Shown one piece after another: positions 1 to 64,000 of a stretch of DNA of 64,000 nt (within the stretch, counting starts at the first letter, position 1; every line of letters starts with the position of its first letter). Both the position numbers and the translations under genes were made by a program. This stretch comes from Brucella haematophila (GTDB taxonomy: Bacteria; Pseudomonadota; Alphaproteobacteria; Rhizobiales; Rhizobiaceae), in contig NZ_VCPE01000015.1 in assembly GCF_005938105.1 (NCBI RefSeq), forward strand, positions 1-64,000, in the 5' to 3' direction. The notes beneath the pieces are model-generated. The model did not search any database. It worked only from the letters and a program-made list of their open reading frames with translations, and had not been told where the DNA came from.

Positions 1-67
1 AACCCGACGGCCCTGCCTCACGCAGAGCCGCATCTCTCACAGTCGAAGCTTCCATCCAATCAGCCTC

Positions 68-1270
68 TTACTGCTTTACCAACGGACAGCCGCCCTTATC
101 GAGCGGACGGAACGCTTCGTCACCCGGAATGGTGCGCAGAACTTTGTAATAGTCCCATGGTCCTTTGGATTCCTCAGGCGACTTGACCTGAACAAGATAC
201 ATGTCGTGTACCATACGACCGTCTGCACGCAGCTTCGCATTGCGGGCGAAGAAGTCGTTGATATCCATTGTGCGCATCTTGTCGAGCACCGCTTTACCAC
301 TGGTGGACTTTGCAGCTTCAGAGGCCTTGAGATAATTCATGACCGCCGAGTAAACACCAGCATGGACCATCGTCGGCATCTTGCCGTTCATCCGTTCACC
401 GAAACGCTTCGACCAGGCCCGGGTCTGGTCATCATAATCCCAGTAAAAGCCGGTGGTGAGTGTCAAGCCTTTAGCAGTTTCGAGACCAACACTATGGACG
501 TCGGAGAGAAACAGCAGCATACCTGCGATTTTCTGACCGCCCTGAGCAATGCCATATTCATTGGCCTGCTTGAGCGCCGTCATCGTATCGCCCGACGAGT
601 TTGCAAGTGCAATCACGTCAGCGCCCGATGCTTGCGCCTGGAGCAAGAAGGAGGAAAAGTCAGTGGTTTCACGGGGGTGACGCACTGAACCTACAACTTC
701 ACCGCCGCTTGCCTTGACGGCTTCTGTCGTGTCCCGTTCGAGGGCATGACCGAAGGTGTAGTCAACCGTGATGAAGTACCACTTCTTGCCGCCTTCCTGC
801 GTCATTGCGCGACCGGTACCATTGGCAAGCGAATAAGTATCCCAGGTCCACTGCGCAGTCGTTGGCGAGCAGGCCTTGCCCGTCAGGTCCGAGGAACCTG
901 CGGTCGACGCCAGAAACGCTACGTCCTTGTCGCGCGTGATCTCTTGAACCGCCATGGCGACCGACGATGTCGGCACGTCGATAATGGCCTTGACGTTCTT
1001 CTCATCAATCCAGCTGCGCGCCAGCGTGGATCCGATATCCGGCTTATTCTGATGATCGCCGACGATGACTTCGATAGGCTCCCCATTCAACTTGCCACCG
1101 AAATCCTCCACAGCCATCTTGGCCGCAACGACCGAGCCTTCGCCAGCAAGATCGAAATTCATGCCGGACATATCCGTCAGCACACCCAGTCGAACGGGTT
1201 CTGCCAAAGCCGGGCTTGCAAGCATCATTGCGGCGAACGCACCCGAAAGCATCATTGATTTCATTGTCAT
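68..1270 (-). CDS. Branched-chain amino acid type ABC transporter substrate-binding protein (LivK-like)
   Basis: A 400-residue periplasmic binding protein of the type I fold (Peripla_BP_6, LivK/HAAT family). Residues 1-23 form a signal peptide ending in ASPALA, and the mature part begins with the family pattern RLGVLTDMSG. A strong GGAGGAGG ribosome site precedes the chosen ATG. The gene lies downstream of the enoyl-CoA hydratase in the same direction, and no permease or ATPase genes accompany it here, so it must use a transporter encoded elsewhere. Its place in an acyl-CoA degradation cluster suggests that it captures an aromatic or aliphatic acid rather than leucine, as many family members in such clusters do; the ligand is inferred, not shown. 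Confidence 0.9.
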   Translation of the reverse strand: MTMKSMMLSGAFAAMMLASPALAEPVRLGVLTDMSGMNFDLAGEGSVVAAKMAVEDFGGKLNGEPIEVIVGDHQNKPDIGSTLARSWIDEKNVKAIIDVPTSSVAMAVQEITRDKDVAFLASTAGSSDLTGKACSPTTAQWTWDTYSLANGTGRAMTQEGGKKWYFITVDYTFGHALERDTTEAVKASGGEVVGSVRHPRETTDFSSFLLQAQASGADVIALANSSGDTMTALKQANEYGIAQGGQKIAGMLLFLSDVHSVGLETAKGLTLTTGFYWDYDDQTRAWSKRFGERMNGKMPTMVHAGVYSAVMNYLKASEAAKSTSGKAVLDKMRTMDINDFFARNAKLRADGRMVHDMYLVQVKSPEESKGPWDYYKVLRTIPGDEAFRPLDKGGCPLVKQ

Positions 1271-1299
1271 GGTTTTCCTCCTCCCAAATAATAACGGTG

Positions 1300-2040
1300 T
1301 CAGCCCGACTGGCTGCTGCTTTCCGCAATCAGCCTCGCCAGATAAAACTGGTCTGCTTCATAAGGTGCGGCCCAGTTGGCGCGGTGTTCTTGATCAATGG
1401 CCCTCTTGGTCATCCGCAGGGCTAAAGGCGGGCATTCAGCGATTGTCTGCGCGAAGAGTTTTGCAGCTTCCACCGCGTCACCCGCTGGAGCAATCTTGTC
1501 GCAAAGCCCCATATTGAGCGCGTCCTGCTCGCCGATCCGCTCATTGGCGAAAAGCGCGCGTTTGGCACGCGTCGGGCCGATAAGCGACGACAAGAGGGGC
1601 AGTCCGCCCCAACCCAGCGTCATGCCCAGACGGACTTCTGGAAACTGAAAGAAGGCGCCCTCAGCCATAACGCGGAAATCGGCTGCCAACGCCAGAATGC
1701 CGCCGCCACCGACGGCCGGTCCCTCGACGGCCGCGATTGTGATCTGCGGTAACAACCGCCACCGATCACACATGACGCCGCCAAGCGACATGGCCGTGTG
1801 ACGAGAAACGGCGTCCGCATTATTGCGCCACAGATTATCGTCCTTCAGATCGACACCACCCGAAAAGCGACTTTCGGTACCCGTGATAATAACGACCTGA
1901 ACAGTGTCATCCGCCGACAGCTCATCCGCCGCTTCTATGAGTGCCTTGATCGCTTGTTCATTGAGAGCATTGGCCTTGCCGCCACGGTCATAGCGCGCTA
2001 CCGCAACCGGTCCTTCGCGCTGAATATCGACTATGGCCAT
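1300..2040 (-). CDS. Enoyl-CoA hydratase/isomerase family protein
   Basis: A crotonase-fold protein of about 246 residues, likely acting on an enoyl-CoA in a beta-oxidation type pathway. The oxyanion-hole segment AVEGPAVGGGG and the first catalytic-glutamate region FPEVRLGMTLG are present. The second glutamate of classical hydratases (rat E164) aligns with a small residue in RAKRALFANE, so isomerase or another crotonase chemistry is possible. Two ATGs lie near the start; the GGGAGG site abuts the first (2046) and is six bases from the second (2040), so 2040 is preferred. It is divergent from the acyl-CoA ligase across a promoter region with a palindromic operator, and it precedes the binding-protein gene in the same transcript. 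Confidence 0.88.
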   Translation of the reverse strand: MAIVDIQREGPVAVARYDRGGKANALNEQAIKALIEAADELSADDTVQVVIITGTESRFSGGVDLKDDNLWRNNADAVSRHTAMSLGGVMCDRWRLLPQITIAAVEGPAVGGGGILALAADFRVMAEGAFFQFPEVRLGMTLGWGGLPLLSSLIGPTRAKRALFANERIGEQDALNMGLCDKIAPAGDAVEAAKLFAQTIAECPPLALRMTKRAIDQEHRANWAAPYEADQFYLARLIAESSSQSG

Positions 2041-2068
2041 TTCCATCCTCCCAGATGTTTTCGCTTTG

Positions 2069-2086
2069 ACATACTACCGAGTATGT
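2069..2086. promoter_or_regulatory. Palindromic operator, probable TetR site 1
   Basis: ACATACT-ACCG-AGTATGT is a perfect inverted repeat with 7-bp arms between the divergent hydratase and ligase genes. The core CATACT-N4-AGTATG recurs at 8111-8126 beside the TetR gene, so both are probably bound by that regulator. Confidence 0.7.
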
Positions 2087-2160
2087 TGCATATTCCAAAT
2101 AGGTTTGCAACTGCCCTCTTTTGAGGTTTAGTTGCGACCCGGGTAGGAGGAATTCAGACT

Positions 2161-3747
2161 ATGACGCCAGACCAGCGTGCGCTCGACCGCAACCATTCCG
2201 TGTTGCGATATCTTCTTGATCGATATGCAGCGGAGCGCCCCACGGCACCATTCGTGCATTTTTGGCCATCGACGGAATGGGATTACAAAACGACCCGGGA
2301 CCGCGTTCGCCAGCGTGCAGCGACACTGCAATGCCACGGCGTGAAACGCGGCGATCATGTCCTTTGTTTTATGGGTAACGGCCCGGACCTGCTCACCACC
2401 TGGTTCGCCATCAATTACATCGGCGCAGTCTATGTGCCGATCAATACCGCCGCACTCGGTCGCCCGCTGGAACATATTCTGGACGATGCCGATGCACCTC
2501 TGATGGTCGCGCACGCCGATCTGGTAGAGCGATTGCAGGATGTTGCCCCCGGCAAGCTGCGTAAAGTTCTGGTGGTCGAAGGTGCGGTAGACCGCGCAGT
2601 CGCTGGCGTTGAAATCCTGCCTTTGACTGACGTGGAATCCGTCAACGAGACCGAACTCGTTCTCGACACGCCGATTGAGCCATGGGACACGCTTGCCATC
2701 ATGTACACGTCGGGTACGACAGGCAATGCCAAGGGCGTCTTAACCTCATATGTGCAGCTTTATACGATGGGTCCAGACGCCTTCGATTGCGTCGATGAAA
2801 CCGATCGCTGCATGATCTGCGGGCCGATCTTCCATTGCGGCTCCACGCTCTATGTCTACGCGATGCTGGCACGCGGACTATCGATTGGTATGATGCGCGA
2901 ATTCAAAACGCAGCATTTCTGGCAAGCGGTACGGGAAACGAACTCGACCTACTGCCTGTTGCTGGGTGTGATGGCCAGTTTTCTCTTAAAACAGCCGGTT
3001 TCATCGGATGATCGCAACCACCCGCTTCGTCGTGCCTTCATTACGCCGTTTGGCGAAGACGGTCCATTGTTCGCCGAGAGATTTGGCGTGGAAGCATGGA
3101 CCATCTACAACATGACCGAAATCGCCAGTCCGCTTGTTGCTGGTCCCGGCATTACCCAAAAGGGCATCGCGGGAAAGCCGCGCCCCTGGTATCAGTTGCA
3201 CATCGTCGACGAAAATGACGTCGAAGTGCCGGATGGCACGGCGGGTGAACTGGTCATTCGCTCCGACCGTCCGTGGGCTTTGATGAAAGGCTATTACAAC
3301 AATCCGAAAGCCACCGTGGAAGCCATGCGCAATGGCTGGTTCCACACCGGGGACAGTTTTCGCAAGGACGAAAACGGCGTTTATTTCTTCGTTGATCGCC
3401 TGAAAGATGTCATCCGCCGACGCGGCGAGAATATCTCGTCCTTCGCATTGGAGGCCGAAGTTCTTTTTCACGACGCTGTCAAGGAATGCGCGGCTATCGC
3501 AGTGCCCAGCGAGTTGAGCGAAGATGAAGTCCTTATCGCCGTAACGCCGGTGGACGGACAGGAAATTGTCGCCGAAGAATTACTGGATTTTCTTGCAGGT
3601 CGCCTGCCTCGCTTTATGGTGCCGCGCTATGTGCGGATTTTGGAATCTCTTCCAAAGACGTCGAGCGGTAAAATCCAGAAGCATATTTTGCGCAGCGAAG
3701 GGGTTACCGGAAACACGGTCGACCGCGAGCTGAAGCGCGCAAGTTGA
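2161..3747 (+). CDS. AMP-dependent acyl-CoA synthetase/ligase
   Basis: A 528-residue ANL-superfamily enzyme that would activate a carboxylic acid to its CoA thioester with ATP in the cytoplasm. Visible motifs are the P-loop TSGTTGNAKGV near residue 183, the adenine-site YNMTE near 318, the HTGD motif with the hinge DRLKDVIRRRGENIS near 415-430, and the C-terminal catalytic-lysine motif KTSSGKIQK near 500. The overall pattern resembles crotonobetaine/carnitine-CoA ligases and medium-chain or aryl-CoA ligases; the exact substrate cannot be told. The start has an AGGAGG site (about 2145). It is divergent from the enoyl-CoA hydratase and is followed after 43 bases by the alcohol dehydrogenase gene. 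Confidence 0.9.
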   Translation: MTPDQRALDRNHSVLRYLLDRYAAERPTAPFVHFWPSTEWDYKTTRDRVRQRAATLQCHGVKRGDHVLCFMGNGPDLLTTWFAINYIGAVYVPINTAALGRPLEHILDDADAPLMVAHADLVERLQDVAPGKLRKVLVVEGAVDRAVAGVEILPLTDVESVNETELVLDTPIEPWDTLAIMYTSGTTGNAKGVLTSYVQLYTMGPDAFDCVDETDRCMICGPIFHCGSTLYVYAMLARGLSIGMMREFKTQHFWQAVRETNSTYCLLLGVMASFLLKQPVSSDDRNHPLRRAFITPFGEDGPLFAERFGVEAWTIYNMTEIASPLVAGPGITQKGIAGKPRPWYQLHIVDENDVEVPDGTAGELVIRSDRPWALMKGYYNNPKATVEAMRNGWFHTGDSFRKDENGVYFFVDRLKDVIRRRGENISSFALEAEVLFHDAVKECAAIAVPSELSEDEVLIAVTPVDGQEIVAEELLDFLAGRLPRFMVPRYVRILESLPKTSSGKIQKHILRSEGVTGNTVDRELKRAS

Positions 3748-3790
3748 TCTGCCAAAGCTCAACACCGATAAATCGAAAGACCTGAACATC

Positions 3791-4948
3791 ATGGACAATT
3801 TCGTTTTCAACACAACGCCATCCATCGTGCTGCAGACCGGCGGCCTGGCGAAGATCGCTGATATTGCCGGGCACCTGCTGGGCAAGCGCGTGGTCATCGT
3901 GACCGACAAGGGATTGCGCAAACTCGGGCTTCTGGAACCCGCGACAAACGCGCTGGAACAGGCAGGCATTGCCGTTTCGATCTTTGACGATGTGCAGGCC
4001 GACCCGCCGGAAAGCAATGTTCTGACTCTGAAAGAGCACATCTTGGCGCATGAAGCGACAGGCGTTCTCGCCATTGGCGGCGGCTCATCAATGGATGTTG
4101 CGAAGGTTGCAGCTCTGCTCGCAAAGAGCGGCGAAACGCTCAACGACATTTACGGCGTCAATATCGCACGGGGGCCGCGCCTTCCGCTCGTTCTGGTGCC
4201 GACCACAGCGGGTACCGGGTCCGAGGTCACACCGATCTCGATCATCACCACCGGCGCATCGGAGAAGAAGGGCGTTGTCTCTCCACTGCTGCTACCGGAC
4301 ATGGCAATCCTCGACGCGGATTTGACTGTCGGTTTGCCAGCGGCGGTAACTGCTGCAACTGGCATCGATGCGATGGTACATGCCATCGAGGCCTATGCCT
4401 CAGCCTCCGCCAACAACAATCCTTTATCGCGCTCATTGGCGCGCAATGCCCTGCAATTGCTAAGCTCCAATATTCGCACTGCGGTCTTTGAAGGCCAGAA
4501 CCGCGATGCAAGGGCTGCCATGCTACTCGGCTCATTGCTCGCCGGCCAGGCCTTTGCCAATTCACCCGTGGCTGCCGTCCATGCGCTCGCCTACCCGATT
4601 GGCGGGCATTTCCATGTGCCGCACGGCCTGTCCAATGCGCTCGTGCTTGCCCATGTATTGCGCTTCAACCTGCCGGAAGCAATCCATATCTACGCGGAAA
4701 TTGCAGCAGATGTTTTCCCAGAACTTGCTACCATGTCGGCAGAGAAACGCGCAGAAGCCTTTGTTGAAAAGCTCGCAAATCTCAGCCGTGAGCTTGGCGT
4801 ACCGCAGACATTGCGCGAGGTGAACATCGCGGAAGGCGATCTGCCTCTGCTTGCGCGCGACGCCATGAAACAGACCCGCCTTCTGGTCAACAATCCGCGC
4901 AAGGTAACCGAGGCAGATGCTCTCGCGATCTATAAGGCCGCATATTGA
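3791..4948 (+). CDS. Iron-containing alcohol dehydrogenase
   Basis: A 385-residue group III (Fe-ADH) dehydrogenase of the usual length. The NAD-binding motif GGGSSMDVAK lies near residues 97-106, and the metal ligands are expected in GIDAMVHAIEAY (Asp, His), AVHALAYPIGGHFHVPHG (two His). The family oxidises primary alcohols or reduces aldehydes with NAD(P). Co-transcription with the acyl-CoA ligase suggests conversion of an alcohol to an aldehyde or acid that feeds the ligase, or reduction of a semialdehyde; this is inference. A bidirectional terminator follows the stop codon. Confidence 0.9.
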   Translation: MDNFVFNTTPSIVLQTGGLAKIADIAGHLLGKRVVIVTDKGLRKLGLLEPATNALEQAGIAVSIFDDVQADPPESNVLTLKEHILAHEATGVLAIGGGSSMDVAKVAALLAKSGETLNDIYGVNIARGPRLPLVLVPTTAGTGSEVTPISIITTGASEKKGVVSPLLLPDMAILDADLTVGLPAAVTAATGIDAMVHAIEAYASASANNNPLSRSLARNALQLLSSNIRTAVFEGQNRDARAAMLLGSLLAGQAFANSPVAAVHALAYPIGGHFHVPHGLSNALVLAHVLRFNLPEAIHIYAEIAADVFPELATMSAEKRAEAFVEKLANLSRELGVPQTLREVNIAEGDLPLLARDAMKQTRLLVNNPRKVTEADALAIYKAAY

Positions 4949-4970
4949 TCGAGCCTCAGTTGAGATCATA

Positions 4971-4997
4971 AAAAAGGCCGGTTAAACCGGCCTTTTT
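4971..4997. terminator. Bidirectional rho-independent terminator
   Basis: AAAAAGGCCGGTT pairs with AACCGGCCTTTTT, giving a GC-rich stem with an A-run on one side and a T-run on the other. It separates the convergent alcohol dehydrogenase and thiolase genes and can serve both. Confidence 0.92.
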
Positions 4998-5005
4998 CGT
5001 TCCAA

Positions 5006-6208
5006 TCAACAAATCTCAAACAGGCCTGCCGCACCCATGCCGCCGCCAACGCACATGGTCACCACCACATAACGTCCATTGCGCCGCTTGCCTTCAATGA
5101 GGGCATGTCCGGTCATACGCGCACCCGACATTCCATAAGGGTGGCCAATCGAAATAGCGCCGCCATTCACGTTGAGCTTCTCATTGTCGATGCCAAGCTT
5201 GTCACGGCAGTAAAGCACCTGTGCGGCGAAGGCCTCGTTCAGTTCCCATAGATCGATATCATCGATCGTCAGGCCATGCTGCTTCAAGAGCTTTGGCACG
5301 GCATAAACCGGTCCAATGCCCATCTCGTCAGGCTCGCATCCCGCAACGGCCATCCCGCGATAAATACCGAGCGGAGACAGGCCACGCTTTTCCGCTTCCT
5401 TTGCTTCCATCAGCACGGACGCCGAAGCACCATCCGACAATTGCGAGGCGTTGCCAGCAGTAATATAGCCACCCTGTGCGATGACCTGACCACCGGCAAA
5501 GACCGGCTTCAACCCGCGCAAGCCTTCCAGTGTGGTTTCAGGACGATTGCCTTCATCCATGGCCAACTCGATGCTTTTCGAAGATATCTCACCAGTGACC
5601 TTATCCTTGATCAGCATGGTAGATTGAATCGGTACAATCTCGGCGTTCAAGCGGCCCGCTGCTTGCGCGGCTGCCGTGCGCTGCTGCGATTGCAGCGCAT
5701 ATTCGTCCTGCGCCTCTCGCGAAACTCCATAACGCGCAGAGACAATCTCGGCCGTCTCGATCATGCTCATGTAAGTGGCAGGCAGATGCTCGGCCAGCCA
5801 CGGATCGCGCCAGCGATAGACATTCATATGCTCGTTTTGCACCAGCGATATCTGCTCCACGCCTCCGCCGACAGCAATCGTCATACCATCGCCAGTAATC
5901 TGCTTGGCCGCTGTGGCGATAGCCATCAGCCCCGAAGCGCATTGACGATCCATCGACTGGCCCGGCACCGAAACCGGAAGGCCTGCCCGCAGCAAAGACG
6001 TGCGGGCGATATTCATGTGGGTTGTGCCTTGCTGGAGAGCAGCGCCAATGACGACGTCCTCCACCTCGGCGCCGTCAATGCCTGCCCGTTCGACAGCAGC
6101 GGCAATTGCATGTCCAGCAAGCGCTGGGGCTGTCGTGTCGTTGAAAGCGCCGCGATAGGCTTTGCCAATCGGCGTACGCGCAGTTGATACGATTACAGCT
6201 TCTCTCAT
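5006..6208 (-). CDS. Acetyl-CoA C-acyltransferase (thiolase)
   Basis: A 400-residue thiolase with the complete catalytic set: nucleophilic Cys90 in [10 protein letters not shown], the histidine in [15 protein letters not shown] near 350, and the C-terminal cysteine in [11 protein letters not shown] near 385. It would cleave a 3-ketoacyl-CoA to acetyl-CoA and a shortened acyl-CoA. Its start overlaps the stop of the thioesterase gene by one base, and it is the last gene of the MaoC-SDR-thioesterase-thiolase operon, which therefore encodes the hydration, oxidation and thiolysis steps of a beta-oxidation spiral. Confidence 0.95.
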
Positions 6209-6675
6209 CAGAGCTCCTCCACTGACGCTGGAATGTAAAGCCTTTCGGCTAATCCTCTAAGTTCCGGGGTCAGCGGAACAGGCCGTCGCGTGTCTCGGTT
6301 GACATAGACATGCACATATTCACTTACAGCAGCCGTCAGCTCTTCGCCATCCTTGAAGATGCCAAATCCCCACAGCAAACTTGTGTTACCGATATGCTCG
6401 ACACGCACCCCGACAACGACATTGTCGGGATAAGAAATCTCGGAGAAATAATTCGTTGAATTGCGCGCCACGATGCCGATGGGCGTGGAACCATTCAGCT
6501 CCAGAGCGCCTCCCGCGATCAACGACCGGTTCAGTGCCGCATCGCAATATTGCATATAGACGACATTATTGACGTGGCCATAAATGTCCATGTCGCTCCA
6601 ACGCGTCTGCATCTCGTAGAACTCCCGATAGGCTGACCGGGGTTCAGCCTTAGGGCGCGGCTTTTGCGCCGTCAT
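6208..6675 (-). CDS. Acyl-CoA thioesterase, 4-hydroxybenzoyl-CoA thioesterase family
   Basis: A 155-residue single hot-dog domain protein. The pattern [24 protein letters not shown] near residues 25-48 is the FcbC/YbgC family signature, whose aspartate is catalytic in studied members. It would hydrolyse acyl-CoA esters and may release stalled intermediates. It overlaps the SDR gene by four bases and the thiolase by one, so translation in this operon is likely coupled. Confidence 0.9.
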
Positions 6676-7586
6676 TCGACGACCTCGTTCGCCCTCGACG
6701 TTGCAATGATGCGATCCACATGCGCCAAACCGGCATCGGTTTCGATAGAGTTGGTCATATCATCGATCTGTGTGAATGCAGCGGCAACAGCTTCCGGCGT
6801 ACGCTCGCCTTTCGGCAGATAAACGCCTTCGCTTTCAACAATCGCCATACGGGCCACGGTCCCTGCACCTGCGAGAAGAACGGTGCGGCTCGGAGCCTCC
6901 TCGCTGACGAGGAAAAGAGCGGCAGGAACAACGTTTTCCGGAGCGAGGCGCACCAGCATTTCTTCGTCCAACACATCTCCGGTCATGCGCGTTGCCGCGG
7001 TCGGGGCAATCGCATTGACGTAGATGTCGTACTTATCGCCCTCAAAATGCAACACATTCATCAGGCCCACGAGCCCGGCCTTGGCTGCGCCGTAGTTCGA
7101 CTGACCGAAATTGCCATAAACGCCCGACGTGGAAGTTGTCATCAGGATGCGGCCATAGTTCTGACCCTTCATGACGTCCCATACGGCGCGACTGGCATTG
7201 GCCGAGCCAATGAGGTGTACGTCGACCACAGCGCGGAAATCAGCCATTTCCATCTTGGCAAAGCTCTTATCGCGCAGGATCCCGGCATTGTTGATGAGAA
7301 TATCAATGCGACCGAATTCTTCGACAGCGCGCTTTGCCAGTGCCTGCATATCTTCGAACTTCGTGACGTTGCCTGCATCAGCAATTGCGACGCCGCCCTT
7401 GGCGCGAATTTCCGCGACGACCTTTTCCGCCGCCTCCGACGCGCCGCCAGTTCCATCCCGGCTACCGCCGAAATCATTGACGATAACCTTTGCGCCGCGC
7501 GCTGCCAGTTCAAGGGCGTAGGCGCGCCCAAGCCCACCACCAGCGCCTGTTACGATTGCAACACGATTTTCGAAAGAAATAGTCAT
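6672..7586 (-). CDS. SDR oxidoreductase, MFE-2-like 3-hydroxyacyl-CoA dehydrogenase
   Basis: A 304-residue short-chain dehydrogenase. The cofactor motif TGAGGGLG is at residues 13-20, NNAG near 100, and the catalytic Ser and Tyr-x-x-x-Lys lie in STSGVYGNFGQSNYGAAK. The insert after beta strand 2 (NDFGGSRDGTGGAS) is typical of the N-terminal dehydrogenase domain of peroxisomal multifunctional enzyme type 2, which oxidises (3R)-hydroxyacyl-CoA. The neighbouring MaoC-type hydratase fits this, because MFE-2 pairs exactly these two activities. Length exceeds a typical 250-residue SDR by a C-terminal extension. Confidence 0.9.
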   Translation of the reverse strand: MTISFENRVAIVTGAGGGLGRAYALELAARGAKVIVNDFGGSRDGTGGASEAAEKVVAEIRAKGGVAIADAGNVTKFEDMQALAKRAVEEFGRIDILINNAGILRDKSFAKMEMADFRAVVDVHLIGSANASRAVWDVMKGQNYGRILMTTSTSGVYGNFGQSNYGAAKAGLVGLMNVLHFEGDKYDIYVNAIAPTAATRMTGDVLDEEMLVRLAPENVVPAALFLVSEEAPSRTVLLAGAGTVARMAIVESEGVYLPKGERTPEAVAAAFTQIDDMTNSIETDAGLAHVDRIIATSRANEVVE

Positions 7587-7593
7587 ATGATCC

Positions 7594-8058
7594 TCAACCT
7601 ACCGTCAGAATAAGCCAGTCAGCAGCGAGTGCTGGCTTCGCTTCGTCTTTGATTTCAACAGTCGCTCCAAAGGTCTGGAGCTGACCATTCCCCTTCGGCT
7701 GAACCGATTTGGAGTTGAACGCGCCGCGAATGGAAGACCCCACCTTTACCGGAGCGAGAAAGCGAACCTTGTCGAAGCCATAATTAATTTCGACCGCGCC
7801 GGCTGCAACTTCCGGCAATACTTCGCGGCTGAGTTTCGTCAGCAGGCCAAGAACCAGAAAGCCATGCGCGATAGTACCGCCAAAGATACTTTCCTTTGCT
7901 GCGCGTTCCGGGTCCGTGTGAATGAACTGATGATCATCAATCACATCCGCAAACCGATCCACAAGCTGCTGATCGATCTTGATCCAGTTCGAATACAGAA
8001 TCTGGCTTTCCGCGCTTGCATGGGGCGCAGACGCAGCAGAATTAGGGTTTATTTCCAA
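7594..8058 (-). CDS. MaoC family (R)-specific enoyl-CoA hydratase
   Basis: A hot-dog fold hydratase of 154 residues. The hydratase-2 region with D and H is seen in FADVIDDHQFIHTDPERAA and the motif IFGGTIAHGFLVLGLL follows. The open frame extends upstream to an ATG at 8100, but a clear GGAGG lies eight bases before an in-frame TTG at 8058, while the ATG has no ribosome site and would put the operator only ten bases upstream; TTG at 8058 is therefore preferred. It is the first gene of the minus-strand beta-oxidation operon, divergent from the TetR gene. Confidence 0.88.
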   Translation of the reverse strand: MEINPNSAASAPHASAESQILYSNWIKIDQQLVDRFADVIDDHQFIHTDPERAAKESIFGGTIAHGFLVLGLLTKLSREVLPEVAAGAVEINYGFDKVRFLAPVKVGSSIRGAFNSKSVQPKGNGQLQTFGATVEIKDEAKPALAADWLILTVG

Positions 8059-8110
8059 AATTATATCCTCCAAGCGCTGAAAAATGGACAGCAGTCGCAT
8101 TAATCAACAA

Positions 8111-8126
8111 CATACTGAGTAGTATG
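8111..8126. promoter_or_regulatory. Palindromic operator, probable TetR site 2
   Basis: CATACT-GAGT-AGTATG lies between the divergent MaoC and TetR genes. Its arms match the palindrome at 2069-2086, so one regulator probably controls both promoter regions and its own gene. Confidence 0.72.
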
Positions 8127-8216
8127 CACTTGAACATGGCTTTGTCTAGTGGCATTTTGCCATCGAAATTTGCTAGGATTGGTTGCCGCTTACCTATGCA
8201 TAAATCGGAGTAGCAG

Positions 8217-8846
8217 ATGGCTGACAGCCGCCGAAATAACCGAACGGACAGTACCGGGAATGTCGTAATCCTGGAAACAGCCGCTCAGTGCTTCATGGAG
8301 CAAGGCTTCTCCACAACAAGCATTGATGATGTGGCGCGCAGGATGGGCTCGACGAAAGGGCGCATTTATCACTACTACTCATCGAAGACGGATTTGTTCT
8401 TCGACGTGCATCGGGAAGGCATGGATCGACTGTTCAAGGCCGTTGAACCAGTCATGACGCTGAACGGCTCAGGTTTGCACCGACTTGAGGAGATGCTCAT
8501 GGCGCATGCGCTCGCCATGATGACCAACGTCGCTTTCGAAGCAGTGGTGGTGCAGGGCGTTCATATGCATAAGCTTGCGGCGACGACACCCGACCAGCGC
8601 CGCACACTCAATGAGCTGATCTCAATCAGGCGTCGGTTTGAAGATCTGTTCAAACAGGTCATTCGTGAAGGCATGGAGGATGGCAGCATCCGGAATGTCG
8701 ACGTATCGGTAGCAGCAAAGGCCGTGCTCGGCGCCATCAACTGGCTCTCAATCTGGTACCAGCCGCGAAGTGTGGAAACCGATGCCGACAGGGTCGCACT
8801 CGCCAAGGAAATTGTGGGCATACAGATCAAAGGCCTGCATTCGTGA
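8217..8846 (+). CDS. TetR/AcrR family transcriptional regulator
   Basis: A 209-residue regulator with the N-terminal helix-turn-helix at about residues 20-65 (TTSIDDVARRMGSTKGRIYHYYSSKTDLF) and an all-helical ligand domain after it, resembling regulators of fatty-acid or steroid degradation such as PsrA and KstR2. It sits beside an operon of beta-oxidation genes, and an identical half-site palindrome occurs in its own promoter region and at 2069-2086. The natural inducer is probably an acyl-CoA made by the ligase at 2161; this is inference from context. Confidence 0.9.
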   Translation: MADSRRNNRTDSTGNVVILETAAQCFMEQGFSTTSIDDVARRMGSTKGRIYHYYSSKTDLFFDVHREGMDRLFKAVEPVMTLNGSGLHRLEEMLMAHALAMMTNVAFEAVVVQGVHMHKLAATTPDQRRTLNELISIRRRFEDLFKQVIREGMEDGSIRNVDVSVAAKAVLGAINWLSIWYQPRSVETDADRVALAKEIVGIQIKGLHS

Positions 8847-8868
8847 GAGACGACCAGGCGCCTCTCAC
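8843..8868 (+). terminator. Hairpin at end of TetR gene
   Basis: GTGAGAG and CTCTCAC pair across a 12-base loop; the stem includes the TetR stop codon. There is only a weak T-rich tail. Confidence 0.5.
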
Positions 8869-8900
8869 TGTTGTTCACGTCGTTAGATAGCCGGGCTCCA

Positions 8901-8922
8901 AAAGCGCAAGATGATACGCTTT
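8901..8922 (-). terminator. Terminator of the tandem AHSA1 gene
   Basis: On the minus strand AAAGCG and CGCTTT pair around a ten-base loop and end in TTTT, directly after the stop codon of the AHSA1 gene. Confidence 0.5.
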
Positions 8923-8923
8923 A

Positions 8924-9841
8924 TTATGTCGTAACGAACCGATCAAGTTTGCCCAGCGTCTCCAGACCAAGCTCAATTGCCCCGAAGCCTTTGGCCGTCT
9001 GGAACTCAGCGGCTGTGCTGAACACCATTCCCAGGGTCACTTTCGTGAAGCCGTCCTGATCCTCAAACGACGCCCATGCATCAGCATGTTTGGGTCCATT
9101 CTCGCCCCAAAGCAACGTATAGCCGAGCCGTTCTTCCGTCTTGACCTCACCGTAGCGGTGGTGGTTCGGGTAGACTGTACCGTCAGGCCCTATCATGTCG
9201 AAGACCCATTCGCCGCCTTGACGCAGATCGATCCTCTTTGTGCGACAGGAAAACCCTTCCGGTCCCCACCAAAGCGGCAAAGTCTCAGGGTTCATCCACG
9301 CCTTCCAGACCACCCCACGCGGGGCACGAATGACTTTCTGCAACACCATGGTGCGCTCGGCAGCATGGGCCAGATTGTCCAGTCCTGCTCCGAAGCCCGC
9401 TCTATAACCAGCTTCCATGTCACCGGACAGCGAAGCCAGTTGCACCGTCACCACAATACTGCTGTGCCCACCGAGGTCAGAAAAAATAGCCGTGACCAAT
9501 GCAGCCGATTGCTTCACGCCCTCGCAGGAGATTACCTCATAGTTCGCGCTAAGCTTTGCAGGCTGCAACTCCAGCCAGCCGCATTCGCAGTGAATATCGG
9601 GCTGACCATTCACCTTGCGTAGAGAAACCTCACGACCGCCAATCCGGGTATCAGCTTCCAGAAACTCCACCTCGACAGCAATCGTTGGCGCCGCCCAGAC
9701 TGCCCGTGCGGCTGGCGCGGTCCATGCCTGCCAGAGAACGGACACCGGCGCGGCCACGTTTCGCTCAAAGGTCAACGTCGTGAAACGGCTTTCACCGGCG
9801 GGTGCTGCTTCGATGCTACTTGGCTTTTGAATTTGTGTCAT
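8924..9841 (-). CDS. Tandem SRPBCC (AHSA1-type) protein
   Basis: A 305-residue protein built of two START-like AHSA1 domains in a row: one from about residue 20 (LTFERNVAAPVSVLWQAWT) and one from about 165 (MVLQKVIRAPRGVVWKAWMNPETLPLWWGPEGFSC). Single-domain members are about 140-160 residues long, so this is a duplication or fusion. Such proteins are often paired with ArsR regulators and may bind a small hydrophobic ligand; no reaction is established. The gene starts inside the ArsR gene (26-base overlap) behind an AGGAG site and is surely co-transcribed with it. Confidence 0.88.
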   Translation of the reverse strand: MTQIQKPSSIEAAPAGESRFTTLTFERNVAAPVSVLWQAWTAPAARAVWAAPTIAVEVEFLEADTRIGGREVSLRKVNGQPDIHCECGWLELQPAKLSANYEVISCEGVKQSAALVTAIFSDLGGHSSIVVTVQLASLSGDMEAGYRAGFGAGLDNLAHAAERTMVLQKVIRAPRGVVWKAWMNPETLPLWWGPEGFSCRTKRIDLRQGGEWVFDMIGPDGTVYPNHHRYGEVKTEERLGYTLLWGENGPKHADAWASFEDQDGFTKVTLGMVFSTAAEFQTAKGFGAIELGLETLGKLDRFVTT

Positions 9842-10178
9842 TTTCGCACTCCTCCATCACACTCATTACAAATGCATCAAGACGATCCAGACGGGATTCC
9901 CAGATAGCGCGTTGTTCATCCATCCAGCCGCGCGCCGGTTCCAAAGCCTCGGGGCGGATAGCGCAAGTCCGTACCCGTCCATCCTTGGATGACACAATCA
10001 AACCGGCTTCTTCCAGCACGGAGAGGTGTCGCATCACCGTCGGCAGGCGAAGGCCTGTCGGCCCGGCCAGATCTGTCACCGCCGTCGGCCCTCCGGCCAA
10101 ACGGGTCAGGATCGACCGGCGTGTGGGATCTGCCAGCGCGTGGAACAAAAGTGAAAGGTCTGAATCATGCTTAGCCAT
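9816..10178 (-). CDS. ArsR family transcriptional regulator
   Basis: A 120-residue winged-helix protein: LLFHALADPTRRSILTRLAGGP opens the fold and the recognition helix lies in RLPTVMRHLSVLEEAGLI. No metal-binding CxC motif is present, so it is not an arsenic or zinc sensor of the classical kind. This subtype is usually paired with AHSA1 genes, as here. A palindrome TTAGC-N6-GCTAA covers its own start codon, which suggests autorepression. Confidence 0.9.
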   Translation of the reverse strand: MAKHDSDLSLLFHALADPTRRSILTRLAGGPTAVTDLAGPTGLRLPTVMRHLSVLEEAGLIVSSKDGRVRTCAIRPEALEPARGWMDEQRAIWESRLDRLDAFVMSVMEECENDTNSKAK

Positions 10179-10186
10179 ATTGCTAA
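10171..10186. promoter_or_regulatory. Probable ArsR operator over the start codon
   Basis: TTAGC-CATATT-GCTAA is a perfect 5-bp inverted repeat overlapping the ATG of the ArsR gene; a further TTAGCCATTTAGC copy of the half-site lies upstream near 10222-10235. Confidence 0.5.
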
Positions 10187-10207
10187 CTATTCAGATAACA
10201 GCGAAAT

Positions 10208-10250
10208 GCGCAAGAGAAAACTTAGCCATTTAGCGAAGTTTCTCTTGCGC
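10208..10250. terminator. Long hairpin between I78 and ArsR genes
   Basis: GCGCAAGAGAAAACTT pairs with AAGTTTCTCTTGCGC with one bulge. It lies after the I78-type gene on the minus strand and could end that transcript, though no clear T-run follows. Confidence 0.5.
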
Positions 10251-10281
10251 TCGCAGTTCTGTCAGCAGAACAACGACTGAC

Positions 10282-10587
10282 CTAGCCGCAATAGGCGCGG
10301 ATTATTTTTCCGGTGGTCGGGTCGGTTTCAATCGTTATACGTTCCTGCCGGAAATCCATTGTAACCGGATCGCCCGACTTGACCTGGCGGACGATGGTTG
10401 CACCCGTGAGCTGCATGGCAGCGTCGTCCGTCATTTTATCCTTGCCAGCAAGAGTTTCTGCGACATCCTTCTTACAAATCCCACCCGGAGCTTCAGCAGC
10501 GGCTGGGGCCTGCTCTTTTTGACATGCAGCAACGGCAAGCAGCAGCACAGCCCCAAACAACAAAGACGCGCGACGCATGAAATCCAT
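10282..10587 (-). CDS. I78-family peptidase-inhibitor-like lipoprotein
   Basis: About 101 residues starting at the ATG that has AGGA ten bases upstream. A hydrophobic signal ends in the lipobox LAVAAC, so the protein is probably lipidated at the cysteine and anchored to a membrane facing the periplasm. The C-terminal half (CKKDVAETLAGK ... VKSGDPVTMDFRQERITIETD ... GKIIRAYCG) matches the I78 inhibitor family, elastase-inhibitor-like proteins with two conserved cysteines. It stands alone as a single-gene unit divergent from the histidine kinase. Its protease target, if any, is unknown. Confidence 0.8.
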   Translation of the reverse strand: MDFMRRASLLFGAVLLLAVAACQKEQAPAAAEAPGGICKKDVAETLAGKDKMTDDAAMQLTGATIVRQVKSGDPVTMDFRQERITIETDPTTGKIIRAYCG

Positions 10588-10776
10588 GATCAAGATATCC
10601 TTTCAGCAATATAATTGGCTACTGGCATCGCATGACCGCGAAACTTCAGTGACCTTGCGAAGGTGCATAATCGCTCTCAGATGACCAGAACATGAACGCG
10701 GCGCGATTTCCGGTTGGCGCAACAAATCTGTGCCGGTATGTTTTGCTCCAACAGCGATTGATATCAGGATGAGCAT

Positions 10777-12339
10777 ATGAACCTGCACAATGGAAGACCA
10801 TGGGCGAGATTCCACCCTGCCCCGCTCCCATTTGTCATATGGTTGCTGCTCAACCTTCTGGTGATTGGCGGCCTCGCCTTTTACCAGCGATCAGAATTGT
10901 TGTCCGAACTCCAGGCGGCCAGCTTCACGTTACATCGTGAAGCTTCCCAGCGGGCCGTTCAGCATGATGCTCATTTGACAGCGCTTTCAACGATTGCACA
11001 ATCCAAGGTACGCACTGCCGAGCTCTCACGAGATGACGTGTTTCTCGAGGTTGCTACGACCATCACGCGCTTCTATCCGCGCATAGATGAGATACAACTT
11101 GTGCCGATCAATCCCACAACACCCGTCACCGGCACAAGAGAGCTGGAACCGGAATTAACCGCAGATATACGCGCGGCGGCACTGTCGTCGAGCGGGGTCC
11201 CCACATTGTTCGCACCGGCAGCGCGTCCCGGGCATTACATGATTGTAAAGCGGAGCCCGAACAACGATGATCCCCACGACGGACTGGCGCTATCGATCAA
11301 TGCCGACGCCCTTATCAGTTCGGACGATGCATTCTGGCAACGCAACGGTGTCGCACGACGAATTCTCATGCCTGATGGAACGGTGCTTTTCAGCCACCCC
11401 GCTTCATTTGGTACAGCGCTCTTTTCCAAGCAATTGGGCAGCGCCTCGCAGCCACTTCTTTTCGAAACCGCAATGAATGTGGGATGGGCTGCTCTGCTGC
11501 CACTAGATCAATTGATCCCGCTCCTCGTTCTCACAAACTTGCTGTTCTTCGGAGGACTGGTGATCCTTCGCCAGATAAAACGCACGCGCCAGGCAGAGCG
11601 TCGCGCGGAGCTAAGCAGCCTCGAGGCCCGACTAGCCCATGCTTCGCGCGTCAATACAATGGGCGAAATGGCAAGCGGCATGGCGCATGAACTGACACAG
11701 CCGTTGACGGCGCTTCTGGCTGGCGCGCAGGCCGGGCGCCGACTATTGAGCCGGAACAACACAACAGCGCTGGCCGATGCGCTTGATGATATGGTGGATC
11801 AAGCGCGGCGCGCTTCCGCTATTCTGGACCGTCTGCGCAACTGGTCACGACCGCAACGCAGAGAGAACACACAAGCCGATCTCCGTCTTTCGATGCAAAA
11901 TGTTCAGACCTTGCTGGCTCCGGAAGCAAAGCGGCAAAATGTCGATATAGAACTTTTGATGCCTGACAGCCCCTTGATGGCTGCAGTAGACCCTGTGGAG
12001 ATGGAACAAGTCATGTTCAATCTCCTGCGTAATGCCATCGAGTCCTTTCATGATACGGGCACCGGCAGTGATCGGCGGGTCAAAGCTTCTCTGAAGGCTG
12101 ATGGAAGCGTGGCCATTCTCGAAGTTCAGGACAACGGCCCCGGCGTAGCGCCAGAACTGCTGCCTCGTCTGTTTACGCCCTTTACCACCAACCGTCCTGA
12201 GGGAACCGGCCTCGGCCTCGCCTTGAGCCAGCGCCTTGTCGAACGCTTCGGCGGCGAGATTTCCTATATCCCGCAGGAGCGAGGCGCGCTATTTCGCGTC
12301 GCGCTTCCTATTGTTGCCGACAGAGAAAGTTTAAGTTGA
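10777..12339 (+). CDS. Membrane sensor histidine kinase
   Basis: A 520-residue kinase. A transmembrane helix near residues 18-38 is followed by a periplasmic sensory region of about 200 residues, a second helix near 245-265 (LIPLLVLTNLLFFGGLVIL), a short coiled linker, and the HisKA domain with phospho-acceptor His304 in ASGMAHELTQPL. The ATPase domain shows the N box (MFNLLRNAIESF), the G1 box DNGPGV and the GTGLGLALS box. Its stop codon overlaps the response-regulator start (TGATG), so the two are translationally coupled. The architecture resembles FixL/TtrS/DctB-type kinases with FixJ partners; the signal is unknown. Confidence 0.92.
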   Translation: MNLHNGRPWARFHPAPLPFVIWLLLNLLVIGGLAFYQRSELLSELQAASFTLHREASQRAVQHDAHLTALSTIAQSKVRTAELSRDDVFLEVATTITRFYPRIDEIQLVPINPTTPVTGTRELEPELTADIRAAALSSSGVPTLFAPAARPGHYMIVKRSPNNDDPHDGLALSINADALISSDDAFWQRNGVARRILMPDGTVLFSHPASFGTALFSKQLGSASQPLLFETAMNVGWAALLPLDQLIPLLVLTNLLFFGGLVILRQIKRTRQAERRAELSSLEARLAHASRVNTMGEMASGMAHELTQPLTALLAGAQAGRRLLSRNNTTALADALDDMVDQARRASAILDRLRNWSRPQRRENTQADLRLSMQNVQTLLAPEAKRQNVDIELLMPDSPLMAAVDPVEMEQVMFNLLRNAIESFHDTGTGSDRRVKASLKADGSVAILEVQDNGPGVAPELLPRLFTPFTTNRPEGTGLGLALSQRLVERFGGEISYIPQERGALFRVALPIVADRESLS

Positions 12340-12947
12340 TGGTCCAGCCTGTCTATCTTGTGGATGACGACGCAGCGGTCAGAAAGGCATTGAGCCTTCT
12401 GCTCTCGACCATTGATATCGACGTCAGGACTTTTGCCGATCCATCCGCATTCCTTACGCAACTGCCACGGCTGACGCCGGGGTGCCTGATACTCGACATT
12501 CGGATGCCAGTGATGACAGGCCTCAAACTGCAGGAGCTACTGGAGGCACAGGCAGTCGACTGGCCCGTGATCATTATTTCCGGCCATGGTGATATCGAAG
12601 CCTGTCGCCGCGCTTTTCGCAACGGAGCGGTGGATTATCTTTCCAAACCCGTTGATGAGCAGGACTTGATCGATGCAATCCAGAAAGCCCAGCAATTGCT
12701 GGAAAAGCGGTTGGGCAGCAAGGCATTGAAGGCCGAAACCCTTGCCTTGCTCGATGCATTGACCGCGCGCGAGCGTGAGGTTCTGGAGCACATAGCACAG
12801 GGCTTCACCACCCGTCAGATTGCGGACGGTCTTGGCCTGTCGCCACGCACCATAGACAGCCACCGCGCCGCCATTGGCGTAAAACTGGGTACCACATCTC
12901 AGGCGGAAATGACCCGTCTATGGTTGGAAGGGAACATAAGTCAGTAG
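12339..12947 (+). CDS. FixJ-type response regulator
   Basis: A 202-residue regulator. The receiver domain shows the acidic pocket LVDDD near residue 10, phospho-acceptor Asp53 in LILDIRMPVMTG, and the lysine in YLSKPVDEQ. The C-terminal LuxR-type helix-turn-helix (LTAREREVLEHIAQGFTTRQIADGLGLSPRTIDSHR) spans about residues 138-175. The TTG three bases upstream is in frame, but the ATG in the TGATG overlap with the kinase is the natural start. It is the partner of the kinase; the next gene encodes a secreted HbpS-like protein and may be a target. Confidence 0.92.
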   Translation: MVQPVYLVDDDAAVRKALSLLLSTIDIDVRTFADPSAFLTQLPRLTPGCLILDIRMPVMTGLKLQELLEAQAVDWPVIIISGHGDIEACRRAFRNGAVDYLSKPVDEQDLIDAIQKAQQLLEKRLGSKALKAETLALLDALTAREREVLEHIAQGFTTRQIADGLGLSPRTIDSHRAAIGVKLGTTSQAEMTRLWLEGNISQ

Positions 12948-13032
12948 AACTACGGATAAGATCGCAAGGGCTACGGATTCAGTTTTTGGACCTGTGGAGT
13001 TAGGTAACGTTCATCGAAAACGAGGAACGACC

Positions 13033-13515
13033 ATGATCCGCAAACTTGCAATTATCGCTTTGTCGCTGGCTCCGGCTACCGCTTTCGCCCAAACTCTTCC
13101 AACGACGCCCTATCTGCCGCTTGATCTAGCAACCAAAGCCGCTCAGGCAGCGCTGGATGCGTGTGTCGCCAAGGGTAACAATGTAAGCGTTGCAGTTGTG
13201 GCCCGCGATGGATCGACAAAAATTCTGCTCAAAGCCGACCTTTCTGGCCCGCACACCGGCAACAGCGCCGTAGGAAAAGCGTTCACGGCAGCAGCTCTTG
13301 GCCGCGACTCCGGCGAACTTGCCGAGTTTATCGCTTCAAAGCCAGCCAATAGCGGCATGCGTGATATGGATTCGCGCTTTGTCATCCAGGCTGGTGGGCT
13401 GCCGATCAAGATTGGCGATGCGCTCGTTGGCGGCATTGGCGTCGGTGGCGCGCCGTCGGGCGCAACAGACGCAGAATGCGCACTGGCCGGCATTCAGGCA
13501 ATTGTAGCGAAGTAA
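13033..13515 (+). CDS. Secreted heme-binding HbpS/GlcG family protein (DUF336)
   Basis: A 160-residue protein when started at the ATG behind GAGGAA; an in-frame upstream ATG at 12994 lacks a ribosome site. Residues 1-20 form a signal peptide ending in TAFA, so the product is periplasmic. The remainder is one GlcG/HbpS domain with the glycine-rich C-terminal segment GDALVGGIGVGGAPSGATDAECA typical of the family. HbpS of Streptomyces binds heme and modulates a two-component system; this gene directly follows a kinase/regulator pair, which makes a similar role possible but unproven. Confidence 0.85.
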   Translation: MIRKLAIIALSLAPATAFAQTLPTTPYLPLDLATKAAQAALDACVAKGNNVSVAVVARDGSTKILLKADLSGPHTGNSAVGKAFTAAALGRDSGELAEFIASKPANSGMRDMDSRFVIQAGGLPIKIGDALVGGIGVGGAPSGATDAECALAGIQAIVAK

Positions 13516-13524
13516 AAAGAGCCG

Positions 13525-13551
13525 TCGGGGCCGTATTTTAATCGGCCCCGA
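13525..13551 (+). terminator. Hairpin after the HbpS-like gene
   Basis: TCGGGGCCG and CGGCCCCGA form a nine-pair stem with loop TATTTTAAT. The T-run is missing, so it may be a weak or rho-assisted terminator. Confidence 0.6.
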
Positions 13552-13635
13552 TATCACGGTCTTGTAACAGCTTTCCTTTTCATGGATGAAGGCGGAACAA
13601 TTCGCTCCATCGGCTTGTGAAACAGGGAAGCTCTG

Positions 13636-14049
13636 ATGACTGTTACGATATACCACAATCCGAAATGTGGCACGTCTCGCAATACGTTGGCGATGATCCG
13701 CGCGAGTGGAGAAGAACCTGTCATCATCGAATATGTACAAAACCCGCCACCGCGCGACCGACTGGTCGAGTTGCTGAACGCGATGCAGATGACGCCGCGA
13801 GCACTCCTTCGCGAGAAGGGCACGCCTTATGCAGAACTGAAGCTGCAAGATTCAAAGTGGACCGATGATGAATTGATCGACTTCATGATGGCGCATCCGA
13901 TCCTCATCAATCGACCGATCGTGGAAACGCCGCTTGGTACCAAACTTTGCCGTCCGTCAGAACTGGTTCTCGGTCTTCTCGATAAACCAGTTACGACATT
14001 CACCAAAGAAGACGGTGAAACAATCACTTACGAAAAAGTGTCACCTTGA
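13636..14049 (+). CDS. arsC: Arsenate reductase, glutaredoxin-dependent type
   Basis: A 137-residue ArsC of the E. coli plasmid R773 family. The nucleophilic cysteine is in HNPKCGTSRN (Cys11), and the arginines that bind the oxyanion are expected in MAHPILINRPIVETP and the following KLCRPSE. The enzyme reduces arsenate to arsenite with glutathione and glutaredoxin. No arsR, arsB or acr3 gene is adjacent, so it is a solitary copy; some solitary ArsC/Spx-like proteins have other roles. A GGGAAG site supports the start. Confidence 0.9.
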   Translation: MTVTIYHNPKCGTSRNTLAMIRASGEEPVIIEYVQNPPPRDRLVELLNAMQMTPRALLREKGTPYAELKLQDSKWTDDELIDFMMAHPILINRPIVETPLGTKLCRPSELVLGLLDKPVTTFTKEDGETITYEKVSP

Positions 14050-14055
14050 TATGTG

Positions 14056-14886
14056 TCAAGCCTCGCTGTTGGCGAGGAAGGCCCGGACACGTTCAGCGAC
14101 CTGAATTGTCGCGGGCGTATAGACCATCAAGTTGAGATCCGGGCGACCATCGATTGCGAAGGTGGAAAATTCGAGTTCGATCGGCCCAAGTTCGGGATGA
14201 TGGAGACGTTTGACACCCTCCCCCGACCAGACGACCTCGTTGTCCCGCCACAATGCGGCAAACTCCGGACTCATCTGCGTCAGTTCCTCGACAAGTTGCG
14301 CAATTTCGGCACCAGCACCCGCGCGCGCCGCATCTGCCCTGAAGGCACCCACAACGAACCTTGCGACACGCAACCAGTCTTCCTGCGCGGCCTTCACCCG
14401 CGAGTCCGTGAACATCATGCGCAGAATGTTTCGCTCGCGCCGGGAACGCTTTGCATAATCCGTCAGGATCATGCTGGCAGCTTTGTTCCAGGCAATCACA
14501 TCCCAGGTCGCAGTCCTGATGAGCGCAGGGCTATTGGGAATAGCATCAAGCACGCCTTGCAATCTTGGCGTGATGCCGTCTTGCTCTTGAAACCGCACTT
14601 CCGGAGGATGTCCGAACGCCAGAACATGGAGATGTACGCGCTCCGGTTCAGTCAGCATCAATCCCTTGGCGATACGCTCAAGCACATCTGCCGACGGCGC
14701 GCCGCCACGACCCTGCTCCAGCCAGGTGTACCAGGTCGGGCTGATATTGGCGCGCTGCGCGACTTCCTCTCTCCGCAGGCCCGGCGTCCGCCGGCGCCCG
14801 GTTGGAAAACCGAACGACACCGGATCAAGACGCATACGGCGATCACGCAGAAACTGGCCGAGAGGATTATCGTTGACGAATGGCAT
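14056..14886 (-). CDS. XRE family regulator with MmyB-like ligand domain
   Basis: A 276-residue regulator. The N-terminal helix-turn-helix (FLRDRRMRLDPVSFG ... RRTPGLRREEVAQRANISPTWYTWLEQGR) occupies residues 12-65, and the rest matches the MmyB-like transcription regulator ligand-binding domain, a PAS-like fold described as binding fatty acids in the Streptomyces member. It is divergent from the NAD(P)-binding protein gene at 14984, a very common arrangement in which the regulator represses the oxidoreductase. A 14-bp perfect palindrome lies between them. Confidence 0.9.
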   Translation of the reverse strand: MPFVNDNPLGQFLRDRRMRLDPVSFGFPTGRRRTPGLRREEVAQRANISPTWYTWLEQGRGGAPSADVLERIAKGLMLTEPERVHLHVLAFGHPPEVRFQEQDGITPRLQGVLDAIPNSPALIRTATWDVIAWNKAASMILTDYAKRSRRERNILRMMFTDSRVKAAQEDWLRVARFVVGAFRADAARAGAGAEIAQLVEELTQMSPEFAALWRDNEVVWSGEGVKRLHHPELGPIELEFSTFAIDGRPDLNLMVYTPATIQVAERVRAFLANSEA

Positions 14887-14897
14887 GCCTAGCCTGT

Positions 14898-14911
14898 TGG
14901 TATTTATACCA
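14898..14911. promoter_or_regulatory. Operator for the XRE/MmyB-like regulator
   Basis: TGGTATTTATACCA is a perfect 14-bp palindrome between the divergent regulator and oxidoreductase genes. A second, looser repeat GATTAT-N9-ATAATC lies at 14935-14955 just before the oxidoreductase ribosome site. Confidence 0.6.
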
Positions 14912-14983
14912 TGATAAGATCACTACTTTAACATGATTATTTGCCGGTGATAATCCTCTCCTGACAGGAACGGAGAACAAGAA

Positions 14984-15883
14984 ATGCGTATATTTCTCAC
15001 AGGTGCAACCGGCTTCATCGGTTCACGTATCGTGCCCGAATTGCTTGCCCGAGGCCATCAGGTGCTCGGCCTGACGCGGTCAGATGCTGGAGCAAATGCG
15101 CTCGCTTCGGCGGGAGCGGAAGTCCAGAAAGGCACGCTTGAGGACCTTGCAAGCATCCGCGCCGGTGCGGCTCAAGCTGATGCCGTGATCCATACGGCAT
15201 TCGATCACGACTTCTCCAATTTCATCGCGAATTGCGAGAAAGATCGGCGCGTAATCGAGGCTCTTGGTTCAGTGCTGAAAGGCTCGAACCGGTCGTTGCT
15301 GATCACATCAGGCACCGGCATTGGTGATCCCGGCAACGGTCAGCCCGCAACGGAGAACGTGTTCAACCCTCATCATCCCAATCCGCGTATTGCATCTGAA
15401 CTCGCAGCGCAGCGCTTGCTCGAAGATGGTGTCAACGTGTCAGTCGTTCGGCTTCCACAGGTGCATGACACGATGAAGCAGGGTCTCATCACGCCATATA
15501 TTGAGATATCACGGGATAAGGGAACCGTTGCTTATGTGGGCGAAGGCCTGAACCGCTGGCCCGCGGCACATGTTCTCGATGTCGCGAAGCTCTATGCTCT
15601 CGCTTCCGCCAGAGCAAAGCCTGGTGAGCGGTATCACGCTGTCGCAGAAGAGGGCATCACCATGCGGGACATTGCCGAAGTGGTCGGAACGGGGCTTGGC
15701 CTGCCGGTCATCTCCCTTTCGCCTGACGAGGCAACGAACCATTTCGGATGGCTCTCCATGTTCGTCAGCTTCGACATGCCAGCGTCAAGCACACAAACGC
15801 GGGCAACACTGGGCTGGGAGCCAAAAGGACCAAGTTTAATATCGGACCTGAAAGAAATGGATTACGGAGCCATTCGACCGTAG
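14984..15883 (+). CDS. NAD(P)-binding SDR, atypical/extended epimerase-like
   Basis: A 299-residue Rossmann protein with the nucleotide motif TGATGFIGSR at residues 6-15 and an acidic-to-arginine switch in LTRSDAGANAL that suggests NADP preference. It belongs to the extended or atypical SDRs related to NAD-dependent epimerase/dehydratases (SDR_a5 type); the canonical YxxxK is not obvious. Expression is probably controlled by the divergent XRE regulator through the palindrome at 14898. The substrate is unknown. Confidence 0.85.
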   Translation: MRIFLTGATGFIGSRIVPELLARGHQVLGLTRSDAGANALASAGAEVQKGTLEDLASIRAGAAQADAVIHTAFDHDFSNFIANCEKDRRVIEALGSVLKGSNRSLLITSGTGIGDPGNGQPATENVFNPHHPNPRIASELAAQRLLEDGVNVSVVRLPQVHDTMKQGLITPYIEISRDKGTVAYVGEGLNRWPAAHVLDVAKLYALASARAKPGERYHAVAEEGITMRDIAEVVGTGLGLPVISLSPDEATNHFGWLSMFVSFDMPASSTQTRATLGWEPKGPSLISDLKEMDYGAIRP

Positions 15884-16268
15884 AAATCTATCTAAATAAC
15901 AGGAATTTCGCTTTTAATAAAAAAGTCAAAACAGAAGAATATTTGCAAGAAATAGGCCTCACCGTCACAAAAAAACTCTGATAATTCTGCTTGATTAAGC
16001 AAGACAATTTGATAGTAAGGGCGCTCAACAAACAGTCAGGATCACGCCAGAATTCCGGATATGATGAATATTTTTCAAAGCTCCCTGAATATATCGGCCG
16101 TTTTGAAGAATGTGTCATCATTTCCCCTGATGATGGATGCCAGATCAGACGATGCCATTGGGTTGCTGCACACATAAGGTTGCAGCGACCCCGAAACTCT
16201 CAATCATGACAAAACATGAAGTTCGATCTGGCACGACCGGTCGTTCTTAAAAACGTTTGGGTTTTCAA
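15884..16268. other. Intergenic region without a recognisable gene
   Basis: About 385 bases, AT-rich at the left end. A 72-codon TTG-started frame (15991-16209, plus strand) is the only open stretch and has no ribosome site or family resemblance; I do not call it. The promoter of the following methyltransferase-like gene must lie near the right end. Confidence 0.5.
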
Positions 16269-16994
16269 ATGGCTATCTGGACTGAGTTGGCGAGCGCCAG
16301 TAACGATGCTGGCGACCAAATATTGTTGCGGCAAAGAGGCGACATCTACGAAATTCGCTACAACGGGCTGGAATTGATGTCGAACATCAATTTCCAATCG
16401 GAAATCGTTCTCGCTGAACGTTCCCTGAGGTTTTTGCATCGAACACCAAAGAGAATTCTCATTGGCGGACTTGGCATGGGGTTCACGCTGAGAGCGGCGC
16501 TCGACTTTGTTTCGCTGGAAACACAGGTCACGGTGTGTGAACTCATCCCCGACATTGTGGAATGGAACCGCTCATTCATCGGTCATCTCGCTGATCATCC
16601 GCTGTGTGATCGTCGTGTCGAGTTGCAGATCGGTGATGTCATGGAAACCTTGAAACAATCCCCTTCAACGTTCGATCTGATCTTGATGGACACCGACAAT
16701 GGCCCCGATTTTCTCGTGCGGGAACAAAACGACGCGATTTATTCTGGAAACGGCCTGGCTGTGTTGGGCCGCGCATTAACACCAACAGGAACGGCAAGTT
16801 TCTGGTCGGCGACAGCATCGTCCAAATTCGAAAACATGCTTGATGCGGAAAATTGGGACTGGAACCGTCACGACGTGTGCCTGATCAACGGTAGAGCGGA
16901 TGCATTCCACCATGTCTATTCTGTCAATCGAGGCTTGCAGGCTCCTCTGCAATCGCGAAATGCGGGCAATTCCTGTCAATTGATTGGCGCGTAG
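16269..16994 (+). CDS. Spermidine synthase-like methyltransferase-fold protein
   Basis: A 241-residue protein with a Rossmann nucleotide-binding core: GGLGMGFTLRAAL near residue 65 stands where spermidine synthases have GGGDGG, followed by VCELIPDIVEWNR and the acidic FDLILMDTDNGPDFL. An N-terminal beta segment (LLRQRGDIYEIRYNG) also matches spermidine-synthase-like proteins. Residues needed for putrescine binding are not evident, so it is better called spermidine-synthase-like than an SpeE. An in-frame TTG lies 12 bases upstream; the ATG is preferred. It is a single-gene unit with its own terminator. Confidence 0.75.
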   Translation: MAIWTELASASNDAGDQILLRQRGDIYEIRYNGLELMSNINFQSEIVLAERSLRFLHRTPKRILIGGLGMGFTLRAALDFVSLETQVTVCELIPDIVEWNRSFIGHLADHPLCDRRVELQIGDVMETLKQSPSTFDLILMDTDNGPDFLVREQNDAIYSGNGLAVLGRALTPTGTASFWSATASSKFENMLDAENWDWNRHDVCLINGRADAFHHVYSVNRGLQAPLQSRNAGNSCQLIGA

Positions 16995-17009
16995 CAAATC
17001 CAGAATGGT

Positions 17010-17033
17010 AAAGGCGGCTGAATAGCCGCCTTT
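17010..17033 (+). terminator. Rho-independent terminator
   Basis: AAAGGCGGCT and AGCCGCCTTT form a ten-pair stem with loop GAAT, 16 bases after the stop of the spermidine-synthase-like gene. Confidence 0.85.
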
Positions 17034-17181
17034 CATTCAACATCCACATAGCGGCAGCCTTGGCACGCGGGCCCGAGAGAAAATCTACTCACACTGTATA
17101 ATATGCTAGGCGTGCGGCACGCTGGCTGATAAGTCCACGGTACCAAGTCGTGAAAACTACATAGTCAGAGAAGCAGGCATG

Positions 17182-17724
17182 ATGAGTCACGAAGCCCATG
17201 ATCCAGGCGGCAAGGTTCGCCTGAAAATCAAGCCGGAAATCAGAGGAGACGCAGTCTTCTCCGAATGTGGCCGATATCGCCGGCTTCTGACGCGTGAATG
17301 GGACGGAGCGGATAAGGACGGTTACGTGCTCTGGATTGGTATGAATCCAAGCACCGCCGCTTATGACGTCGATGATCCCACCGTTTTCAAAGAGCAGAAG
17401 TTTACGCGCCGCTGGGGTTACAGCCGCTACGTAAAATGCAATGTCATGGACTATCGTGCGACGCATCCGAAAATGTTGCTGGAAGAAGGTGTGATCCCTT
17501 GCACTGACGAGAATGTTCAGACAATTCTCCAGCAGGCCAGAGAAGCGGCAATTGTCGTTATGGCCTATGGGTCGCTTCACAAGAAGCTGGCGCACTACGG
17601 AGAAATCGTGACGAACACATTGCGAAGCAACGGTGTCACGCTCCATGCGCTGAAGATCACCAACAACGGTTCGCCGGGACACCCGCTATATTTGAAAGAT
17701 ACGAGCGAACTGATCGTCTACTGA
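17182..17724 (+). CDS. DUF1643 domain protein
   Basis: About 180 residues, nearly all in one DUF1643 domain: the family hallmark VLWIGMNPSTAAYDVDDPTV lies near residues 55-75, with TRRWGYSRYVKCNVMDYRATHP and the C-terminal NGSPGHPLYL also conserved. The family has a uracil-DNA-glycosylase-like look in its motifs (GMNPS, GHPL), but no function is established. Two ATGs occur in a row (17179, 17182); the second has better spacing to AGG. It stands alone between terminators. Confidence 0.8.
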   Translation: MSHEAHDPGGKVRLKIKPEIRGDAVFSECGRYRRLLTREWDGADKDGYVLWIGMNPSTAAYDVDDPTVFKEQKFTRRWGYSRYVKCNVMDYRATHPKMLLEEGVIPCTDENVQTILQQAREAAIVVMAYGSLHKKLAHYGEIVTNTLRSNGVTLHALKITNNGSPGHPLYLKDTSELIVY

Positions 17725-17824
17725 CGTGTCGCTGACGGCAGGATTCGGAAAATTGACGACAGGTCGGGAACGCAACTGATAAGCAATCCGGGCACTGGCA
17801 GACTAACGACAGAAAGACAGAAAA

Positions 17825-19021
17825 TTGACCAAGAACCCTCCTCGCAATCAGGCTGGCTTTGCAACGCGCGCAATCCATGTCGGTCAGGAACCAGATCCGT
17901 TGACCGGAGCCGTGATCCCGCCGATCTATCATGCCACGACCTATGTGCAGGATGGTATCGGGGCGAGCAAGGGATACGACTATACGCGAAGCGGCAATCC
18001 GACCCGAAACAACCTTGAGCGCTGCCTGGCAGACCTTGAAGGCGCAGAAGCCGCATTCGTTTTCCCGAGTGGACTTGCAGCCGCCGCAACATTGCTGGAG
18101 GCGCTTCCCGCCGGTTCGTCCATTCTGGCCCATAACGATCTCTATGGCGGCGTTTACCGATTGCTCGCCGATGTTCGGCCAATCACGGCGGCGCAGAATG
18201 TGCGCTTCGTAGATTTTTCCAACGAGGCTGCGCTGCGCGAAGCCGTCGCCGAACATAAGCCTGCTTTGCTCTGGTTTGAGACGCCGTCCAATCCAACACT
18301 CCGCATCGTTGACCTGTCATTGGTTGCGGAGCTTGGCAACAAGGCCGATGCGATTACCGTTTGCGACAGCACCTTCTCATCTCCTGCCGGCCAGCGCCCG
18401 ATCGACCATGGAATCCATGTCGTCGTTCATTCGGCAACGAAGATGCTCAACGGCCATTCGGACCTGCTGGGTGGTGTAGTCGCCATATCGGCGAATGCAC
18501 CTGCGGGGCTCGCAAAACGGGTAGGCTATTTGCAGAACGCCCTCGGCTCGGTCATGTCGCCGACAGATTGTGCTCTTTTGCACCGCTCTTTGAAAACGCT
18601 CGAAATCCGCAGCATCCGGCAGTCGCAAACGGCACTGAAGCTGGCGACCAGCCTTGAACAAAGAGCCGAAGAACTCGGCCTGACCAGAATTGTCTATCCC
18701 GGTCTGGCAAGCCATCCACAGCATAAAATGGCCGCCAACCAGATGATCAATTTCGGCTGTGTGATTTCTATCGAAGTTGGTGGTGACCTCGCACGCGTCG
18801 AACGCATTTTGACTTCGACGCGCTATTTCCACTTCGCTGTCAGCCTTGGAAGCGTAGAGAGCCTCATTCAGCATCCGTCGTCGCTGACCCATGCGGTTGT
18901 TCCCGAAGATCAGAAAAGCCAGCTCGGAATTAGCCCTCAGCTTATCCGCATATCCATCGGCCTCGAAGATCCGGAAGATCTGGAAGCCGATCTTGTGCAG
19001 GCATTGATGAACAACCGCTAA
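17825..19021 (+). CDS. Trans-sulfuration PLP enzyme (cystathionine beta-lyase/gamma-synthase family)
   Basis: A 398-residue fold-type I PLP enzyme. The phosphate and substrate arginine region YDYTRSGNPTRNNLE is near residue 50-64, PLP-stacking YGGVYRL near 110, and the Schiff-base lysine in VVHSATKMLNGHSDLLGG near 205. The family members cleave cystathionine or make it, or use O-acetylhomoserine; residues alone do not separate these, though the pattern fits cystathionine lyases. Translation appears to begin with TTG; no in-frame ATG is available near the conserved N terminus. A hairpin terminator follows. Confidence 0.88.
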   Translation: MTKNPPRNQAGFATRAIHVGQEPDPLTGAVIPPIYHATTYVQDGIGASKGYDYTRSGNPTRNNLERCLADLEGAEAAFVFPSGLAAAATLLEALPAGSSILAHNDLYGGVYRLLADVRPITAAQNVRFVDFSNEAALREAVAEHKPALLWFETPSNPTLRIVDLSLVAELGNKADAITVCDSTFSSPAGQRPIDHGIHVVVHSATKMLNGHSDLLGGVVAISANAPAGLAKRVGYLQNALGSVMSPTDCALLHRSLKTLEIRSIRQSQTALKLATSLEQRAEELGLTRIVYPGLASHPQHKMAANQMINFGCVISIEVGGDLARVERILTSTRYFHFAVSLGSVESLIQHPSSLTHAVVPEDQKSQLGISPQLIRISIGLEDPEDLEADLVQALMNNR

Positions 19022-19035
19022 GCTCCACGTGAATG

Positions 19036-19068
19036 CGAAATGGCTGAGCGCATTTATCAGCCATTTCG
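19036..19068. terminator. Hairpin terminator between convergent genes
   Basis: CGAAATGGCTGA and TCAGCCATTTCG form a 12-pair stem with a nine-base loop. It lies after the PLP enzyme and reaches into the end of the convergent small membrane-protein gene. Confidence 0.75.
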
Positions 19069-19260
19069 TTTCATCAAGTATGGCAGGAAAAAGAGATATA
19101 GCCCCGTCGCCAGCAATATAAACAGCGGCAAAAGAGGTGAATAAACCACCCAGGATGGCGGCTGGCCGAAAGCCATGGTGGCGAAATTCGCGATCACGGT
19201 AAGCGTAAATATAATCGATAGCCAGCGGTGAACCTGCCGGATGGATTTATTCAAGGCCAC
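19057..19260 (-). CDS. Small membrane protein with two transmembrane helices
   Basis: About 67 residues when started at GTG 19260, which has GGGGAG seven bases upstream; the frame is open to a TTG at 19278. Two hydrophobic helices are visible, around SIIFTLTVIANFATMAF and YSPLLPLFILLATGLYLFFL, separated by a short proline-containing loop, with basic residues at both ends. The N-terminal RQVHRWLS resembles the start of PepSY-type transmembrane segments, but the match is too short to name a family. It lies downstream of the ArsR/AHSA1 pair, past a terminator-like hairpin. Confidence 0.7.
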   Translation of the reverse strand: MALNKSIRQVHRWLSIIFTLTVIANFATMAFGQPPSWVVYSPLLPLFILLATGLYLFFLPYLMKRNG

Positions 19261-19280
19261 TTTTTCTCTCCCCTTCAAAA

Positions 19281-19305
19281 GCCAGCCCTAGGCGTAGGGG
19301 CTGGC
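19281..19305 (-). terminator. Terminator after the AHSA1 gene
   Basis: On the minus strand GCCAGCCC pairs with GGGCTGGC and is followed by TTTT. It separates the AHSA1 gene from the small membrane-protein gene. Confidence 0.7.
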
Positions 19306-19360
19306 TCTATTGTTATTCGTCCGCCTTTATCCGCTTCGAGTACTCCTAGAAGCGGCAGGT

Positions 19361-19792
19361 TCAATCCACATTGGCCGCCACGGTTTCGAGCTTTTCGAGG
19401 AAGCCCTGCCATCCGTGTTGAGCACCATGAAACGCTTGCGTCTGGTCCGGCTTGAAACCGGTCTGCTCCATCCTCAAATGTGTACCAACCACCGTTGGCG
19501 TCAGCGTCAAAGTCACGACACTTCTGAGATTATAAGCGCTATTCTCGTGGACGTGGTTCCAGGTGTAGGATAGCTGCTTGTTCGGTTCGACAACCAAAAC
19601 TTCGCAATCCAGCACACCACCCCACTCGCCGCGAAATTTGAACTGATGACCGACTGTCGGCGCAAAATCATTGCTCATCAGCCAATCGGCGATCAGATGA
19701 GGTTCGGTCAATGCGCGCCAGAGCTTCTCGGGTGGATAAGGCATCTCGCGTTCGACGACGACCGTGCGGGTCTCAGTTGATATCTCGCTCAT
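19361..19792 (-). CDS. SRPBCC (AHSA1-type) protein
   Basis: A 143-residue single START-like AHSA1 domain: VVVEREMPYPPEKLWRALTEPHLIADWL opens the fold and HGWQGFLEKLETVA closes it. Such proteins bind hydrophobic ligands in studied relatives; no enzymatic role is known. It overlaps the preceding ArsR gene by four bases (ATGA type), so they are co-translated. This is the second ArsR/AHSA1 pair in the window; the first has a duplicated domain. Confidence 0.88.
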   Translation of the reverse strand: MSEISTETRTVVVEREMPYPPEKLWRALTEPHLIADWLMSNDFAPTVGHQFKFRGEWGGVLDCEVLVVEPNKQLSYTWNHVHENSAYNLRSVVTLTLTPTVVGTHLRMEQTGFKPDQTQAFHGAQHGWQGFLEKLETVAANVD

Positions 19793-20121
19793 TGGTCCAT
19801 CCTCCTCAACAAGTCTTCAAGGGCGTCAAACTTCTTCTCCCAGAAGCCGGTCATTTCCTGCGCCCAGTCTATGAGTGGGGCCAAAGCCGTATACTCGGCT
19901 TTGTAATGGCTCTGCCGGCCTTCATGACGATCGCTCACGAGCCCCGCCCGCTTCAACGCGGCAAGGTGCTTCGAGACAACGGGTTGCGAAACCCCTGCCC
20001 CTGCAGTCAGAACCGTGACCGTTTTTTCCCCCTCACGGCAAAGACGCTCAAATATCGCCCGTCGTGTTGGATCGGACAGTGCTTTGAAGACTTCATCCCG
20101 TGTTGCTGTCACTTTATTCAT
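19789..20121 (-). CDS. ArsR family transcriptional regulator
   Basis: A 110-residue winged-helix regulator: EVFKALSDPTRRAIFERLCREGEKTVTVL is followed by the recognition helix in GVSQPVVSKHLAALKRAGLV and a C-terminal helix LIDWAQEMTGFWEKKFDALEDLL seen in AHSA1-linked members. A single cysteine is present and no metal site is apparent. The perfect palindrome ATAGCT-AAAC-AGCTAT upstream is a likely autoregulatory site. Confidence 0.9.
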   Translation of the reverse strand: MNKVTATRDEVFKALSDPTRRAIFERLCREGEKTVTVLTAGAGVSQPVVSKHLAALKRAGLVSDRHEGRQSHYKAEYTALAPLIDWAQEMTGFWEKKFDALEDLLRRMDQ

Positions 20122-20145
20122 ACCCCAATGGCTATGGATTAATTC

Positions 20146-20161
20146 ATAGCTAAACAGCTAT
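20146..20161. promoter_or_regulatory. Probable ArsR operator
   Basis: ATAGCT-AAAC-AGCTAT is a perfect inverted repeat 25 bases upstream of the ArsR start. A related half-site TGGCTAT lies nearer the start codon, at about 20129-20135. Confidence 0.55.
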
Positions 20162-20221
20162 ATGTTTGTCAAGCGTGACGATAATCGCTCGTAAAGTCGG
20201 TTACAGTTGTATGCACATGAT

Positions 20222-20231
20222 TATGCGCATA
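20222..20231. promoter_or_regulatory. Putative ccd operator
   Basis: TATGCGCATA is a 10-bp palindrome about 25 bases before ccdA, with a similar TATGCACAT just upstream. Ccd operons are autorepressed by the CcdA-CcdB complex, so these repeats are candidate binding sites. Confidence 0.4.
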
Positions 20232-20256
20232 TACTGGGCAGAAAGGAGACTGCGAT

Positions 20257-20502
20257 ATGTCGGAGCACGAAGCTGCACGTATATTCAAGCGTGCGACCAA
20301 TCTCTCAATCGATAGTGAGCTTCTCGCCGAGGCCCGTCGGCATAAGATCAATATTTCCAAAGCGGCCGAACTTGGAATTGCGCAGGCGGTTGCCGCCGCA
20401 AAGGCAATGCGCTGGAAAGAAGAGAACCGCGCTGCGATACAAAGCTCGAATGCCTATGTCGAAGCAAACGGCTTGCCCCTCGAACGTTATCGCCAATTCT
20501 GA
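20257..20502 (+). CDS. ccdA: Type II antitoxin CcdA
   Basis: An 81-residue antitoxin. The N-terminal part (RATNLSIDSELLAEARRHKINISKAAELGI) is a ribbon-helix-helix DNA-binding domain and the C-terminal part (RWKEENRAAIQSSNAYVEANGLPLERYRQF) is the toxin-neutralising tail characteristic of CcdA. The start is behind AAGGAG. Its stop overlaps the ccdB start by one base. A chromosomal copy outside any plasmid or phage context may act in stabilisation or stress, but that is not evident from sequence. Confidence 0.92.
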   Translation: MSEHEAARIFKRATNLSIDSELLAEARRHKINISKAAELGIAQAVAAAKAMRWKEENRAAIQSSNAYVEANGLPLERYRQF

Positions 20503-20798
20503 TGGCGCGATACGACGTCTACCCCAATCCCGGTGGCGGCTATGTGCTGGACGTGCAGGCCGACCTGCTTGATGAGCTGAAAACGCGCATCGTCATTCCA
20601 CTCATCGGCAAGACATCAGCTCCGCTTCCAGCAAAGCGCCTCAACCCGAGTTTTGAGATTGAGGGCGAAGACTATATTCTCGTCACCCAGTTCATGGCGG
20701 CAATTCCGATCTCTGCCTTGAAAGAACCCGTGACAAATCTTAAGGCCGCGCACGATGAGATCGTCGCGGCCCTTGATATGGCATTTCACGGCTTCTGA
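20502..20798 (+). CDS. ccdB: Type II toxin CcdB
   Basis: A 98-residue CcdB-fold toxin, matching the F-plasmid protein in length and in landmarks such as YDVYPN, VDVQADL-like YVLDVQADLLD, RIVIPL and TQFMAAIPISAL. F CcdB poisons DNA gyrase through its last residues W-G-I; here the tail is AFHGF, so the tryptophan is replaced by histidine. Chromosomal homologues often vary here, and whether this one still inhibits gyrase cannot be told. The gene is translationally coupled to ccdA. Confidence 0.9.
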   Translation: MARYDVYPNPGGGYVLDVQADLLDELKTRIVIPLIGKTSAPLPAKRLNPSFEIEGEDYILVTQFMAAIPISALKEPVTNLKAAHDEIVAALDMAFHGF

Positions 20799-20827
20799 AG
20801 CGAAAAGCAAACGTCGCAATCCGTTCG

Positions 20828-21592
20828 CTAGAGTACCTCTCCGCCGTCGATAACAAGCGCCAGTCCGGTTACGAATGCCGCCAGTGGCGAGGCGAGATAG
20901 ACGATGCCTGCCGCTATTTCCTCTGCGGATGCCCAACGCCCCATCGGTATCGTTTTGGAGACATAGTCTTCCAGAGCTGCCCGACCTCCCATCTGCTGCT
21001 CAAAGCCAGCATTGAAGGGCGTATCGACAAAACCCGGACAAAGTGCATTAAAGCGAATGTTTTCACGCGCATAGTCCGCCGCCATCTGACGCACCATTGC
21101 GACTGCTGCGTGTTTGGTCGTGGCGTAAGAAATCATCCCACGATCATATTGGCACCCAGAATTGGACGCAGTAATAATCACCGATCCTCCACCCTGCGCT
21201 CGCATTGGCGCGAGTGCTGCCTGTGCAATAACGAAATGTGAGCGAACATTGAGTGCCCATGCCAGATCCATTTGATCAGGCGTTACTTCCTCAAGTTTTC
21301 CCGCAATCTGTATGCCGACGTGAGAATGCACGATATCGAGCCTGCCGTGGCGCGCAGCAACACCAACGACTATGTCAGTGATAGCAGCGTCATCGCGCGC
21401 ATCGAGTGCTGCACTCTCGGCTTGTCCTCCATTGGCCCGGATTGCTTGCGCCGTTGCTTCGGCAAGCTCTGCACGCAGGTCCGTGACCACAACGGTTGCG
21501 CCTTCCGCCGCCATGGCGATTGCGCCTGCGCGACCGATACCCGAGCCTGCACCTGTTACGAGAGCAACCCGGCCTTCAAGACAAGATTTCAT
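20828..21592 (-). CDS. SDR family oxidoreductase
   Basis: A 254-residue classical short-chain dehydrogenase: cofactor motif TGAGSGIGRAG at residues 13-23, acidic VTDLR favouring NAD, the catalytic serine in VIITASNSGCQYDRG and YATTK, and the C-terminal FVTGLALVIDGG. It follows the permease gene by 67 bases and is probably the last gene of the polyamine-type ABC operon, which suggests that it oxidises the imported compound or a product of it. The start has AGGGA upstream. Confidence 0.88.
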   Translation of the reverse strand: MKSCLEGRVALVTGAGSGIGRAGAIAMAAEGATVVVTDLRAELAEATAQAIRANGGQAESAALDARDDAAITDIVVGVAARHGRLDIVHSHVGIQIAGKLEEVTPDQMDLAWALNVRSHFVIAQAALAPMRAQGGGSVIITASNSGCQYDRGMISYATTKHAAVAMVRQMAADYARENIRFNALCPGFVDTPFNAGFEQQMGGRAALEDYVSKTIPMGRWASAEEIAAGIVYLASPLAAFVTGLALVIDGGEVL

Positions 21593-21659
21593 GATTTTTT
21601 CCCTAGAATAAGCGCAGAATGCACGGGGTTAAGGCAGGCGTTTGAAACGCTTCTGATCC

Positions 21660-22463
21660 TTATTGCCCTGCCGGTTTTCCACGCCGAAGAATGATTTGTG
21701 CAAAGACGAGCAACAGCAGAGAGAACACCATCACCATTGTGCCGATGGCATTGATCTCCGGTGTCACTCCGCGACGAATTGACGAAAAGATGTAGATCGG
21801 CAGAGTCGTCTGTGGTCCGGCGACAAAGAAAGCGATGATGAAGTCATCGAAGCTGAAGGTGAAGCTAAGCAAGAAGCCCGCCATCATTGCTGGCATCAAC
21901 ATCGGTAAAGTCACTTGCCGGAAGGTTGCAAGCGGGCCAGCTCCAAGGTCGGAGGAAGCTTCGATCAACGCGCGGTCCATCCCATCAATGCGGGCACGCA
22001 CCAGGATAATCACCAGCGACATCGTGAACAGCACATGTGCCGCGATGAGCGAGCCATATCCCAAAGAGAGTTTTAGCCCAGTCAGTCCCTGAAGCCAGGG
22101 ATTGACGGTATTGAAGACTGTCACCAGCGCGATCAGCGTTGCAATACCGATAACAATACCGGGGATCATCACCGCGATATAGATCATCGCATCGAAGAGA
22201 ACACGCAATTTTCCCTTCAAACCAGTGAGCGCAATGGCCGCCATCGTGCCCAGCAGGCAGGATAGAAATGCCGAAGTCAGTGCAACGGATGCTGACGTCT
22301 TGAGAGCGTCGATAACGAACGGATTTTCGAGCGCTTTGGAATACCATTGCGTCGAGAACCCTTGCAACTGGCTTGCCGACCGGCCCGCAGAAAAGCTGAA
22401 AAGCGCGATAATTCCGATAGGAAGATAGAGGAACAGGTAAATCGCAGTAGCGTAGATGCGCAT
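21660..22463 (-). CDS. ABC transporter permease, PotC/YdcV type
   Basis: A 267-residue inner-membrane permease with about six transmembrane helices and the cytoplasmic EAA loop ALIEASSDLGAGPLATFRQVTLPMLMPA near residue 165 that docks on the ATPase. It ends with the family pattern of PotC-like spermidine/putrescine permeases. Two ATGs occur in a row; the second (22463) is better spaced from GAGG. It follows the PotB-like gene with a four-base gap, so the two form the transmembrane heterodimer. Confidence 0.92.
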   Translation of the reverse strand: MRIYATAIYLFLYLPIGIIALFSFSAGRSASQLQGFSTQWYSKALENPFVIDALKTSASVALTSAFLSCLLGTMAAIALTGLKGKLRVLFDAMIYIAVMIPGIVIGIATLIALVTVFNTVNPWLQGLTGLKLSLGYGSLIAAHVLFTMSLVIILVRARIDGMDRALIEASSDLGAGPLATFRQVTLPMLMPAMMAGFLLSFTFSFDDFIIAFFVAGPQTTLPIYIFSSIRRGVTPEINAIGTMVMVFSLLLLVFAQIILRRGKPAGQ

Positions 22464-22470
22464 CATTTCC

Positions 22471-23328
22471 TCACATCAAACTGACATCTTCGCGTGCGGT
22501 CCCCATCAGGCGCAGGAAACGCATGTAAAGGGAGACGACAAGCAACATAATCGCCACCAGTGTTATCGACACGGCCGACCCAAAAGCCCAGTTGCGCGAT
22601 TGCAGGAACAGATCCACAAGCGCATTTCCAACGAAGAAGACGTTGCCCCCACCGAGCATCTGCGGGATTAGATATTCCCCCATGAGCAGGATGAAAACGA
22701 GCATTGAACCAGTTGCCACACCGGGCAGCGACAAGGGCAATGTGATCTGCAGGAAGCGCCGCCACGGAGGCGTACCCAGATCATCCGCCGCTTCCAGCAA
22801 TCTGCGGTCGAGCTTTTCCAGACTCACATAGATCGGGAAGAACATCAGCGGCAGATAACCGTAGACAATACCCACCAGAACAGCGAAAGGCGTATTGATC
22901 AACCGAAAATCACCGAGACCAAACGCAGACAACAATTGAGGGATGCCGCGCCCGCCAAGAAGGAATATCCAGGCATAGGAGCGGATCAGGATCGATGTCC
23001 AGAATGGCACGATCACCAGTACCAGCAACAATGTGCGCCACTGCCTGCCCACCCGCAATGCAAGATAATAGGCTAGCGGATAAGCAAACAGGAGCGCTGC
23101 AATTGTGCCGATTGGCGCGAGCGTCAATGTATTGCGGAATGCGGCCCAGCGACTTCCGAGATTGGCGTATTGGGCCAAGGTGAAAGCCGGCTCATAGCCG
23201 CCTGCCGCTCCGCGTTCCCCAAAGGAATAGACGAGCACGACCGCCAGCGGCAATACGAGGAGTGCCGCGTACCACAGGCCCGCTGGCCCCAGCAGGAGCC
23301 AGCGCATTTTTCGCTGAGACAATGCCAT
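22471..23328 (-). CDS. ABC transporter permease, PotB/YdcU type
   Basis: A 285-residue permease of usual length with a first helix at about residues 13-33, five further helices, and the EAA loop LLEAADDLGTPPWRRFLQITLPLSLPG near residue 180. The family imports polyamines and related cations or small acids. It lies between the binding-protein gene (14-base gap) and the PotC-like gene (4-base gap) in one operon. Confidence 0.92.
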   Translation of the reverse strand: MALSQRKMRWLLLGPAGLWYAALLVLPLAVVLVYSFGERGAAGGYEPAFTLAQYANLGSRWAAFRNTLTLAPIGTIAALLFAYPLAYYLALRVGRQWRTLLLVLVIVPFWTSILIRSYAWIFLLGGRGIPQLLSAFGLGDFRLINTPFAVLVGIVYGYLPLMFFPIYVSLEKLDRRLLEAADDLGTPPWRRFLQITLPLSLPGVATGSMLVFILLMGEYLIPQMLGGGNVFFVGNALVDLFLQSRNWAFGSAVSITLVAIMLLVVSLYMRFLRLMGTAREDVSLM

Positions 23329-23342
23329 CGCTGTCCGTCCGG

Positions 23343-24497
23343 TTATGCCGATTTAAAGCGGGCGATCAGTTCCGCCCGGTTTGGATCAGTCAACGTGACG
23401 GCCGCTCCAAATTCCAGCGTGGACAGAAGTTCTGACGCCGGATGAAGGATCGGATCATTGCGCATTTCTTCGGACACCAGCGCTTCGACGCGGGCATCAG
23501 GCACAGGATAACCATGGAAGGCTGCCTCGCGCGCATTGACCGATGGATCGAGCAGGAAGTTCAACAGTGCGTAGGCACCTTCGCGATTGGGTGCACTTGT
23601 CGGGATGGTGTAGAAGTCAGACCAGATTTCCCCGCCTTCCTTACCGAGCGTGTAATGAATTTCCGGCAGATCGCGATTCATCTGCTTCGCGTCACCGGTC
23701 CAGCACATCGTTAACCAGGCGTCGCCATTGCGCATGGAAGGCTGATAGTCAGAGGTAATAGCAAACAGATGCGGCTTTACCTCAATCAGCAATTTCTCGG
23801 CATCGGCCAACTCTTTCGGATCGACAGAGTTAAACGAATAGCCATGATATTTCAAAGCATTACCGATAGCGGTCAGCTGATAGTCATGGATGATCGTGCG
23901 ACCGGAAAAGTCTGTCTTGGTCAGATCGAAGAAGTCTTTCCAGCTGGTGAAAGGTGCTTTCGCCTTGCTGCTGTCCCAGGCCATGCCTGTCGTACCCCAA
24001 AGCTTGGGGATACCGTAGAGCTTTCCATCGACAGTGCCGGGCGTTGCAAAACGCGCTTCGAAGGACTCTGCATTGTAGTTGGGCAGCTTCGTCAGATCGA
24101 GCGGCTCGATCATCTTGCTGTCGGCATAGGTGCTTATGGCATAGTTCGTCGCTACGACGATGTCCCAGCCAGCGCCACCCGCCTGCAGTTTGGCGAACAT
24201 TTCCTCGTTTGAACCGAAGACATTCACCTGAACGGCAGCGCCAGTTTCCTTCTGGAACGCCGCCAGGTTATCAGGGTCCTGATAGTTCGGCCAAGTTGCA
24301 ATCGATACCCGGTCCCCAATGTCACCTGCCCATGCGCGAGATGGCAAAAGCCCCGGCAGCGCACCCGCCATAACAGCCGTCGCGGCGCCAAGACCGGTCA
24401 CGCCAAGAAAATGGCGGCGCGTAACGGAACCCTTCTGGTACCGGCGCAGTTCCTCCATGAATGCCTGCCGGGAAACCGGCGTATCTTTCTTCGTCAT
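23343..24497 (-). CDS. ABC transporter substrate-binding protein, PotD type
   Basis: A 384-residue extracytoplasmic binding protein. The leader carries a twin-arginine motif, SVTRRHFLG at residues 24-32, and ends at SRAWA, so export through Tat is likely. The mature start VSIATWPNYQDPDNLAAFQKETG and the WGTTGMAWD segment are typical of the PotD/PotF group. The ligand may be a polyamine or related amine; binding residues were not resolved. It is the second gene of the potA-D-B-C-type operon. Confidence 0.92.
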   Translation of the reverse strand: MTKKDTPVSRQAFMEELRRYQKGSVTRRHFLGVTGLGAATAVMAGALPGLLPSRAWAGDIGDRVSIATWPNYQDPDNLAAFQKETGAAVQVNVFGSNEEMFAKLQAGGAGWDIVVATNYAISTYADSKMIEPLDLTKLPNYNAESFEARFATPGTVDGKLYGIPKLWGTTGMAWDSSKAKAPFTSWKDFFDLTKTDFSGRTIIHDYQLTAIGNALKYHGYSFNSVDPKELADAEKLLIEVKPHLFAITSDYQPSMRNGDAWLTMCWTGDAKQMNRDLPEIHYTLGKEGGEIWSDFYTIPTSAPNREGAYALLNFLLDPSVNAREAAFHGYPVPDARVEALVSEEMRNDPILHPASELLSTLEFGAAVTLTDPNRAELIARFKSA

Positions 24498-24589
24498 TTT
24501 ATCCCTCTCTTTTTATTTTTGTCGTCCAAACTTGGAATTTTGAAATGCACCGCGCTTGAGAGCTGCCCTATGTCAACCTCACAGACCCT

Positions 24590-25717
24590 TTATTCACCCC
24601 GAAGGATCAGGCCTGTTCCTTGATCCCAGACAAGATGAACCGTGGAACCCACATAAACACCCGGCAATGCACGCTCCGCCTGTCTTGGCACCAGAACCTG
24701 CAACGAGCCTAGAACCGGATGGGTGAGCAAGAATTCTATGTGCTCGCCAAGGAAAATCTTGTTTGCGACCTGCACGTCAATCGCTGTCTCCCCTTCAGTC
24801 GGTGAAACGGTCAGGCGCAGTGCTTCCGGTCGAATCATGATGTCGACAGTGTCACCCGGTGTCACAGCAAAGGCAGTTTCAACCACCACCTGATGACCTG
24901 TGGCCAGGCGCACCGTCACTTGGTCATCATCACTATGCTCGACTTTCCCAGCGAGAATGTTGGCGCGGCCCACAAAGTTCGCGACATAGCGATTAGCGGG
25001 GCGATCATAGAGTTCCCGCGGCGTCCCAATCTGCGCGATGCGACCATGGCCCATGATGCAGATACGGTCGGACATAGACAATGCTTCTTGCTGATCATGC
25101 GTGACCAGAACGAAGGTGATGCCCAGCTTGCGTTGCAATGACAAAAGCTCAAGCTGCATCTCTGTCCGCAGCTTGGCGTCAAGTGCCGCCATCGGTTCGT
25201 CGAGCAGCAATATCTTTGGCTCATTCACGATAGCGCGGGCCAGCGCCACACGCTGTTGCTGACCACCCGACATTTCCCATATCCGCCGTCCACCAAAGTC
25301 GGAGAGACGAACAGTTTCCAGTGCTTTCGCAACCCGAAGGCCGATTTCGGACTTCGCTAGTCTCGGGCGACGCTGTCTTAATCCGTACCCCACATTCTGC
25401 GCGACGGTCATGTGTGGAAAGAGGGCGTAGCTTTGGAAAACCATGTTGACAGGGCGCTTATAGGCCGGCGTCGTGCCGACCTCCGACCCGTCGATCAATA
25501 TCTCGCCTTCGCTTGGCTGTTCGAATCCGGCCAGCATTCTCAGCGCGGTTGTCTTTCCGCAACCCGAAGGCCCCAAGAAGGAAAGGAATTCCCCTCGCCG
25601 GATTTGCAGATTCAGCTGACTGGCCGCAAGCACGGCACCATAACGCTTCGTGGTGCCGACAAATTCCGCAACTGTGTCGCCGCTTCGACCCACTGAAGCC
25701 TCGGTAGCGTATACCAT
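24590..25717 (-). CDS. ABC transporter ATP-binding protein, PotA type
   Basis: A 375-residue ATPase. Walker A GPSGCGKTT lies near residue 52, the Q loop in MVFQSYALFPHMTVAQNVGYG, the signature MSGGQQQRVALARA near 150, and Walker B ILLLDEPMAALD with the switch histidine in VTHDQ. The last 110 residues form a TOBE/OB regulatory domain. The reading frame reaches a TTG one codon earlier, but the ATG is preferred. It is the first gene of the operon and is divergent from the LuxR-type regulator. Confidence 0.93.
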   Translation of the reverse strand: MVYATEASVGRSGDTVAEFVGTTKRYGAVLAASQLNLQIRRGEFLSFLGPSGCGKTTALRMLAGFEQPSEGEILIDGSEVGTTPAYKRPVNMVFQSYALFPHMTVAQNVGYGLRQRRPRLAKSEIGLRVAKALETVRLSDFGGRRIWEMSGGQQQRVALARAIVNEPKILLLDEPMAALDAKLRTEMQLELLSLQRKLGITFVLVTHDQQEALSMSDRICIMGHGRIAQIGTPRELYDRPANRYVANFVGRANILAGKVEHSDDDQVTVRLATGHQVVVETAFAVTPGDTVDIMIRPEALRLTVSPTEGETAIDVQVANKIFLGEHIEFLLTHPVLGSLQVLVPRQAERALPGVYVGSTVHLVWDQGTGLILRGE

Positions 25718-25796
25718 CAAAATATATTCCCCTAGAGAGCTTTGCCTGAAGCGGCATATCCCTTATTTTGGAAAAAACATATAAAAATACTCGATA

Positions 25797-25811
25797 TGTG
25801 TATATATCACA
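25797..25811. promoter_or_regulatory. Putative operator of the LuxR-type regulator
   Basis: TGTG-TATATAT-CACA is an inverted repeat in the AT-rich 119-base space between the divergent potA-like and luxR-type genes. It is very close to the regulator start and could mediate autoregulation. Confidence 0.35.
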
Positions 25812-25836
25812 AAAGGCATATAGACGGAGATTCCTG

Positions 25837-26643
25837 ATGAACTGGACGCTGGCCTCTGCACGGGTCATCGACGCATTGCACCAACCGCAATTTGCGGCGG
25901 ACCTCATCGAAGCGATCCGCACTGTGGTGCCCTTCGAGCATACGGTCACCTTTGCATATTGCGGCAACCGGCGACCAATCGCGTTGCATTCGGAATTCCC
26001 GGTGTGGAAACACAAGGTCATGGTCGAGGATTATCAGGAGGGGCCCTATCTCCTGGATCCATTTTACCTGCAATCATCACTGCCCGGTGATCCAAGCCTC
26101 ATACGTCTACGGGATTTGGCGCCCGACCGATTCTATCAGGGAGAGTATTTCCGCAATTATTATGTGCAGACGGAGCTGGCTGAAGAAATTGGCTTCAAGT
26201 TCAGTGTGGAACCGAATGTTTGTGTCATTATTTCAGCGATGCGAACGTCAAAGCCGTTCTCGGCGCGCGAGCTTCGTGATCTGAATGAGCTGGTTGCTTT
26301 TGTAGCTGCGGTCGGGCGGCATAACTGGGCCGATCTGGCGGAACAATTTGAGCAAACTGCAACCAAGCCGAGAGGAGAAAACCTCTCGGGACTGATCGAA
26401 CGTGCTTTCCGCAATTTGGACAGAAACTCGTTGACCCCGCGCGAGATTGAGATCGTGGGTTATGTCCTGCGCGGATATTCGGCTGACGCGACAGGACACG
26501 CATTGGGAATATCGTCCGGGACTGTGCGCATTCACCGACGCAACATCTATGGCAAGCTCCGTATCGCCTCCCAGGGCGAACTGTTTTCAATGTTCATCAG
26601 CGCTCTCAACCCAACCGAGTTTACACATCAAATTGATAAGTAA
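25837..26643 (+). CDS. LuxR-type transcriptional regulator
   Basis: About 268 residues from the ATG with ACGGAGA upstream (the frame is open to 25768). The C-terminal helix-turn-helix is clear, LTPREIEIVGYVLRGYSADATGHALGISSGTVRIHRRNIYGKL at about residues 190-235. The N-terminal 170 residues form a sensor of unassigned type; aromatic residues typical of acyl-homoserine-lactone pockets are not evident, and no luxI lies nearby. It probably controls the divergent polyamine-type transporter. The last dozen residues (ALNPTEFTHQIDK) lie in an inverted repeat shared with the convergent ClpV fragment. Confidence 0.85.
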   Translation: MNWTLASARVIDALHQPQFAADLIEAIRTVVPFEHTVTFAYCGNRRPIALHSEFPVWKHKVMVEDYQEGPYLLDPFYLQSSLPGDPSLIRLRDLAPDRFYQGEYFRNYYVQTELAEEIGFKFSVEPNVCVIISAMRTSKPFSARELRDLNELVAFVAAVGRHNWADLAEQFEQTATKPRGENLSGLIERAFRNLDRNSLTPREIEIVGYVLRGYSADATGHALGISSGTVRIHRRNIYGKLRIASQGELFSMFISALNPTEFTHQIDK

Positions 26644-26648
26644 ACTCG
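26616..26648. repeat. Inverted repeat at convergent gene ends
   Basis: CGAGTTTAC and GTAAACTCG flank an inner palindrome ATCAAATTGAT with two mismatched bases on each side of it. Looser similarity extends out to about 26600-26664. It contains the stop codons of both the luxR-type gene and the clpV fragment and could act as a bidirectional terminator. Confidence 0.75.
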
Positions 26649-27922
26649 TTGCGGTTTAGCGCGATGTGCAATTGGCGAAAGCGTTGGTCATTGAGGCTTC
26701 CCGTCAGTAACATTTGGCTGATCTGCGGCAGCAACGTGTTGGTCAAAATGGCATCGACCATGCGACCACCCGAGTCCTGCTCAGTGCAACGGCTGACAAT
26801 CTGATCAATCACCGCCTCATCGAAAGTGCAGGCGATGTTATGGTGTTCGGCCAAACGCGACTGTATGCGGCTAAGCTGAAGCCGCACGATGTTGCCGAGC
26901 GTAATGTCCGTCAATGGATAATAGGGCACGACCTGCAACCGCCCGAGCAGAGCTGCCGGGAAGACAGACAAGAGCGGCTTACGCAAAGCTTCGCTTAGAG
27001 CTTCCGGCGCTGGCATCAAATCCACATCACTGGATAGATCGGTGACGAGGTCAGCCCCGATATTGGACGTGAGGATGATGATCGTGTTGCGGAAGTCGAT
27101 GCGGCGTCCTTCGCCGTCCTCCATCCAGCCTTTATCAAAGACTTGAAAGAAAATCTCGTGGACGTCCGGATGCGCCTTTTCGATTTCGTCCAACAAGACG
27201 ACGCTGTAAGGGCGACGGCGCACCGCTTCAGTCAGCACGCCACCTTCGCCATAGCCGACATAGCCCCGAGGTGCACCCTTGAGCGTCGATACAGTATGCG
27301 GCTCCTGAAACTCACTCATATTGATGGTAATGACATTTTGGTCGCCCCCATACAGGGTTTCCGCAAGTGCTAACGCTGTTTCAGTTTTGCCGACACCGGA
27401 AGGGCCTGCCAACAGAAACACTCCGACCGGTTTGTTCTGATCATCCAATCTCGCGCGCGACGTTCGCACGCGGCGAGCGATGACATCCAACGCATAGGGT
27501 TGGCCGAATACACGTTGACCCAGCGCGTCAGACAGTTGCAAGACCGCTTCAATCTCGTTTTTCACCATGCGTCCCAATGGGATGCCAGTCCAGTCGGCAA
27601 CCACAGCAGCAACAACATTGGTGTCGACGGCTGCAAAAATGAGCGGCATCTCTCCTTGTAAGATAACTAATCGCTGCTGCATTTCACTCAATTCAGCGCA
27701 CGGGGCATCAGACTGTCGGAGCTCATTGCTCCTAACCGAACTTGCGTCCTGCCGATGCAATTGAGCACGTCGTTCAATGATCTGCCGAATGAGCGCCAAT
27801 TCCCTCTGCCAGCGATCAGTCAATAGGTCCAGCTCTTGCTGCAATACCGCCAATTCGCTTTCAATCAGCAATGGACGCTCTGGATCTCCTATACCGATTT
27901 TGGCCTCGCGGCGTATGCGCAA
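26621..27922 (-). pseudogene. clpV: C-terminal fragment of type VI secretion ATPase ClpV
   Basis: A 433-residue frame that matches only the second half of ClpV: it opens in the coiled-coil middle domain (SELAVLQQELDLLTDRWQRELALIRQII), then has the second AAA+ module with Walker A GPSGVGKTETALALAE, Walker B VVLLDEIEKAHPDVHE, sensor 1 IILTSNIGAD and the D2-small domain. Full ClpV is about 850-900 residues, so the N domain and first AAA+ module are missing. A stop codon lies directly upstream of the TTG that begins the frame, and the DNA beyond it is AT-rich without ClpV sequence. No other type VI genes are nearby. It is a relic unless expressed as a half protein. Confidence 0.8.
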
Positions 27923-28357
27923 TGATACTTTGTTCCATCACTATCTTCTTTACCCGGAGCACATTTGAAAAATACGAAACACGTCGACGGAGAAACCGCC
28001 TCGCAACGGACGTTGATTTTCGTTCTTATTTCCCGCCATGGAGGAAATATCAAATAAAATTGACAAATCTATAAATATGTTATGATCGCAATTATTTTTT
28101 TACTCAAAAATTAGAATTTATTTTAAAATTTCTTACGTATTATATCGAATATAGAATCATTAAAAATTCATGTTTCCATTTTTATCATAACGCAATTTCT
28201 AATCTCCCTTCAAAACTCCGTCAATCGAATGAATTTCCCCGCAACTTATTTGGCGGGCATTGGAAGGTTTCGCTGCGATCAGCCATCTAGCTGGCTATGG
28301 GCCGCACTTCCATCGCGGACGTCTGGAGTTCGTCAAATATCGCCGAATGACGTAAAG
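27923..28357. other. AT-rich intergenic region without a gene
   Basis: About 435 bases between the truncated clpV end and the metE control region. Base composition falls sharply at 28040-28200, with long A/T runs unlike the flanking genes. No open frame with family resemblance was seen. It may be a scar of the event that removed the front of clpV. Confidence 0.55.
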
Positions 28358-28377
28358 ATATAAACATCTCTTTATAT
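28358..28377. promoter_or_regulatory. Palindrome upstream of the metE promoter
   Basis: ATATAAA-CATCTC-TTTATAT has perfect 7-bp arms and lies directly before a TTGACA box at 28382-28387, with an A/T-rich -10 candidate near 28406-28413. Its form resembles the SahR/SamR-type sites that control methionine genes in Alphaproteobacteria; that assignment is from memory of the motif. Confidence 0.5.
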
Positions 28378-28439
28378 GATATTGACACCCCGCTTCAACT
28401 CAGACAAACTATAGCTGTCGTGGTTCCTCATCCGTTCGT

Positions 28440-28600
28440 TCGGGTAAGGCTAAGAGGGAAGCCGGTGCGTCGAGAGACAAGGCCGGAGCTGCCCCCGCAA
28501 CTGTAAGCGGCGAGCCGAAGTTCATTCATGTCACTGGATCCGAATCCGGGAAGGCGAATGGAGGCTATAACCCGTGAGCCAGGAGACCTGCCCCGGCCAT
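28440..28600 (+). promoter_or_regulatory. Cobalamin riboswitch
   Basis: The leader of metE carries the conserved blocks of the B12 aptamer in order: GAGGGAAGCCGGTG (28454-28467), GCTGCCCCCGCAACTGTAA (28488-28506), a CACTGG...GGGAAGGCG arm (28532-28556) and the B12 box AGCCAGGAGACCTGCC (28577-28592). The exact ends are approximate. Such switches turn off the B12-independent methionine synthase when cobalamin is available. A further GC stem (GCCCCG with CGGGG near 28590-28620) and a CCCC/GGGG hairpin near 28689-28706 could form the expression platform. Confidence 0.95.
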
Positions 28601-28716
28601 ATATCGTCCATGGGCGGGGTGTCCCTGATGTCGCGGTTCTGACCAGCTTTTCCAAGCCGGCTTTGTCACGCACATTCAAATGACCTCGCCCCAACTTGTA
28701 TCGGGGTTAAGTAGTC

Positions 28717-31041
28717 ATGTCTAAAACCACCATCGCAACGGCCACCTTGGGAGTGCCACGCATTGGTCGACGCCGCGAACTGAAGTTCGCGCTTGAAGCT
28801 TACTGGTCTGGAAAGTCATCAGAAACGGAACTGCTGACATTGGCGAGCGCTCTGCGTGCCGCCAATTGGGAACAGCAATGGGATATGGGGATTACGAAGA
28901 TTCCTTCGAACGACTTTTCCCTCTACGATCACGTGCTGGATACAACCGTGATGGTCGGAGCCATCCCCGCCCGTTATGGCTGGAAAGGCGGCGAAGTTTC
29001 GCTCGATACATATTTTGCGATGGCGCGCGGCAGCCAGGGTGAAGCGGCTTCTTGTGGACATGCGCATCACGGTCATGGCGTGACCGCGATGGAGATGACC
29101 AAGTGGTTCGATACCAATTATCACTATATAGTTCCCGAGCTTTCCGACGATCAGGACTTCAAGCTATCCAGCACCAAAGTCATTGATCAGTTCCTTGAAG
29201 CCAAGGCGCTTGGCATTCATACGCGCCCCGTCATTCTTGGTCCCGTTACATTCCTGAAGCTTGCGAAGTCCACTTCGGATGGTTTCAATCCCGTGGCGCT
29301 TTTGCCAAAACTTCTGCCGGTCTATGAAGAGCTGTTGCAGAGGCTTGCCGCCGTGGGCGCCGACTGGGTGCAGATAGACGAACCTGCGCTCGTTCTCGAT
29401 CTCATCCCCAATGAGCTGGCGGCATTCGAACTGGCTTATAAGCGACTGGCAACTATCGCCGGACCAAGAATTCTGCTCGCGACCTACTTTGGCGATCTCG
29501 GCGGCAATCTCGACACTGCCGTATCCCTGCCAGTAGCCGGTCTGCATATTGATCTTGTCCGGGCGCCGGACCAGCTTTCTGAAGTCGTTTCCAAGCTCGC
29601 CCCGCAAAAGACCTTGTCTCTGGGCGTGATCGACGGTCGCAACATCTGGCGTTCGGACCTCGTTTCGGTCATTGATCAAATACAGCCTATTATCGAACAA
29701 CGCGGTCCGCAGTTCGTTGAAATCGCGCCATCCTGTTCACTTTTGCATGTGCCCATCGACCTCGAACTCGAAACCGATCTCGACGCTGATCTGAAAAGCT
29801 GGCTCGCCTTCGCGACCCAGAAGTTTAAGGAACTTGCCACCCTTGGTCGTGCGCTCGCTTCCGGTAAAAGCACGGTCCTGCCGGAACTCAAAGCCGCCAG
29901 CGAAGCCATTGCGGCACGAAAGGCATCCACCAAAGTTCACAACAAGGCAGTAGGGAAACGCGTTGCCTCTCTCGAAGTAACCATGAAAAAGCGCAAAAGT
30001 GCTTTTGGCGAACGCCAGAAGTTGCGGAGTGAAAAGATGGACCTGCCCCGTTTCCCAACCACAACGATCGGGTCGTTTCCGCAGACGCCAGAGGTGCGGA
30101 AGGCACGCGCTTCGTACAACAAGGGTGAGATCAGCAATAGCGATTACGTTGCCTTTATCCGCAAGGAAACCGAAGCGGCCATCCGCTGGCAGGAGGAAAT
30201 TGATCTCGACGTTCTCGTCCATGGCGAATTTGAACGCAATGACATGGTACAGTATTTCGGCGAGCAGCTTTCGGGCTTTGCCTTCACAAAACATGCATGG
30301 GTTCAAAGCTACGGATCGCGCTATGTTCGGCCACCGATCATCTTTGGCGATGTTTCCCGCCCCGCGCAAATGACCGTTGTCTGGTGGAAATATGCCCAGT
30401 CCCTCACATCGCGTCCAGTCAAAGGCATGCTGACCGGCCCTGTAACCATCCTGAACTGGTCGTTCGTGCGTAACGATATTTCACGTGCGGAAGCCTGCCG
30501 GCAGATCGCATTCGCCATCCGTGACGAGGTGGTCGATCTTGAAAAGGCTGGAGCGGCGATGATCCAGATCGACGAAGCCGCCCTGCGGGAAGGACTTCCA
30601 CTTCGCCGTTCGGACTGGAGCGCCTATCTGGACTGGGCGGTTGAATGCTTCCGCATCTGTTCGAGCGGTGTTTCCGATAACACGCAGATCCACACCCATA
30701 TGTGCTATTCGGAGTTCAACGACATCATCGACGCTATCGCCGATATGGATGCCGATGTGATTTCGATTGAAACCTCACGCTCGCATATGGAACTTCTCGA
30801 TGCGTTCAAATCGTTCAAATATCCAAACGAGATTGGACCGGGTGTCTATGACATCCACTCACCGCGTGTGCCTGAGGTGTCGGAAATGACCAATCTGCTT
30901 TCGCTTGCGCGGCAGAGACTTTCCGATGGTCAACTTTGGGTGAACCCGGATTGCGGCTTGAAGACGCGTAAATGGGAGGAAGTCCGCCCTGCCCTCATCA
31001 ATATGGTGGCGGCTGCCAAGGCGCTTCGCGCGCAATTCTAA
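28717..31041 (+). CDS. metE: Cobalamin-independent methionine synthase MetE
   Basis: A 774-residue enzyme that methylates homocysteine from 5-methyltetrahydropteroyl-triglutamate; E. coli MetE has 753 residues. Both halves are complete. The C-terminal catalytic half carries the zinc ligands in IHTHMCYSEFND (His and Cys) and in WVNPDCGLKTRKW (second Cys), and the start of that domain is RFPTTTIGSFPQT. A lysine-rich linker (about residues 395-440) joins the two barrels. The B12 riboswitch in the leader shows regulation by cobalamin, which implies that the organism also has MetH. A terminator follows. Confidence 0.97.
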   Translation: MSKTTIATATLGVPRIGRRRELKFALEAYWSGKSSETELLTLASALRAANWEQQWDMGITKIPSNDFSLYDHVLDTTVMVGAIPARYGWKGGEVSLDTYFAMARGSQGEAASCGHAHHGHGVTAMEMTKWFDTNYHYIVPELSDDQDFKLSSTKVIDQFLEAKALGIHTRPVILGPVTFLKLAKSTSDGFNPVALLPKLLPVYEELLQRLAAVGADWVQIDEPALVLDLIPNELAAFELAYKRLATIAGPRILLATYFGDLGGNLDTAVSLPVAGLHIDLVRAPDQLSEVVSKLAPQKTLSLGVIDGRNIWRSDLVSVIDQIQPIIEQRGPQFVEIAPSCSLLHVPIDLELETDLDADLKSWLAFATQKFKELATLGRALASGKSTVLPELKAASEAIAARKASTKVHNKAVGKRVASLEVTMKKRKSAFGERQKLRSEKMDLPRFPTTTIGSFPQTPEVRKARASYNKGEISNSDYVAFIRKETEAAIRWQEEIDLDVLVHGEFERNDMVQYFGEQLSGFAFTKHAWVQSYGSRYVRPPIIFGDVSRPAQMTVVWWKYAQSLTSRPVKGMLTGPVTILNWSFVRNDISRAEACRQIAFAIRDEVVDLEKAGAAMIQIDEAALREGLPLRRSDWSAYLDWAVECFRICSSGVSDNTQIHTHMCYSEFNDIIDAIADMDADVISIETSRSHMELLDAFKSFKYPNEIGPGVYDIHSPRVPEVSEMTNLLSLARQRLSDGQLWVNPDCGLKTRKWEEVRPALINMVAAAKALRAQF

Positions 31042-31048
31042 CATCAAG

Positions 31049-31081
31049 AACACCTCGTGCCAGCTTGCGGCACGAGGTGTT
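31049..31081. terminator. Terminator after metE
   Basis: AACACCTCGTGCC and GGCACGAGGTGTT form a perfect 13-pair stem around AGCTTGC. It separates metE from the convergent DUF1254 gene and may serve both. Confidence 0.85.
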
Positions 31082-31091
31082 CAATTTGCGT

Positions 31092-32114
31092 TCAGTTTGC
31101 AATCGTCGGCTCTGGAAACTTCCAGGAGCCGTCGAGAATTTCAGCACGTGGCCGATAAAGACGCACGACGTAGTTCCAGTCCTTCATAACCGGCAGGCAA
31201 TTGACAATCTTGCCATCACAGCCCCCGAACTGCACCGAGACCGCACCATCATCGTCCTTCTTGGCAGTGACACTGTTGAGGGCATAAGCATTGTATGGAT
31301 TCTTGTCGTAGAAGCCTTCAGCATTGTAGACGCTGATGGACCAGAAACCATCGACAGGAACATCCTTGACCTTCAGCCTGTAAACGACATTCCCATCGTT
31401 CTTGCCCGGGAAAACGTTGAGGTATCTGGCATCCTTATCGGGGTTTCCACCCCATCCATAGGCCGTACCGATCAGATGACGGATCGGATCAACCTCCGTC
31501 TTTGTACCGAAAGCCTTGTCGAGATTCGGAAGGGTCGATGCAAGAACGAGAAGAGCATCGTGCACCTTCTTCTGGCTGGCGCTATCATATACAGGTAGCT
31601 CCAGGGTACCGGTACTGGCCTGACTGGCTTTGATGCCATCCTGAAGCGCATGCACCTGCTCGATATCCTTCGGGTCATTCGGATCAACCAGAATGCGCGT
31701 GCCGATCAAGACATAACGTGTACCGACCATCCCCTTGTCGAAAGTGTGTGTTCCTGCCCCGTAAACCGTCGTCGCATAATGATCCTGGCTCACGGCCATC
31801 AGCGACATGAAACGCGAACCGGGGTCAGGCAATGTGAAAGTCACGGGACCAGCGTCGAGGTCAAAGATTCCGTAGCTATAGAGCGTGTCGCGATTCAGCC
31901 GAATGACCGAATGATCCTCAATGGGCGCCGGTTCACGATGATGAAGCAGATTGCCAAGCCCCCCGGCCTGTTTCGCGAGACCTCCAATATAGGTATCGGA
32001 CTCGGCCCGAACAAAATTGTCGACCGTGACAGGCGTCGGCCCGGACTGTCCGAAGGCAACGGTTGGCAGGCCAAGAAGCAGTGCAATCCCAAAAACTCTG
32101 AGGTGACGGTTCAT
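31092..32114 (-). CDS. Secreted DUF1254/DUF1214 family protein
   Basis: A 340-residue protein with a signal peptide ending in PTVAFG near residue 22. The N-terminal DUF1254 part has the family pattern DHSVIRLNRDTLYSYGIFDL and the C-terminal DUF1214 part ends in DGFWSISVYNAEGFYDKNPYNAYALNS and NYVVRLYRPRAEILDGSWKFPE. The family is widespread in bacteria but has no agreed biochemical role. The gene forms its own unit; nothing in the surroundings suggests a function. Confidence 0.85.
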   Translation of the reverse strand: MNRHLRVFGIALLLGLPTVAFGQSGPTPVTVDNFVRAESDTYIGGLAKQAGGLGNLLHHREPAPIEDHSVIRLNRDTLYSYGIFDLDAGPVTFTLPDPGSRFMSLMAVSQDHYATTVYGAGTHTFDKGMVGTRYVLIGTRILVDPNDPKDIEQVHALQDGIKASQASTGTLELPVYDSASQKKVHDALLVLASTLPNLDKAFGTKTEVDPIRHLIGTAYGWGGNPDKDARYLNVFPGKNDGNVVYRLKVKDVPVDGFWSISVYNAEGFYDKNPYNAYALNSVTAKKDDDGAVSVQFGGCDGKIVNCLPVMKDWNYVVRLYRPRAEILDGSWKFPEPTIAN

Positions 32115-32244
32115 AAGCGGCTCCGATGTTAGACCGGAAATATCCTAGGAGACCGTCATCGGTCCCGAGAAGTACGCAACGGTAAATGCCACTGCAAAGC
32201 CTCGACTATCAGGCTGTCTGGATCAGCCGAGGCCAGCAATAAAA

Positions 32245-32263
32245 CCGCTTCCGTTTAAAGCGG
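32245..32263 (-). terminator. Terminator of the MerR/CMD operon
   Basis: On the minus strand CCGCTT and AAGCGG pair around a seven-base loop and are followed by TTTTATT, 42 bases after the stop of the carboxymuconolactone decarboxylase gene. Confidence 0.6.
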
Positions 32264-32304
32264 CATAGCAATTCTCGTCCGGTCGCTTATGCCGCGCCCT
32301 CCTG

Positions 32305-32694
32305 TCAGGCGGCAAAGACTTCCTTGGCCGCAAAAAGCCCGTTAAGCGCTGCGGGGAAACCGGCATAGACCGCCATCTGTATGATGACCTCGATGATCTC
32401 AGCCTTTGTCAAGCCGACATTCAGTCCCGCTTCTATATGCACTTTCAGTTGTGGGGTAGCAGTTCCCAACGCAGTCAGCGCTGCAACAGTCGCAATCTCG
32501 CGAGCACGCAGATCGAGACCGGGGCGACTGTAAATATCGCCAAACCCGAACTCAAAAACGTAATTTGCAAAGTCCGGCGCAATGTCAGCCAAAGCGGCAA
32601 TGACATTATGGCCAGCTTGGCCATCGATTTCAGCGAGTGCGCGCTTGCCGCGTTCCAGACGGCTTTCTTCGCGGTTCGGGAATTGATGCGTCAT
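32305..32694 (-). CDS. Carboxymuconolactone decarboxylase family protein
   Basis: A 129-residue all-helical CMD-domain protein: DFANYVFEFGFGDIYSRPGLDLRAREIATVAALTALG followed by LKVHIEAGLNVGLTKAEIIEVIIQMAVYAGFPAALNGL. The AhpD-type CxxC redox pair is absent, so it is closer to the gamma-carboxymuconolactone decarboxylase type; in this form many members have no proven substrate. It starts 65 bases inside the end of the MerR gene, behind AGAGGA, so the two are coupled and the regulator likely controls it. Confidence 0.88.
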   Translation of the reverse strand: MTHQFPNREESRLERGKRALAEIDGQAGHNVIAALADIAPDFANYVFEFGFGDIYSRPGLDLRAREIATVAALTALGTATPQLKVHIEAGLNVGLTKAEIIEVIIQMAVYAGFPAALNGLFAAKEVFAA

Positions 32695-33058
32695 AGTCTT
32701 TCATCCTCTGTTCGTTGCCGGCATATCCAGCAATCTTGGTATCGAGGACGACAAGGCAGGCTTGCAGTTTGGCCACATGTGCACGAACACGTTCGCGGTG
32801 CTGTTCAAGCAACGCACCACGTTCAGCTTCCGTACCGACGCCGCGCTCCCGCATAGCTGCGTAGTGCAGCATTTCCCGAATAGGCATTCCGGTCATTTTA
32901 AGACGGTCCAGAAATTCTATCCAGGTCAGGATCGATGCGTCGTAATCACGCTGGCCTGATTGATCTCTGTCAGCAAAGGGAAGCAGCCCGATCCGTTCAT
33001 AATAACGGATGGTATAGGCCGACAGTCCTGAGCGCTTTGCCAACTCGCCAATCTTCAT
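32630..33058 (-). CDS. MerR family transcriptional regulator
   Basis: About 142 residues starting at ATG behind AAAGGG (a GTG one codon earlier is less likely). The N-terminal winged helix-turn-helix IGELAKRSGLSAYTIRYYERIGLL is followed by the MerR dimerisation helix (about residues 80-120). No metal-binding cysteines of the CueR/ZntR kind are present, only one Cys, so it belongs to the organic-stress or aldehyde-responsive group. Its own promoter shows the 19-base spacer typical of MerR-activated promoters. Confidence 0.9.
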   Translation of the reverse strand: MKIGELAKRSGLSAYTIRYYERIGLLPFADRDQSGQRDYDASILTWIEFLDRLKMTGMPIREMLHYAAMRERGVGTEAERGALLEQHRERVRAHVAKLQACLVVLDTKIAGYAGNEQRMKDYDASIPEPRRKPSGTRQARTR

Positions 33059-33088
33059 CACAGCCCTTCTTTCGTCACGACGCAGAAG

Positions 33089-33119
33089 AAGCTAATTGTT
33101 AGAGTGCGCTCTAAGTCAA
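33089..33119 (-). promoter_or_regulatory. MerR-type promoter with 19-bp spacer and dyad
   Basis: On the minus strand TTGACT (33114-33119) and TAGCTT (33089-33094) are separated by 19 bases, and the dyad TTAGAG-N4-CTCTAA (33099-33114) fills the spacer. This is the classical layout for activation by MerR proteins through DNA untwisting. Confidence 0.75.
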
Positions 33120-33262
33120 TAGGCTTTCGACAAAATCGTGCACGTCAGAAGTTCAGCTCGATCTCAGCAGCAACATCGCACCTAAAGTTGATCTCACTCG
33201 ATTAGGTCAGGCCGCTTTAAACTTCGTTTCACGCCGTTTCCGTCACACATTCGATATCAACC

Positions 33263-34249
33263 TCAAGAATTCACGAATTCTTCGGCGACTGAACGAATGC
33301 CCGCACCGTCCAATTTGTAATGCGCATAGAGATGGGTCGGTGGCGCAATGAGGCTGTATTCGTCATAGATTCCGTGACGTTTGAGTTTCACACCAGCGCC
33401 TTCATCGGCCAGAACCTCGGCCACAGCCGCACCAAGCCCGCCCAGCACATTGTGCTCTTCGACAGTCATCATTTTCTTCGTGCGCGAAGCAGCAGAAAGT
33501 ATAGCTTCCCGGTCGAGGGGCTTGATCGAAGCCATATCGATCACCCCGACAGAGCGGCCATTGGCATTCATCGCGCGGGCAGTTTCGAGCGCACCGTGAA
33601 CCGCCATACCACAGGCAATAATCGTCAGCTCTTCCCCTTGGATATGCTCATGAGCCTTACCGAAAACGAAGGGCGTATCCTTGTCGTAAACAACTGGATC
33701 GCGACCCCGGCCAATACGGAAATAGATCGGCCGATCATGATTGGCCGAGGCGCGAATGGCTGCTTCTAGCTGAGCACCGTCGGCTGGCGAGACGACGGAG
33801 AGATCGGCGATCGAGCGCATCGTTGCTATGTCTTCGGTCGCATGGTGTGACGTCCCGTAGAACCCGAGTGAAATGCCAGTGTGATGGCCGATCATTCGCA
33901 CCGGCTGCGCGGAATAAGCAACGTCCATGCGGATCTGCTCGCAGGCAAGCAATGCGATGAAAGAAGCAAAAGTCGCAATGAAAGGCGTGACACCGCAGGT
34001 CGCAATACCAGCTGCCGTACTCACCATATTCTGCTCGGATATGCCGAAGGAAATGTATCGATCAGGGTAGACTGACGCGAACCGATTGAGACCGTTCGAA
34101 TATTGCAGATCGGCAGAACCCGCGACGACATTATGCCCGGCTTTGACGAGGTCGATAAGGCCATTCGAGAGATGATCAAGGCCGGGATTTGCTGCGTTCA
34201 AGCCGCGATACTGCCAGGAACTTGGGGAAAGCGATTGGCTCATGGTCAA
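33263..34249 (-). CDS. Transketolase, C-terminal subunit
   Basis: A 328-residue protein corresponding to the Pyr and C-terminal domains of transketolase. The catalytic glutamate lies in ISFGISEQNMVSTAAGIA near residue 73-90, and the C-terminal domain carries VGVIDMASIKPLD and MMTVEEHNVLGGLGAAVAE. It overlaps the N-terminal subunit gene by four bases (ATGA), so the two chains form one split enzyme that moves a two-carbon ketol unit using thiamine diphosphate. It is the last gene of the nine-gene operon beginning with the 2-oxoacid dehydrogenase. Confidence 0.92.
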   Translation of the reverse strand: MTMSQSLSPSSWQYRGLNAANPGLDHLSNGLIDLVKAGHNVVAGSADLQYSNGLNRFASVYPDRYISFGISEQNMVSTAAGIATCGVTPFIATFASFIALLACEQIRMDVAYSAQPVRMIGHHTGISLGFYGTSHHATEDIATMRSIADLSVVSPADGAQLEAAIRASANHDRPIYFRIGRGRDPVVYDKDTPFVFGKAHEHIQGEELTIIACGMAVHGALETARAMNANGRSVGVIDMASIKPLDREAILSAASRTKKMMTVEEHNVLGGLGAAVAEVLADEGAGVKLKRHGIYDEYSLIAPPTHLYAHYKLDGAGIRSVAEEFVNS

Positions 34250-35133
34250 ATCTCCCGCGACTTGATTTCAACGATAGCGGCTTCGGCATCCGAGGGATCG
34301 AGATAGCCGAGATGCCAGCCCGGCTCGGTTTCCATATAGGAGACGCCCTTGCCCTTGACGGTCCTGGCTATGATGCAGCAAGGAACCTGACGTTGGTCGT
34401 CGGCGCGCACGCGCCGTAGTAGCTCGGTCGTTGCCGCCACGTCATGTCCATCCACGACATGCACCTCCCAACCGAAAGCACGCCATTTCTCGTCCAACGG
34501 CTCGACATTCATGACATCATCGACCTTGCCGTCGAGTTGGTACCCATTACGGTCGATGATGGCGATCAGATTACGAGCCTTGTGCTGAGCTGCACTCATA
34601 GCAGCTTCCCACACCTGGCCTTCCTGCATTTCCCCGTCACCCATCATGCAGAAGACCTTATAGTCTTCGCCCGTCCAGCGTTGAGCCAAGACCATACCAA
34701 GCCCATTGGAAAGCGCATGACCGATTGAGCCAGACGAAAAGTCCACGCCTGGAACCTTGCGCATGTCGGGATGGTCACCGAGCGGGCTGCCAAGACGGGT
34801 ATAGTTGTCGAGCCAGTCCTTCGGAAAAAAGTCGAGATCCGCATAGATCGGAAACAGGCCAACTGCTGCGTGACCCTTGCCAATTGTGAAACGATCACGC
34901 GACACCCAATTCGGTTCGTCCCGTCGAATACGCATGACATCATAGTAAAGTGCAGCGAATATCTCCGCCGCAGAGAATACTGACGTGTAGTGTCCCGTTT
35001 TCGCGATTTCGATGAGGCGAACAGTTTCGAGACGAATAAACTGTGCACGCTCCTTGAGCATTGCAACGGTTTCATCCGACGGTTCGAAACTGTTCGGTTT
35101 AGGCACTCCGACCGCGCCATTCGTCGAAACCAT
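34246..35133 (-). CDS. Transketolase, N-terminal subunit
   Basis: A 295-residue PP domain of a split transketolase. The thiamine diphosphate motif GDGEMQEGQVWEAAMSAAQHKARNLIAIIDRNG is near residue 150-180, and GHAAVGLFPIYADL and GSLGHALSNG-like SGSIGHALSNGLG are present. The frame is open for 53 more codons upstream, but the ATG at 35133 has GGAG and begins at the expected domain border. Split transketolases in other bacteria act in dedicated sugar pathways such as apulose or erythrose use; the acceptor here is unknown. Confidence 0.92.
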   Translation of the reverse strand: MVSTNGAVGVPKPNSFEPSDETVAMLKERAQFIRLETVRLIEIAKTGHYTSVFSAAEIFAALYYDVMRIRRDEPNWVSRDRFTIGKGHAAVGLFPIYADLDFFPKDWLDNYTRLGSPLGDHPDMRKVPGVDFSSGSIGHALSNGLGMVLAQRWTGEDYKVFCMMGDGEMQEGQVWEAAMSAAQHKARNLIAIIDRNGYQLDGKVDDVMNVEPLDEKWRAFGWEVHVVDGHDVAATTELLRRVRADDQRQVPCCIIARTVKGKGVSYMETEPGWHLGYLDPSDAEAAIVEIKSREI

Positions 35134-35173
35134 TTTAAACTCCTGATTTGAATGGTGGAAGTTGAGCAGACAC

Positions 35174-36262
35174 CTACGAGAAAGTGCGTCCGTCACTATC
35201 GTTCCAACCGATAAGAATTGCATCACCAGCCACCGGTCTGGTGGTGAAATCCAGAAGTGGCTTGCGAACCACCATTGTTTGCCCGCGCCCAATGTCCACC
35301 AGCGCGCGCAAATGGTCGCCGAGGTACGTCGTGTCCAAGATTGTTCCCTTGCACTGATTCGAGCGGCTCTGCGCCGCTGTGCCGATCACAAGATGTTCGG
35401 GCCTGACAGCTATTTTCACAGGCTTGCCTGTATCGGCAAAAGTGGAGGACAGATCCGCCCGCACTGTTTGGCCGCAATCCAAGCGGATGGTTCCATAGCC
35501 GCGCTCGTCTACACCTTCCGAATGCCCGGAGATGATATTGTTCTCACCAATAAAGCCAGCCACGAAGACATTTGCGGGTTGCTCATAAAGCTCCTGCGGG
35601 CTGGCGATCTGCGTGACCGAACCGCGCTCGAAAATGGCAATGCGATCGGACATGGCAAGTGCTTCAGTCTGATCGTGCGTGACATAAACCATTGTGACAC
35701 CCAAATCCCGATGGATTTGCTTGATCTCATATTGCATATGTTCGCGCAGTGTCTTGTCGAGTGCACCAAGCGGTTCGTCCATCAGAACCAGGCTCGGCTC
35801 AAAGACAAGCGCGCGAGCAAGTGCAACACGCTGCTGCTGCCCACCCGAAAGCTCACTCGGGCGACGGTTTTGCATTCCCTCCAGACGAACCATCTCGATG
35901 GCCTTGTCCACCTTCACTTGTATTTCCCGCTTGCTCATCTTTCGCATGCGCAACGGATAAGCCAGATTCTGCGCTACGGTCATGTTGGGAAACAAAGCAT
36001 AGTTCTGAAAGACAACGCCGATGCCCCGGCGGTGCGGCGGCAAGTGTTCAATCGGCTTTCCCGTGACGAGAATATGACCTCGGGTAGGCGTTTCGAAACC
36101 GGCAAGCATCATCAGCGTTGTGGTTTTACCAGAACCTGAACCACCGAGAAGGGTTAGAAACTCGCCCTGCCTTACCGACAGGTTCAGATTCTCGATAACA
36201 ACGGTGCGTCCATCATAGGTTTTCTGCACGCCCACGAATTCAACGATTTGTCCGGTTTCCAT
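35174..36262 (-). CDS. ABC transporter ATP-binding protein, PotA type
   Basis: A 362-residue ATPase starting at the ATG behind AAAGG; the open frame runs 95 codons further upstream into the aminotransferase gene but that part is not conserved. Walker A GGSGSGKTTTLMML, Q loop VVFQNYALFPNMTVAQNLAYP, signature LSGGQQQRVALARAL, Walker B LVLMDEPLGALDKTLRE and the switch histidine VTHDQ are complete. A TOBE regulatory domain follows. It energises the PotB/PotC-like permeases of the same operon. Confidence 0.93.
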   Translation of the reverse strand: METGQIVEFVGVQKTYDGRTVVIENLNLSVRQGEFLTLLGGSGSGKTTTLMMLAGFETPTRGHILVTGKPIEHLPPHRRGIGVVFQNYALFPNMTVAQNLAYPLRMRKMSKREIQVKVDKAIEMVRLEGMQNRRPSELSGGQQQRVALARALVFEPSLVLMDEPLGALDKTLREHMQYEIKQIHRDLGVTMVYVTHDQTEALAMSDRIAIFERGSVTQIASPQELYEQPANVFVAGFIGENNIISGHSEGVDERGYGTIRLDCGQTVRADLSSTFADTGKPVKIAVRPEHLVIGTAAQSRSNQCKGTILDTTYLGDHLRALVDIGRGQTMVVRKPLLDFTTRPVAGDAILIGWNDSDGRTFS

Positions 36263-36333
36263 GAATGGCCTTTCGTGCGGCTGGTATGCGTTTCCGGGTT
36301 TCCCTTGTGACCGGGAAGCACTTTTTGCCGGGA

Positions 36334-37257
36334 TCAATCCCTGTACGGCACTTCGGTCGCGAGCCAGCCGTCTTCCTGTTTCTGCCAGTAAATATCGTGC
36401 AATCGACGTGTTAACGGGCCGGGCGTGCCATCGCCGACTGTCTTGCCGTCGATTGTGGTCACAGGCATGATGCCACCAGCTGTACTGGTCATGAAGATTT
36501 CGTCGGCACCGAGAAGCTCTCCGATGGCTACTGGACGAACCTCGCAACGCAGCTGCAATTGCTCGCAGAGTTCCAGAACCGTACGTCGGGTCATGCCTTC
36601 GAAAACGCCACTCTCTGGTGTGCAGAGGACATTATCTTTGACAGCAAATACGTTAAAGCCCGCGCCTTCGGTGATATTGCCATCCCCATCACGCAGAACG
36701 GCCACGAAAGCATCTCTGTCATAGGCCTCAAAGATGCCCATGGTGAGGTCGAGCCAATGGAAGTTCTTGATGCGTGGGTCCACCGCCTGCGGTGCAATAC
36801 GATGAACAGAACTCACAACCATGGGAACGCCTTGCCTACGCTGATCATCATTTGCAATCCAGACAAAGGGCGTAGCGAAAGCATAAAAGCGCTGGGTACA
36901 AAGACGCGGATCACGGCTGCCAGCCGGCGGCATTCCCCGTGTGCATGTCATCTGCACATAGGAGTCACGCAAACCGCTCAAGCTGACACATTTGATGAGG
37001 ATTTCGGCGATTTGCTCATGCGTATAGGGCAGCGACATGCGAAGCCCGCGCATGGATGCGAAGAACCGTTCGATATGATCGTCAAGACGGAAGAAACGTC
37101 CCTTCCAGACATGCGCAACGTCATAAGTCGCGTCAGAACGCACGAAGCCGCGATCAAGAATTGGAATGCTGGCCTCCGCGACTGGCATATAGCGCCCGTC
37201 AATGAATGCAACGCCTGCCTGCGGGTTAGGAATGTGAACATCGGGTTCTTTGGTCAT
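36334..37257 (-). CDS. Class IV aminotransferase (D-amino acid / (R)-amine / branched-chain type)
   Basis: A 307-residue fold-type IV PLP enzyme, started at the ATG behind AAAGG. The PLP lysine is in RIKNFHWLDL near residue 155, the cofactor glutamate in ITEGAGFNVFAVKD near 190, and the phosphate-binding GMTRRTVLEL and STAGGIMPVT near 215 and 255. Family members transaminate D-amino acids, branched-chain amino acids or (R)-amines; the pattern does not decide between them. Placed in an operon with an amine-type importer and a 2-oxoacid dehydrogenase, it is likely to convert the imported amino compound to a keto acid. Confidence 0.9.
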   Translation of the reverse strand: MTKEPDVHIPNPQAGVAFIDGRYMPVAEASIPILDRGFVRSDATYDVAHVWKGRFFRLDDHIERFFASMRGLRMSLPYTHEQIAEILIKCVSLSGLRDSYVQMTCTRGMPPAGSRDPRLCTQRFYAFATPFVWIANDDQRRQGVPMVVSSVHRIAPQAVDPRIKNFHWLDLTMGIFEAYDRDAFVAVLRDGDGNITEGAGFNVFAVKDNVLCTPESGVFEGMTRRTVLELCEQLQLRCEVRPVAIGELLGADEIFMTSTAGGIMPVTTIDGKTVGDGTPGPLTRRLHDIYWQKQEDGWLATEVPYRD

Positions 37258-37258
37258 G

Positions 37259-38071
37259 TTATGCCTTTCCGAGATTTCGTGCATTGCGGTTCACGAGGAA
37301 CAGCGCGGCGATGAGGCTGAGGGTGGCGACGATCATGAGGAACGTTGCCATGGCAAGAATGGACGGTTCGATATTGTCGCGAAGCCCTTCGAACATTTTC
37401 AAGGGAAGGGTTCGCTGGCCGGGGCCTGCAAGGAAAAGGGTTACGACGACTTCATCGAACGAAGTCATAAACGCGAAGAGCGCTCCAGAGATAATGCCCG
37501 GCGCAATGACCGGAACAAGAACAGTCATGAAGCCTTTGAAAGGAGATGCGCCAAGACTTGCCGCAGCGCGGAGCAGGCCCATGTCAAAACCTTGCAGCGT
37601 GGCCGTAACGGTGATCAGCACGAAAGGCGCGGACAGGACTGTATGGGCGATGATAACGCCGGGCATGCTGGCGGTCAGACCGAACTTCGCCATCAGAAAG
37701 TACATCCCAAGTCCGCTGATAACAGGCGGGACAATCATTGGCGCGATGAGAAAGCCAAGGATCGCGGTTGGCATGGGCAAGTCACGACGGGCAAACGCAT
37801 AAGCTGCAAGTGTACCGAGAATGGTTGCAGCAACCGTCGACACCGAGCCGATGATCAGACTGTTCTTGAGTGATGAAAGCCATGGGCCATTCGCAAACAC
37901 ACGCTCATACCACTGCAACGAAACACCCGGCAGCGGATAGGAGAGAAAGCTGCCCGAACTGAAGGACAGCGGGACGATAGCGATGAGTGGAACGACCAGA
38001 AAAAGTATCATAGCCACGCCAAACCCATAGTAGAGCGTCCGTATGATCATTGCTTGACGATGATATGGCAT
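37259..38071 (-). CDS. ABC transporter permease, PotC type
   Basis: A 270-residue permease starting at the ATG behind GAGG, nine bases after the preceding gene; the frame stays open 150 codons further but overlaps the PotB-like gene. Six helices are visible and the EAA loop is LLRAAASLGASPFKGFMTVLVPVIAPG near residue 165. Its stop and the aminotransferase start are one base apart. It forms the transmembrane pair with the PotB-like protein. Confidence 0.92.
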   Translation of the reverse strand: MPYHRQAMIIRTLYYGFGVAMILFLVVPLIAIVPLSFSSGSFLSYPLPGVSLQWYERVFANGPWLSSLKNSLIIGSVSTVAATILGTLAAYAFARRDLPMPTAILGFLIAPMIVPPVISGLGMYFLMAKFGLTASMPGVIIAHTVLSAPFVLITVTATLQGFDMGLLRAAASLGASPFKGFMTVLVPVIAPGIISGALFAFMTSFDEVVVTLFLAGPGQRTLPLKMFEGLRDNIEPSILAMATFLMIVATLSLIAALFLVNRNARNLGKA

Positions 38072-38079
38072 TGGCGACC

Positions 38080-39345
38080 TCACTTTAGTCCCGCAAGCTG
38101 ACGCACACCCACTGTACGCGCGGCGAGCGCATAGACCGCAACGGTGCAAAGCAACAGCACAATCCCAAGTGCCGACGCCATGCCCCAGTTGATGGTGGTG
38201 TTGGCGAAGAAGGCGATGAAATAGCCGAGCATCTGGTCGCGCGCGCTGGCGACCAGCGATGGCGTAATATAATAGCCCGCAGTCACGATGAAGGTCAGCA
38301 ACACACCCGCTCCGACACCCGGCAACGTCATCGGCAAATAAACATTGAGAAAGCCGCGAACCGGGTGAGCCCCAAGCGAGGCCGACGCCCGCATGAAATG
38401 CGGAGGGATGCCCTTCATCGTGGAATAGAGAGGCAGGACCATGAAGGGCAGCATCATGTGGATCATGACGATATAAAGCCCTGTGGTGTTGAAGATCAGC
38501 TCCAGCGGCTGCCGGATCAGACCAAGCCAACCAAAAAGGGAATTAACAAGCCCCTCGCGCTGAAGAAGGACGATCCAGGCAGAGGTGCGCGCCAATAGCG
38601 ATGTCCAGAACGGCAGCATCACGGCGATGATAAGCGCGATTGACAGAAATCGCGGTGCGCTCACCATCAGATTGGCCAGCGGATAACCAAGCAGAGCACA
38701 AACAAGCGTGACGATAGCTGCGGTCTTGAGCGTGCGAAAGAGGATATCGACATAGGTTCGTTGCTCTTCAGGTGCCTGTACCACCTTTCCACTGTCATCA
38801 ATAGCAAGATCGACTGCCGCAAGCATGTAGTAAGGCGTGAAAGCAGGCGACGCACGTTTCATCGCGTGCCAGTAGGCTGGCTCTTCCCACCTCTTGTCGA
38901 TTCCGGCCAGAAAGCGGCGTGCCGCACCATCCGCAGTGATATCGTCTGGTAATGTACGCAACTTGCGAACGGTGCTGGTGAGAAGCGTTCGGTAACCGCT
39001 CTCCTCGTAGTTCAAGCGCCGTGCGGCCTCGGCAACGAGATTGCGCGGAGCGCTGGCAATTTCCTGTACGAAAGTCGTGAAAACAACATCCGGCGGCAAC
39101 TCCGCTGAATCGTTCGTCGTCCAGCGGGACAATTCAGCCACCGTTTCTGGTAGAGCCTGCGTCAGTTCGGCATTATCAATTGCCTTGTAGAGCATCATGC
39201 CGATCGGCAGCATGAATGTCAGCAGCACATAGAATAGAAGTGGCGCCACAAGCATTAAGGAAACGACGCGCCGACGTCTGCCGGCTCGCCCCCATTCCCG
39301 GCGCGTTGCCTTGGTCGCGGCTGTGTCTTCATCGATCAAGGTCAT
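38080..39345 (-). CDS. ABC transporter permease, PotB type with large periplasmic insert
   Basis: A 421-residue permease, far longer than the usual 280-310 residues. After the first helix (about residues 25-48) there is an insert of roughly 130 hydrophilic residues (about 50-185) before the normal five-helix core, which includes the EAA loop FMRASASLGAHPVRGFLNVYLPMTLPG near 330. The start is the second ATG, ten bases after AGGAGG; the first ATG (39354) is one base from it. The insert should lie outside the membrane and may contact the binding protein. Confidence 0.9.
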   Translation of the reverse strand: MTLIDEDTAATKATRREWGRAGRRRRVVSLMLVAPLLFYVLLTFMLPIGMMLYKAIDNAELTQALPETVAELSRWTTNDSAELPPDVVFTTFVQEIASAPRNLVAEAARRLNYEESGYRTLLTSTVRKLRTLPDDITADGAARRFLAGIDKRWEEPAYWHAMKRASPAFTPYYMLAAVDLAIDDSGKVVQAPEEQRTYVDILFRTLKTAAIVTLVCALLGYPLANLMVSAPRFLSIALIIAVMLPFWTSLLARTSAWIVLLQREGLVNSLFGWLGLIRQPLELIFNTTGLYIVMIHMMLPFMVLPLYSTMKGIPPHFMRASASLGAHPVRGFLNVYLPMTLPGVGAGVLLTFIVTAGYYITPSLVASARDQMLGYFIAFFANTTINWGMASALGIVLLLCTVAVYALAARTVGVRQLAGLK

Positions 39346-39415
39346 CGGAACCATGCCTCCTTAAACCATGCCGGCGGGAAATCGGCCGGCATGGTCCTAA
39401 CATTATCCAGTCGGC

Positions 39416-40456
39416 TTACTGGGCAACCCAGCTGGCAAAGCGTTCCGCCAGTTCCTCACCATGATCAATCCAGAATTCCGAGTTGAAACGCACCGCGTTT
39501 TTGAGATTGTCCGGAGCAGATGGGAGTTTTGCCAACCGGTCCGCAGGAAGGGCTTCCATGGCTTTGACGTTGCTGACACCGTAAGCGATATTGTTGGCAA
39601 AGGTTGTCTGCGGCTCTTTTGACATCATGAATTCGACGAAAGCCGTTGATTCATCCAGGTTTGGAGTTCCCTTCATGATGGCCCAGAATTCGGTTGAGTT
39701 GATCTGCCCGTCCCAGACGATAGCAAAATCTTTCCCTTCCTTCTGAGCATTGTCGACGCGACCGTTATAGGCTGTTGTCATGACGACATCGCCTGAAGAG
39801 AGCCATTCCTGCGGCTGGGCTCCACTCTCCCACCACTGGATATGTGGCTTCAGTTGATCGAGCTTGGCGAAGGCTCTGTCCTGACCTTCCTTCGTGGCAA
39901 TCACGCTATAGACTTCCGATGGCGGCACGCCGTCTGCCATCAAGGCTACTTCCATGGTCAGCTTTGCAGTCTTGCGCAAACCGCGCTTGCCCGGCCACTT
40001 TTCCACGTTCCAGAAATCGGCCCAGTTCTTCGGTCCATCCGTCAGCTTGGCCTTGTCATAGGTCAGAATATTGGCCCAGCTCAGAGCACCAACAGCGCAT
40101 TCCTTGAACTGGCTGGGATCAATCTCGTCGGCATGTGGCTTTTTCGACCAGTCGATATTTTCGAGAAGCCCCTGCTCGCACGCCATGGTGACTTCATCGT
40201 CCTCCATCTGCATAACGTCCCAGGTGACATTTCCCGCGTCAACCATTGCCTTCTGCTTGGCTAGACCGCCATTGGTCGTGTCTTCGAGCACCTTGATGCC
40301 CTTTTCCTTGGCATAAGGCGTGAAATAGGCTTCCCGAAACGCGTCTTGAATTGCCCCACCAAAGCCAACAACGGTCAGATCGCGAGCATGGGCGCCAGAA
40401 AGGCATGCCGCAGTCGCGATACCGGTTGCCAGAAGCATCTTCCCATATTTATGCAT
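39416..40456 (-). CDS. ABC transporter substrate-binding protein, PotD type
   Basis: A 346-residue periplasmic binding protein with a signal peptide ending at GAHA near residue 24. The mature start DLTVVGFGGAIQDAFREAYFTPYAKEKGIKVLED is typical of the polyamine/iron/thiamine binding-protein group that handles small amines and amino-acid-like compounds. WWESGAQPQEWLSSGDVVMTTAYNGR near 210 is a conserved binding region. It lies between the E2 gene and the PotB-like gene, so uptake and breakdown of the substrate are encoded in one transcript. Confidence 0.92.
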   Translation of the reverse strand: MHKYGKMLLATGIATAACLSGAHARDLTVVGFGGAIQDAFREAYFTPYAKEKGIKVLEDTTNGGLAKQKAMVDAGNVTWDVMQMEDDEVTMACEQGLLENIDWSKKPHADEIDPSQFKECAVGALSWANILTYDKAKLTDGPKNWADFWNVEKWPGKRGLRKTAKLTMEVALMADGVPPSEVYSVIATKEGQDRAFAKLDQLKPHIQWWESGAQPQEWLSSGDVVMTTAYNGRVDNAQKEGKDFAIVWDGQINSTEFWAIMKGTPNLDESTAFVEFMMSKEPQTTFANNIAYGVSNVKAMEALPADRLAKLPSAPDNLKNAVRFNSEFWIDHGEELAERFASWVAQ

Positions 40457-40525
40457 GTTCCTGTTCCTCTCTCTTTTATGATCATTGCTCGCCCTCTGTT
40501 TTTTCTTGTGGCGAGGTATTTCGCT

Positions 40526-41800
40526 TCAGACGAGAATTTGCATCGGGTTCTGAAGCAGTTCCTTGAAACTGGACAACCATTGCGCGCCCAAAGCGCCGTC
40601 TATTGCCCGATGATCGAGCGAAAGCGTCACGCGCATGACGCGGGCGTCAACGGCTATGCGCTCCCGAGACACAATCCGTTCTTCAATCGCGCCGACTGCG
40701 AGAATTGCTGCTTGCGGTGGATTGATAATGGCGGCGAAGTCGCTCACCCCATGCATGCCGAGGTTGCTGATGGTGAACGAACCACCGCGATATTCATCCG
40801 GCTTCAAACTGCCATTGCGGGCCCTGAGTGCCAGATCGGAAATCTCATCCGAAATTACGGATAGCGACTTTTTGCCAGCGTCCTTGAGCACCGGGGTGAT
40901 CAACCCGCCATCTGTCGCCACTGCAACGCAAATGTCCGTTCGCTGTAGACTGAGAAGAGCGTCCTCAGTCCAGATAACATTGCAGGCAGGAACGCGAGCG
41001 AATGCAGCGGCGGCGGCCTTGACCAGAAAATCCGTAACCGAAAGCCGCGCTTCTGCCGGCCGCGTAGCATTGATCTGCTTTCGAAGTTCAAGCAGAGCAT
41101 CGACAACGATTTCGGCGTTTAGATAAAAATGTGGAATCTTTTGTTTGGACGCACTCAAACGCTGTGCAATCGTCCGCCGCATAGCGGAATGCGGTATGGC
41201 AACATGCGGGATCTCCACATCGTGCGATCGGAGAACAGATACATCGTCATTAACCACCGCCGTCTGCTGGGTAACGGGATTGGGAGTAGAAGAGGCCGAG
41301 CGTATCGTTGTACCGAAAGCCTCAACATCGCCGCGAAGAATACGCCCGCGCGGTCCTGTCCCATTGATGTCAGAGAGCGAGATACCCTTTTCGCCTGCAA
41401 GCCTGCGCGCAAGCGGGCTGGCGAATATGCGCCGGTTCAAATCCCCGCGTGGCATTTCAACAGACGGTACTGCCGTTGCATCGGAGCCTACTGCTTCCCG
41501 TTGAACAGGTGTCGTAGGAATGGAGGTTGAAAGCAGTTGTGCCACATCGGCCTCAGTCTCGCCTTCATTCGCGAGAATGCCGATCGGCGTCTCAACTGTT
41601 ACAGTCGCTCCATCGCCGTGCAATATGCGGGCAACGCGTCCTGACTTGGGGCTAGGAATTTCGATGACGGCCTTGTCCGTCTCGATTTCGGCAAAGGCCT
41701 CACCTGAGACAACAGCGTCTCCCTCGACTTTCAACCACCGGGCAATGGTGCCGTCGCGCGCATTGGCCACAACGGACGGCATGACAAGAAACTCAGGCAT
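40526..41800 (-). CDS. 2-oxoacid dehydrogenase E2 (dihydrolipoamide acyltransferase)
   Basis: A 424-residue E2. The N-terminal lipoyl domain has the modified lysine in EIETDKAVIEIPSP near residue 45; the peripheral subunit-binding domain is FASPLARRLAGEKGISLSDINGTGPRGRI near 135-165; the catalytic domain ends with the histidine and aspartate motif DHRAIDGALGAQW near 395. Its ATG overlaps the end of the E1 gene by eight bases. No E3 gene is in the operon, so the complex must borrow the housekeeping dihydrolipoamide dehydrogenase. It would pass an acyl group from the keto acid to CoA. Confidence 0.93.
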   Translation of the reverse strand: MPEFLVMPSVVANARDGTIARWLKVEGDAVVSGEAFAEIETDKAVIEIPSPKSGRVARILHGDGATVTVETPIGILANEGETEADVAQLLSTSIPTTPVQREAVGSDATAVPSVEMPRGDLNRRIFASPLARRLAGEKGISLSDINGTGPRGRILRGDVEAFGTTIRSASSTPNPVTQQTAVVNDDVSVLRSHDVEIPHVAIPHSAMRRTIAQRLSASKQKIPHFYLNAEIVVDALLELRKQINATRPAEARLSVTDFLVKAAAAAFARVPACNVIWTEDALLSLQRTDICVAVATDGGLITPVLKDAGKKSLSVISDEISDLALRARNGSLKPDEYRGGSFTISNLGMHGVSDFAAIINPPQAAILAVGAIEERIVSRERIAVDARVMRVTLSLDHRAIDGALGAQWLSSFKELLQNPMQILV

Positions 41801-43967
41801 GGTGTCGCTCCGGCAAGGTTGCCAATGCAGCCGCGATCTCTTCTCGCCCGGCATAGGCGGCGCGCTCGAGAACCTTGGAGATCGACGGAGAAGCTTCGCG
41901 TCCGCTGACCCGCTCGACGGGATGATCAAGCCAGTCGAACAACCGACGCTGGATTTCATCGGAAAGCCAAGCGCCGTAAGAGGAACCGCGTGGTCCCTGC
42001 TCGACGATCATGACCATGTTGGTTTTCTTCACGCTTTCAGTGATAGTTTCCCAATCGATGCTGGCACGGTCGAGGCACCGCAGGTCGATAACCTCGGCAT
42101 CCAGGCTTGCCTCCTCCACGGCATCAAGCGTTGCCTGCACCATAGCGGAGTAGGTCAGTATCGTCGCGGCAGACCCGCTTCGGCGCACCGACGCTTTGCC
42201 AAAAGGAATGAAGTAATCAAGATCGCCGACTGGCGCCGGACCCATCGTTTGATAAAGATCGACATGCTCTATCACCAGAACAGGGTCATTCGACGCCAGC
42301 GCTGTGTTCATCAGCCCGACATAATCGAACGGCGTGGATGGCGCGATAATTCTCCAGCCCGGCGAGGTGGCGAAAACGCCTGCGGGGTCCATGGAATGCT
42401 GGGAACCATAGCCTGTGCCAATCGCAATCTTCGTGCGCAGCACAAGAGGGACGGCCATGTCACCACCGAACATGTGACGCGCCTTGCCGACCTGATTGAA
42501 CACCTGATCAGCCGCAACCCACATGAAGTCCGGATACATGAACTCGACAATCGGACGATACCGCCCATCCATCGCAAGACCACCGCCCAAGCCCATGAAC
42601 GCATTCTCGCTGATCGGCGTTCCAAGAATGCGATCAGGATACTTCGCCTTGAGACCACGCGTGGCGCCGTTGGTTCCACCTTTCAAGCGGTGAATATCCT
42701 CGCCCAGAATGACGATACCGTCGTCCTTCTCCATGCGCCGGTCCAGCACATCAGCAATGACGTCGACAAATTTGCGTTGTTCGATCCCGCCACTGAAATT
42801 CGATTTCTCGACATATTGCAGACCCGACAGTTCGGATCCATCGCTACGAATACCGACATCACAGAAGTCCGGCTTCGGCCACAGCCCCGTTTTGATAAGG
42901 CGACGATTGTCCACGCGATCTGTCAGTTCCTCTGCCACATCTTGCATGATCTGTTTACAACGCGCTCTCAACGCATCGATACCGGTCTGATCAACAAGGC
43001 CTCGTGCCATCATTTCTCGTGCTACCCGATCCAACGGATCCTTCGCCCGCCAGCTTTCCTCTTCCTCTTTCGTGCGATAGCCAAAGGCAGAGCCCGGGAA
43101 CGAACCGTTCTGATGGAAGTAGCGGTAAACCTCGGCCTCGATGATGGTCGGACCATTTCCGGCGCGCATATGTGCAAGCGCCTCTTTCATTGCGAGATTG
43201 ACCGCGAGCGGATCCATCCCGTCAACGTGCCAGGATGGAATGGCGAAGGCCTGTCCGCGCGCAGCCAAGCGCGTTTCTGCCGTTGATTCTTCAAGGCTGG
43301 TCGCGACCGCATAGCGGTTGTTCTCGATGAAGAAGCATAGAGGCAGACGCCAGGCCGCAGCGAGGTTCATCGTCTCCAATACCGAGCCGATATTCACCGC
43401 GCCGTCGCCAAAGTAACTTACCGCAACTGCATCCGAACCCGACTGCTTGTGTGCGAAAGCAGCACCTGCCGCCAGCGGCACGCCACCGCCAACAATGGCA
43501 TTGGTGCCCAGCGCGCCTGCGGCCTGCCATCGCAGGTGCATAGACCCACCGCGACCACCACAGAACCCTTCGGCAAGCCCCATGATTTCGGCCAGAGAGC
43601 GGCGAAGAAGGGAACGGATTGAACCGTCAAATGCCATGCCGAACGGCAGACCATCGGGCGCGACAAAGTTCAAAGCCTTTGCGAGAAATTGATGGTGACC
43701 CCGGTGAGAGCCGTTAATCTGATCCTCTGCCCGGAGCGGCAAGATCGAGCCAACCGCGCCGCCCTCTTGACCAATGGATGAATGTGCCGGGCCATGAACC
43801 AGCCCTTCATTTGCAAGTTCGAGGACTGCTTCTTCGAATGCACGGATGAGATGAAGCGATGAGAGCATCGTTTCCAACCCGGCAGCGCCTTCCGCATCCC
43901 AATCCTTCTTGGTCGTGCCAAACTCTAGCCAGCAGGTGGAACTCGATACGGTCTTCGTTTGCGGCAT
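41793..43967 (-). CDS. Fused 2-oxoacid dehydrogenase E1 alpha-beta
   Basis: About 724 residues from the ATG behind GAGGAAGAA; the frame is open to an ATG at 44093 with a weaker site, which would add 42 residues. The alpha part shows HSSIGQEGGAVG and the thiamine diphosphate motif GDGAVNIGSVLETMNLAAAWRLPLCFFIENN; the beta part begins near residue 375 and has ILGEDIHRLKGG, GTPISENAFMGLGGGLAMDG and RYRPIVEFMYPDF. The alpha and beta chains are usually separate in acetoin and branched-chain keto acid dehydrogenases, so this is a natural fusion. It decarboxylates a 2-oxo acid of unknown identity. Confidence 0.92.
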   Translation of the reverse strand: MPQTKTVSSSTCWLEFGTTKKDWDAEGAAGLETMLSSLHLIRAFEEAVLELANEGLVHGPAHSSIGQEGGAVGSILPLRAEDQINGSHRGHHQFLAKALNFVAPDGLPFGMAFDGSIRSLLRRSLAEIMGLAEGFCGGRGGSMHLRWQAAGALGTNAIVGGGVPLAAGAAFAHKQSGSDAVAVSYFGDGAVNIGSVLETMNLAAAWRLPLCFFIENNRYAVATSLEESTAETRLAARGQAFAIPSWHVDGMDPLAVNLAMKEALAHMRAGNGPTIIEAEVYRYFHQNGSFPGSAFGYRTKEEEESWRAKDPLDRVAREMMARGLVDQTGIDALRARCKQIMQDVAEELTDRVDNRRLIKTGLWPKPDFCDVGIRSDGSELSGLQYVEKSNFSGGIEQRKFVDVIADVLDRRMEKDDGIVILGEDIHRLKGGTNGATRGLKAKYPDRILGTPISENAFMGLGGGLAMDGRYRPIVEFMYPDFMWVAADQVFNQVGKARHMFGGDMAVPLVLRTKIAIGTGYGSQHSMDPAGVFATSPGWRIIAPSTPFDYVGLMNTALASNDPVLVIEHVDLYQTMGPAPVGDLDYFIPFGKASVRRSGSAATILTYSAMVQATLDAVEEASLDAEVIDLRCLDRASIDWETITESVKKTNMVMIVEQGPRGSSYGAWLSDEIQRRLFDWLDHPVERVSGREASPSISKVLERAAYAGREEIAAALATLPERHHA

Positions 43968-44147
43968 TTCTTCCTCTACAGACAAAGTTCGGCCGTCACC
44001 TGCGAGCGTCTCGCAAGCGGCAGACAGTGGCCAGACATTACGCGCGATACCGGCGGTTTTGATGCTCTGAACAAGCCAGAGCGGCTCCCACATTTATTCT
44101 CGTTTTGTTACTGCTAGGCTTTCATTTTCTTTGCGCGGTGTCAATCA

Positions 44148-44159
44148 ATTGTATCCAAT
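44148..44159. promoter_or_regulatory. GntR-type operator copy 1
   Basis: ATTGTATCCAAT lies in the divergent promoter region of the E1 and VOC genes. It is the inverted, one-base variant of the 12-bp motif at 44231, 57369 and 57431. Confidence 0.6.
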
Positions 44160-44230
44160 GAATCTCAAATTACAGAAAAATTTGCATAATTAGGCTCGAC
44201 AAAGGCATTCTCCCAATGAATTATAGCTCT

Positions 44231-44242
44231 ATTGGATACATT
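44231..44242. promoter_or_regulatory. GntR-type operator copy 2
   Basis: ATTGGATACATT lies 17 bases before the VOC gene start and is identical to the copy at 57369-57380. Confidence 0.65.
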
Positions 44243-44259
44243 GACGTTAAGGTGAGTGA

Positions 44260-44835
44260 ATGTCGAAAAGTAGCTACAGCCATCAGGACAAGGCATTTGC
44301 ACGTGACATCGGCTTACCTGGCCTGCGAGGCACAGAGCACATCGGTTTCACTGTCCCCAATCTGGCGGAAGCGGTGGATTTCTTCGTAAACGTCATTGGC
44401 TGCGAGCCATTTTATGAGCTTGGCCCTTTCTCGTCTGACGGGGATTGGATGCAGACAGCTCTCAATGTGCATCCGCGCGCGGTCATGAAGAAGCTACAGT
44501 TCTTGCGTTGCGGGAATGGCTCGAACTTCGAGATATTTGAGTATTCTTCACCGGACCAAAACCCGGTCCAGCCGCGCAATAGCGACGTCGGGGGACATCA
44601 CCTTGCCTTCTATGTCGACGATATCGATTCGGCTGTGCAGTATTTGCGCATGCATGATGTCCGCATTCTCGGTGAGCCTGTTGTGCGGAAAGATGGTCCG
44701 AGTGCAGGGCAAACCTGGGTTTACTTCCTGACACCGTGGGGAATGCAGCTTGAACTTGTATCCTTTCCGAATGGCAAGGCCTATGAAAAAGGTCTGACGC
44801 GCCGCCTTTGGAGTCCGGTTGGTTCTACTTCCTGA
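44260..44835 (+). CDS. VOC family protein (glyoxalase/dioxygenase fold)
   Basis: A 191-residue protein of the vicinal oxygen chelate superfamily with two beta-alpha-beta-beta-beta modules. Probable metal ligands are the histidine in TEHIGFTVPN near residue 27, the histidines in GGHHLAFYVDD near 110 and the glutamate in MQLELVSFP near 165. The superfamily includes glyoxalases, epimerases and extradiol dioxygenases, so the reaction cannot be named. It is divergent from the E1-E2 operon, followed by the GntR gene, and preceded by an operator shared with the hydantoinase operon, so it probably works in that pathway. Confidence 0.85.
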   Translation: MSKSSYSHQDKAFARDIGLPGLRGTEHIGFTVPNLAEAVDFFVNVIGCEPFYELGPFSSDGDWMQTALNVHPRAVMKKLQFLRCGNGSNFEIFEYSSPDQNPVQPRNSDVGGHHLAFYVDDIDSAVQYLRMHDVRILGEPVVRKDGPSAGQTWVYFLTPWGMQLELVSFPNGKAYEKGLTRRLWSPVGSTS

Positions 44836-44901
44836 TCGCCTCTTCATCCGACGGTAAAAGTAGTAGACGTGCGCCGAACATTGTCTGCTATATCTGGGCG
44901 T

Positions 44902-44920
44902 CTCTGATGCACTGTCAGAG
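44902..44920. repeat. Inverted repeat before the GntR gene
   Basis: CTCTGA-N7-TCAGAG lies 18 bases upstream of the GntR start and could be an autoregulatory site or part of the promoter. Confidence 0.35.
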
Positions 44921-44938
44921 CATAGAAGGGGCCATTTT

Positions 44939-45595
44939 ATGAATGAAACCACGTTGGGTCTTCGAGTAACGGGTGAAATTCGTCAAAAGATATTGAGCGG
45001 CGAGTTCGCGCCCGGACTGCGCATCCGGCAAGAGGAACTTGCCGCACAATTCGGCACCAGCCGCGTGCCCGTTCGGGAAGCTCTCAAGCAGCTCGAAAGC
45101 GAAGGCCTCGTCGTCATCGTTCCCAACAGTGGTGTCTGGATTGCGCGTGTCGATATCAATGAGTGCGTAGAGATGTGGAAAATCCGCGAGCGGATCGAAC
45201 CGCTTGCGCTTGGCGAAAGCCTCCCCCACTTGACCGATGAGGATATTCTCGGCCTTGAGGAAATCTGTCGCGCAATAGACGCCACGACGGATGTGGAAGA
45301 ATTCCTGCGGCTTGATCGTCAATTTCACCTCGCGAGCTATCGTGCGACGGCCATGCCTACGCTCATCCCCATGATCGAGCGCATCTGGAATACCACCCAG
45401 CATTATCGGCGCGCTTACACAATGCTTTTAGGCCGGGAGCGGTTCTGGATCATACAATGCGAGCACGGGCTTCTGATGGAAGCCATCAAACGGAGAGATG
45501 TCGAGGACGCCGAAAGAGCCCTTTACAGCCACATTCGCCGCACCCGCATGGAACTGGAACGGAACCGCACGGCCTTTACTGACATTTCTTTCTAG
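44939..45595 (+). CDS. GntR family regulator, FCD (FadR) subfamily
   Basis: A 218-residue regulator with an N-terminal winged helix (IRQEELAAQFGTSRVPVREALKQLESEGLVVIVPNSGVWIA, about residues 25-65) and an FCD ligand domain with the metal-site region RLDRQFHLASYRA near 120-133. It follows the VOC gene and is the nearest regulator to the E1/VOC promoter region. The 12-bp motif found twice there and twice upstream of the ribose-type/hydantoinase operon is of the size and symmetry bound by FCD regulators, so this protein is the best candidate for both. Confidence 0.9.
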   Translation: MNETTLGLRVTGEIRQKILSGEFAPGLRIRQEELAAQFGTSRVPVREALKQLESEGLVVIVPNSGVWIARVDINECVEMWKIRERIEPLALGESLPHLTDEDILGLEEICRAIDATTDVEEFLRLDRQFHLASYRATAMPTLIPMIERIWNTTQHYRRAYTMLLGRERFWIIQCEHGLLMEAIKRRDVEDAERALYSHIRRTRMELERNRTAFTDISF

Positions 45596-45812
45596 ATGCC
45601 GCTGATGTCGGTCGATCTTTTCATACGCTCGTTCTGTTGACCGACAGCGATCACTGCAACATCGGCTTCGTGCCCGCTCACATCGGCAATTAGATTATTG
45701 CTGAGGCTACTCGTGAAATGACCACCGCAGGTCGTCTTTTTGGCCACACGGACATAACGAGCTTCCACCCAGTAAACCAATTGACGTCAATGACGCTTCG
45801 TGCAATTAATTC

Positions 45813-45824
45813 ATGATGCATCAT
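45813..45824. promoter_or_regulatory. Palindromic operator upstream of lhgO
   Basis: ATGATGCATCAT is a perfect 12-bp palindrome 22 bases before lhgO. Its core TGATGCATCA recurs inside the palindrome at 59037-59050 beside the second GntR gene. Confidence 0.65.
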
Positions 45825-45846
45825 ACAACAAACATCGGTTCTTCTC

Positions 45847-47037
45847 ATGTATGATTATTGTCTGGTTGGCGGCGGCATTGTCGGCCTTGCCACGGCCCTT
45901 ACCATTGTCCGGCAGAAACCTTCAGCCCGCATTCTGGTGCTGGAGAAGGAAGAAGCCGTTGCGATGCATCAGACCGGCCATAATAGCGGTGTGATTCATG
46001 CTGGCATCTATTACCAGCCCGGAAGCTTCAAGGCAGAGCTTTGCCGCGCTGGCGAGCGCATGACCAAGCAGTTCTGCGACGAAAACAACATTGCCTATCG
46101 TGTTCCGGGCAAGCTTGTTGTTGCGACAAACGAAGTCGAAGTGCAGCGCCTCGCCGCCCTTGAAACGAATGCGGCTGCGAACGGCATTACCTGCCGCCGC
46201 CTCAGCGGCGGTGAATTGCACGAATTCGAACCCGCAGTGACCGGGCTTGGTGCCTTGCTGGTCGAGCAGAGCGGCATTGTCGACTATCGTGCGGTCTGCC
46301 GCGCCATGGCCGATCTCATACGCGCTGCTGGTGGCGATATCGAGTTCAATGTCAGTGTCGACCGCATTGAAGAACGCAGCGACAGTGTGCGGGTCCATGC
46401 GGACGGCAAGGTATGGGAAAGCAGGCAGGTCATCGCCTGTGCCGGATTACAGGCCGACCGCCTTGCCCGCCGATCCGGTGTCGATGTCGACTTCCAGATC
46501 GTGCCGTTCCGTGGCGAATATTATGCTTTGCGCCCCGAATTGAATAAACTCGTCGAACGCATGATTTATCCGGTGCCGGACCCTTCAATGCCGTTTCTCG
46601 GTATTCACCTGACGCCAATGATCGACGGCAGCCTGACCGTCGGACCCAATGCCGTTCTGGGCTTGTCACGCGAAGGCTATCCAAAATTCTCGGCCAATTT
46701 GCGTGATATGGCGACCTATGCAGCCTTTCCGGGTTTCTGGAAGGTGATCACCGCCCATCTTTCGTCCGGCCTGGAAGAGATGAAGGACAGCCTGTTCAAG
46801 AAGAGCTATCTGGAAAAGTGCCGGAAATATTGCCCTTCCCTTCAGGAAAGCGACCTCCGGCCTTACCGCGCAGGAATAAGGGCACAAGCCGTCTCGAGAG
46901 ACGGCAAGCTTATTCACGACTTCAAGTTCCACCAGACCAAACGTGTGCTGCATGTGTGCAATGCGCCGTCTCCCGCAGCCACGTCTGCCATGCCTATCGG
47001 AAATCTGATCTTTCAACGCTTGCAAACAGGCAATTGA
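45847..47037 (+). CDS. lhgO: L-2-hydroxyglutarate oxidase family flavoprotein
   Basis: A 396-residue DAO-fold FAD enzyme with the dinucleotide motif VGGGIVGLATAL at residues 7-18 and conserved blocks HQTGHNSGVIHAGIYYQPGSFKAELCRAG, VEQSGIVDYRAVCRAMA and GPNAVLGLSREGY, which fit LhgO/YgaF. LhgO oxidises L-2-hydroxyglutarate to 2-oxoglutarate and feeds electrons to the membrane quinone pool; in E. coli it lies in csiD-lhgO-gabDTP for glutarate breakdown. Here it is followed after seven bases by a succinate-semialdehyde dehydrogenase gene, matching that grouping. Confidence 0.92.
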   Translation: MYDYCLVGGGIVGLATALTIVRQKPSARILVLEKEEAVAMHQTGHNSGVIHAGIYYQPGSFKAELCRAGERMTKQFCDENNIAYRVPGKLVVATNEVEVQRLAALETNAAANGITCRRLSGGELHEFEPAVTGLGALLVEQSGIVDYRAVCRAMADLIRAAGGDIEFNVSVDRIEERSDSVRVHADGKVWESRQVIACAGLQADRLARRSGVDVDFQIVPFRGEYYALRPELNKLVERMIYPVPDPSMPFLGIHLTPMIDGSLTVGPNAVLGLSREGYPKFSANLRDMATYAAFPGFWKVITAHLSSGLEEMKDSLFKKSYLEKCRKYCPSLQESDLRPYRAGIRAQAVSRDGKLIHDFKFHQTKRVLHVCNAPSPAATSAMPIGNLIFQRLQTGN

Positions 47038-47044
47038 GTACGTC

Positions 47045-48493
47045 ATGACCAATCCTCACTACCGCGACACCAAACTGTTCATCGATGGCAAATGGGTTGA
47101 AGGCGAAGGCGGCACGCCCATCGCCGTGCTCAATCCGGTCAATAATGAAACTATCGGAACGGTTGGCGTCGCCTCGAAGGCTCAGCTTGAAGCGGCAGCA
47201 CTTGCCGCCGAACGCGGCTTCCACATCTGGCGCGATATGAGCGTCTTCGAACGCTCGAATATTCTGCGCAAGGCCGCCACATTGTTGCGCGAGCGTGCCG
47301 AGGACGCTGCGCGTCTGCTGACGCTCGAACAGGGCAAGCCGCTGGCCGAAGCACTCGCGGAAATCAACGTCTCGGCCGATATTTTCGACTGGTTTGCTGA
47401 AGAAGCCAGGCGTGCTTACGGTCGCATCATCCCTGCGCGCGACCGTTTCGTTCGCCAGACAGTATTCAAGACGCCGATCGGTCCGGTCGCTGCTTTCACA
47501 CCGTGGAACTTCCCGGTATCCCAGACGGCGCGCAAACTGGGTGCGGCACTCGCTGCCGGTTGCTCGCTGGTCGTCAAGCCTTCGGAAGACACACCCGCTT
47601 CGCCGACCGTTCTGGCCGAAGTGCTGCATGATGCCGGACTTCCGGCAGGCGTCGTCAACTTCGTCTATGGCGTGCCAGCCGACATATCGAGCTATCTGAT
47701 CGCGCATCCGGCCATCCGCAAAGTCTCGTTTACAGGATCGGTGCCGGTCGGAAAGCATCTAGCCTCGCTGGCAGGTGCTCATATGAAGCCCGCCACGATG
47801 GAACTAGGCGGCCATGCACCGGTTCTGGTCTTTGGCGACGCCGACATCGCGGCAGCGGCAACCACGATGGGTCGCTCGAAATTCCGCAATGCCGGTCAGG
47901 TCTGCGTCTCTCCGACCCGCTTCCTGATTGAGGACAAGGCTGTCGATCAGTTTGTCGATGTGTTTCTTCAGGAAGTCGGTCGCGTCAAGGTTGGCTCCGG
48001 TCTCGAAGCCGACAGCACCATGGGTCCGCTCGTTTCACAACGTCGCGTGGAAGCCATTGAAGCGCTCGTGGCCGATGCCCGAGACAAGGGTGCCAATGTT
48101 GCCGCCGGTGGCAAGCGCATCGGCAATTCCGGCAATTTCTATGAACCGACGGTTTTGACGAATATCACGCGCGATATGAACATCATGAATGATGAACCGT
48201 TTGGCCCAGTGGCACTGATCATTCCGTTCTCCGATGCGGAAGAAGCCTTTAGCGAAGCCAATCGCCTGCCATTCGGCCTTGCTTCTTATGCGTTCACGCA
48301 ATCGGCAGCCCGGATTGCCGAACTCGAACGCCGCGTCGAGGTAGGCATGCTGACCATCAACCACCTTGGTCTGGCTCTGCCGGAAGTGCCGTTCGGTGGT
48401 GTCAAGGACAGTGGCTACGGTTCCGAAGGCGGTAGCGAAGCCATCGAACCTTATCTCACGACCAAATTCGTCACAGAACGGCACGCGGTGTAA
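47045..48493 (+). CDS. gabD: NAD(P)-dependent succinate-semialdehyde/glutarate-semialdehyde dehydrogenase
   Basis: A 482-residue aldehyde dehydrogenase. The set is complete: FTPWNFPVSQTARK near residue 155, VKPSEDTPASP near 178, the catalytic glutamate in MELGGHAPVLVF near 252 and the catalytic cysteine in NAGQVCVSPTRFL near 285. The family resemblance is to GabD-type enzymes that oxidise succinate or glutarate semialdehyde. It is co-transcribed with lhgO. The semialdehyde may come from the class III aminotransferase at 57507, whose promoter carries the same operator. Confidence 0.9.
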   Translation: MTNPHYRDTKLFIDGKWVEGEGGTPIAVLNPVNNETIGTVGVASKAQLEAAALAAERGFHIWRDMSVFERSNILRKAATLLRERAEDAARLLTLEQGKPLAEALAEINVSADIFDWFAEEARRAYGRIIPARDRFVRQTVFKTPIGPVAAFTPWNFPVSQTARKLGAALAAGCSLVVKPSEDTPASPTVLAEVLHDAGLPAGVVNFVYGVPADISSYLIAHPAIRKVSFTGSVPVGKHLASLAGAHMKPATMELGGHAPVLVFGDADIAAAATTMGRSKFRNAGQVCVSPTRFLIEDKAVDQFVDVFLQEVGRVKVGSGLEADSTMGPLVSQRRVEAIEALVADARDKGANVAAGGKRIGNSGNFYEPTVLTNITRDMNIMNDEPFGPVALIIPFSDAEEAFSEANRLPFGLASYAFTQSAARIAELERRVEVGMLTINHLGLALPEVPFGGVKDSGYGSEGGSEAIEPYLTTKFVTERHAV

Positions 48494-48519
48494 TCTGCAC
48501 TGATCAAGCAGACATTATA

Positions 48520-48546
48520 AAACGGCACTCCGTTGGAGTGCCGTTT
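48520..48546 (+). terminator. Strong rho-independent terminator
   Basis: AAACGGCACTCC and GGAGTGCCGTTT form a 12-pair stem with loop GTT, followed by a run of T bases. It ends the lhgO-gabD transcript. Confidence 0.95.
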
Positions 48547-48588
48547 CTTTTTTCGCGGTCATTAGAGCGGTTCCGGTTAAAACAATAA

Positions 48589-48617
48589 CCCCCGCATCGC
48601 AGTCAGCAATGCGGGGG
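48589..48617 (-). terminator. Terminator of the ABC/hydantoinase operon
   Basis: On the minus strand CCCCCGCAT pairs with ATGCGGGGG across an 11-base loop and leads into TTATTGTTTT, 30 bases after the hyuB stop. Confidence 0.8.
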
Positions 48618-48646
48618 GCCTATCTTCGCTATGGTATGCCGATGCT

Positions 48647-50443
48647 CTAAGCGCGGAGGTTCGCCGTTCTTTCGAGATCGATCTTGAAGGTGCCCGGTTC
48701 CTCATCATTGGAAACCAAAGCAACGCGATAGACCTCTTCGGCAGCTTCCGGGGACAACCAGCCACGGTTTGCGGTTGCAAGCACGCGCTTTGGATCGCGT
48801 TTCAGCGGATCGCCGTAACCGCCGCCGCCCGAGGCTGTAAAAGCAATTTTCGCTCCGTCTTCAATGACGACTTCCGCAAAGGCTGGCAGAGTTTCTTCCT
48901 GGCCCTCGCCCACAATTTTGACCGTTTCCGAAGCCTTGCCCGTACCGCCGCCCAAGACGCCGCGTGGCGGGAAGGTCGTTCCATCAGCAGCGTAGACAAT
49001 CGTCATATCATGATCGAGCGGATAGAAAACGCCGCCAACCGTCGGTGCCCCTTCAAACTCACCATAACCCTGCGAATCCTGGACAACACCACGCCGTTCG
49101 ATGATGATGGGATACATCGATTCATCGACCTCGACAGAGTCCAGCTGGATCAAACCGGCATTTGCGGGACCGCAATAGGTCAGCCAGCCATCATGGCCAT
49201 GCAAGGCGCCGCCACCGGCATATCCGACAAAGACCTGGTTCACATAGCCTTTGCCATCCTTGTATGGGTCTTGACCTGAAATGACCCCGACACCCGCCGG
49301 AAGATGCGAGCCGCTTTCGGCTTGACCATATGGCGCGCCCATCTGGGAGAACACGGCATTGCCCGCAATCATCAACCGGTCATTGACGTTGGTCGTGGCA
49401 ACGGAAGTTCCAACCGGATATTTGGGCTTGCCGATTGCAGAGCCTTCACGCAACAACACCTTGATCTGCGACTTGGCCCCCTCATTATGTGGGACACTTT
49501 CATCAAGATTGTTGAACACACCAATGCGGCATGATCCGGTCGCTGTGTTCTCTGACAGATTAAGGCCGCCTGGAACGCAATCGATATTGTCTCGCGCATC
49601 AACGACAATCTCACCTTTTTCAGGATCGACATTGATGGTCAGTTTGACGGGAATACCTTCGTCGGCAACGCCGGGCACCGGGTCGTGGCGAATTTCGTAG
49701 CTGTACTGACCAGCAGGAAGCTTCGCAATGGCGGCCTTCGCACATCGTGCCCCATAGTCGAACCAGTCTTCCACGAAGTCCATCACCGTTTCCGGCGAAT
49801 AGCGTTCCAGCAATTCGTGAATCCGACGCTCACCAGTGCGGCAGGCTCCAATCTGTGCACGCACATCGCCAAGCCACATTTCAGGAACGCGATTTCGCAT
49901 CGAACCGATGCGAAGAATATCCGCCTTTTCCTTGTAGTTTTCTGCAATCCGCACGCAGGGCCAGTGCATCCCTTCTTCAAAGATGTTCTTCGCGAATGGG
50001 AGATAGGTTGATGGCGTCGGCGCACCGGTATCAGCATGGTGCGACAGCGCCATCATCCAGAATAGCGGTTTGCCCTGATAGAAAACCGGCATCGCCACGA
50101 TCAGGTCTGCGTGGTGCGTACCGCCCGTAAACGGGCAATTGTTGAAGAAGATATCACCCGGCTTGATATCGTCAAAGAGCTTGGTGATCGGGCGGGTCGC
50201 CAGATCCATCGACATGACGTGGATAGGCAAAGCGTCTTCGACCGAAACCAGACGATGATCATAGGTCAGGATTGCGCAGGAAAAGTCGCGCGCGTTCTTG
50301 ATAACAGCCGACCGGCTGGCGCGCATGACGACAAGCGTCATCTCGCGCACCACAGCCTCAAAACGGCTCTTGAGAACGGACATAAGAAACGGATCTACGC
50401 GACGGGCCGCACCCGTATCAGATATTTTTGTGCTCATATTCAT
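48647..50443 (-). CDS. Hydantoinase B / oxoprolinase family protein
   Basis: A 598-residue HyuB subunit. The conserved VVMRASRSAVIKNARDFSCAILTYDHRLV near the N terminus, NNCPFTGGTHHADLIVAMPVF and NLSENTATGSCRIGVFNN segments, and a glycine-rich C terminus GGGGYGDPLKRDPKRV mark the family. With HyuA it forms ATP-dependent enzymes such as N-methylhydantoinase, 5-oxoprolinase, acetone or acetophenone carboxylase. It follows hyuA after 16 bases and is the last gene of the operon. An in-frame GTG precedes the preferred ATG. Confidence 0.92.
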   Translation of the reverse strand: MNMSTKISDTGAARRVDPFLMSVLKSRFEAVVREMTLVVMRASRSAVIKNARDFSCAILTYDHRLVSVEDALPIHVMSMDLATRPITKLFDDIKPGDIFFNNCPFTGGTHHADLIVAMPVFYQGKPLFWMMALSHHADTGAPTPSTYLPFAKNIFEEGMHWPCVRIAENYKEKADILRIGSMRNRVPEMWLGDVRAQIGACRTGERRIHELLERYSPETVMDFVEDWFDYGARCAKAAIAKLPAGQYSYEIRHDPVPGVADEGIPVKLTINVDPEKGEIVVDARDNIDCVPGGLNLSENTATGSCRIGVFNNLDESVPHNEGAKSQIKVLLREGSAIGKPKYPVGTSVATTNVNDRLMIAGNAVFSQMGAPYGQAESGSHLPAGVGVISGQDPYKDGKGYVNQVFVGYAGGGALHGHDGWLTYCGPANAGLIQLDSVEVDESMYPIIIERRGVVQDSQGYGEFEGAPTVGGVFYPLDHDMTIVYAADGTTFPPRGVLGGGTGKASETVKIVGEGQEETLPAFAEVVIEDGAKIAFTASGGGGYGDPLKRDPKRVLATANRGWLSPEAAEEVYRVALVSNDEEPGTFKIDLERTANLRA

Positions 50444-50459
50444 CACTGAACCTTTCTGA

Positions 50460-52520
50460 TCAGGCTACCTGGACAACAAGGTTGCCATATGTATCCACGG
50501 TGGCGTCGTGCCCCTTCTTCAGGTAGGCGGTAAAAGTTTCGGCATCGACGATGCACGGCCCTGCAAGTTGCGCGCCAGCGCCAAGTCCCGCCAGTTCGTA
50601 GACCGGCAGTTCCTCTTTCGCCTTGATTTCATGGCTGTAAACATTGCGGAAGCCCTTTGGCTGGACCCCACCATCCTGACTATGCAGCGTATGGCTGAGC
50701 CAAACGTCCTGTCCGGTACGTTTGCCAATCGCACGCAGTTTCCAGGCTGTGAACTCAACCACGTCACCATCCGCCCGAATGGAATAAATGCGTTCATGCA
50801 TCTTGTGAAATGCTTCAACGAATTCTGCCAGTTGGGCCTGCGTGACTTGGCCATTTTCAGGCGTGAACGGAACTTCAATCTCGAAGGATTGATACTCATA
50901 CCGTCCCATGAAACTGAATTCGAAACGTCGGTTCTCAGCCGTAACGCCGGCCTCATCAAGGAACCCGTCGCCGGACTCCACCAGCCGCGACAGGATTGCG
51001 TTGACACCTTCCGGATCAAAGCGTTCGCTCGAGGTCAAAAGCACGCCGGTATCCTCGCGACGGATATCCGAGATCAGACCGCCAAATGCTGACAGACCGG
51101 CCATGAAGCGGGGGATCATATAGCGCTTCAGACCGAGAATATCGGCCATCTCCGCGATATGGATAGCGGTTGCACCGCCGCCGCAAACGAAGAAGCTGTC
51201 ACGCGGGTTAATTCCCTCGCGCACGGTGATCTCTTCAATTGCGGCCACCATGTTGTGGTTCGAGGTCGTGTAGATGGCATAGGCGGCTTCTTCATTGGAA
51301 ACCCCAAGCTCGCCTGCAACCTTTGACAAAGCCTGCTCGGCCAGGTCCTTCCGCAGCTGCATTTTGCCGCCCAGAAAATAATCGGGATCGACAATTCCCA
51401 ACACAACATTGGCGTCGGTAACCGTCGGCAGTTCACCACCTTTGTTGTAGCAGGCAGGTCCCGGACGCGCGCCTGCACTATGCGGCCCGACATGCAAGAG
51501 ACCACCAGCATCCACCGACGCAATTGACCCACCACCGGCACCCACCGAGCGCACGTCAACCTTGGGAATGCCAAGACTGTCGTGATGGATCATGCTGTCA
51601 GGCGTCACGATGATCTGATGGTTGCGCAAAGCGGAAACATCGAATGTCGTACCACCCATGTCACCGACAATAATGTCTGGCTCATCTGAAAGGGCAAGCG
51701 CGGCCATTGGAGCAAGAGTCGGACCCGACATGACCGAGTAAATCGGCTTTCGGATCATTTCTGCGACGGGCATCATGCCGCCAACGCAATTGGCCAGCAG
51801 CAACTCACCGCCGAAATTGGTCTCGTCGAGTGCGAGGCGCAGCTTTTCGATATAGCGCTTGACGATGGGGTTGATCGAAGCATCGATCGCAGCGGCGATG
51901 ATACGCTTATATTCGCGCGGCATCGGATTGATTTCATGGCTGAGCGTGATGGCGACGCCCGGCAGCTTTTCTTCGAGAATCTGCCGTATTTCCAGTTCGT
52001 GATCCGGATTAACCACGGACCACAGCAGACCTACCGCGATGGCTTCAACACCGAGTTTCTTGAAGTCTTCCGCTGCCTTTACCACGTCATCGCGATTGAG
52101 CGCTGTGACCACTCGCCCGCGCGCATCGATGCGTTCACTGACGGTTCGCGTCAGGTGGCGTGGTACATAGGCTTCGGGATAATCCAGTCGCCACTGGAAT
52201 GCGCCCTTGCGCGGGCCTTCGCGCAAAACAAGCACATCCTGATGGCCCTCGGTAACGATCAGCCCAACCTTGACGGTCTTGCGCTCCACCAAAGCGTTGG
52301 TCGAAACGGTAGAACCGTGCACAATAAGGTCGACCTGCTTGAAGAAGGCGTCCGGGGTTAGATCATAACCTTCAGCAGCAACATGGAGGACATTGATAAA
52401 CCCCTTCTCAAACTCGCCCGGTGTCGTCGGCGATTTAAAGATCGAGATTTCACCTTTTTCGTTCGAAACAAGGCAGTCCGTGAAGGTACCACCAATATCG
52501 ATGCAAACCTGATATGTCAT
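50460..52520 (-). CDS. Hydantoinase A / oxoprolinase family protein
   Basis: A 686-residue HyuA subunit. The N-terminal actin-like ATP site is IDIGGTFTDCLVSN at residues 8-21, and the second phosphate site is DMGGTTFDVSAL near 287. VGAGGGSIASVDAGGLLHVGPHSAGARPGPACY near 335-365 is a family signature. The protein couples ATP hydrolysis to ring opening or carboxylation on HyuB. The product specificity cannot be inferred from motifs. GAGG lies five bases before the start. It follows the permease gene by 78 bases in the same operon. Confidence 0.93.
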   Translation of the reverse strand: MTYQVCIDIGGTFTDCLVSNEKGEISIFKSPTTPGEFEKGFINVLHVAAEGYDLTPDAFFKQVDLIVHGSTVSTNALVERKTVKVGLIVTEGHQDVLVLREGPRKGAFQWRLDYPEAYVPRHLTRTVSERIDARGRVVTALNRDDVVKAAEDFKKLGVEAIAVGLLWSVVNPDHELEIRQILEEKLPGVAITLSHEINPMPREYKRIIAAAIDASINPIVKRYIEKLRLALDETNFGGELLLANCVGGMMPVAEMIRKPIYSVMSGPTLAPMAALALSDEPDIIVGDMGGTTFDVSALRNHQIIVTPDSMIHHDSLGIPKVDVRSVGAGGGSIASVDAGGLLHVGPHSAGARPGPACYNKGGELPTVTDANVVLGIVDPDYFLGGKMQLRKDLAEQALSKVAGELGVSNEEAAYAIYTTSNHNMVAAIEEITVREGINPRDSFFVCGGGATAIHIAEMADILGLKRYMIPRFMAGLSAFGGLISDIRREDTGVLLTSSERFDPEGVNAILSRLVESGDGFLDEAGVTAENRRFEFSFMGRYEYQSFEIEVPFTPENGQVTQAQLAEFVEAFHKMHERIYSIRADGDVVEFTAWKLRAIGKRTGQDVWLSHTLHSQDGGVQPKGFRNVYSHEIKAKEELPVYELAGLGAGAQLAGPCIVDAETFTAYLKKGHDATVDTYGNLVVQVA

Positions 52521-52598
52521 TTGATCCTCAAGATATCTCTTTTGGGGTCGATAAATGAACGGCGAAGCCGCCCGTAATGCGAATACGAAAGCCCTGGA

Positions 52599-53588
52599 TT
52601 AACGCTGCGTCTGCAGCTGTACGACGACCAGAGAAACGATGATGATGAGGCCAAGGAATATCTGCTGGAGATAACCGTCGACCTGAATGAGGTTCATTCC
52701 GTTGGAAAGAACCGTGATGAAAAGCGCTCCGATCAAAGCGGCGGTTACGCCGCCCTCACCGCCGGTCAGGCGCACGCCACCAACGACTGCCGCCGCAATG
52801 GATTCCAGTGTCAGATTTCCACCAAGATTGGGTTCGCCGGAGCCTGTGCGTGCTGTCAGCATGATCGCCCCGACAGCTGTCAACAGCCCACAAATGGTGT
52901 AGGCCAGAATGACCGCGGGCGCTGCCCGAATGCCAGCCGCCCGTGCGGCCTTGGGGTTCGCGCCGATGATATAGAGACTACGACCGAATTTGGTGGCGGT
53001 CAGGACAAATCCGAGCACAATGAAGACCAATGCAAGCACCCATATGGGCGCGGACAGACCAAGAAATTTTCCTTGCGAGAGCGCAGCGTTGAAGACTGGA
53101 GGCAGGCCAGTAATCGGGAAGCCTCCGCTGACGGTCGAGGCCAGAGCAAGGATGATATTAGCCATACCCAGCGTCACCACCAAAGCGTTGAGCTGGAACC
53201 CGGCAATGAGTACGCCATTCGTCAGGCCGATTGCCGCTCCGATAAGAAGTGCTGCGCCCATCCCCAGCAATACGGACGTGCCGTCTCCGCCAGTGGCCAT
53301 CACCATGGCCGAAACCACGCTGATCAACGAAATGTTGAAACCAAGCGAAAGATCGAAACCGCGTGTCAGAATGACGAAGGTTTGCGCCATGGCAAAGATC
53401 GCAAGAAAGCTCGCCTGCACAATGATGTTCTGTATATTCCCGAGCGACCAGACGCGCGGTTCCACCAAGCCGAACAACAGGAGGGTGGCAAGGATTGCGA
53501 TAGGCAAAACCAGGCTGGTGACGCGATGCGAAATCGACATGGATTTTTTGATGACAGGCTGAGAAGTCGTGGCGTCGGACATGGTCAT
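52599..53588 (-). CDS. ABC transporter permease, RbsC type
   Basis: A 329-residue membrane protein of the ribose/xylose/AI-2 class (BPD_transp_2) with eight to ten helices. The landmarks MAQTFVILTRGFDLSLGFNISL near residue 68-90 and LGGNLTLESIAAAVVGGVRLTGGEGG near 255 are typical. It overlaps the other permease gene by four bases, so the pair probably forms a heterodimer. The transporter imports a small sugar-like or polar compound; here the neighbouring hydantoinase genes suggest something else. Confidence 0.92.
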   Translation of the reverse strand: MTMSDATTSQPVIKKSMSISHRVTSLVLPIAILATLLLFGLVEPRVWSLGNIQNIIVQASFLAIFAMAQTFVILTRGFDLSLGFNISLISVVSAMVMATGGDGTSVLLGMGAALLIGAAIGLTNGVLIAGFQLNALVVTLGMANIILALASTVSGGFPITGLPPVFNAALSQGKFLGLSAPIWVLALVFIVLGFVLTATKFGRSLYIIGANPKAARAAGIRAAPAVILAYTICGLLTAVGAIMLTARTGSGEPNLGGNLTLESIAAAVVGGVRLTGGEGGVTAALIGALFITVLSNGMNLIQVDGYLQQIFLGLIIIVSLVVVQLQTQR

Positions 53589-54595
53589 TTCCTCACCTGA
53601 AGCAAACGTTCGATTCCCAAAGCGACGATCAACACCGCGCCAAGCATCAAGGTCTGAAATTTACTGTCTATCTGAAGCAGGTTCATCGCGTTGCCGATCA
53701 CCGTCAGGAACAGTGCTGCTAGAACAACAAGTTCCGCTCGCCCTACCCCGCCACGCAGTGACACGCCCCCAATAACAGCAGCGGCGATTGTTTCCATGGC
53801 CAGCGTACTACCGATAGTAGCCTGCCCTGAACCAAGCCTAGCTGTCATCAGAAAGCCCGTCAGAGCCGCGAGAACACTGGCAAGCACATAAGTGGATACA
53901 ATCACACGCTTGACCTTGATGCCGGAAAGAAGTGCTGAACGGGGATCACTTCCAACCGCATAAATATGACGTCCGAAAGCAGTATGGCGCTGCATCACGA
54001 CACAAAGTACCGCAACGGCGAGAACGATGATCATGATCACTGGTATATTCATGATCTGATTTCGACCGACGCCTTTGATATAACCGTCGAACACGCCGTA
54101 AACGGGAATACCTTGCGTGAAATAGAGAGCAACGCCCATGATGATGGAGGTTACCGCCAGCGTCACCATGAAAGGCGAAATGTTAAAGGTCGCAACAAGC
54201 GCACCATTAATAAGCCCCACCAGTCCACCGAGTGCAAGTACGGCCAATAATGCGAGCAATGTTACGTAGAGTTCCATTCCCGGGAACAGGGGGCCAACAA
54301 CGAGCATGATCGTGGCCGTAACCAATGTTCCACCGGCAACGACAGCACCAACCGAGAGATCGAAGCCGCCGATTGTCATGACGAGCATCTGTGCGAGAGC
54401 AGGCAGCGCCAGAAATGAGAAATTTCTCATGACGTTGATCAGATTGAGCCGGTTCAAAAAGCTCGGCGCTATCAGCGAGGTAATGATCAGGGACAAAGCC
54501 AGGAACGTAAACACGATACCGCCACTGGCGATAAATCGTTGAAGAAAATGCGGCCCGCTATGAGGGGCAGCGTGTCGGGCGACGGTGTCCGTCAT
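53585..54595 (-). CDS. ABC transporter permease, RbsC type
   Basis: A 336-residue permease homologous to the next one (LAQMLVMTIGGFDLSVGAVVAGGTLV and SGQATIGSTLAMETIAAAVIGGVSLRGG are the matching landmarks). Four-base overlaps with both the ATPase gene and the second permease gene show tight translational coupling. Having two different RbsC-type permeases, rather than one, is seen in several sugar and AI-2 importers. Confidence 0.92.
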   Translation of the reverse strand: MTDTVARHAAPHSGPHFLQRFIASGGIVFTFLALSLIITSLIAPSFLNRLNLINVMRNFSFLALPALAQMLVMTIGGFDLSVGAVVAGGTLVTATIMLVVGPLFPGMELYVTLLALLAVLALGGLVGLINGALVATFNISPFMVTLAVTSIIMGVALYFTQGIPVYGVFDGYIKGVGRNQIMNIPVIMIIVLAVAVLCVVMQRHTAFGRHIYAVGSDPRSALLSGIKVKRVIVSTYVLASVLAALTGFLMTARLGSGQATIGSTLAMETIAAAVIGGVSLRGGVGRAELVVLAALFLTVIGNAMNLLQIDSKFQTLMLGAVLIVALGIERLLQVRK

Positions 54596-56103
54596 GCTAT
54601 CAGTTCCTTCCCGGCGCTTTCCCCAAAATAGTGAGACAATACGCTCGCTTCGGATTTTTCATTTTCCTGGATTTCCGCCATGACTCGCCCCTCATGCATG
54701 ACGTAAATGCGTGTCGACAGATTGATCAGCTCGGGCAATTCCGAAGTGGAGACAATGACGCAAGCACCGCCCTCTACGAGACGCTTAATGTATCGGTAGA
54801 CATCGGCCTTGGCGCCCACATCGATCCCCACAGTGGGCTCGTCAAAAATATAGACGTCGAAGTCCTTCATCAAACCGCGTGCCAGCATGATTTTCTGCTG
54901 GTTTCCACCCGAAAATGCTCGGGCACGCCTTTCGGGATCGAAGGGGCTAAGCGCCAGTTCCTTTAGCGGACTAGCGACCACTGACGCTTCTTTCCTGTGT
55001 TTGAAGAAGGGACCAATGGAAAGGCTTGGCAGGTTTAAGCCAGCCATAGTCACATTCTCACGGGCGGGCCGGATCAAAGCCAGTCCTTCCTCACCGCGGT
55101 CAGCAGGGAAATAGCAAAGATGGTTGTTCAGCATGACTGGAGGCGTCGGACGCTCTACGAGCTTGCCATGGAGTTCAATGCGTCCTGACGATATCGTCTC
55201 AAGGCCAAAGATGGCGCGACACAATTCCGAACGCCCGCAGCCAACCAAACCGGCAAGACCAACAACCTCACCCGCTCGTGCATAAATGCTGGCATCGACG
55301 ACTGCACCGTTTTCAACGGAAAGCTTGTCGATCTTCAGAGCAACTTCGGTCGGACTGGTTGTGATCTTTGGAAACAGCTCCGAGACCGGACGCCCGATCA
55401 TCATCTCGATCAAACCTTCGTCACTGATCTCCCCGGTATTCACAGTGCCGATATATTTACCGCCACGCAGAACCGTCACGCGATCAGAGAGATTACGCAG
55501 TTCCGCCATGCGATGGGATACGTAGATGATACCGACGCCCTTTTCCTTCAATCGCCGGATGGTGCGGAACAGCTTTTCCGCCTCACCATCGGTTAGCGAT
55601 GCTGTCGGCTCATCAAGGATGAGAATTTTAGGGCAAAGCCGAAGCGCTTTGGCAATCTCGATCATTTGCCGCTGAGCGCGCGAAAGATGCCCGACCATTG
55701 CGTCCAGCGGGACATGAAACTCCAGCTCATCCAGCAATCGCTGTGCTTCGGCTCGCATCGCCGCTTTTTTGAGGAAAAGCCTGCCGCTCTTTTCGCGTGC
55801 CAAAAACAGGTTTTCCAGTACCGTCAAATCCGGAACAAGGCTGAACTCCTGAAACACCGACGCGATGCCAAGCTCGCGCGCAAGTGCCGGGTTCATTTTG
55901 TTGTAGGTCTTTCCATTCACCGTCAGCTCACCCGCCGACGGCTCGAAAGTTCCAACGATCAAATTGATGAGCGTCGACTTTCCCGCACCATTCTCACCGA
56001 GAAGCGCATGGACCTCGCCAGGCTTCAGGTGCAGCTCAACGTTGCTCAACGCGGCAATGTTGCGGAAATTCTTTGTCAGCCCTTTGATGTGAAGCATGTT
56101 CAT
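54592..56103 (-). CDS. ABC transporter double ATPase, RbsA type
   Basis: A 503-residue protein with two ATPase modules in tandem. The first has Walker A GENGAGKSTLIN near residue 38 and Walker B LILDEPTASLTD near 160, but its signature reads LSRAQRQMIE instead of LSGGQ. The second has a degenerate Walker A (GLVGCGRSELCRA near 285), an intact signature FSGGNQQKIMLARGL near 395 and DVYIFDEPTVGID. This asymmetry is usual in RbsA-type proteins. A second ATG at 56097 is equally possible as start. Confidence 0.92.
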   Translation of the reverse strand: MNMLHIKGLTKNFRNIAALSNVELHLKPGEVHALLGENGAGKSTLINLIVGTFEPSAGELTVNGKTYNKMNPALARELGIASVFQEFSLVPDLTVLENLFLAREKSGRLFLKKAAMRAEAQRLLDELEFHVPLDAMVGHLSRAQRQMIEIAKALRLCPKILILDEPTASLTDGEAEKLFRTIRRLKEKGVGIIYVSHRMAELRNLSDRVTVLRGGKYIGTVNTGEISDEGLIEMMIGRPVSELFPKITTSPTEVALKIDKLSVENGAVVDASIYARAGEVVGLAGLVGCGRSELCRAIFGLETISSGRIELHGKLVERPTPPVMLNNHLCYFPADRGEEGLALIRPARENVTMAGLNLPSLSIGPFFKHRKEASVVASPLKELALSPFDPERRARAFSGGNQQKIMLARGLMKDFDVYIFDEPTVGIDVGAKADVYRYIKRLVEGGACVIVSTSELPELINLSTRIYVMHEGRVMAEIQENEKSEASVLSHYFGESAGKELIA

Positions 56104-56187
56104 TCCCGATCAATGATCCCCGCCCGGCCTCTTTCGAGGCCAGACGACGTCGCATTGTTGAAAGGCGAAACTGCCTGAAAACGCAGC

Positions 56188-57282
56188 CTACTTGGCGTTG
56201 ACCGAAAATACCGGACGCGTATTGGCTGGAGCGAAGATCTGCGTCGTATCAAAACTGTCGATATTGTCCTTCGTGACAATACCCGGAGAAACGAGCAGCA
56301 CCTTCTCGTGCGGTTTCTTTTCAAGGGCGCGAACTGCAAGATCAACGCCAATGCGACCCATCATGACCGGATATTCAGTTGCAAAGGCAACAACTTTTCC
56401 GCTCTTGACCGCATCCAGCATCGTCTGGTTTTCATAGGAGGAAACGATCATCACATCGTCACGCCCGGCATCTTCCACAGCGCCAATTGCAGCTTCGGCA
56501 GTTGGGGCCCCACCCCAGATCACGTTCATATCGGGATAGGTCTGCAACGCATCTTCTACCAGACGCAGCTGAGCTGGAACGCTGGCTTCGCCGAACTGCT
56601 CCGCCAGCAACTTGATATTGCCTTCTTTGACGGAATCCCGGAAGCCGCCCATATAGGTTTCCGCCCATCCAGAACCCTGAGGTCCGGGGAAACCGACTGC
56701 TTTTCCTTCCTTGTCGCCAAGAAGTTTCTTGGCATACTCGCCGGTCTGATAGCCCTTCTGATAGAAGTCCGGTGTGACGCGGGCAGTAATCGGCGTTTCG
56801 AGAATGGGGTTCGCCACAGCGATATTGACGATACCCTTGTTCATGCCTTCAGTGATCTTCGCAGCGACGCCCGCTTCCGAGATTGGCGAAATCAAAATGG
56901 CATCCGCGCCAGCCGCGACGCAATCGTCATATTGCGAGATTTGCTTGGGAAGCGATGTGTAGCCGCCAGCCTGATAGATCGTCAGATTGACGCCCAGACG
57001 CTTGGCTTCCTCTACCATGCCGTAGTTGACCGACACCCAGTAGCCATCCTGAATATGAGGATAGAGAACGCACAGGTTCCAGGGCTTTTCTGCCTTCTCC
57101 AGCGGCGTATATTCAATTTCAGAGACCGACTTCAAATCACCGTCCTTTGCGGACTGGATCTTGAAGGGCCACCATTTTCCGGATCCATCTGCAGCAAGTG
57201 CGGTTGCCGAAAACGAGACAGCCAGCGCCAGTATGGACGAGCCAATAGCATATTTCAGATTCATATCGAGACGAGCTCCCAT
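56188..57282 (-). CDS. ABC transporter substrate-binding protein, TorT/RbsB-like
   Basis: A 364-residue periplasmic binding protein of type I fold with a signal peptide ending at ATALA near residue 30. After it comes a lead of about 40 residues (WWPFKIQSAKDGDLKSVSEIEYTPL) and NLCVLYPHIQDGYWVSVNYGMVEEAKRLGV, which resemble TorT, the periplasmic partner of the TMAO sensor TorS. Position in front of an ATPase and two RbsC-type permeases shows that here it is a transport protein. A second in-frame ATG at 57264 also has a GGAG site. It is the first gene of the operon and is preceded by two shared operators. Confidence 0.9.
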   Translation of the reverse strand: MGARLDMNLKYAIGSSILALAVSFSATALAADGSGKWWPFKIQSAKDGDLKSVSEIEYTPLEKAEKPWNLCVLYPHIQDGYWVSVNYGMVEEAKRLGVNLTIYQAGGYTSLPKQISQYDDCVAAGADAILISPISEAGVAAKITEGMNKGIVNIAVANPILETPITARVTPDFYQKGYQTGEYAKKLLGDKEGKAVGFPGPQGSGWAETYMGGFRDSVKEGNIKLLAEQFGEASVPAQLRLVEDALQTYPDMNVIWGGAPTAEAAIGAVEDAGRDDVMIVSSYENQTMLDAVKSGKVVAFATEYPVMMGRIGVDLAVRALEKKPHEKVLLVSPGIVTKDNIDSFDTTQIFAPANTRPVFSVNAK

Positions 57283-57368
57283 TTTGCCCTCTGCGGTTGA
57301 TTTCGTGAGGCGATTTTGCCTTCTTTTATTCGTTAACGCTTATATAGATTGACCACCCTGTCAATGAG

Positions 57369-57380
57369 ATTGGATACATT
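57369..57380. promoter_or_regulatory. GntR-type operator copy 3
   Basis: ATTGGATACATT lies 87 bases upstream of the binding-protein start and is identical to the copy at 44231-44242. Confidence 0.65.
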
Positions 57381-57430
57381 ATGTTCTATTTTTTCTCATT
57401 TAACGTCTTATAATCTACTTATAAGCTTCA

Positions 57431-57442
57431 AATGTATCCAAT
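57431..57442. promoter_or_regulatory. GntR-type operator copy 4
   Basis: AATGTATCCAAT is the exact reverse complement of the copy at 57369-57380, 50 bases away in facing orientation. Confidence 0.65.
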
Positions 57443-57506
57443 CACATTTTAATGCATGACGCCACCGGGCTATTAAAGCCCGGTGCGCTCGTTCGGATTT
57501 TTGCCT

Positions 57507-58880
57507 TTAAGAGCGACCGATTGCGGTCAGTGTTTCATCCAACGACTTCTTCGTTGCCGCGACGACATCATCGACCTGCGCAGGCGTGATGATCATGGGC
57601 GGGCAAAACGCAATCGCATCGGCCATGTTGCGCGTAATGACGCCATTGCCGAACATCGCCGCATTGGCGAGACCACCCAGTGTGCCGACTTTCTCGTGCG
57701 GCGCCTTGGTTGCCTTGTCACCGACCAGTTCAAGCGCAGCAATGAGACCAACGCCACGCACTTCGCCAACCAGCGGGTGATCGGCCAGTTCACGCAGGCG
57801 CTTTTGCATATAGGCACCGGTTTCCCGCGCATTGGTCACCAGATCGCGCTCTTCGATGATCTTGAGGTTTTCGACCGCAACGGCGGCTGCAACCGGATGA
57901 CCCGAGCCCGTATAGCCATGACCGAATACACCAAGGCGTGCACTTTCATCCGCCACCGGCTGATAGACGCGGTCATTGAACATGAAGGCCGAGATCGGCA
58001 GATAGGACGACGAAATCTGCTTCGACAGCGTCATGATATCCGGCTTCATATTGAAGGTCTGCGAGCCGAACATATTGCCGGTACGGCCAAAGCCGCAGAT
58101 CACTTCGTCGGCGATCAGCAGAATATCGTATTTGTTCAACACGGCCTGGATCTTTTCCCAGTAACCTTCCGGCGGAACGACGACACCGCCTGCCCCCATC
58201 ACCGGCTCGCCAATGAAGGCTGCTACTGTTTCCGGACCCTCGGCGAGGATCATGTCTTCCAGATCCTTGGCAAGACGCGTGGTGAATTCATCGACTGTCT
58301 CGCCCGGCAGTGCATCACGGTAATAATGCGGGCAGGTCGTATGCAGGAAACCCGGCAGCGGCAGATTGAACGAATTGTGATTAACCGGCAGGCCGGTGGC
58401 GCTGGCCGACGCAATCGTCACGCCATGATAGCCACGTTTGCGGCCGATGATCTTGGTGCGCTGAGGTTGACCCATGGCATTGGCGCGGAACCACAGCATC
58501 TTGATGATGGTGTCATTGGCTTCCGAGCCGGAATTGGTGAAATAGACCTTGCTCATCGGAACCGGCGCGATGCTGATCAGCTTTTCGGCCAATTCGATGA
58601 CCGGAGGATGCGACCGGTGCGTGAAAGTGTGCGAATAAGGCAGCTTCAACATCTGCTTGTGTGCAGCATCCGCCAGACGCTTTTCGGAAAAGCCGACGCC
58701 GACACTCCAAAGGCCCGCCATCGCCTCGATGTAACGCTTGCCGTTATTATCTTCGACGTAGATGCCATCACCCTTTTCGATCACCACCGGACCGATTTCT
58801 TCGTGACGGCGCGCATTGGTGTTCGAATGAAAATGATAGGCAATATCGCGAGCTTCAACGGAATTAGGCTGTCTCGTCAT
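57507..58880 (-). CDS. Class III aminotransferase (omega-amino acid/GABA type)
   Basis: A 457-residue fold-type I PLP enzyme. GLWSVGVGFSEKRLADAAHKQM near residue 55-80, the cofactor contacts in TNSGSEANDTIIKM near 118-131 and GRKRGYHGVTIASAS near 150, the aspartate in LIADEVICGFGRTG near 250, and the Schiff-base lysine in MTLSKQISSSYLPI near 285 are visible. Length and pattern fit omega-amino acid:pyruvate or GABA aminotransferases. It is divergent from a GntR gene, and the operator between them matches the one upstream of lhgO-gabD, so the aminotransferase probably supplies the semialdehyde that GabD oxidises. Confidence 0.92.
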   Translation of the reverse strand: MTRQPNSVEARDIAYHFHSNTNARRHEEIGPVVIEKGDGIYVEDNNGKRYIEAMAGLWSVGVGFSEKRLADAAHKQMLKLPYSHTFTHRSHPPVIELAEKLISIAPVPMSKVYFTNSGSEANDTIIKMLWFRANAMGQPQRTKIIGRKRGYHGVTIASASATGLPVNHNSFNLPLPGFLHTTCPHYYRDALPGETVDEFTTRLAKDLEDMILAEGPETVAAFIGEPVMGAGGVVVPPEGYWEKIQAVLNKYDILLIADEVICGFGRTGNMFGSQTFNMKPDIMTLSKQISSSYLPISAFMFNDRVYQPVADESARLGVFGHGYTGSGHPVAAAVAVENLKIIEERDLVTNARETGAYMQKRLRELADHPLVGEVRGVGLIAALELVGDKATKAPHEKVGTLGGLANAAMFGNGVITRNMADAIAFCPPMIITPAQVDDVVAATKKSLDETLTAIGRS

Positions 58881-59036
58881 GTAATTCCCCTTTCAAAGCC
58901 GGTGGACCGGCTATTACGGCCTCTTATTTCCAGATGCAGCCCATGACAGCGAAGCTTATGCTGTAGCCACACGAAACCGTGGAGGCTGATCGTCCTTTAA
59001 AAGAAGCTATAGATAACTTCACCTTCGTGCAACATA

Positions 59037-59050
59037 TTTGATGCATCAAA
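59037..59050. promoter_or_regulatory. Palindromic operator beside the second GntR gene
   Basis: TTTGATGCATCAAA is a perfect 14-bp palindrome between the divergent aminotransferase and GntR genes. Its core TGATGCATCA matches the site upstream of lhgO at 45813-45824. Confidence 0.7.
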
Positions 59051-59099
59051 CTACAAATATGATAAAAGACCATATTGAATGTCAGTGGAGAGCGCACGC

Positions 59100-59774
59100 A
59101 TGCACAAAATTGCTGAATTGCAGACCCTGGTGCACGAGAACCTAGGCGATGTCGTTTATCGCAAACTCTCGGAAGCCTTGATGCGTGGCAAGTTTGCCCC
59201 CGGTACGCGGCTTACCATTCGCGAGCTGGCAGCTTCGCTGGGCACATCGGTCACGCCGGTTCGCGATGCACTGCTTCGGCTCATTCAGGACAATGCCCTC
59301 ATCCAGAAAACTCCGCGCGATGTGCGTGTACCGATCCTGACGCCGGAACGCTATTGCGAAATACGCGATATCAGGGTGCGACTGGAAGGATTGGCGGTCA
59401 GCCGCGCCGCCGTTGCCGCGACACCCGAAGACATTGCCCGGCTCTGGTCCATTATCAACGATAATGAGATCGCCATTAAAGAGCAGCGCTGGGAAGATGC
59501 TCTGGAGTGCAACCAGATTTTCCACTCGGCTTTTGCAGAAATTGCACGGATGCCATCGCTGATTACAATCCTCGGAACCCTTTGGCTTCAGATGGGTCCA
59601 TTGATTGCAGGCATATATGAGTATGGTGGCCGTCACATGATTGAAGACCACTATATCGTCGTGAAAGCAATCGAAGCACGAGATGCAGATGCGGCCGAGG
59701 CGGCGCTCGCCAAAGATATTCTTGACGCCAGCGAGCTTATTCTCGAAAGAATTGCGGCTCTTTTGCAGGAGTAG
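59100..59774 (+). CDS. GntR family regulator, FCD (FadR) subfamily
   Basis: A 224-residue regulator, started at the ATG behind GGAGAG (an in-frame ATG at 59079 has none). The winged helix is KFAPGTRLTIRELAASLGTSVTPVRDALLRL at about residues 25-60; the FCD domain has the expected ligand region LECNQIFHSAFAEIA near 140. It is divergent from the aminotransferase gene across a perfect palindrome, and it likely also controls lhgO-gabD 13 kb away, where the same core occurs. In function it may parallel CsiR/GabR-type control of GABA or glutarate use. Confidence 0.9.
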   Translation: MHKIAELQTLVHENLGDVVYRKLSEALMRGKFAPGTRLTIRELAASLGTSVTPVRDALLRLIQDNALIQKTPRDVRVPILTPERYCEIRDIRVRLEGLAVSRAAVAATPEDIARLWSIINDNEIAIKEQRWEDALECNQIFHSAFAEIARMPSLITILGTLWLQMGPLIAGIYEYGGRHMIEDHYIVVKAIEARDADAAEAALAKDILDASELILERIAALLQE

Positions 59775-59923
59775 TGTTGAACAGCCACACTGATACGATC
59801 GGCTTCCGCGCAACTATCAGACCTGCTGATAAAGAACCTGTACTCAGCCGCAATTATGAAAATGCGACAGGAATGCCTGTGGCGCAGGCTGTTGCAGATT
59901 ATCGATCATATCACACGCCGGTC

Positions 59924-60001
59924 GCTACTCGACGATAACGCCATCACGCATGAACATGACACGGTCGGCGACATCCCGGACCGCAATGAGAAGCCATGAC
60001 T
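59924..60001 (-). pseudogene. Remnant of an amino-acid ABC transporter ATPase C terminus
   Basis: On the minus strand a short frame reads VRDVADRVMFMRDGVIVE then stop. This is the region after the switch histidine of HisP/GlnQ-type ATPases (consensus RDVADRVIFMDGGVIVE). In the frame next to it, just upstream, SHGFSLR resembles the preceding consensus HEMGFAR, so a frameshift is present. Nothing else of the gene was seen upstream; the HxlR gene occupies that position. Confidence 0.5.
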
Positions 60002-60008
60002 TGAGCAA

Positions 60009-60338
60009 TTACAATGCCGCTTTCTTGCTCTGTATGTAGCCCTCGCCCCATTCCTTCATAGCCAATAGCACTGGCGTCAGAGTCTCGCCGAACGGCGTGA
60101 GGGTATACTCAACGCGAGGCGGGACTTCCGCGAATACTTCCCTGCTGATCACACCGCTTTCTTCAAGTTCACGAAGCTGCAATGTGAGTGAGCGCTGCGT
60201 GATGCCACCGATCAAGCGCCGCAATTCACCAAATCGTTTCGTCCCATCACCAAGATAATGGATGATGATTGGCTTCCATTTCCCGCCCGCCACATGCACT
60301 GTCGCCTCTACGGCACATCGATAGGCTCTGTCTGGCAT
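60009..60338 (-). CDS. HxlR family transcriptional regulator
   Basis: A 109-residue winged-helix regulator started at the ATG with GGAG nine bases upstream (the frame extends to 60353). CAVEATVHVAGGKWKPIIIHYLGDGTKRFGELRRLIGGITQRSLTLQLRELEESGVI carries the fold, with the conserved CxxE-like cysteine near the N terminus that some family members (YodB, QorR) use to sense quinones and electrophiles. It is divergent from a quinone-oxidoreductase gene, the classical partner of such regulators, so it probably represses that gene. Confidence 0.9.
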   Translation of the reverse strand: MPDRAYRCAVEATVHVAGGKWKPIIIHYLGDGTKRFGELRRLIGGITQRSLTLQLRELEESGVISREVFAEVPPRVEYTLTPFGETLTPVLLAMKEWGEGYIQSKKAAL

Positions 60339-60354
60339 CGCGGATAACTCCATT

Positions 60355-60362
60355 AGTATACT
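60355..60362. promoter_or_regulatory. Putative HxlR operator
   Basis: AGTATACT is an 8-bp palindrome in the divergent promoter space between the HxlR and quinone-oxidoreductase genes, followed by TTGTTACCTTACATA with a second similar half-site. Confidence 0.4.
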
Positions 60363-60479
60363 TTGTTACCTTACATATAAAAAATGTGCCTTCTTGCGCA
60401 AGAGCCTGCATGCAGTGATTTTGCATGTATAGCTTCGTCGTCGACGAGCATGTTTGAAATCGCAACAAGAGATATTCCA

Positions 60480-61463
60480 ATGAAAGCTGCTTATTATGAT
60501 CGCCAGGGCAACGCCCGGGAGGTGCTCGCAATCGGTGAAGTGGAAACCCCGCGTCCCGGCCCAAGCGAGGTTAGTGTTGTAATTCATGTGTCCGGCGTCA
60601 ATCCAACCGACATTAAGGCCCGTATCGGTTTTTCGGCGACCATGCCCCATCCCAGAATCATCCCACATCAAGATGGCGCGGGCATTATCGATGCTATCGG
60701 AGATGGCGTTTCGCCGGATCGGCTTGGGGAACGCGTCTGGGTTTTTGAGGCACAGTCCGGGCGGGCCAGCGGAACTGCCGCAGAATATGTGGTGGTTCCC
60801 GCTTCAAATGCCGTTCCACTGCCGGATAATGTTCCGTTTGAAATTGGCGCAAGCCTGGGAATTCCCGCCCTGACGGCGCATCGATGTCTGTTTGCCGATG
60901 GAGACATAAAGGGAAAGCGCGTTCTCATTCACGGAGGTGCGGGCGTGGTCGGGATGGCCGCGATTCTGCTTGCAAAATGGGCAGGTGCATGGGTGGCAAC
61001 CACAGTGCTCTCCGATAGTCATCTTGAGATTGCCAAAGCTGCTGGCGCAGATCTCGTCATCAACCTGATGCGCGAGGATGTTCCTTCCATCATTCAAGCC
61101 CACACCGATCATCACGGCGTAGATCGCATTGTTGACGTCAACCTGAAAGCCAATCTGGAAATCGACATGGCGTGTCTCGCACAGGGCGGCGTCATCAGTT
61201 CCTACGCCACGGGACAGGCAACGGATGAAATCGAGCTTCCCTTACTCAAAGCGATGGTCGGCGGATGCGTCTTCCGCTTCGTCTACATCTATAATGTCGG
61301 CGCCGATGCAAAGCGCATCGCTATAGAAGCAATAAACGCCTGTCTCGCATCCGGGGTATACAACCCCAAAATCGCCATGCAGGTGCCGCTTGAACAAATC
61401 GCTGCTGCACATGAAGCATTGGAGGCGGGCACGACCGTCGGCAAAGTTCTGGTCCGGATTTAA
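60480..61463 (+). CDS. Zinc-independent quinone oxidoreductase (MDR family)
   Basis: A 327-residue medium-chain dehydrogenase/reductase of the NADPH:quinone reductase type. The N-terminal MKAAYYDRQGNAREVLAIGEV start is typical; the frame extends 32 codons upstream without conservation. The cofactor motif HGGAGVVGMAAILLAKWAGA lies near residue 150-170. The zinc-binding cysteines of alcohol dehydrogenases are absent. It reduces quinones or related electrophiles with NADPH, probably under control of the divergent HxlR regulator. Confidence 0.9.
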   Translation: MKAAYYDRQGNAREVLAIGEVETPRPGPSEVSVVIHVSGVNPTDIKARIGFSATMPHPRIIPHQDGAGIIDAIGDGVSPDRLGERVWVFEAQSGRASGTAAEYVVVPASNAVPLPDNVPFEIGASLGIPALTAHRCLFADGDIKGKRVLIHGGAGVVGMAAILLAKWAGAWVATTVLSDSHLEIAKAAGADLVINLMREDVPSIIQAHTDHHGVDRIVDVNLKANLEIDMACLAQGGVISSYATGQATDEIELPLLKAMVGGCVFRFVYIYNVGADAKRIAIEAINACLASGVYNPKIAMQVPLEQIAAAHEALEAGTTVGKVLVRI

Positions 61464-61553
61464 CCACGCTAACATGGCAGGCATTCTAAGCCTGCCATTC
61501 GCCCCTGAAACGCCAAGCTGAATTCGCTAATCCAAGAATGTGCTAATTAGGAA

Positions 61554-62083
61554 ATGAATGCTCTCAATATATGTTCCGTGAGCAAGCGAAGATCGACCCA
61601 TGATTCTCGCCCCAGTGGAAGTCCACGCGAGTTCCACAAAAAAGCGCTGGACGCCGCCGTGCTTTTTTTCCGCGAGCATGGTTTCCATGACGCCTCGCTT
61701 GCGGATATTGGCGCAGCAATGCAACCAGTCAGGAGAAGCTTGAGGCAGCTTTAACTTTCCTTGCTGAAACCACCTACGGCGCAGAAGGAAAAATCGGATG
61801 CATGGTGGTTGGCGCTGCCACGGATATTTCCACCTTTGATACGGAGTTATCGGTGCGTGTAACGGCTGCGGCCGACTGGATGGAAGGACTGTTTGTCGAA
61901 TTGATCAAGGCAGGGCGAGCCGATGGATCAATCTCTGAAACGATAGATACAGCGACTACAGCACGCACTTTTCGGTGTTTGACACAAGGGTTAGGCGTCG
62001 TCCGGAAAACTGGGCGCACCTGCTCAGAAATGATGACCACAGTCCAACAAGCTATGAAGCTGGTACCGGCCAACCGGCTTTAA
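61554..62083 (+). pseudogene. TetR family regulator gene with internal deletion
   Basis: The first frame (61554-61754) encodes the start of a TetR helix-turn-helix (EFHKKALDAAVLFFREHGFHDASLADIGAAM) and then runs to a stop. From about 61742 another frame reads EAALTFLAETTYGAEGKIGCMVVGAATDIS and continues to 62083 as a normal TetR C-terminal domain with EGLFVELIKAGRADGSIS. The recognition helix and roughly 60 residues after it are missing at the junction near 61725-61742, and the frame changes there. The gene cannot make a DNA-binding protein. Confidence 0.8.
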
Positions 62084-62144
62084 GGCGGCTTTCTATCGTG
62101 ACTATTTAGGAACAAGCATTCCCTAGTTATTCAATTTGACACAC

Positions 62145-62377
62145 AATGGAAACGCTCAATCCAAGCCACCTGAAGGCAGACACTGTCGAATTCTTGTCGG
62201 CCGTCACTCTTTCAACCGACAGGGCCAACGCCGCCAGCAAACGGCATTCACATGCACTATGCGACAACCGGCGAAGGGGTGGTGCTTGAAGGCTGCGGCC
62301 ACTATCTGCCGGATGAATGTCATGCGGAATACTCCAAAGCCATTTCCAATTTTTGGCGAGACAACCCTGTTAGGTAG
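62145..62377 (+). pseudogene. Alpha/beta-hydrolase gene reduced to its ends
   Basis: From about 62228 one frame reads TPPANGIHMHYATTGEG, the usual start of the hydrolase domain, and continues directly into VVLEGCGHYLPDECHAEYSKAISNFWRDNPVR and a stop, which is the usual end with its catalytic histidine. The 200 or so residues between, including the nucleophile, are deleted. A frame just upstream beginning at ATG 62145 (METLNPSHLKADTVEFLSAVTLSTDRANA) may be the leader, now out of frame. It lies next to the deleted TetR gene. Confidence 0.65.
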
Positions 62378-62389
62378 TTCGAAAGAAAT

Positions 62390-62419
62390 GCCGTCGCGGC
62401 AATAAAGCTTAGCGACGGC
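62390..62419. terminator. Hairpin after the hydrolase remnant
   Basis: GCCGTCGC and GCGACGGC pair around a 14-base loop, followed by GTTTC. It may be the original terminator of the lost hydrolase gene. Confidence 0.4.
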
Positions 62420-62487
62420 GTTTCAGCGTCGATGGCCCTTCAATGAAGGCCGTTTTCATGAAGGTGGTCAGCCCTCCCGCAAGGTTG

Positions 62488-63330
62488 CTATCTTAGCCGG
62501 TTGAGATTGGTTGCACGCAGCAATGCTTCGAGGCGCTTTTCACCCTCTCGCGTTTGCGCACCATCGCGCAGACCGCCGCGGATCAACTGTTCCGCCGCGG
62601 GACGGATGAACAAATCTGCCCACGCTTGATTTTCGGTTGCCAGACCAGCCAGCAAATCTGCCGGAGGTAGCACTTTCTTCGCGGCTTCGATAACCCCTTC
62701 GGGCAAAGCGGCGATATTCTTTGCGAGCGTTTCCACGAATGTGTCGATCTGGTCGGCAGACAGAGCACGGTTGATCCAACCGTAACGTTCGGCTGTTTCA
62801 GCATCGAACAGATCCGCCCCCAGAACTGCTTCAAGCGCACGATTGCGGCCTAACCGATGCCCGAGATACTGCGTCGCCGCGCCTCCGGGGATGATGCCCA
62901 TCAGCGCCTCGCATTGCGCAAGTCCCGCCCTGCCAATTTCGGCAAAGCACATATCCGCTGCCGCGACAAACTCCGCCCCGCCGCCCCGCGCCAGCCCCTT
63001 GAGCTTGACGATTGTTACTTGCGGCTGGTGGCGCAGCATCTCGGAAAAGGCCTGAAAGACATTCAGGCCCTCCGGCACATCTTTCGCAAGTGCATCGAAG
63101 GCCTTTGGCTCATCAATCAAAGTCATGTCCACATGGACAATGAAAAAATCGGGATTAGCGCTATCAAATACGATGGCCTTGACAGTGTCCTCGACCCGCA
63201 TTGCTGTGAGAAAGCGCCGCAGCTCGGTCATAAGCTGCACATTGAGTACATTGACCGGAGGATTATCGAGCGTCACATGCGCGACGCCATCGGCAACAAC
63301 AATTCGGATCGCAGAAAAATCGCCGTCCAT
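62488..63330 (-). CDS. Enoyl-CoA hydratase/isomerase family protein
   Basis: About 280 residues of crotonase fold, started at the ATG with AGGA seven bases upstream (an ATG at 63345 is in frame). The oxyanion-hole segment KGLARGGGAEFVAAADM and two glutamates in the expected places (LAQCEALMGIIPGG and RALEAVLGADLF) are present, so it may be a working hydratase, unlike the one at 1300. It is divergent from an HxlR regulator across two palindromes. The substrate is unknown. Confidence 0.88.
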   Translation of the reverse strand: MDGDFSAIRIVVADGVAHVTLDNPPVNVLNVQLMTELRRFLTAMRVEDTVKAIVFDSANPDFFIVHVDMTLIDEPKAFDALAKDVPEGLNVFQAFSEMLRHQPQVTIVKLKGLARGGGAEFVAAADMCFAEIGRAGLAQCEALMGIIPGGAATQYLGHRLGRNRALEAVLGADLFDAETAERYGWINRALSADQIDTFVETLAKNIAALPEGVIEAAKKVLPPADLLAGLATENQAWADLFIRPAAEQLIRGGLRDGAQTREGEKRLEALLRATNLNRLR

Positions 63331-63366
63331 AATGGTTCCTTTCATGGAAATCAGTTGCCGAGAAGG

Positions 63367-63379
63367 TATCTAATGGATA
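63367..63379. promoter_or_regulatory. Putative HxlR operator, hydratase side
   Basis: TATC-TAATG-GATA lies in the divergent space. The wider sequence GGTATC-N6-GGATATCT is repeated, inverted, at the other site. Confidence 0.45.
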
Positions 63380-63413
63380 TCTAGTGTCAATTACGCACCA
63401 AAAGCATCCCAGA

Positions 63414-63427
63414 TATCCACGAGGATA
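63414..63427. promoter_or_regulatory. Putative HxlR operator, regulator side
   Basis: TATCC-ACGA-GGATA is a perfect palindrome that includes the GAGG ribosome site of the HxlR gene, which would let the regulator block its own expression. Confidence 0.5.
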
Positions 63428-63430
63428 CCG

Positions 63431-63796
63431 ATGACAAATGAGAGCGACCCGATTTACCGCGCCGACTGTCCGAGCCGGGAAATTCTCGACCAGATTGCCG
63501 ACAAATGGTCGATGCTGGTGTTGCAGGTGCTTAACAACGAACCTCGGCGTTTCAACGCGATCAAGCGACGCCTGGAGGGCATCACTCAGCGGGTCCTGAC
63601 CCAGACTTTGCGCAAGCTTGAACGCAATGGGATGGTCACGCGGCGGATATTACCCGGTCCACCACTGGGTGTTGAATATGCCCTGACCCCTTTGGGGCGC
63701 TCGCTGCAGGCGCCCTTCGCGAGCCTTTATCACTGGACAGTGGAGCACATGGATACAATCCAGCAACGCCAATCCGAGTTCGATAAACGCTCGTGA
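63431..63796 (+). CDS. HxlR family transcriptional regulator
   Basis: A 121-residue winged-helix regulator: DCPSREILDQIADKWSMLVLQVLNNEPRRFNAIKRRLEGITQRVLTQTLRKLERNGMV is the HxlR domain, with a cysteine near residue 11 in the position used for redox sensing in several relatives. It is divergent from the enoyl-CoA hydratase gene and probably represses it. This is the second HxlR gene with an adjacent divergent enzyme gene within 4 kb. Confidence 0.9.
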   Translation: MTNESDPIYRADCPSREILDQIADKWSMLVLQVLNNEPRRFNAIKRRLEGITQRVLTQTLRKLERNGMVTRRILPGPPLGVEYALTPLGRSLQAPFASLYHWTVEHMDTIQQRQSEFDKRS

Positions 63797-64000
63797 CTTC
63801 CTTCGCGGTAGTTGCAGTGTTTTGCGCTAAAAGTGTTGACTGACAAGCGCTGTACCCAATCTCATCAGAAGAACGGCGCTACACGTCTTTGGCACGAGCC
63901 AACTCGATCTATCGCCGCTCAACCGACCAAAAGCGAATGAGGCAATGGCGGCTGGCACGACATCACCTCCTGAGAAAATCAGGTTCACCACAACGCCCAG
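63797..64000. other. Right-hand end without a recognisable gene
   Basis: The last 204 bases contain no open frame with family resemblance, ribosome site or clear repeat. Confidence 0.5.

What the first reader, a model, noticed from the sequence alone, without database searches (positions are those of the whole stretch)
33263..44835. Operon joining fused E1, E2, class IV aminotransferase, split transketolase and an amine-type ABC importer
Nine minus-strand genes from 43967 to 33263 have gaps of at most 71 bases and several overlaps, so they look like one transcript. The enzymes suggest import of an amino compound, transamination to a keto acid, oxidative decarboxylation by E1-E2, and a two-carbon transfer by the split transketolase, with a VOC protein on the divergent side. 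I know of no described pathway with this set. Families are recognised; the pathway and substrate are inference.
Basis: partly seen in the sequence, partly recalled or inferred. Interest (0 to 1): 0.75.

Follow-up and report, generated by a model that had tools for sequence, protein, structure and literature searches.

The report
Amine-to-ketol breakdown gene cluster
A 26-kilobase set of bacterial genes looks built to import an unknown chiral amine, strip off its nitrogen and split the remaining carbon chain, and it may show what a group of industrially used enzymes does in nature.

Summary
The nine-gene minus-strand run (43967-33263) is real but only half of the system. A second module (48647-59774: caprolactamase-like HyuAB, ribose-type importer, class III transaminase, second GntR) shares a rare operator-like motif, ATTGGATACA: 7 exact sites in 5.5 Mb, 4 of them as two inverted pairs here. 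The gene set recurs in relatives, reshuffled in two. The class IV aminotransferase is of the (R)-selective amine-transaminase family; the module-2 one is 70% identical to chain 5ghf (recalled as an (S)-selective enzyme). The fused E1 is a distinct clade (HQ[NS]G loop). Elsewhere it mostly sits with two short-chain dehydrogenases, which are absent from 14 of 15 loci with this transaminase. E1-E2 and the split transketolase replace each other beside it, so they look like alternatives, not successive steps. Best reading: a vicinal amino alcohol (possibly an amide or lactam) is transaminated to an alpha-hydroxyketone, which thiamine enzymes cleave to acyl-CoA plus aldehyde. The Shinella operon carries a transaminase 64% identical to FumI, which does this transamination on hydrolysed fumonisin. 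Substrate unproven; a keto-acid route is not excluded.

The parts
33263..34243 (-). tkC: C-terminal half of split transketolase
   Evidence: Pfam PF02779 + PF02780
34246..35133 (-). tkN: N-terminal half of split transketolase
   Evidence: Pfam PF00456; nearest PDB entry is a split-chain transketolase N half, 6yak, 1.7e-73
35174..36262 (-). ABC ATPase, PotA subfamily
   Evidence: TIGR01187 373.3 bits, cut-off 355.6
36334..37257 (-). AT4: class IV aminotransferase of the (R)-selective amine-transaminase family
   Evidence: PF01063; best PDB match 1.7e-87, first match outside the leading group 9e-57; lysine motif DPRIKNFHW aligned
37259..38071 (-). ABC permease 2
   Evidence: PF00528; PotC/PotI-like
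38080..39354 (-). ABC permease 1
   Evidence: PotH/PotB-like C-terminal part; PF00528 19.5 bits, below its cut-off 26.4
39416..40456 (-). solute-binding protein
   Evidence: SBP_bac_8; PDB neighbours include agropine, polyamine and mannopine binding proteins and a GABA sensor
40526..41800 (-). E2: lipoyl, E3-binding and acyltransferase domains
   Evidence: PF00364, PF02817, PF00198
41793..43967 (-). E1: fused alpha/beta thiamine-dependent component
   Evidence: PF00676 + PF02779 + PF02780; clade-specific HQ[NS]G loop
44150..44159 (-). operator-like site (ATTGGATACA)
44231..44240 (+). operator-like site (ATTGGATACA)
44260..44835 (+). VOC-fold protein with four conserved candidate metal ligands H27, E91, H114, E165; proposed ketol epimerase/isomerase (inference)
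   Evidence: PF13669/PF00903; the four residues invariant in 6 of 6 aligned sequences; that these are the VOC ligand positions is recalled
44939..45595 (+). GntR1: GntR-family regulator, proposed to bind ATTGGATACA (inference)
   Evidence: NCBIfam GntR-type matches, below cut-off; orthologue and motif co-occur in 6 of 80 E1 loci
45847..47037 (+). LhgO-like FAD oxidase
   Evidence: NF008726 580.3 bits, cut-off 299; kept in G027, G015, G002, G016, not seen in the held Shinella and G032 stretches
47045..48493 (+). aldehyde dehydrogenase, succinate-semialdehyde-dehydrogenase-like
   Evidence: TIGR01780 471.6 bits, below cut-off 646.35
48647..50446 (-). HyuB, caprolactamase-beta-like
   Evidence: PF02538; NF050157 276.1 bits, cut-off 1000
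50460..52520 (-). HyuA, caprolactamase-alpha-like
   Evidence: PF01968/PF05378; NF050156 551 bits, cut-off 1000
52599..53588 (-). ribose-type ABC permease
   Evidence: PF02653
53585..54595 (-). ribose-type ABC permease
   Evidence: PF02653
54592..56103 (-). ribose-type ABC ATPase (two ABC stretches)
   Evidence: PF00005; RbsA/AraG-like, below cut-offs
56188..57282 (-). periplasmic binding protein, Peripla_BP_4/TorT-like
57369..57378 (+). operator-like site (ATTGGATACA)
57433..57442 (-). operator-like site (ATTGGATACA)
57507..58880 (-). AT3S: class III omega-transaminase
   Evidence: 315 of 452 aligned residues identical (69.7%) to 5ghf; PRK06105 subfamily 783.5 bits, cut-off 517
59079..59774 (+). 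GntR2: GntR/FCD regulator
   Evidence: PF00392 + PF07729; 76-79% orthologue beside AT3S in G016 and G032

Best explanation
33263-59774 is one co-regulated catabolic cluster for a chiral amine, most likely a vicinal amino alcohol (an amine next to a hydroxyl) that may arrive as an amide or lactam. Two ABC importers bring it in and the caprolactamase-like HyuAB opens the amide or lactam. Two transaminases of opposite expected stereopreference, AT3S for (S) and AT4 for (R), remove the amine and give an alpha-hydroxyketone. The thiamine-dependent fused E1 with its lipoyl E2 (and an E3 from elsewhere in the genome, not searched for) cleaves the bond between carbonyl and carbinol, as acetoin dehydrogenase does, giving acyl-CoA and an aldehyde. 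The split transketolase is an alternative cleaver for ketols with a terminal CH2OH. The VOC protein would epimerise or isomerise the ketol and the aldehyde dehydrogenase would oxidise the released aldehyde. GntR1 controls both halves through ATTGGATACA. Shown from sequence: gene content, families, linkage, the motif and its co-occurrence with GntR1, and module exchange. Inferred: substrate class, order of reactions, stereopreferences, the VOC and HyuAB roles, and GntR1 binding.
For: Regulon: the core TTGGATACA occurs 4 times in the window against 0.37 expected, no shuffle of 100 above 2; 7 exact 10-mer sites in 5.5 Mb, 4 of them here; among 80 E1 loci a GntR1 orthologue (>=40%) is in 7 and the motif in 6, all 6 among those 7 and 57-283 bases before the E1 match (hypergeometric 2.3e-8, not corrected for kinship). 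One pathway: the set is syntenic in G027, G015, G002 and reshuffled in G016 and G032. In the genus the 6 of 35 genomes with AT4 all carry E1 in the same cluster; E1 at 65% or more is in 8 of 35. Functional-group swap: of 80 E1 loci SDRb is in 71 and SDRa in 68; AT4 is in 3, none of which has SDRa or SDRb. TPP-enzyme swap. Ketol chemistry: the Shinella pollutisoli operon carries a transaminase 64.0% identical (263 of 411) to FumI, which turns 2-amino-3-hydroxy hydrolysed fumonisin into the 2-ketone (PMC2933618, passages); three relatives at 61-74% degraded the same substrate (PMC9858248, passages). An (R)-transaminase was coupled with acetohydroxyacid synthase to make norpseudoephedrine, a vicinal amino alcohol (PMC7228992, passages). 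E1's loop differs from the E1s I take to be PDH and BKD in its own genome. An SSADH beside E1 in L104 passes the SSADH subfamily cut-off (712.9 against 646.35), though not the stricter NADP-SSADH one (805.8 against 828).
Against: No substrate or activity is known for any of these proteins. E1's loop also lacks the GHS/GHA of the two AcoC-linked E1s of this genome, so it is not a plain acetoin dehydrogenase; it groups with one of them (93) while the other falls with BKD (95). The best models for E1 and E2 are pyruvate-dehydrogenase ones, below cut-off. P. inhibens L104 carries AT4 and both SDRs. G154 has AT4 and a FumI-like transaminase but no TPP enzyme recognised in 18 kb. No E3 gene was recognised in the cluster. 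The window genome has no FumI-like gene at E<=1e-120. An SSADH-like gene (>=50%) was seen in only 17 of 80 E1 loci. The exact motif is absent from the AT4 loci L104, L110, L111, L170 and L171; G016 has a stray copy inside HyuB, G032 none before the second importer, and G027 and Shinella only one exact site before E1.
Confidence: 0.5

Rival explanations
1. One reading: a D-amino acid or other 2-amino acid is imported, deaminated to a 2-oxo acid, and oxidatively decarboxylated by E1-E2; the transketolase uses a hydroxypyruvate-like product.
For: E1 and E2 score best against pyruvate-dehydrogenase models. AT4 also matches D-amino-acid and branched-chain transaminase models, below cut-off. Transketolase can use hydroxypyruvate as donor (general knowledge).
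Against: AT4 is nearest to (R)-amine transaminases. E1 lacks the GHS loop of the PDH and BKD copies. E1's usual partners are SDRs and a VOC protein. E1-E2 and the transketolase replace each other.
Confidence: 0.22
2. Separate neighbouring pathways: a polyamine or opine importer, an E1-E2 ketol pathway and a transketolase sugar pathway merely lie together.
For: The transketolase pair is optional: a 5' remnant in O. quorumnocens L117, none in G016 at E<=1e-80, none in the held stretch of L025. It also lies with sugar or polyol genes in G024, G028 and G030, although in G030 an E1 copy is about 19 kb away. E1 occurs without AT4 in 77 of 80 loci.
Against: The same set is reassembled in a different order in G016 and G032, and motif sites stand before the split transcription units. 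AT4 with E1 or the transketolase recurs in Mesorhizobium, Variovorax, Phaeobacter, Salipiger and Shinella.
Confidence: 0.15
3. The amine becomes a simple ketone that HyuAB, as an acetone- or acetophenone-carboxylase-like enzyme, carboxylates.
For: Acetophenone-carboxylase models match HyuA (NF042975 283.8 bits) and HyuB (134.3 bits), far below cut-off; amine transaminases make ketones.
Against: Caprolactamase models score higher (551 and 276.1 bits). AT4 loci L026, L105 and L111 carry HDAC-type or amidase genes (L105 also has an annotated hydantoinase gene), which points to amide hydrolysis. It explains neither E1-E2 nor the transketolase.
Confidence: 0.08

Closest known systems
Fumonisin catabolism (fumI, Sphingopyxis sp. 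MTA144)
   Same: Transamination of a 2-amino-3-hydroxy compound to a 2-ketone; the Shinella version of this operon carries a 64%-identical FumI homologue.
   Different: The window genome has no FumI-like gene; it has AT4 and AT3S, two ABC importers, HyuAB and E1-E2. That the fum cluster holds an acetolactate-synthase-like enzyme is recalled, not looked up; one FumI-like locus here (L159) carries such a TPP enzyme.
Acetoin dehydrogenase complex (acoABC)
   Same: Proposed chemistry: thiamine- and lipoyl-dependent cleavage of an alpha-hydroxyketone to acyl-CoA and aldehyde.
   Different: Fused E1 with its own loop signature; E2 not of the AcoC type; beside transaminases; no E3 recognised in the cluster.
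(R)-selective amine transaminases (e.g. 4ce5, 3wwh; source organisms recalled)
   Same: AT4 matches 4ce5 at 2.3e-86 and 3wwh at 5.9e-74; the lysine motif is aligned.
   Different: Known ones were found by enrichment, homology and motif searches (PMC7228992, passages); here a gene context suggests a role.
Split transketolase (6yak)
   Same: Separate N and C halves; tkN matches 6yak at 1.7e-73.
   Different: In one run with a transaminase and an amine-type importer; substrate unknown.
SDR-E1-VOC-E2-LpdA-LIV importer clusters of Achromobacter, Pseudomonas, Herbaspirillum (unnamed)
   Same: 69-72% identical fused E1 with E2 and usually a VOC protein.
   Different: Two dehydrogenases in place of the transaminases and a branched-chain-type importer; one paper search found none on them.

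Membership tests
(R)-selective amine transaminase | nearest characterised sequences are (R)-amine transaminases | tested here: met
   leading PDB matches at 1.7e-87 to about 1e-67, next 9e-57; several of the leading ones are deposited under branched-chain or D-amino-acid aminotransferase names
(R)-selective amine transaminase | PLP lysine in the aligned motif | tested here: met
   DPRIKNFHW aligns with DPTVKNLQW in four of four alignments shown; that this is the PLP lysine is recalled
(R)-selective amine transaminase | published active-site key motifs | not tested
   motif set not looked up
(R)-selective amine transaminase | activity on (R)-amines | not testable with these tools
   needs enzyme assay
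2-oxo acid dehydrogenase (PDH/BKD) E1 | GHS loop as in this genome's own PDH- and BKD-type E1 | tested here: not met
   GHS in both against HQNG here; alignments to human PDH E1 alpha. L001 and L003 were assigned as PDH and BKD by me from sequence and neighbours
2-oxo acid dehydrogenase (PDH/BKD) E1 | passes the curated family cut-off | tested here: not met
   253 bits against 393.85, TIGR03182
Acetoin dehydrogenase complex | AcoC-type E2 (NF011457) | tested here: not met
   window E2 70.5 bits, cut-off 307; two AcoC genes over cut-off elsewhere in the genome
Acetoin dehydrogenase complex | E1 groups with AcoC-linked E1 | tested here: inconclusive
   fused clade beside one AcoC-linked E1 (93), the other groups with BKD (95)
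Acetoin dehydrogenase complex | acyloin cleavage activity | not testable with these tools
   needs enzyme assay
Transketolase (split) | N-half and C-half domains in two adjacent genes | tested here: met
   PF00456; PF02779 + PF02780
Polyamine importer (PotABCD) | PotA subfamily ATPase | tested here: met
   TIGR01187 373.3 over 355.6
Polyamine importer (PotABCD) | PotD/PotF binding protein over cut-off | tested here: not met
   41.7 against 582 and 28.4 against 636
Caprolactamase (CapAB) | CapA/CapB models over cut-off | tested here: not met
   551 and 276.1 against 1000 each
Fumonisin fum cluster | FumI-type transaminase | tested here: not met
   none in the window genome at E<=1e-120; present in the Shinella version
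Fumonisin fum cluster | carboxylesterase FumD | not tested
   not searched for

The most novel reading that the evidence does not exclude
An undescribed pathway in which stereo-complementary (S)- and (R)-transaminases turn both epimers of a vicinal amino alcohol into one alpha-hydroxyketone, which a new clade of fused, lipoyl-coupled thiamine enzyme (HQ[NS]G type), or a split transketolase, cleaves to acyl-CoA and aldehyde. It would give (R)-selective amine transaminases a natural role.
Probability: 0.42. Interest if true: 0.75.

Novelty: new variant of a known kind. Interest (0 to 1): 0.6.

Why it matters
(R)-selective amine transaminases are used in drug synthesis (PMC7228992, passages), and the papers I could search assign no role to this gene set. 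A conserved, testable regulon that pairs one with a second transaminase and a C-C cleaving thiamine complex gives a concrete hypothesis for what they do. The fused E1 clade with its own loop signature is found in many Proteobacteria and some actinobacteria, and I found no assigned substrate for it, so one assay set could annotate many genomes.

Tried and rejected
Serial keto-acid/transketolase scheme: set aside because E1-E2 and the transketolase replace each other. Polyamine import proper: the SBP falls far below PotD/PotF cut-offs. Fumonisin itself: no FumI-like gene in the window genome; FumD was not searched for. Ephedrine catabolism: one literature search gave nothing useful. Promoter and terminator scan: at shuffle level. 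The plus-strand ORF 57483-58946 looked like a gene but has no Pfam match and is antisense to AT3S. L158's E1-like protein is a 2-oxoglutarate dehydrogenase, taken as a chance neighbour. Literature: ten searches listed no description of this gene set; the library holds open-licence papers only, and one search matched mostly unrelated papers. Passages only were read, of PMC9858248, PMC10204369, PMC2933618, PMC12029284 and PMC7228992.

Selection of loci: L024, L025, L026 came through E1; L110 and L111 through AT4. Taking only AT4 searches, top hits other than the own genome: the five best plasmid records (58-96%) all have E1 or the transketolase nearby, and so do 2 of the 3 best order-level genomes (G328 and G095, not G154); weaker AT4 hits were not examined. 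Several of the 80 E1 loci are short contigs, so absences there are weak. Of 11 FumI-like loci in the class sample I recognised a transketolase pair or an acetolactate-synthase-like enzyme in 3 (L156, L159, L166); in the other 8 my reference set showed none apart from the housekeeping enzyme of L158. L113 (no AT4), L114 (AT4-like only 44%) and two AT4-less E1 loci were in the table but not in the count of 15.

Full report
What is there. The window is part of contig C7 of a 5.5-Mb genome. Its nearest named match is one plasmid record of Ochrobactrum quorumnocens (93.1% over 86% of window 33000-48600), so it belongs to the Brucella/Ochrobactrum group. The nine minus-strand genes of the finding are present with gaps of at most 71 bases: fused E1, E2, binding protein, two permeases, class IV aminotransferase (AT4), ABC ATPase, and the two halves of a split transketolase. 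VOC and a GntR-family regulator (GntR1) are divergent, followed by an LhgO-like oxidase and an aldehyde dehydrogenase.

The cluster is larger than reported. ATTGGATACA, in either orientation, is found at four places in the window, as two inverted pairs: between E1 and VOC (44150-44159, 44231-44240) and between AT3S and the binding-protein gene of a second module (57369-57378, 57433-57442). Its 9-base core occurs 4 times against 0.37 expected; the largest count in 100 shuffles was 2. In the whole genome the 10-mer has 7 exact sites, 4 of them here; the reversed control pattern has 1. I chose the motif from the first pair, so only the second pair is an independent test. The second module is HyuB, HyuA, two ribose-type permeases, ATPase and binding protein, the class III transaminase AT3S, and GntR2 divergent.

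The set is a unit. It is syntenic in G027, G015 (its transketolase reduced to a remnant) and G002, and carries largely the same genes in another order in G016 and G032. In G016 motif sites stand between VOC and AT4, before E1 and between AT3S and the binding protein, with one stray copy inside HyuB; in G032 between VOC and AT4 and before E1, but none before the binding protein. G027 and the two Shinella genomes keep only one exact site before E1, and the AT4 loci L104, L110, L111, L170 and L171 have none. In 80 E1 loci from named genomes a GntR1 orthologue (>=40%) is in 7 and the motif in 6; all 6 are among the 7, with the site 57-283 bases before the E1 match (hypergeometric 2.3e-8, not corrected for kinship such as L024/L025 or L083/L084). 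L026 has the orthologue without the exact motif. L083 and L084 have E1 with SDRs and no AT4, which suggests that GntR1 senses an intermediate common to both variants (inference).

The enzymes. AT4's leading PDB matches are (R)-amine transaminases (1.7e-87; next group 9e-57). AT3S is 315/452 = 69.7% identical to chain 5ghf; the O. anthropi enzyme is described as (S)-selective (PMC12029284 and PMC7228992, passages), and that 5ghf is that enzyme is recalled. The operon in Shinella pollutisoli (L024) contains a class III transaminase 263/411 = 64.0% identical to FumI (6hbs); S. lacus (L025) has a 90% orthologue in the same place. FumI converts hydrolysed fumonisin, a 2-amino-3-hydroxy compound, to its 2-ketone (PMC2933618, passages); three relatives with 61-74% identity degraded the same substrate (PMC9858248, passages). 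AT4-type and class III transaminases stand together in the window (AT4 + AT3S), in Shinella (AT4 + FumI-like), in Mesorhizobium and Variovorax (AT4 + AT3S-like), in G154 (AT4 + FumI-like) and, with a weaker AT4 relative, in Shinella HZN7.

E1 is a separate clade. In 107 sequences (>=40% identity, identical ones removed) the loop reads HQ[NS]G...GS.FGYR with most of these positions at 97% or more, where the E1s I take to be this genome's PDH and BKD have GHS and its two AcoC-linked E1s have GHS and GHA. A tree of 21 sequences puts the fused clade beside one AcoC-linked E1 (93), while the other pairs with BKD (95), so it does not settle the chemistry. Context is more telling: of the 80 loci, E2 is in 74, SDRb in 71, SDRa in 68, a VOC protein in 61, LpdA in 56, a LIV-type binding protein in 50, a shikimate-dehydrogenase-like gene in 47 and an SSADH-like gene (>=50%) in 17. 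AT4 is in 3, and these 3 have neither SDRa nor SDRb; of the other 77, only 4 have neither. A dehydrogenase in one variant and a transaminase in the other fit entry into one ketone intermediate from a diol or an amino alcohol. P. inhibens L104 is an exception, carrying both.

E1-E2 and transketolase are alternatives. In 15 loci with AT4 at 58-100%: E1 only in 7 (G015, G016, L025, G095, L026, L104, L105), transketolase only in 2 (L110, L111), both in 5 (window, G027, G002, G032, L024), neither in 1 (G154). O. quorumnocens keeps a truncated tkN start. An amide-hydrolysing gene (HyuA, HDAC-type or amidase) is in 12 of the 15, all but L024, L025 and G154. The window's HyuAB is nearest to caprolactamase (551 and 276.1 bits, cut-offs 1000).

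Mechanism (inference from here). The intermediate that both a transketolase and an acetoin-dehydrogenase-like complex can split is an alpha-hydroxyketone; it is what these transaminases would make from a vicinal amino alcohol. An (R)-transaminase has been coupled with acetohydroxyacid synthase to make norpseudoephedrine (PMC7228992, passage), which is this chemistry in reverse. Cleavage would give acyl-CoA and an aldehyde, for which an aldehyde dehydrogenase stands by; in L104 it passes the SSADH subfamily cut-off (712.9 against 646.35) though not the NADP-SSADH one (805.8 against 828), hinting at succinic semialdehyde in that variant. The window's own aldehyde dehydrogenase is below the SSADH cut-off. 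The VOC protein has four invariant candidate ligands and might epimerise the ketol. Uptake of an amide or lactam is inferred from HyuAB.

What speaks against it. No activity is known; E1/E2 models point to PDH (below cut-off); P. inhibens and G154 do not fit neatly; loci related by descent make the counts less independent than they look; a 2-oxo acid route remains possible (0.22).

Verdict. The families are known; the combination, the two-module regulon and the exchange of entry and cleavage enzymes were not found in what I could search.

Noticed in passing
   Followed up: yes
80 E1 loci L024-L103: A widespread unnamed cluster SDRa / shikDH-like / LIV importer / SDRb / fused E1 / VOC / E2 / LpdA, with SSADH-like genes in 17 of 80, in Achromobacter, Pseudomonas, Herbaspirillum, Acinetobacter and others (the last without the LIV importer in the held stretch); substrate unknown.
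   Followed up: partly
L117 13746-13928: Truncated 5' remnant of tkN in O. quorumnocens, where the window has an intact transketolase pair.
   Followed up: partly
L118, L186 (G002): Many split hits along the cluster, suggesting frameshifts or a low-quality assembly (85% complete, 7% contaminated).
   Followed up: no
L159 (G765:C177): Locus with a FumI-like transaminase, several SDRs and an acetolactate-synthase-like TPP enzyme.
   Followed up: partly
L114 (Shinella sp. HZN7 plasmid pShin-08), L123, L124: Paralogous fused E1 (46-47%) in loci that also hold an AcoC-type E2 (L114 over cut-off) and a peptide-type importer; L114 adds a FumI-like and a class IV transaminase.
   Followed up: partly
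window 20828-25720: Another SBP / two permeases / TOBE ATPase importer with an SDR, on the minus strand.
   Followed up: no
window 28717-31041: Cobalamin-independent methionine synthase gene.
   Followed up: no
G000:C1:508678-513478 and 411282-416019: Two AcoC-linked acetoin-dehydrogenase-like operons in the same genome; one lies by an ORF that looks like a ribose-type permease (my reading, not scanned).
   Followed up: partly
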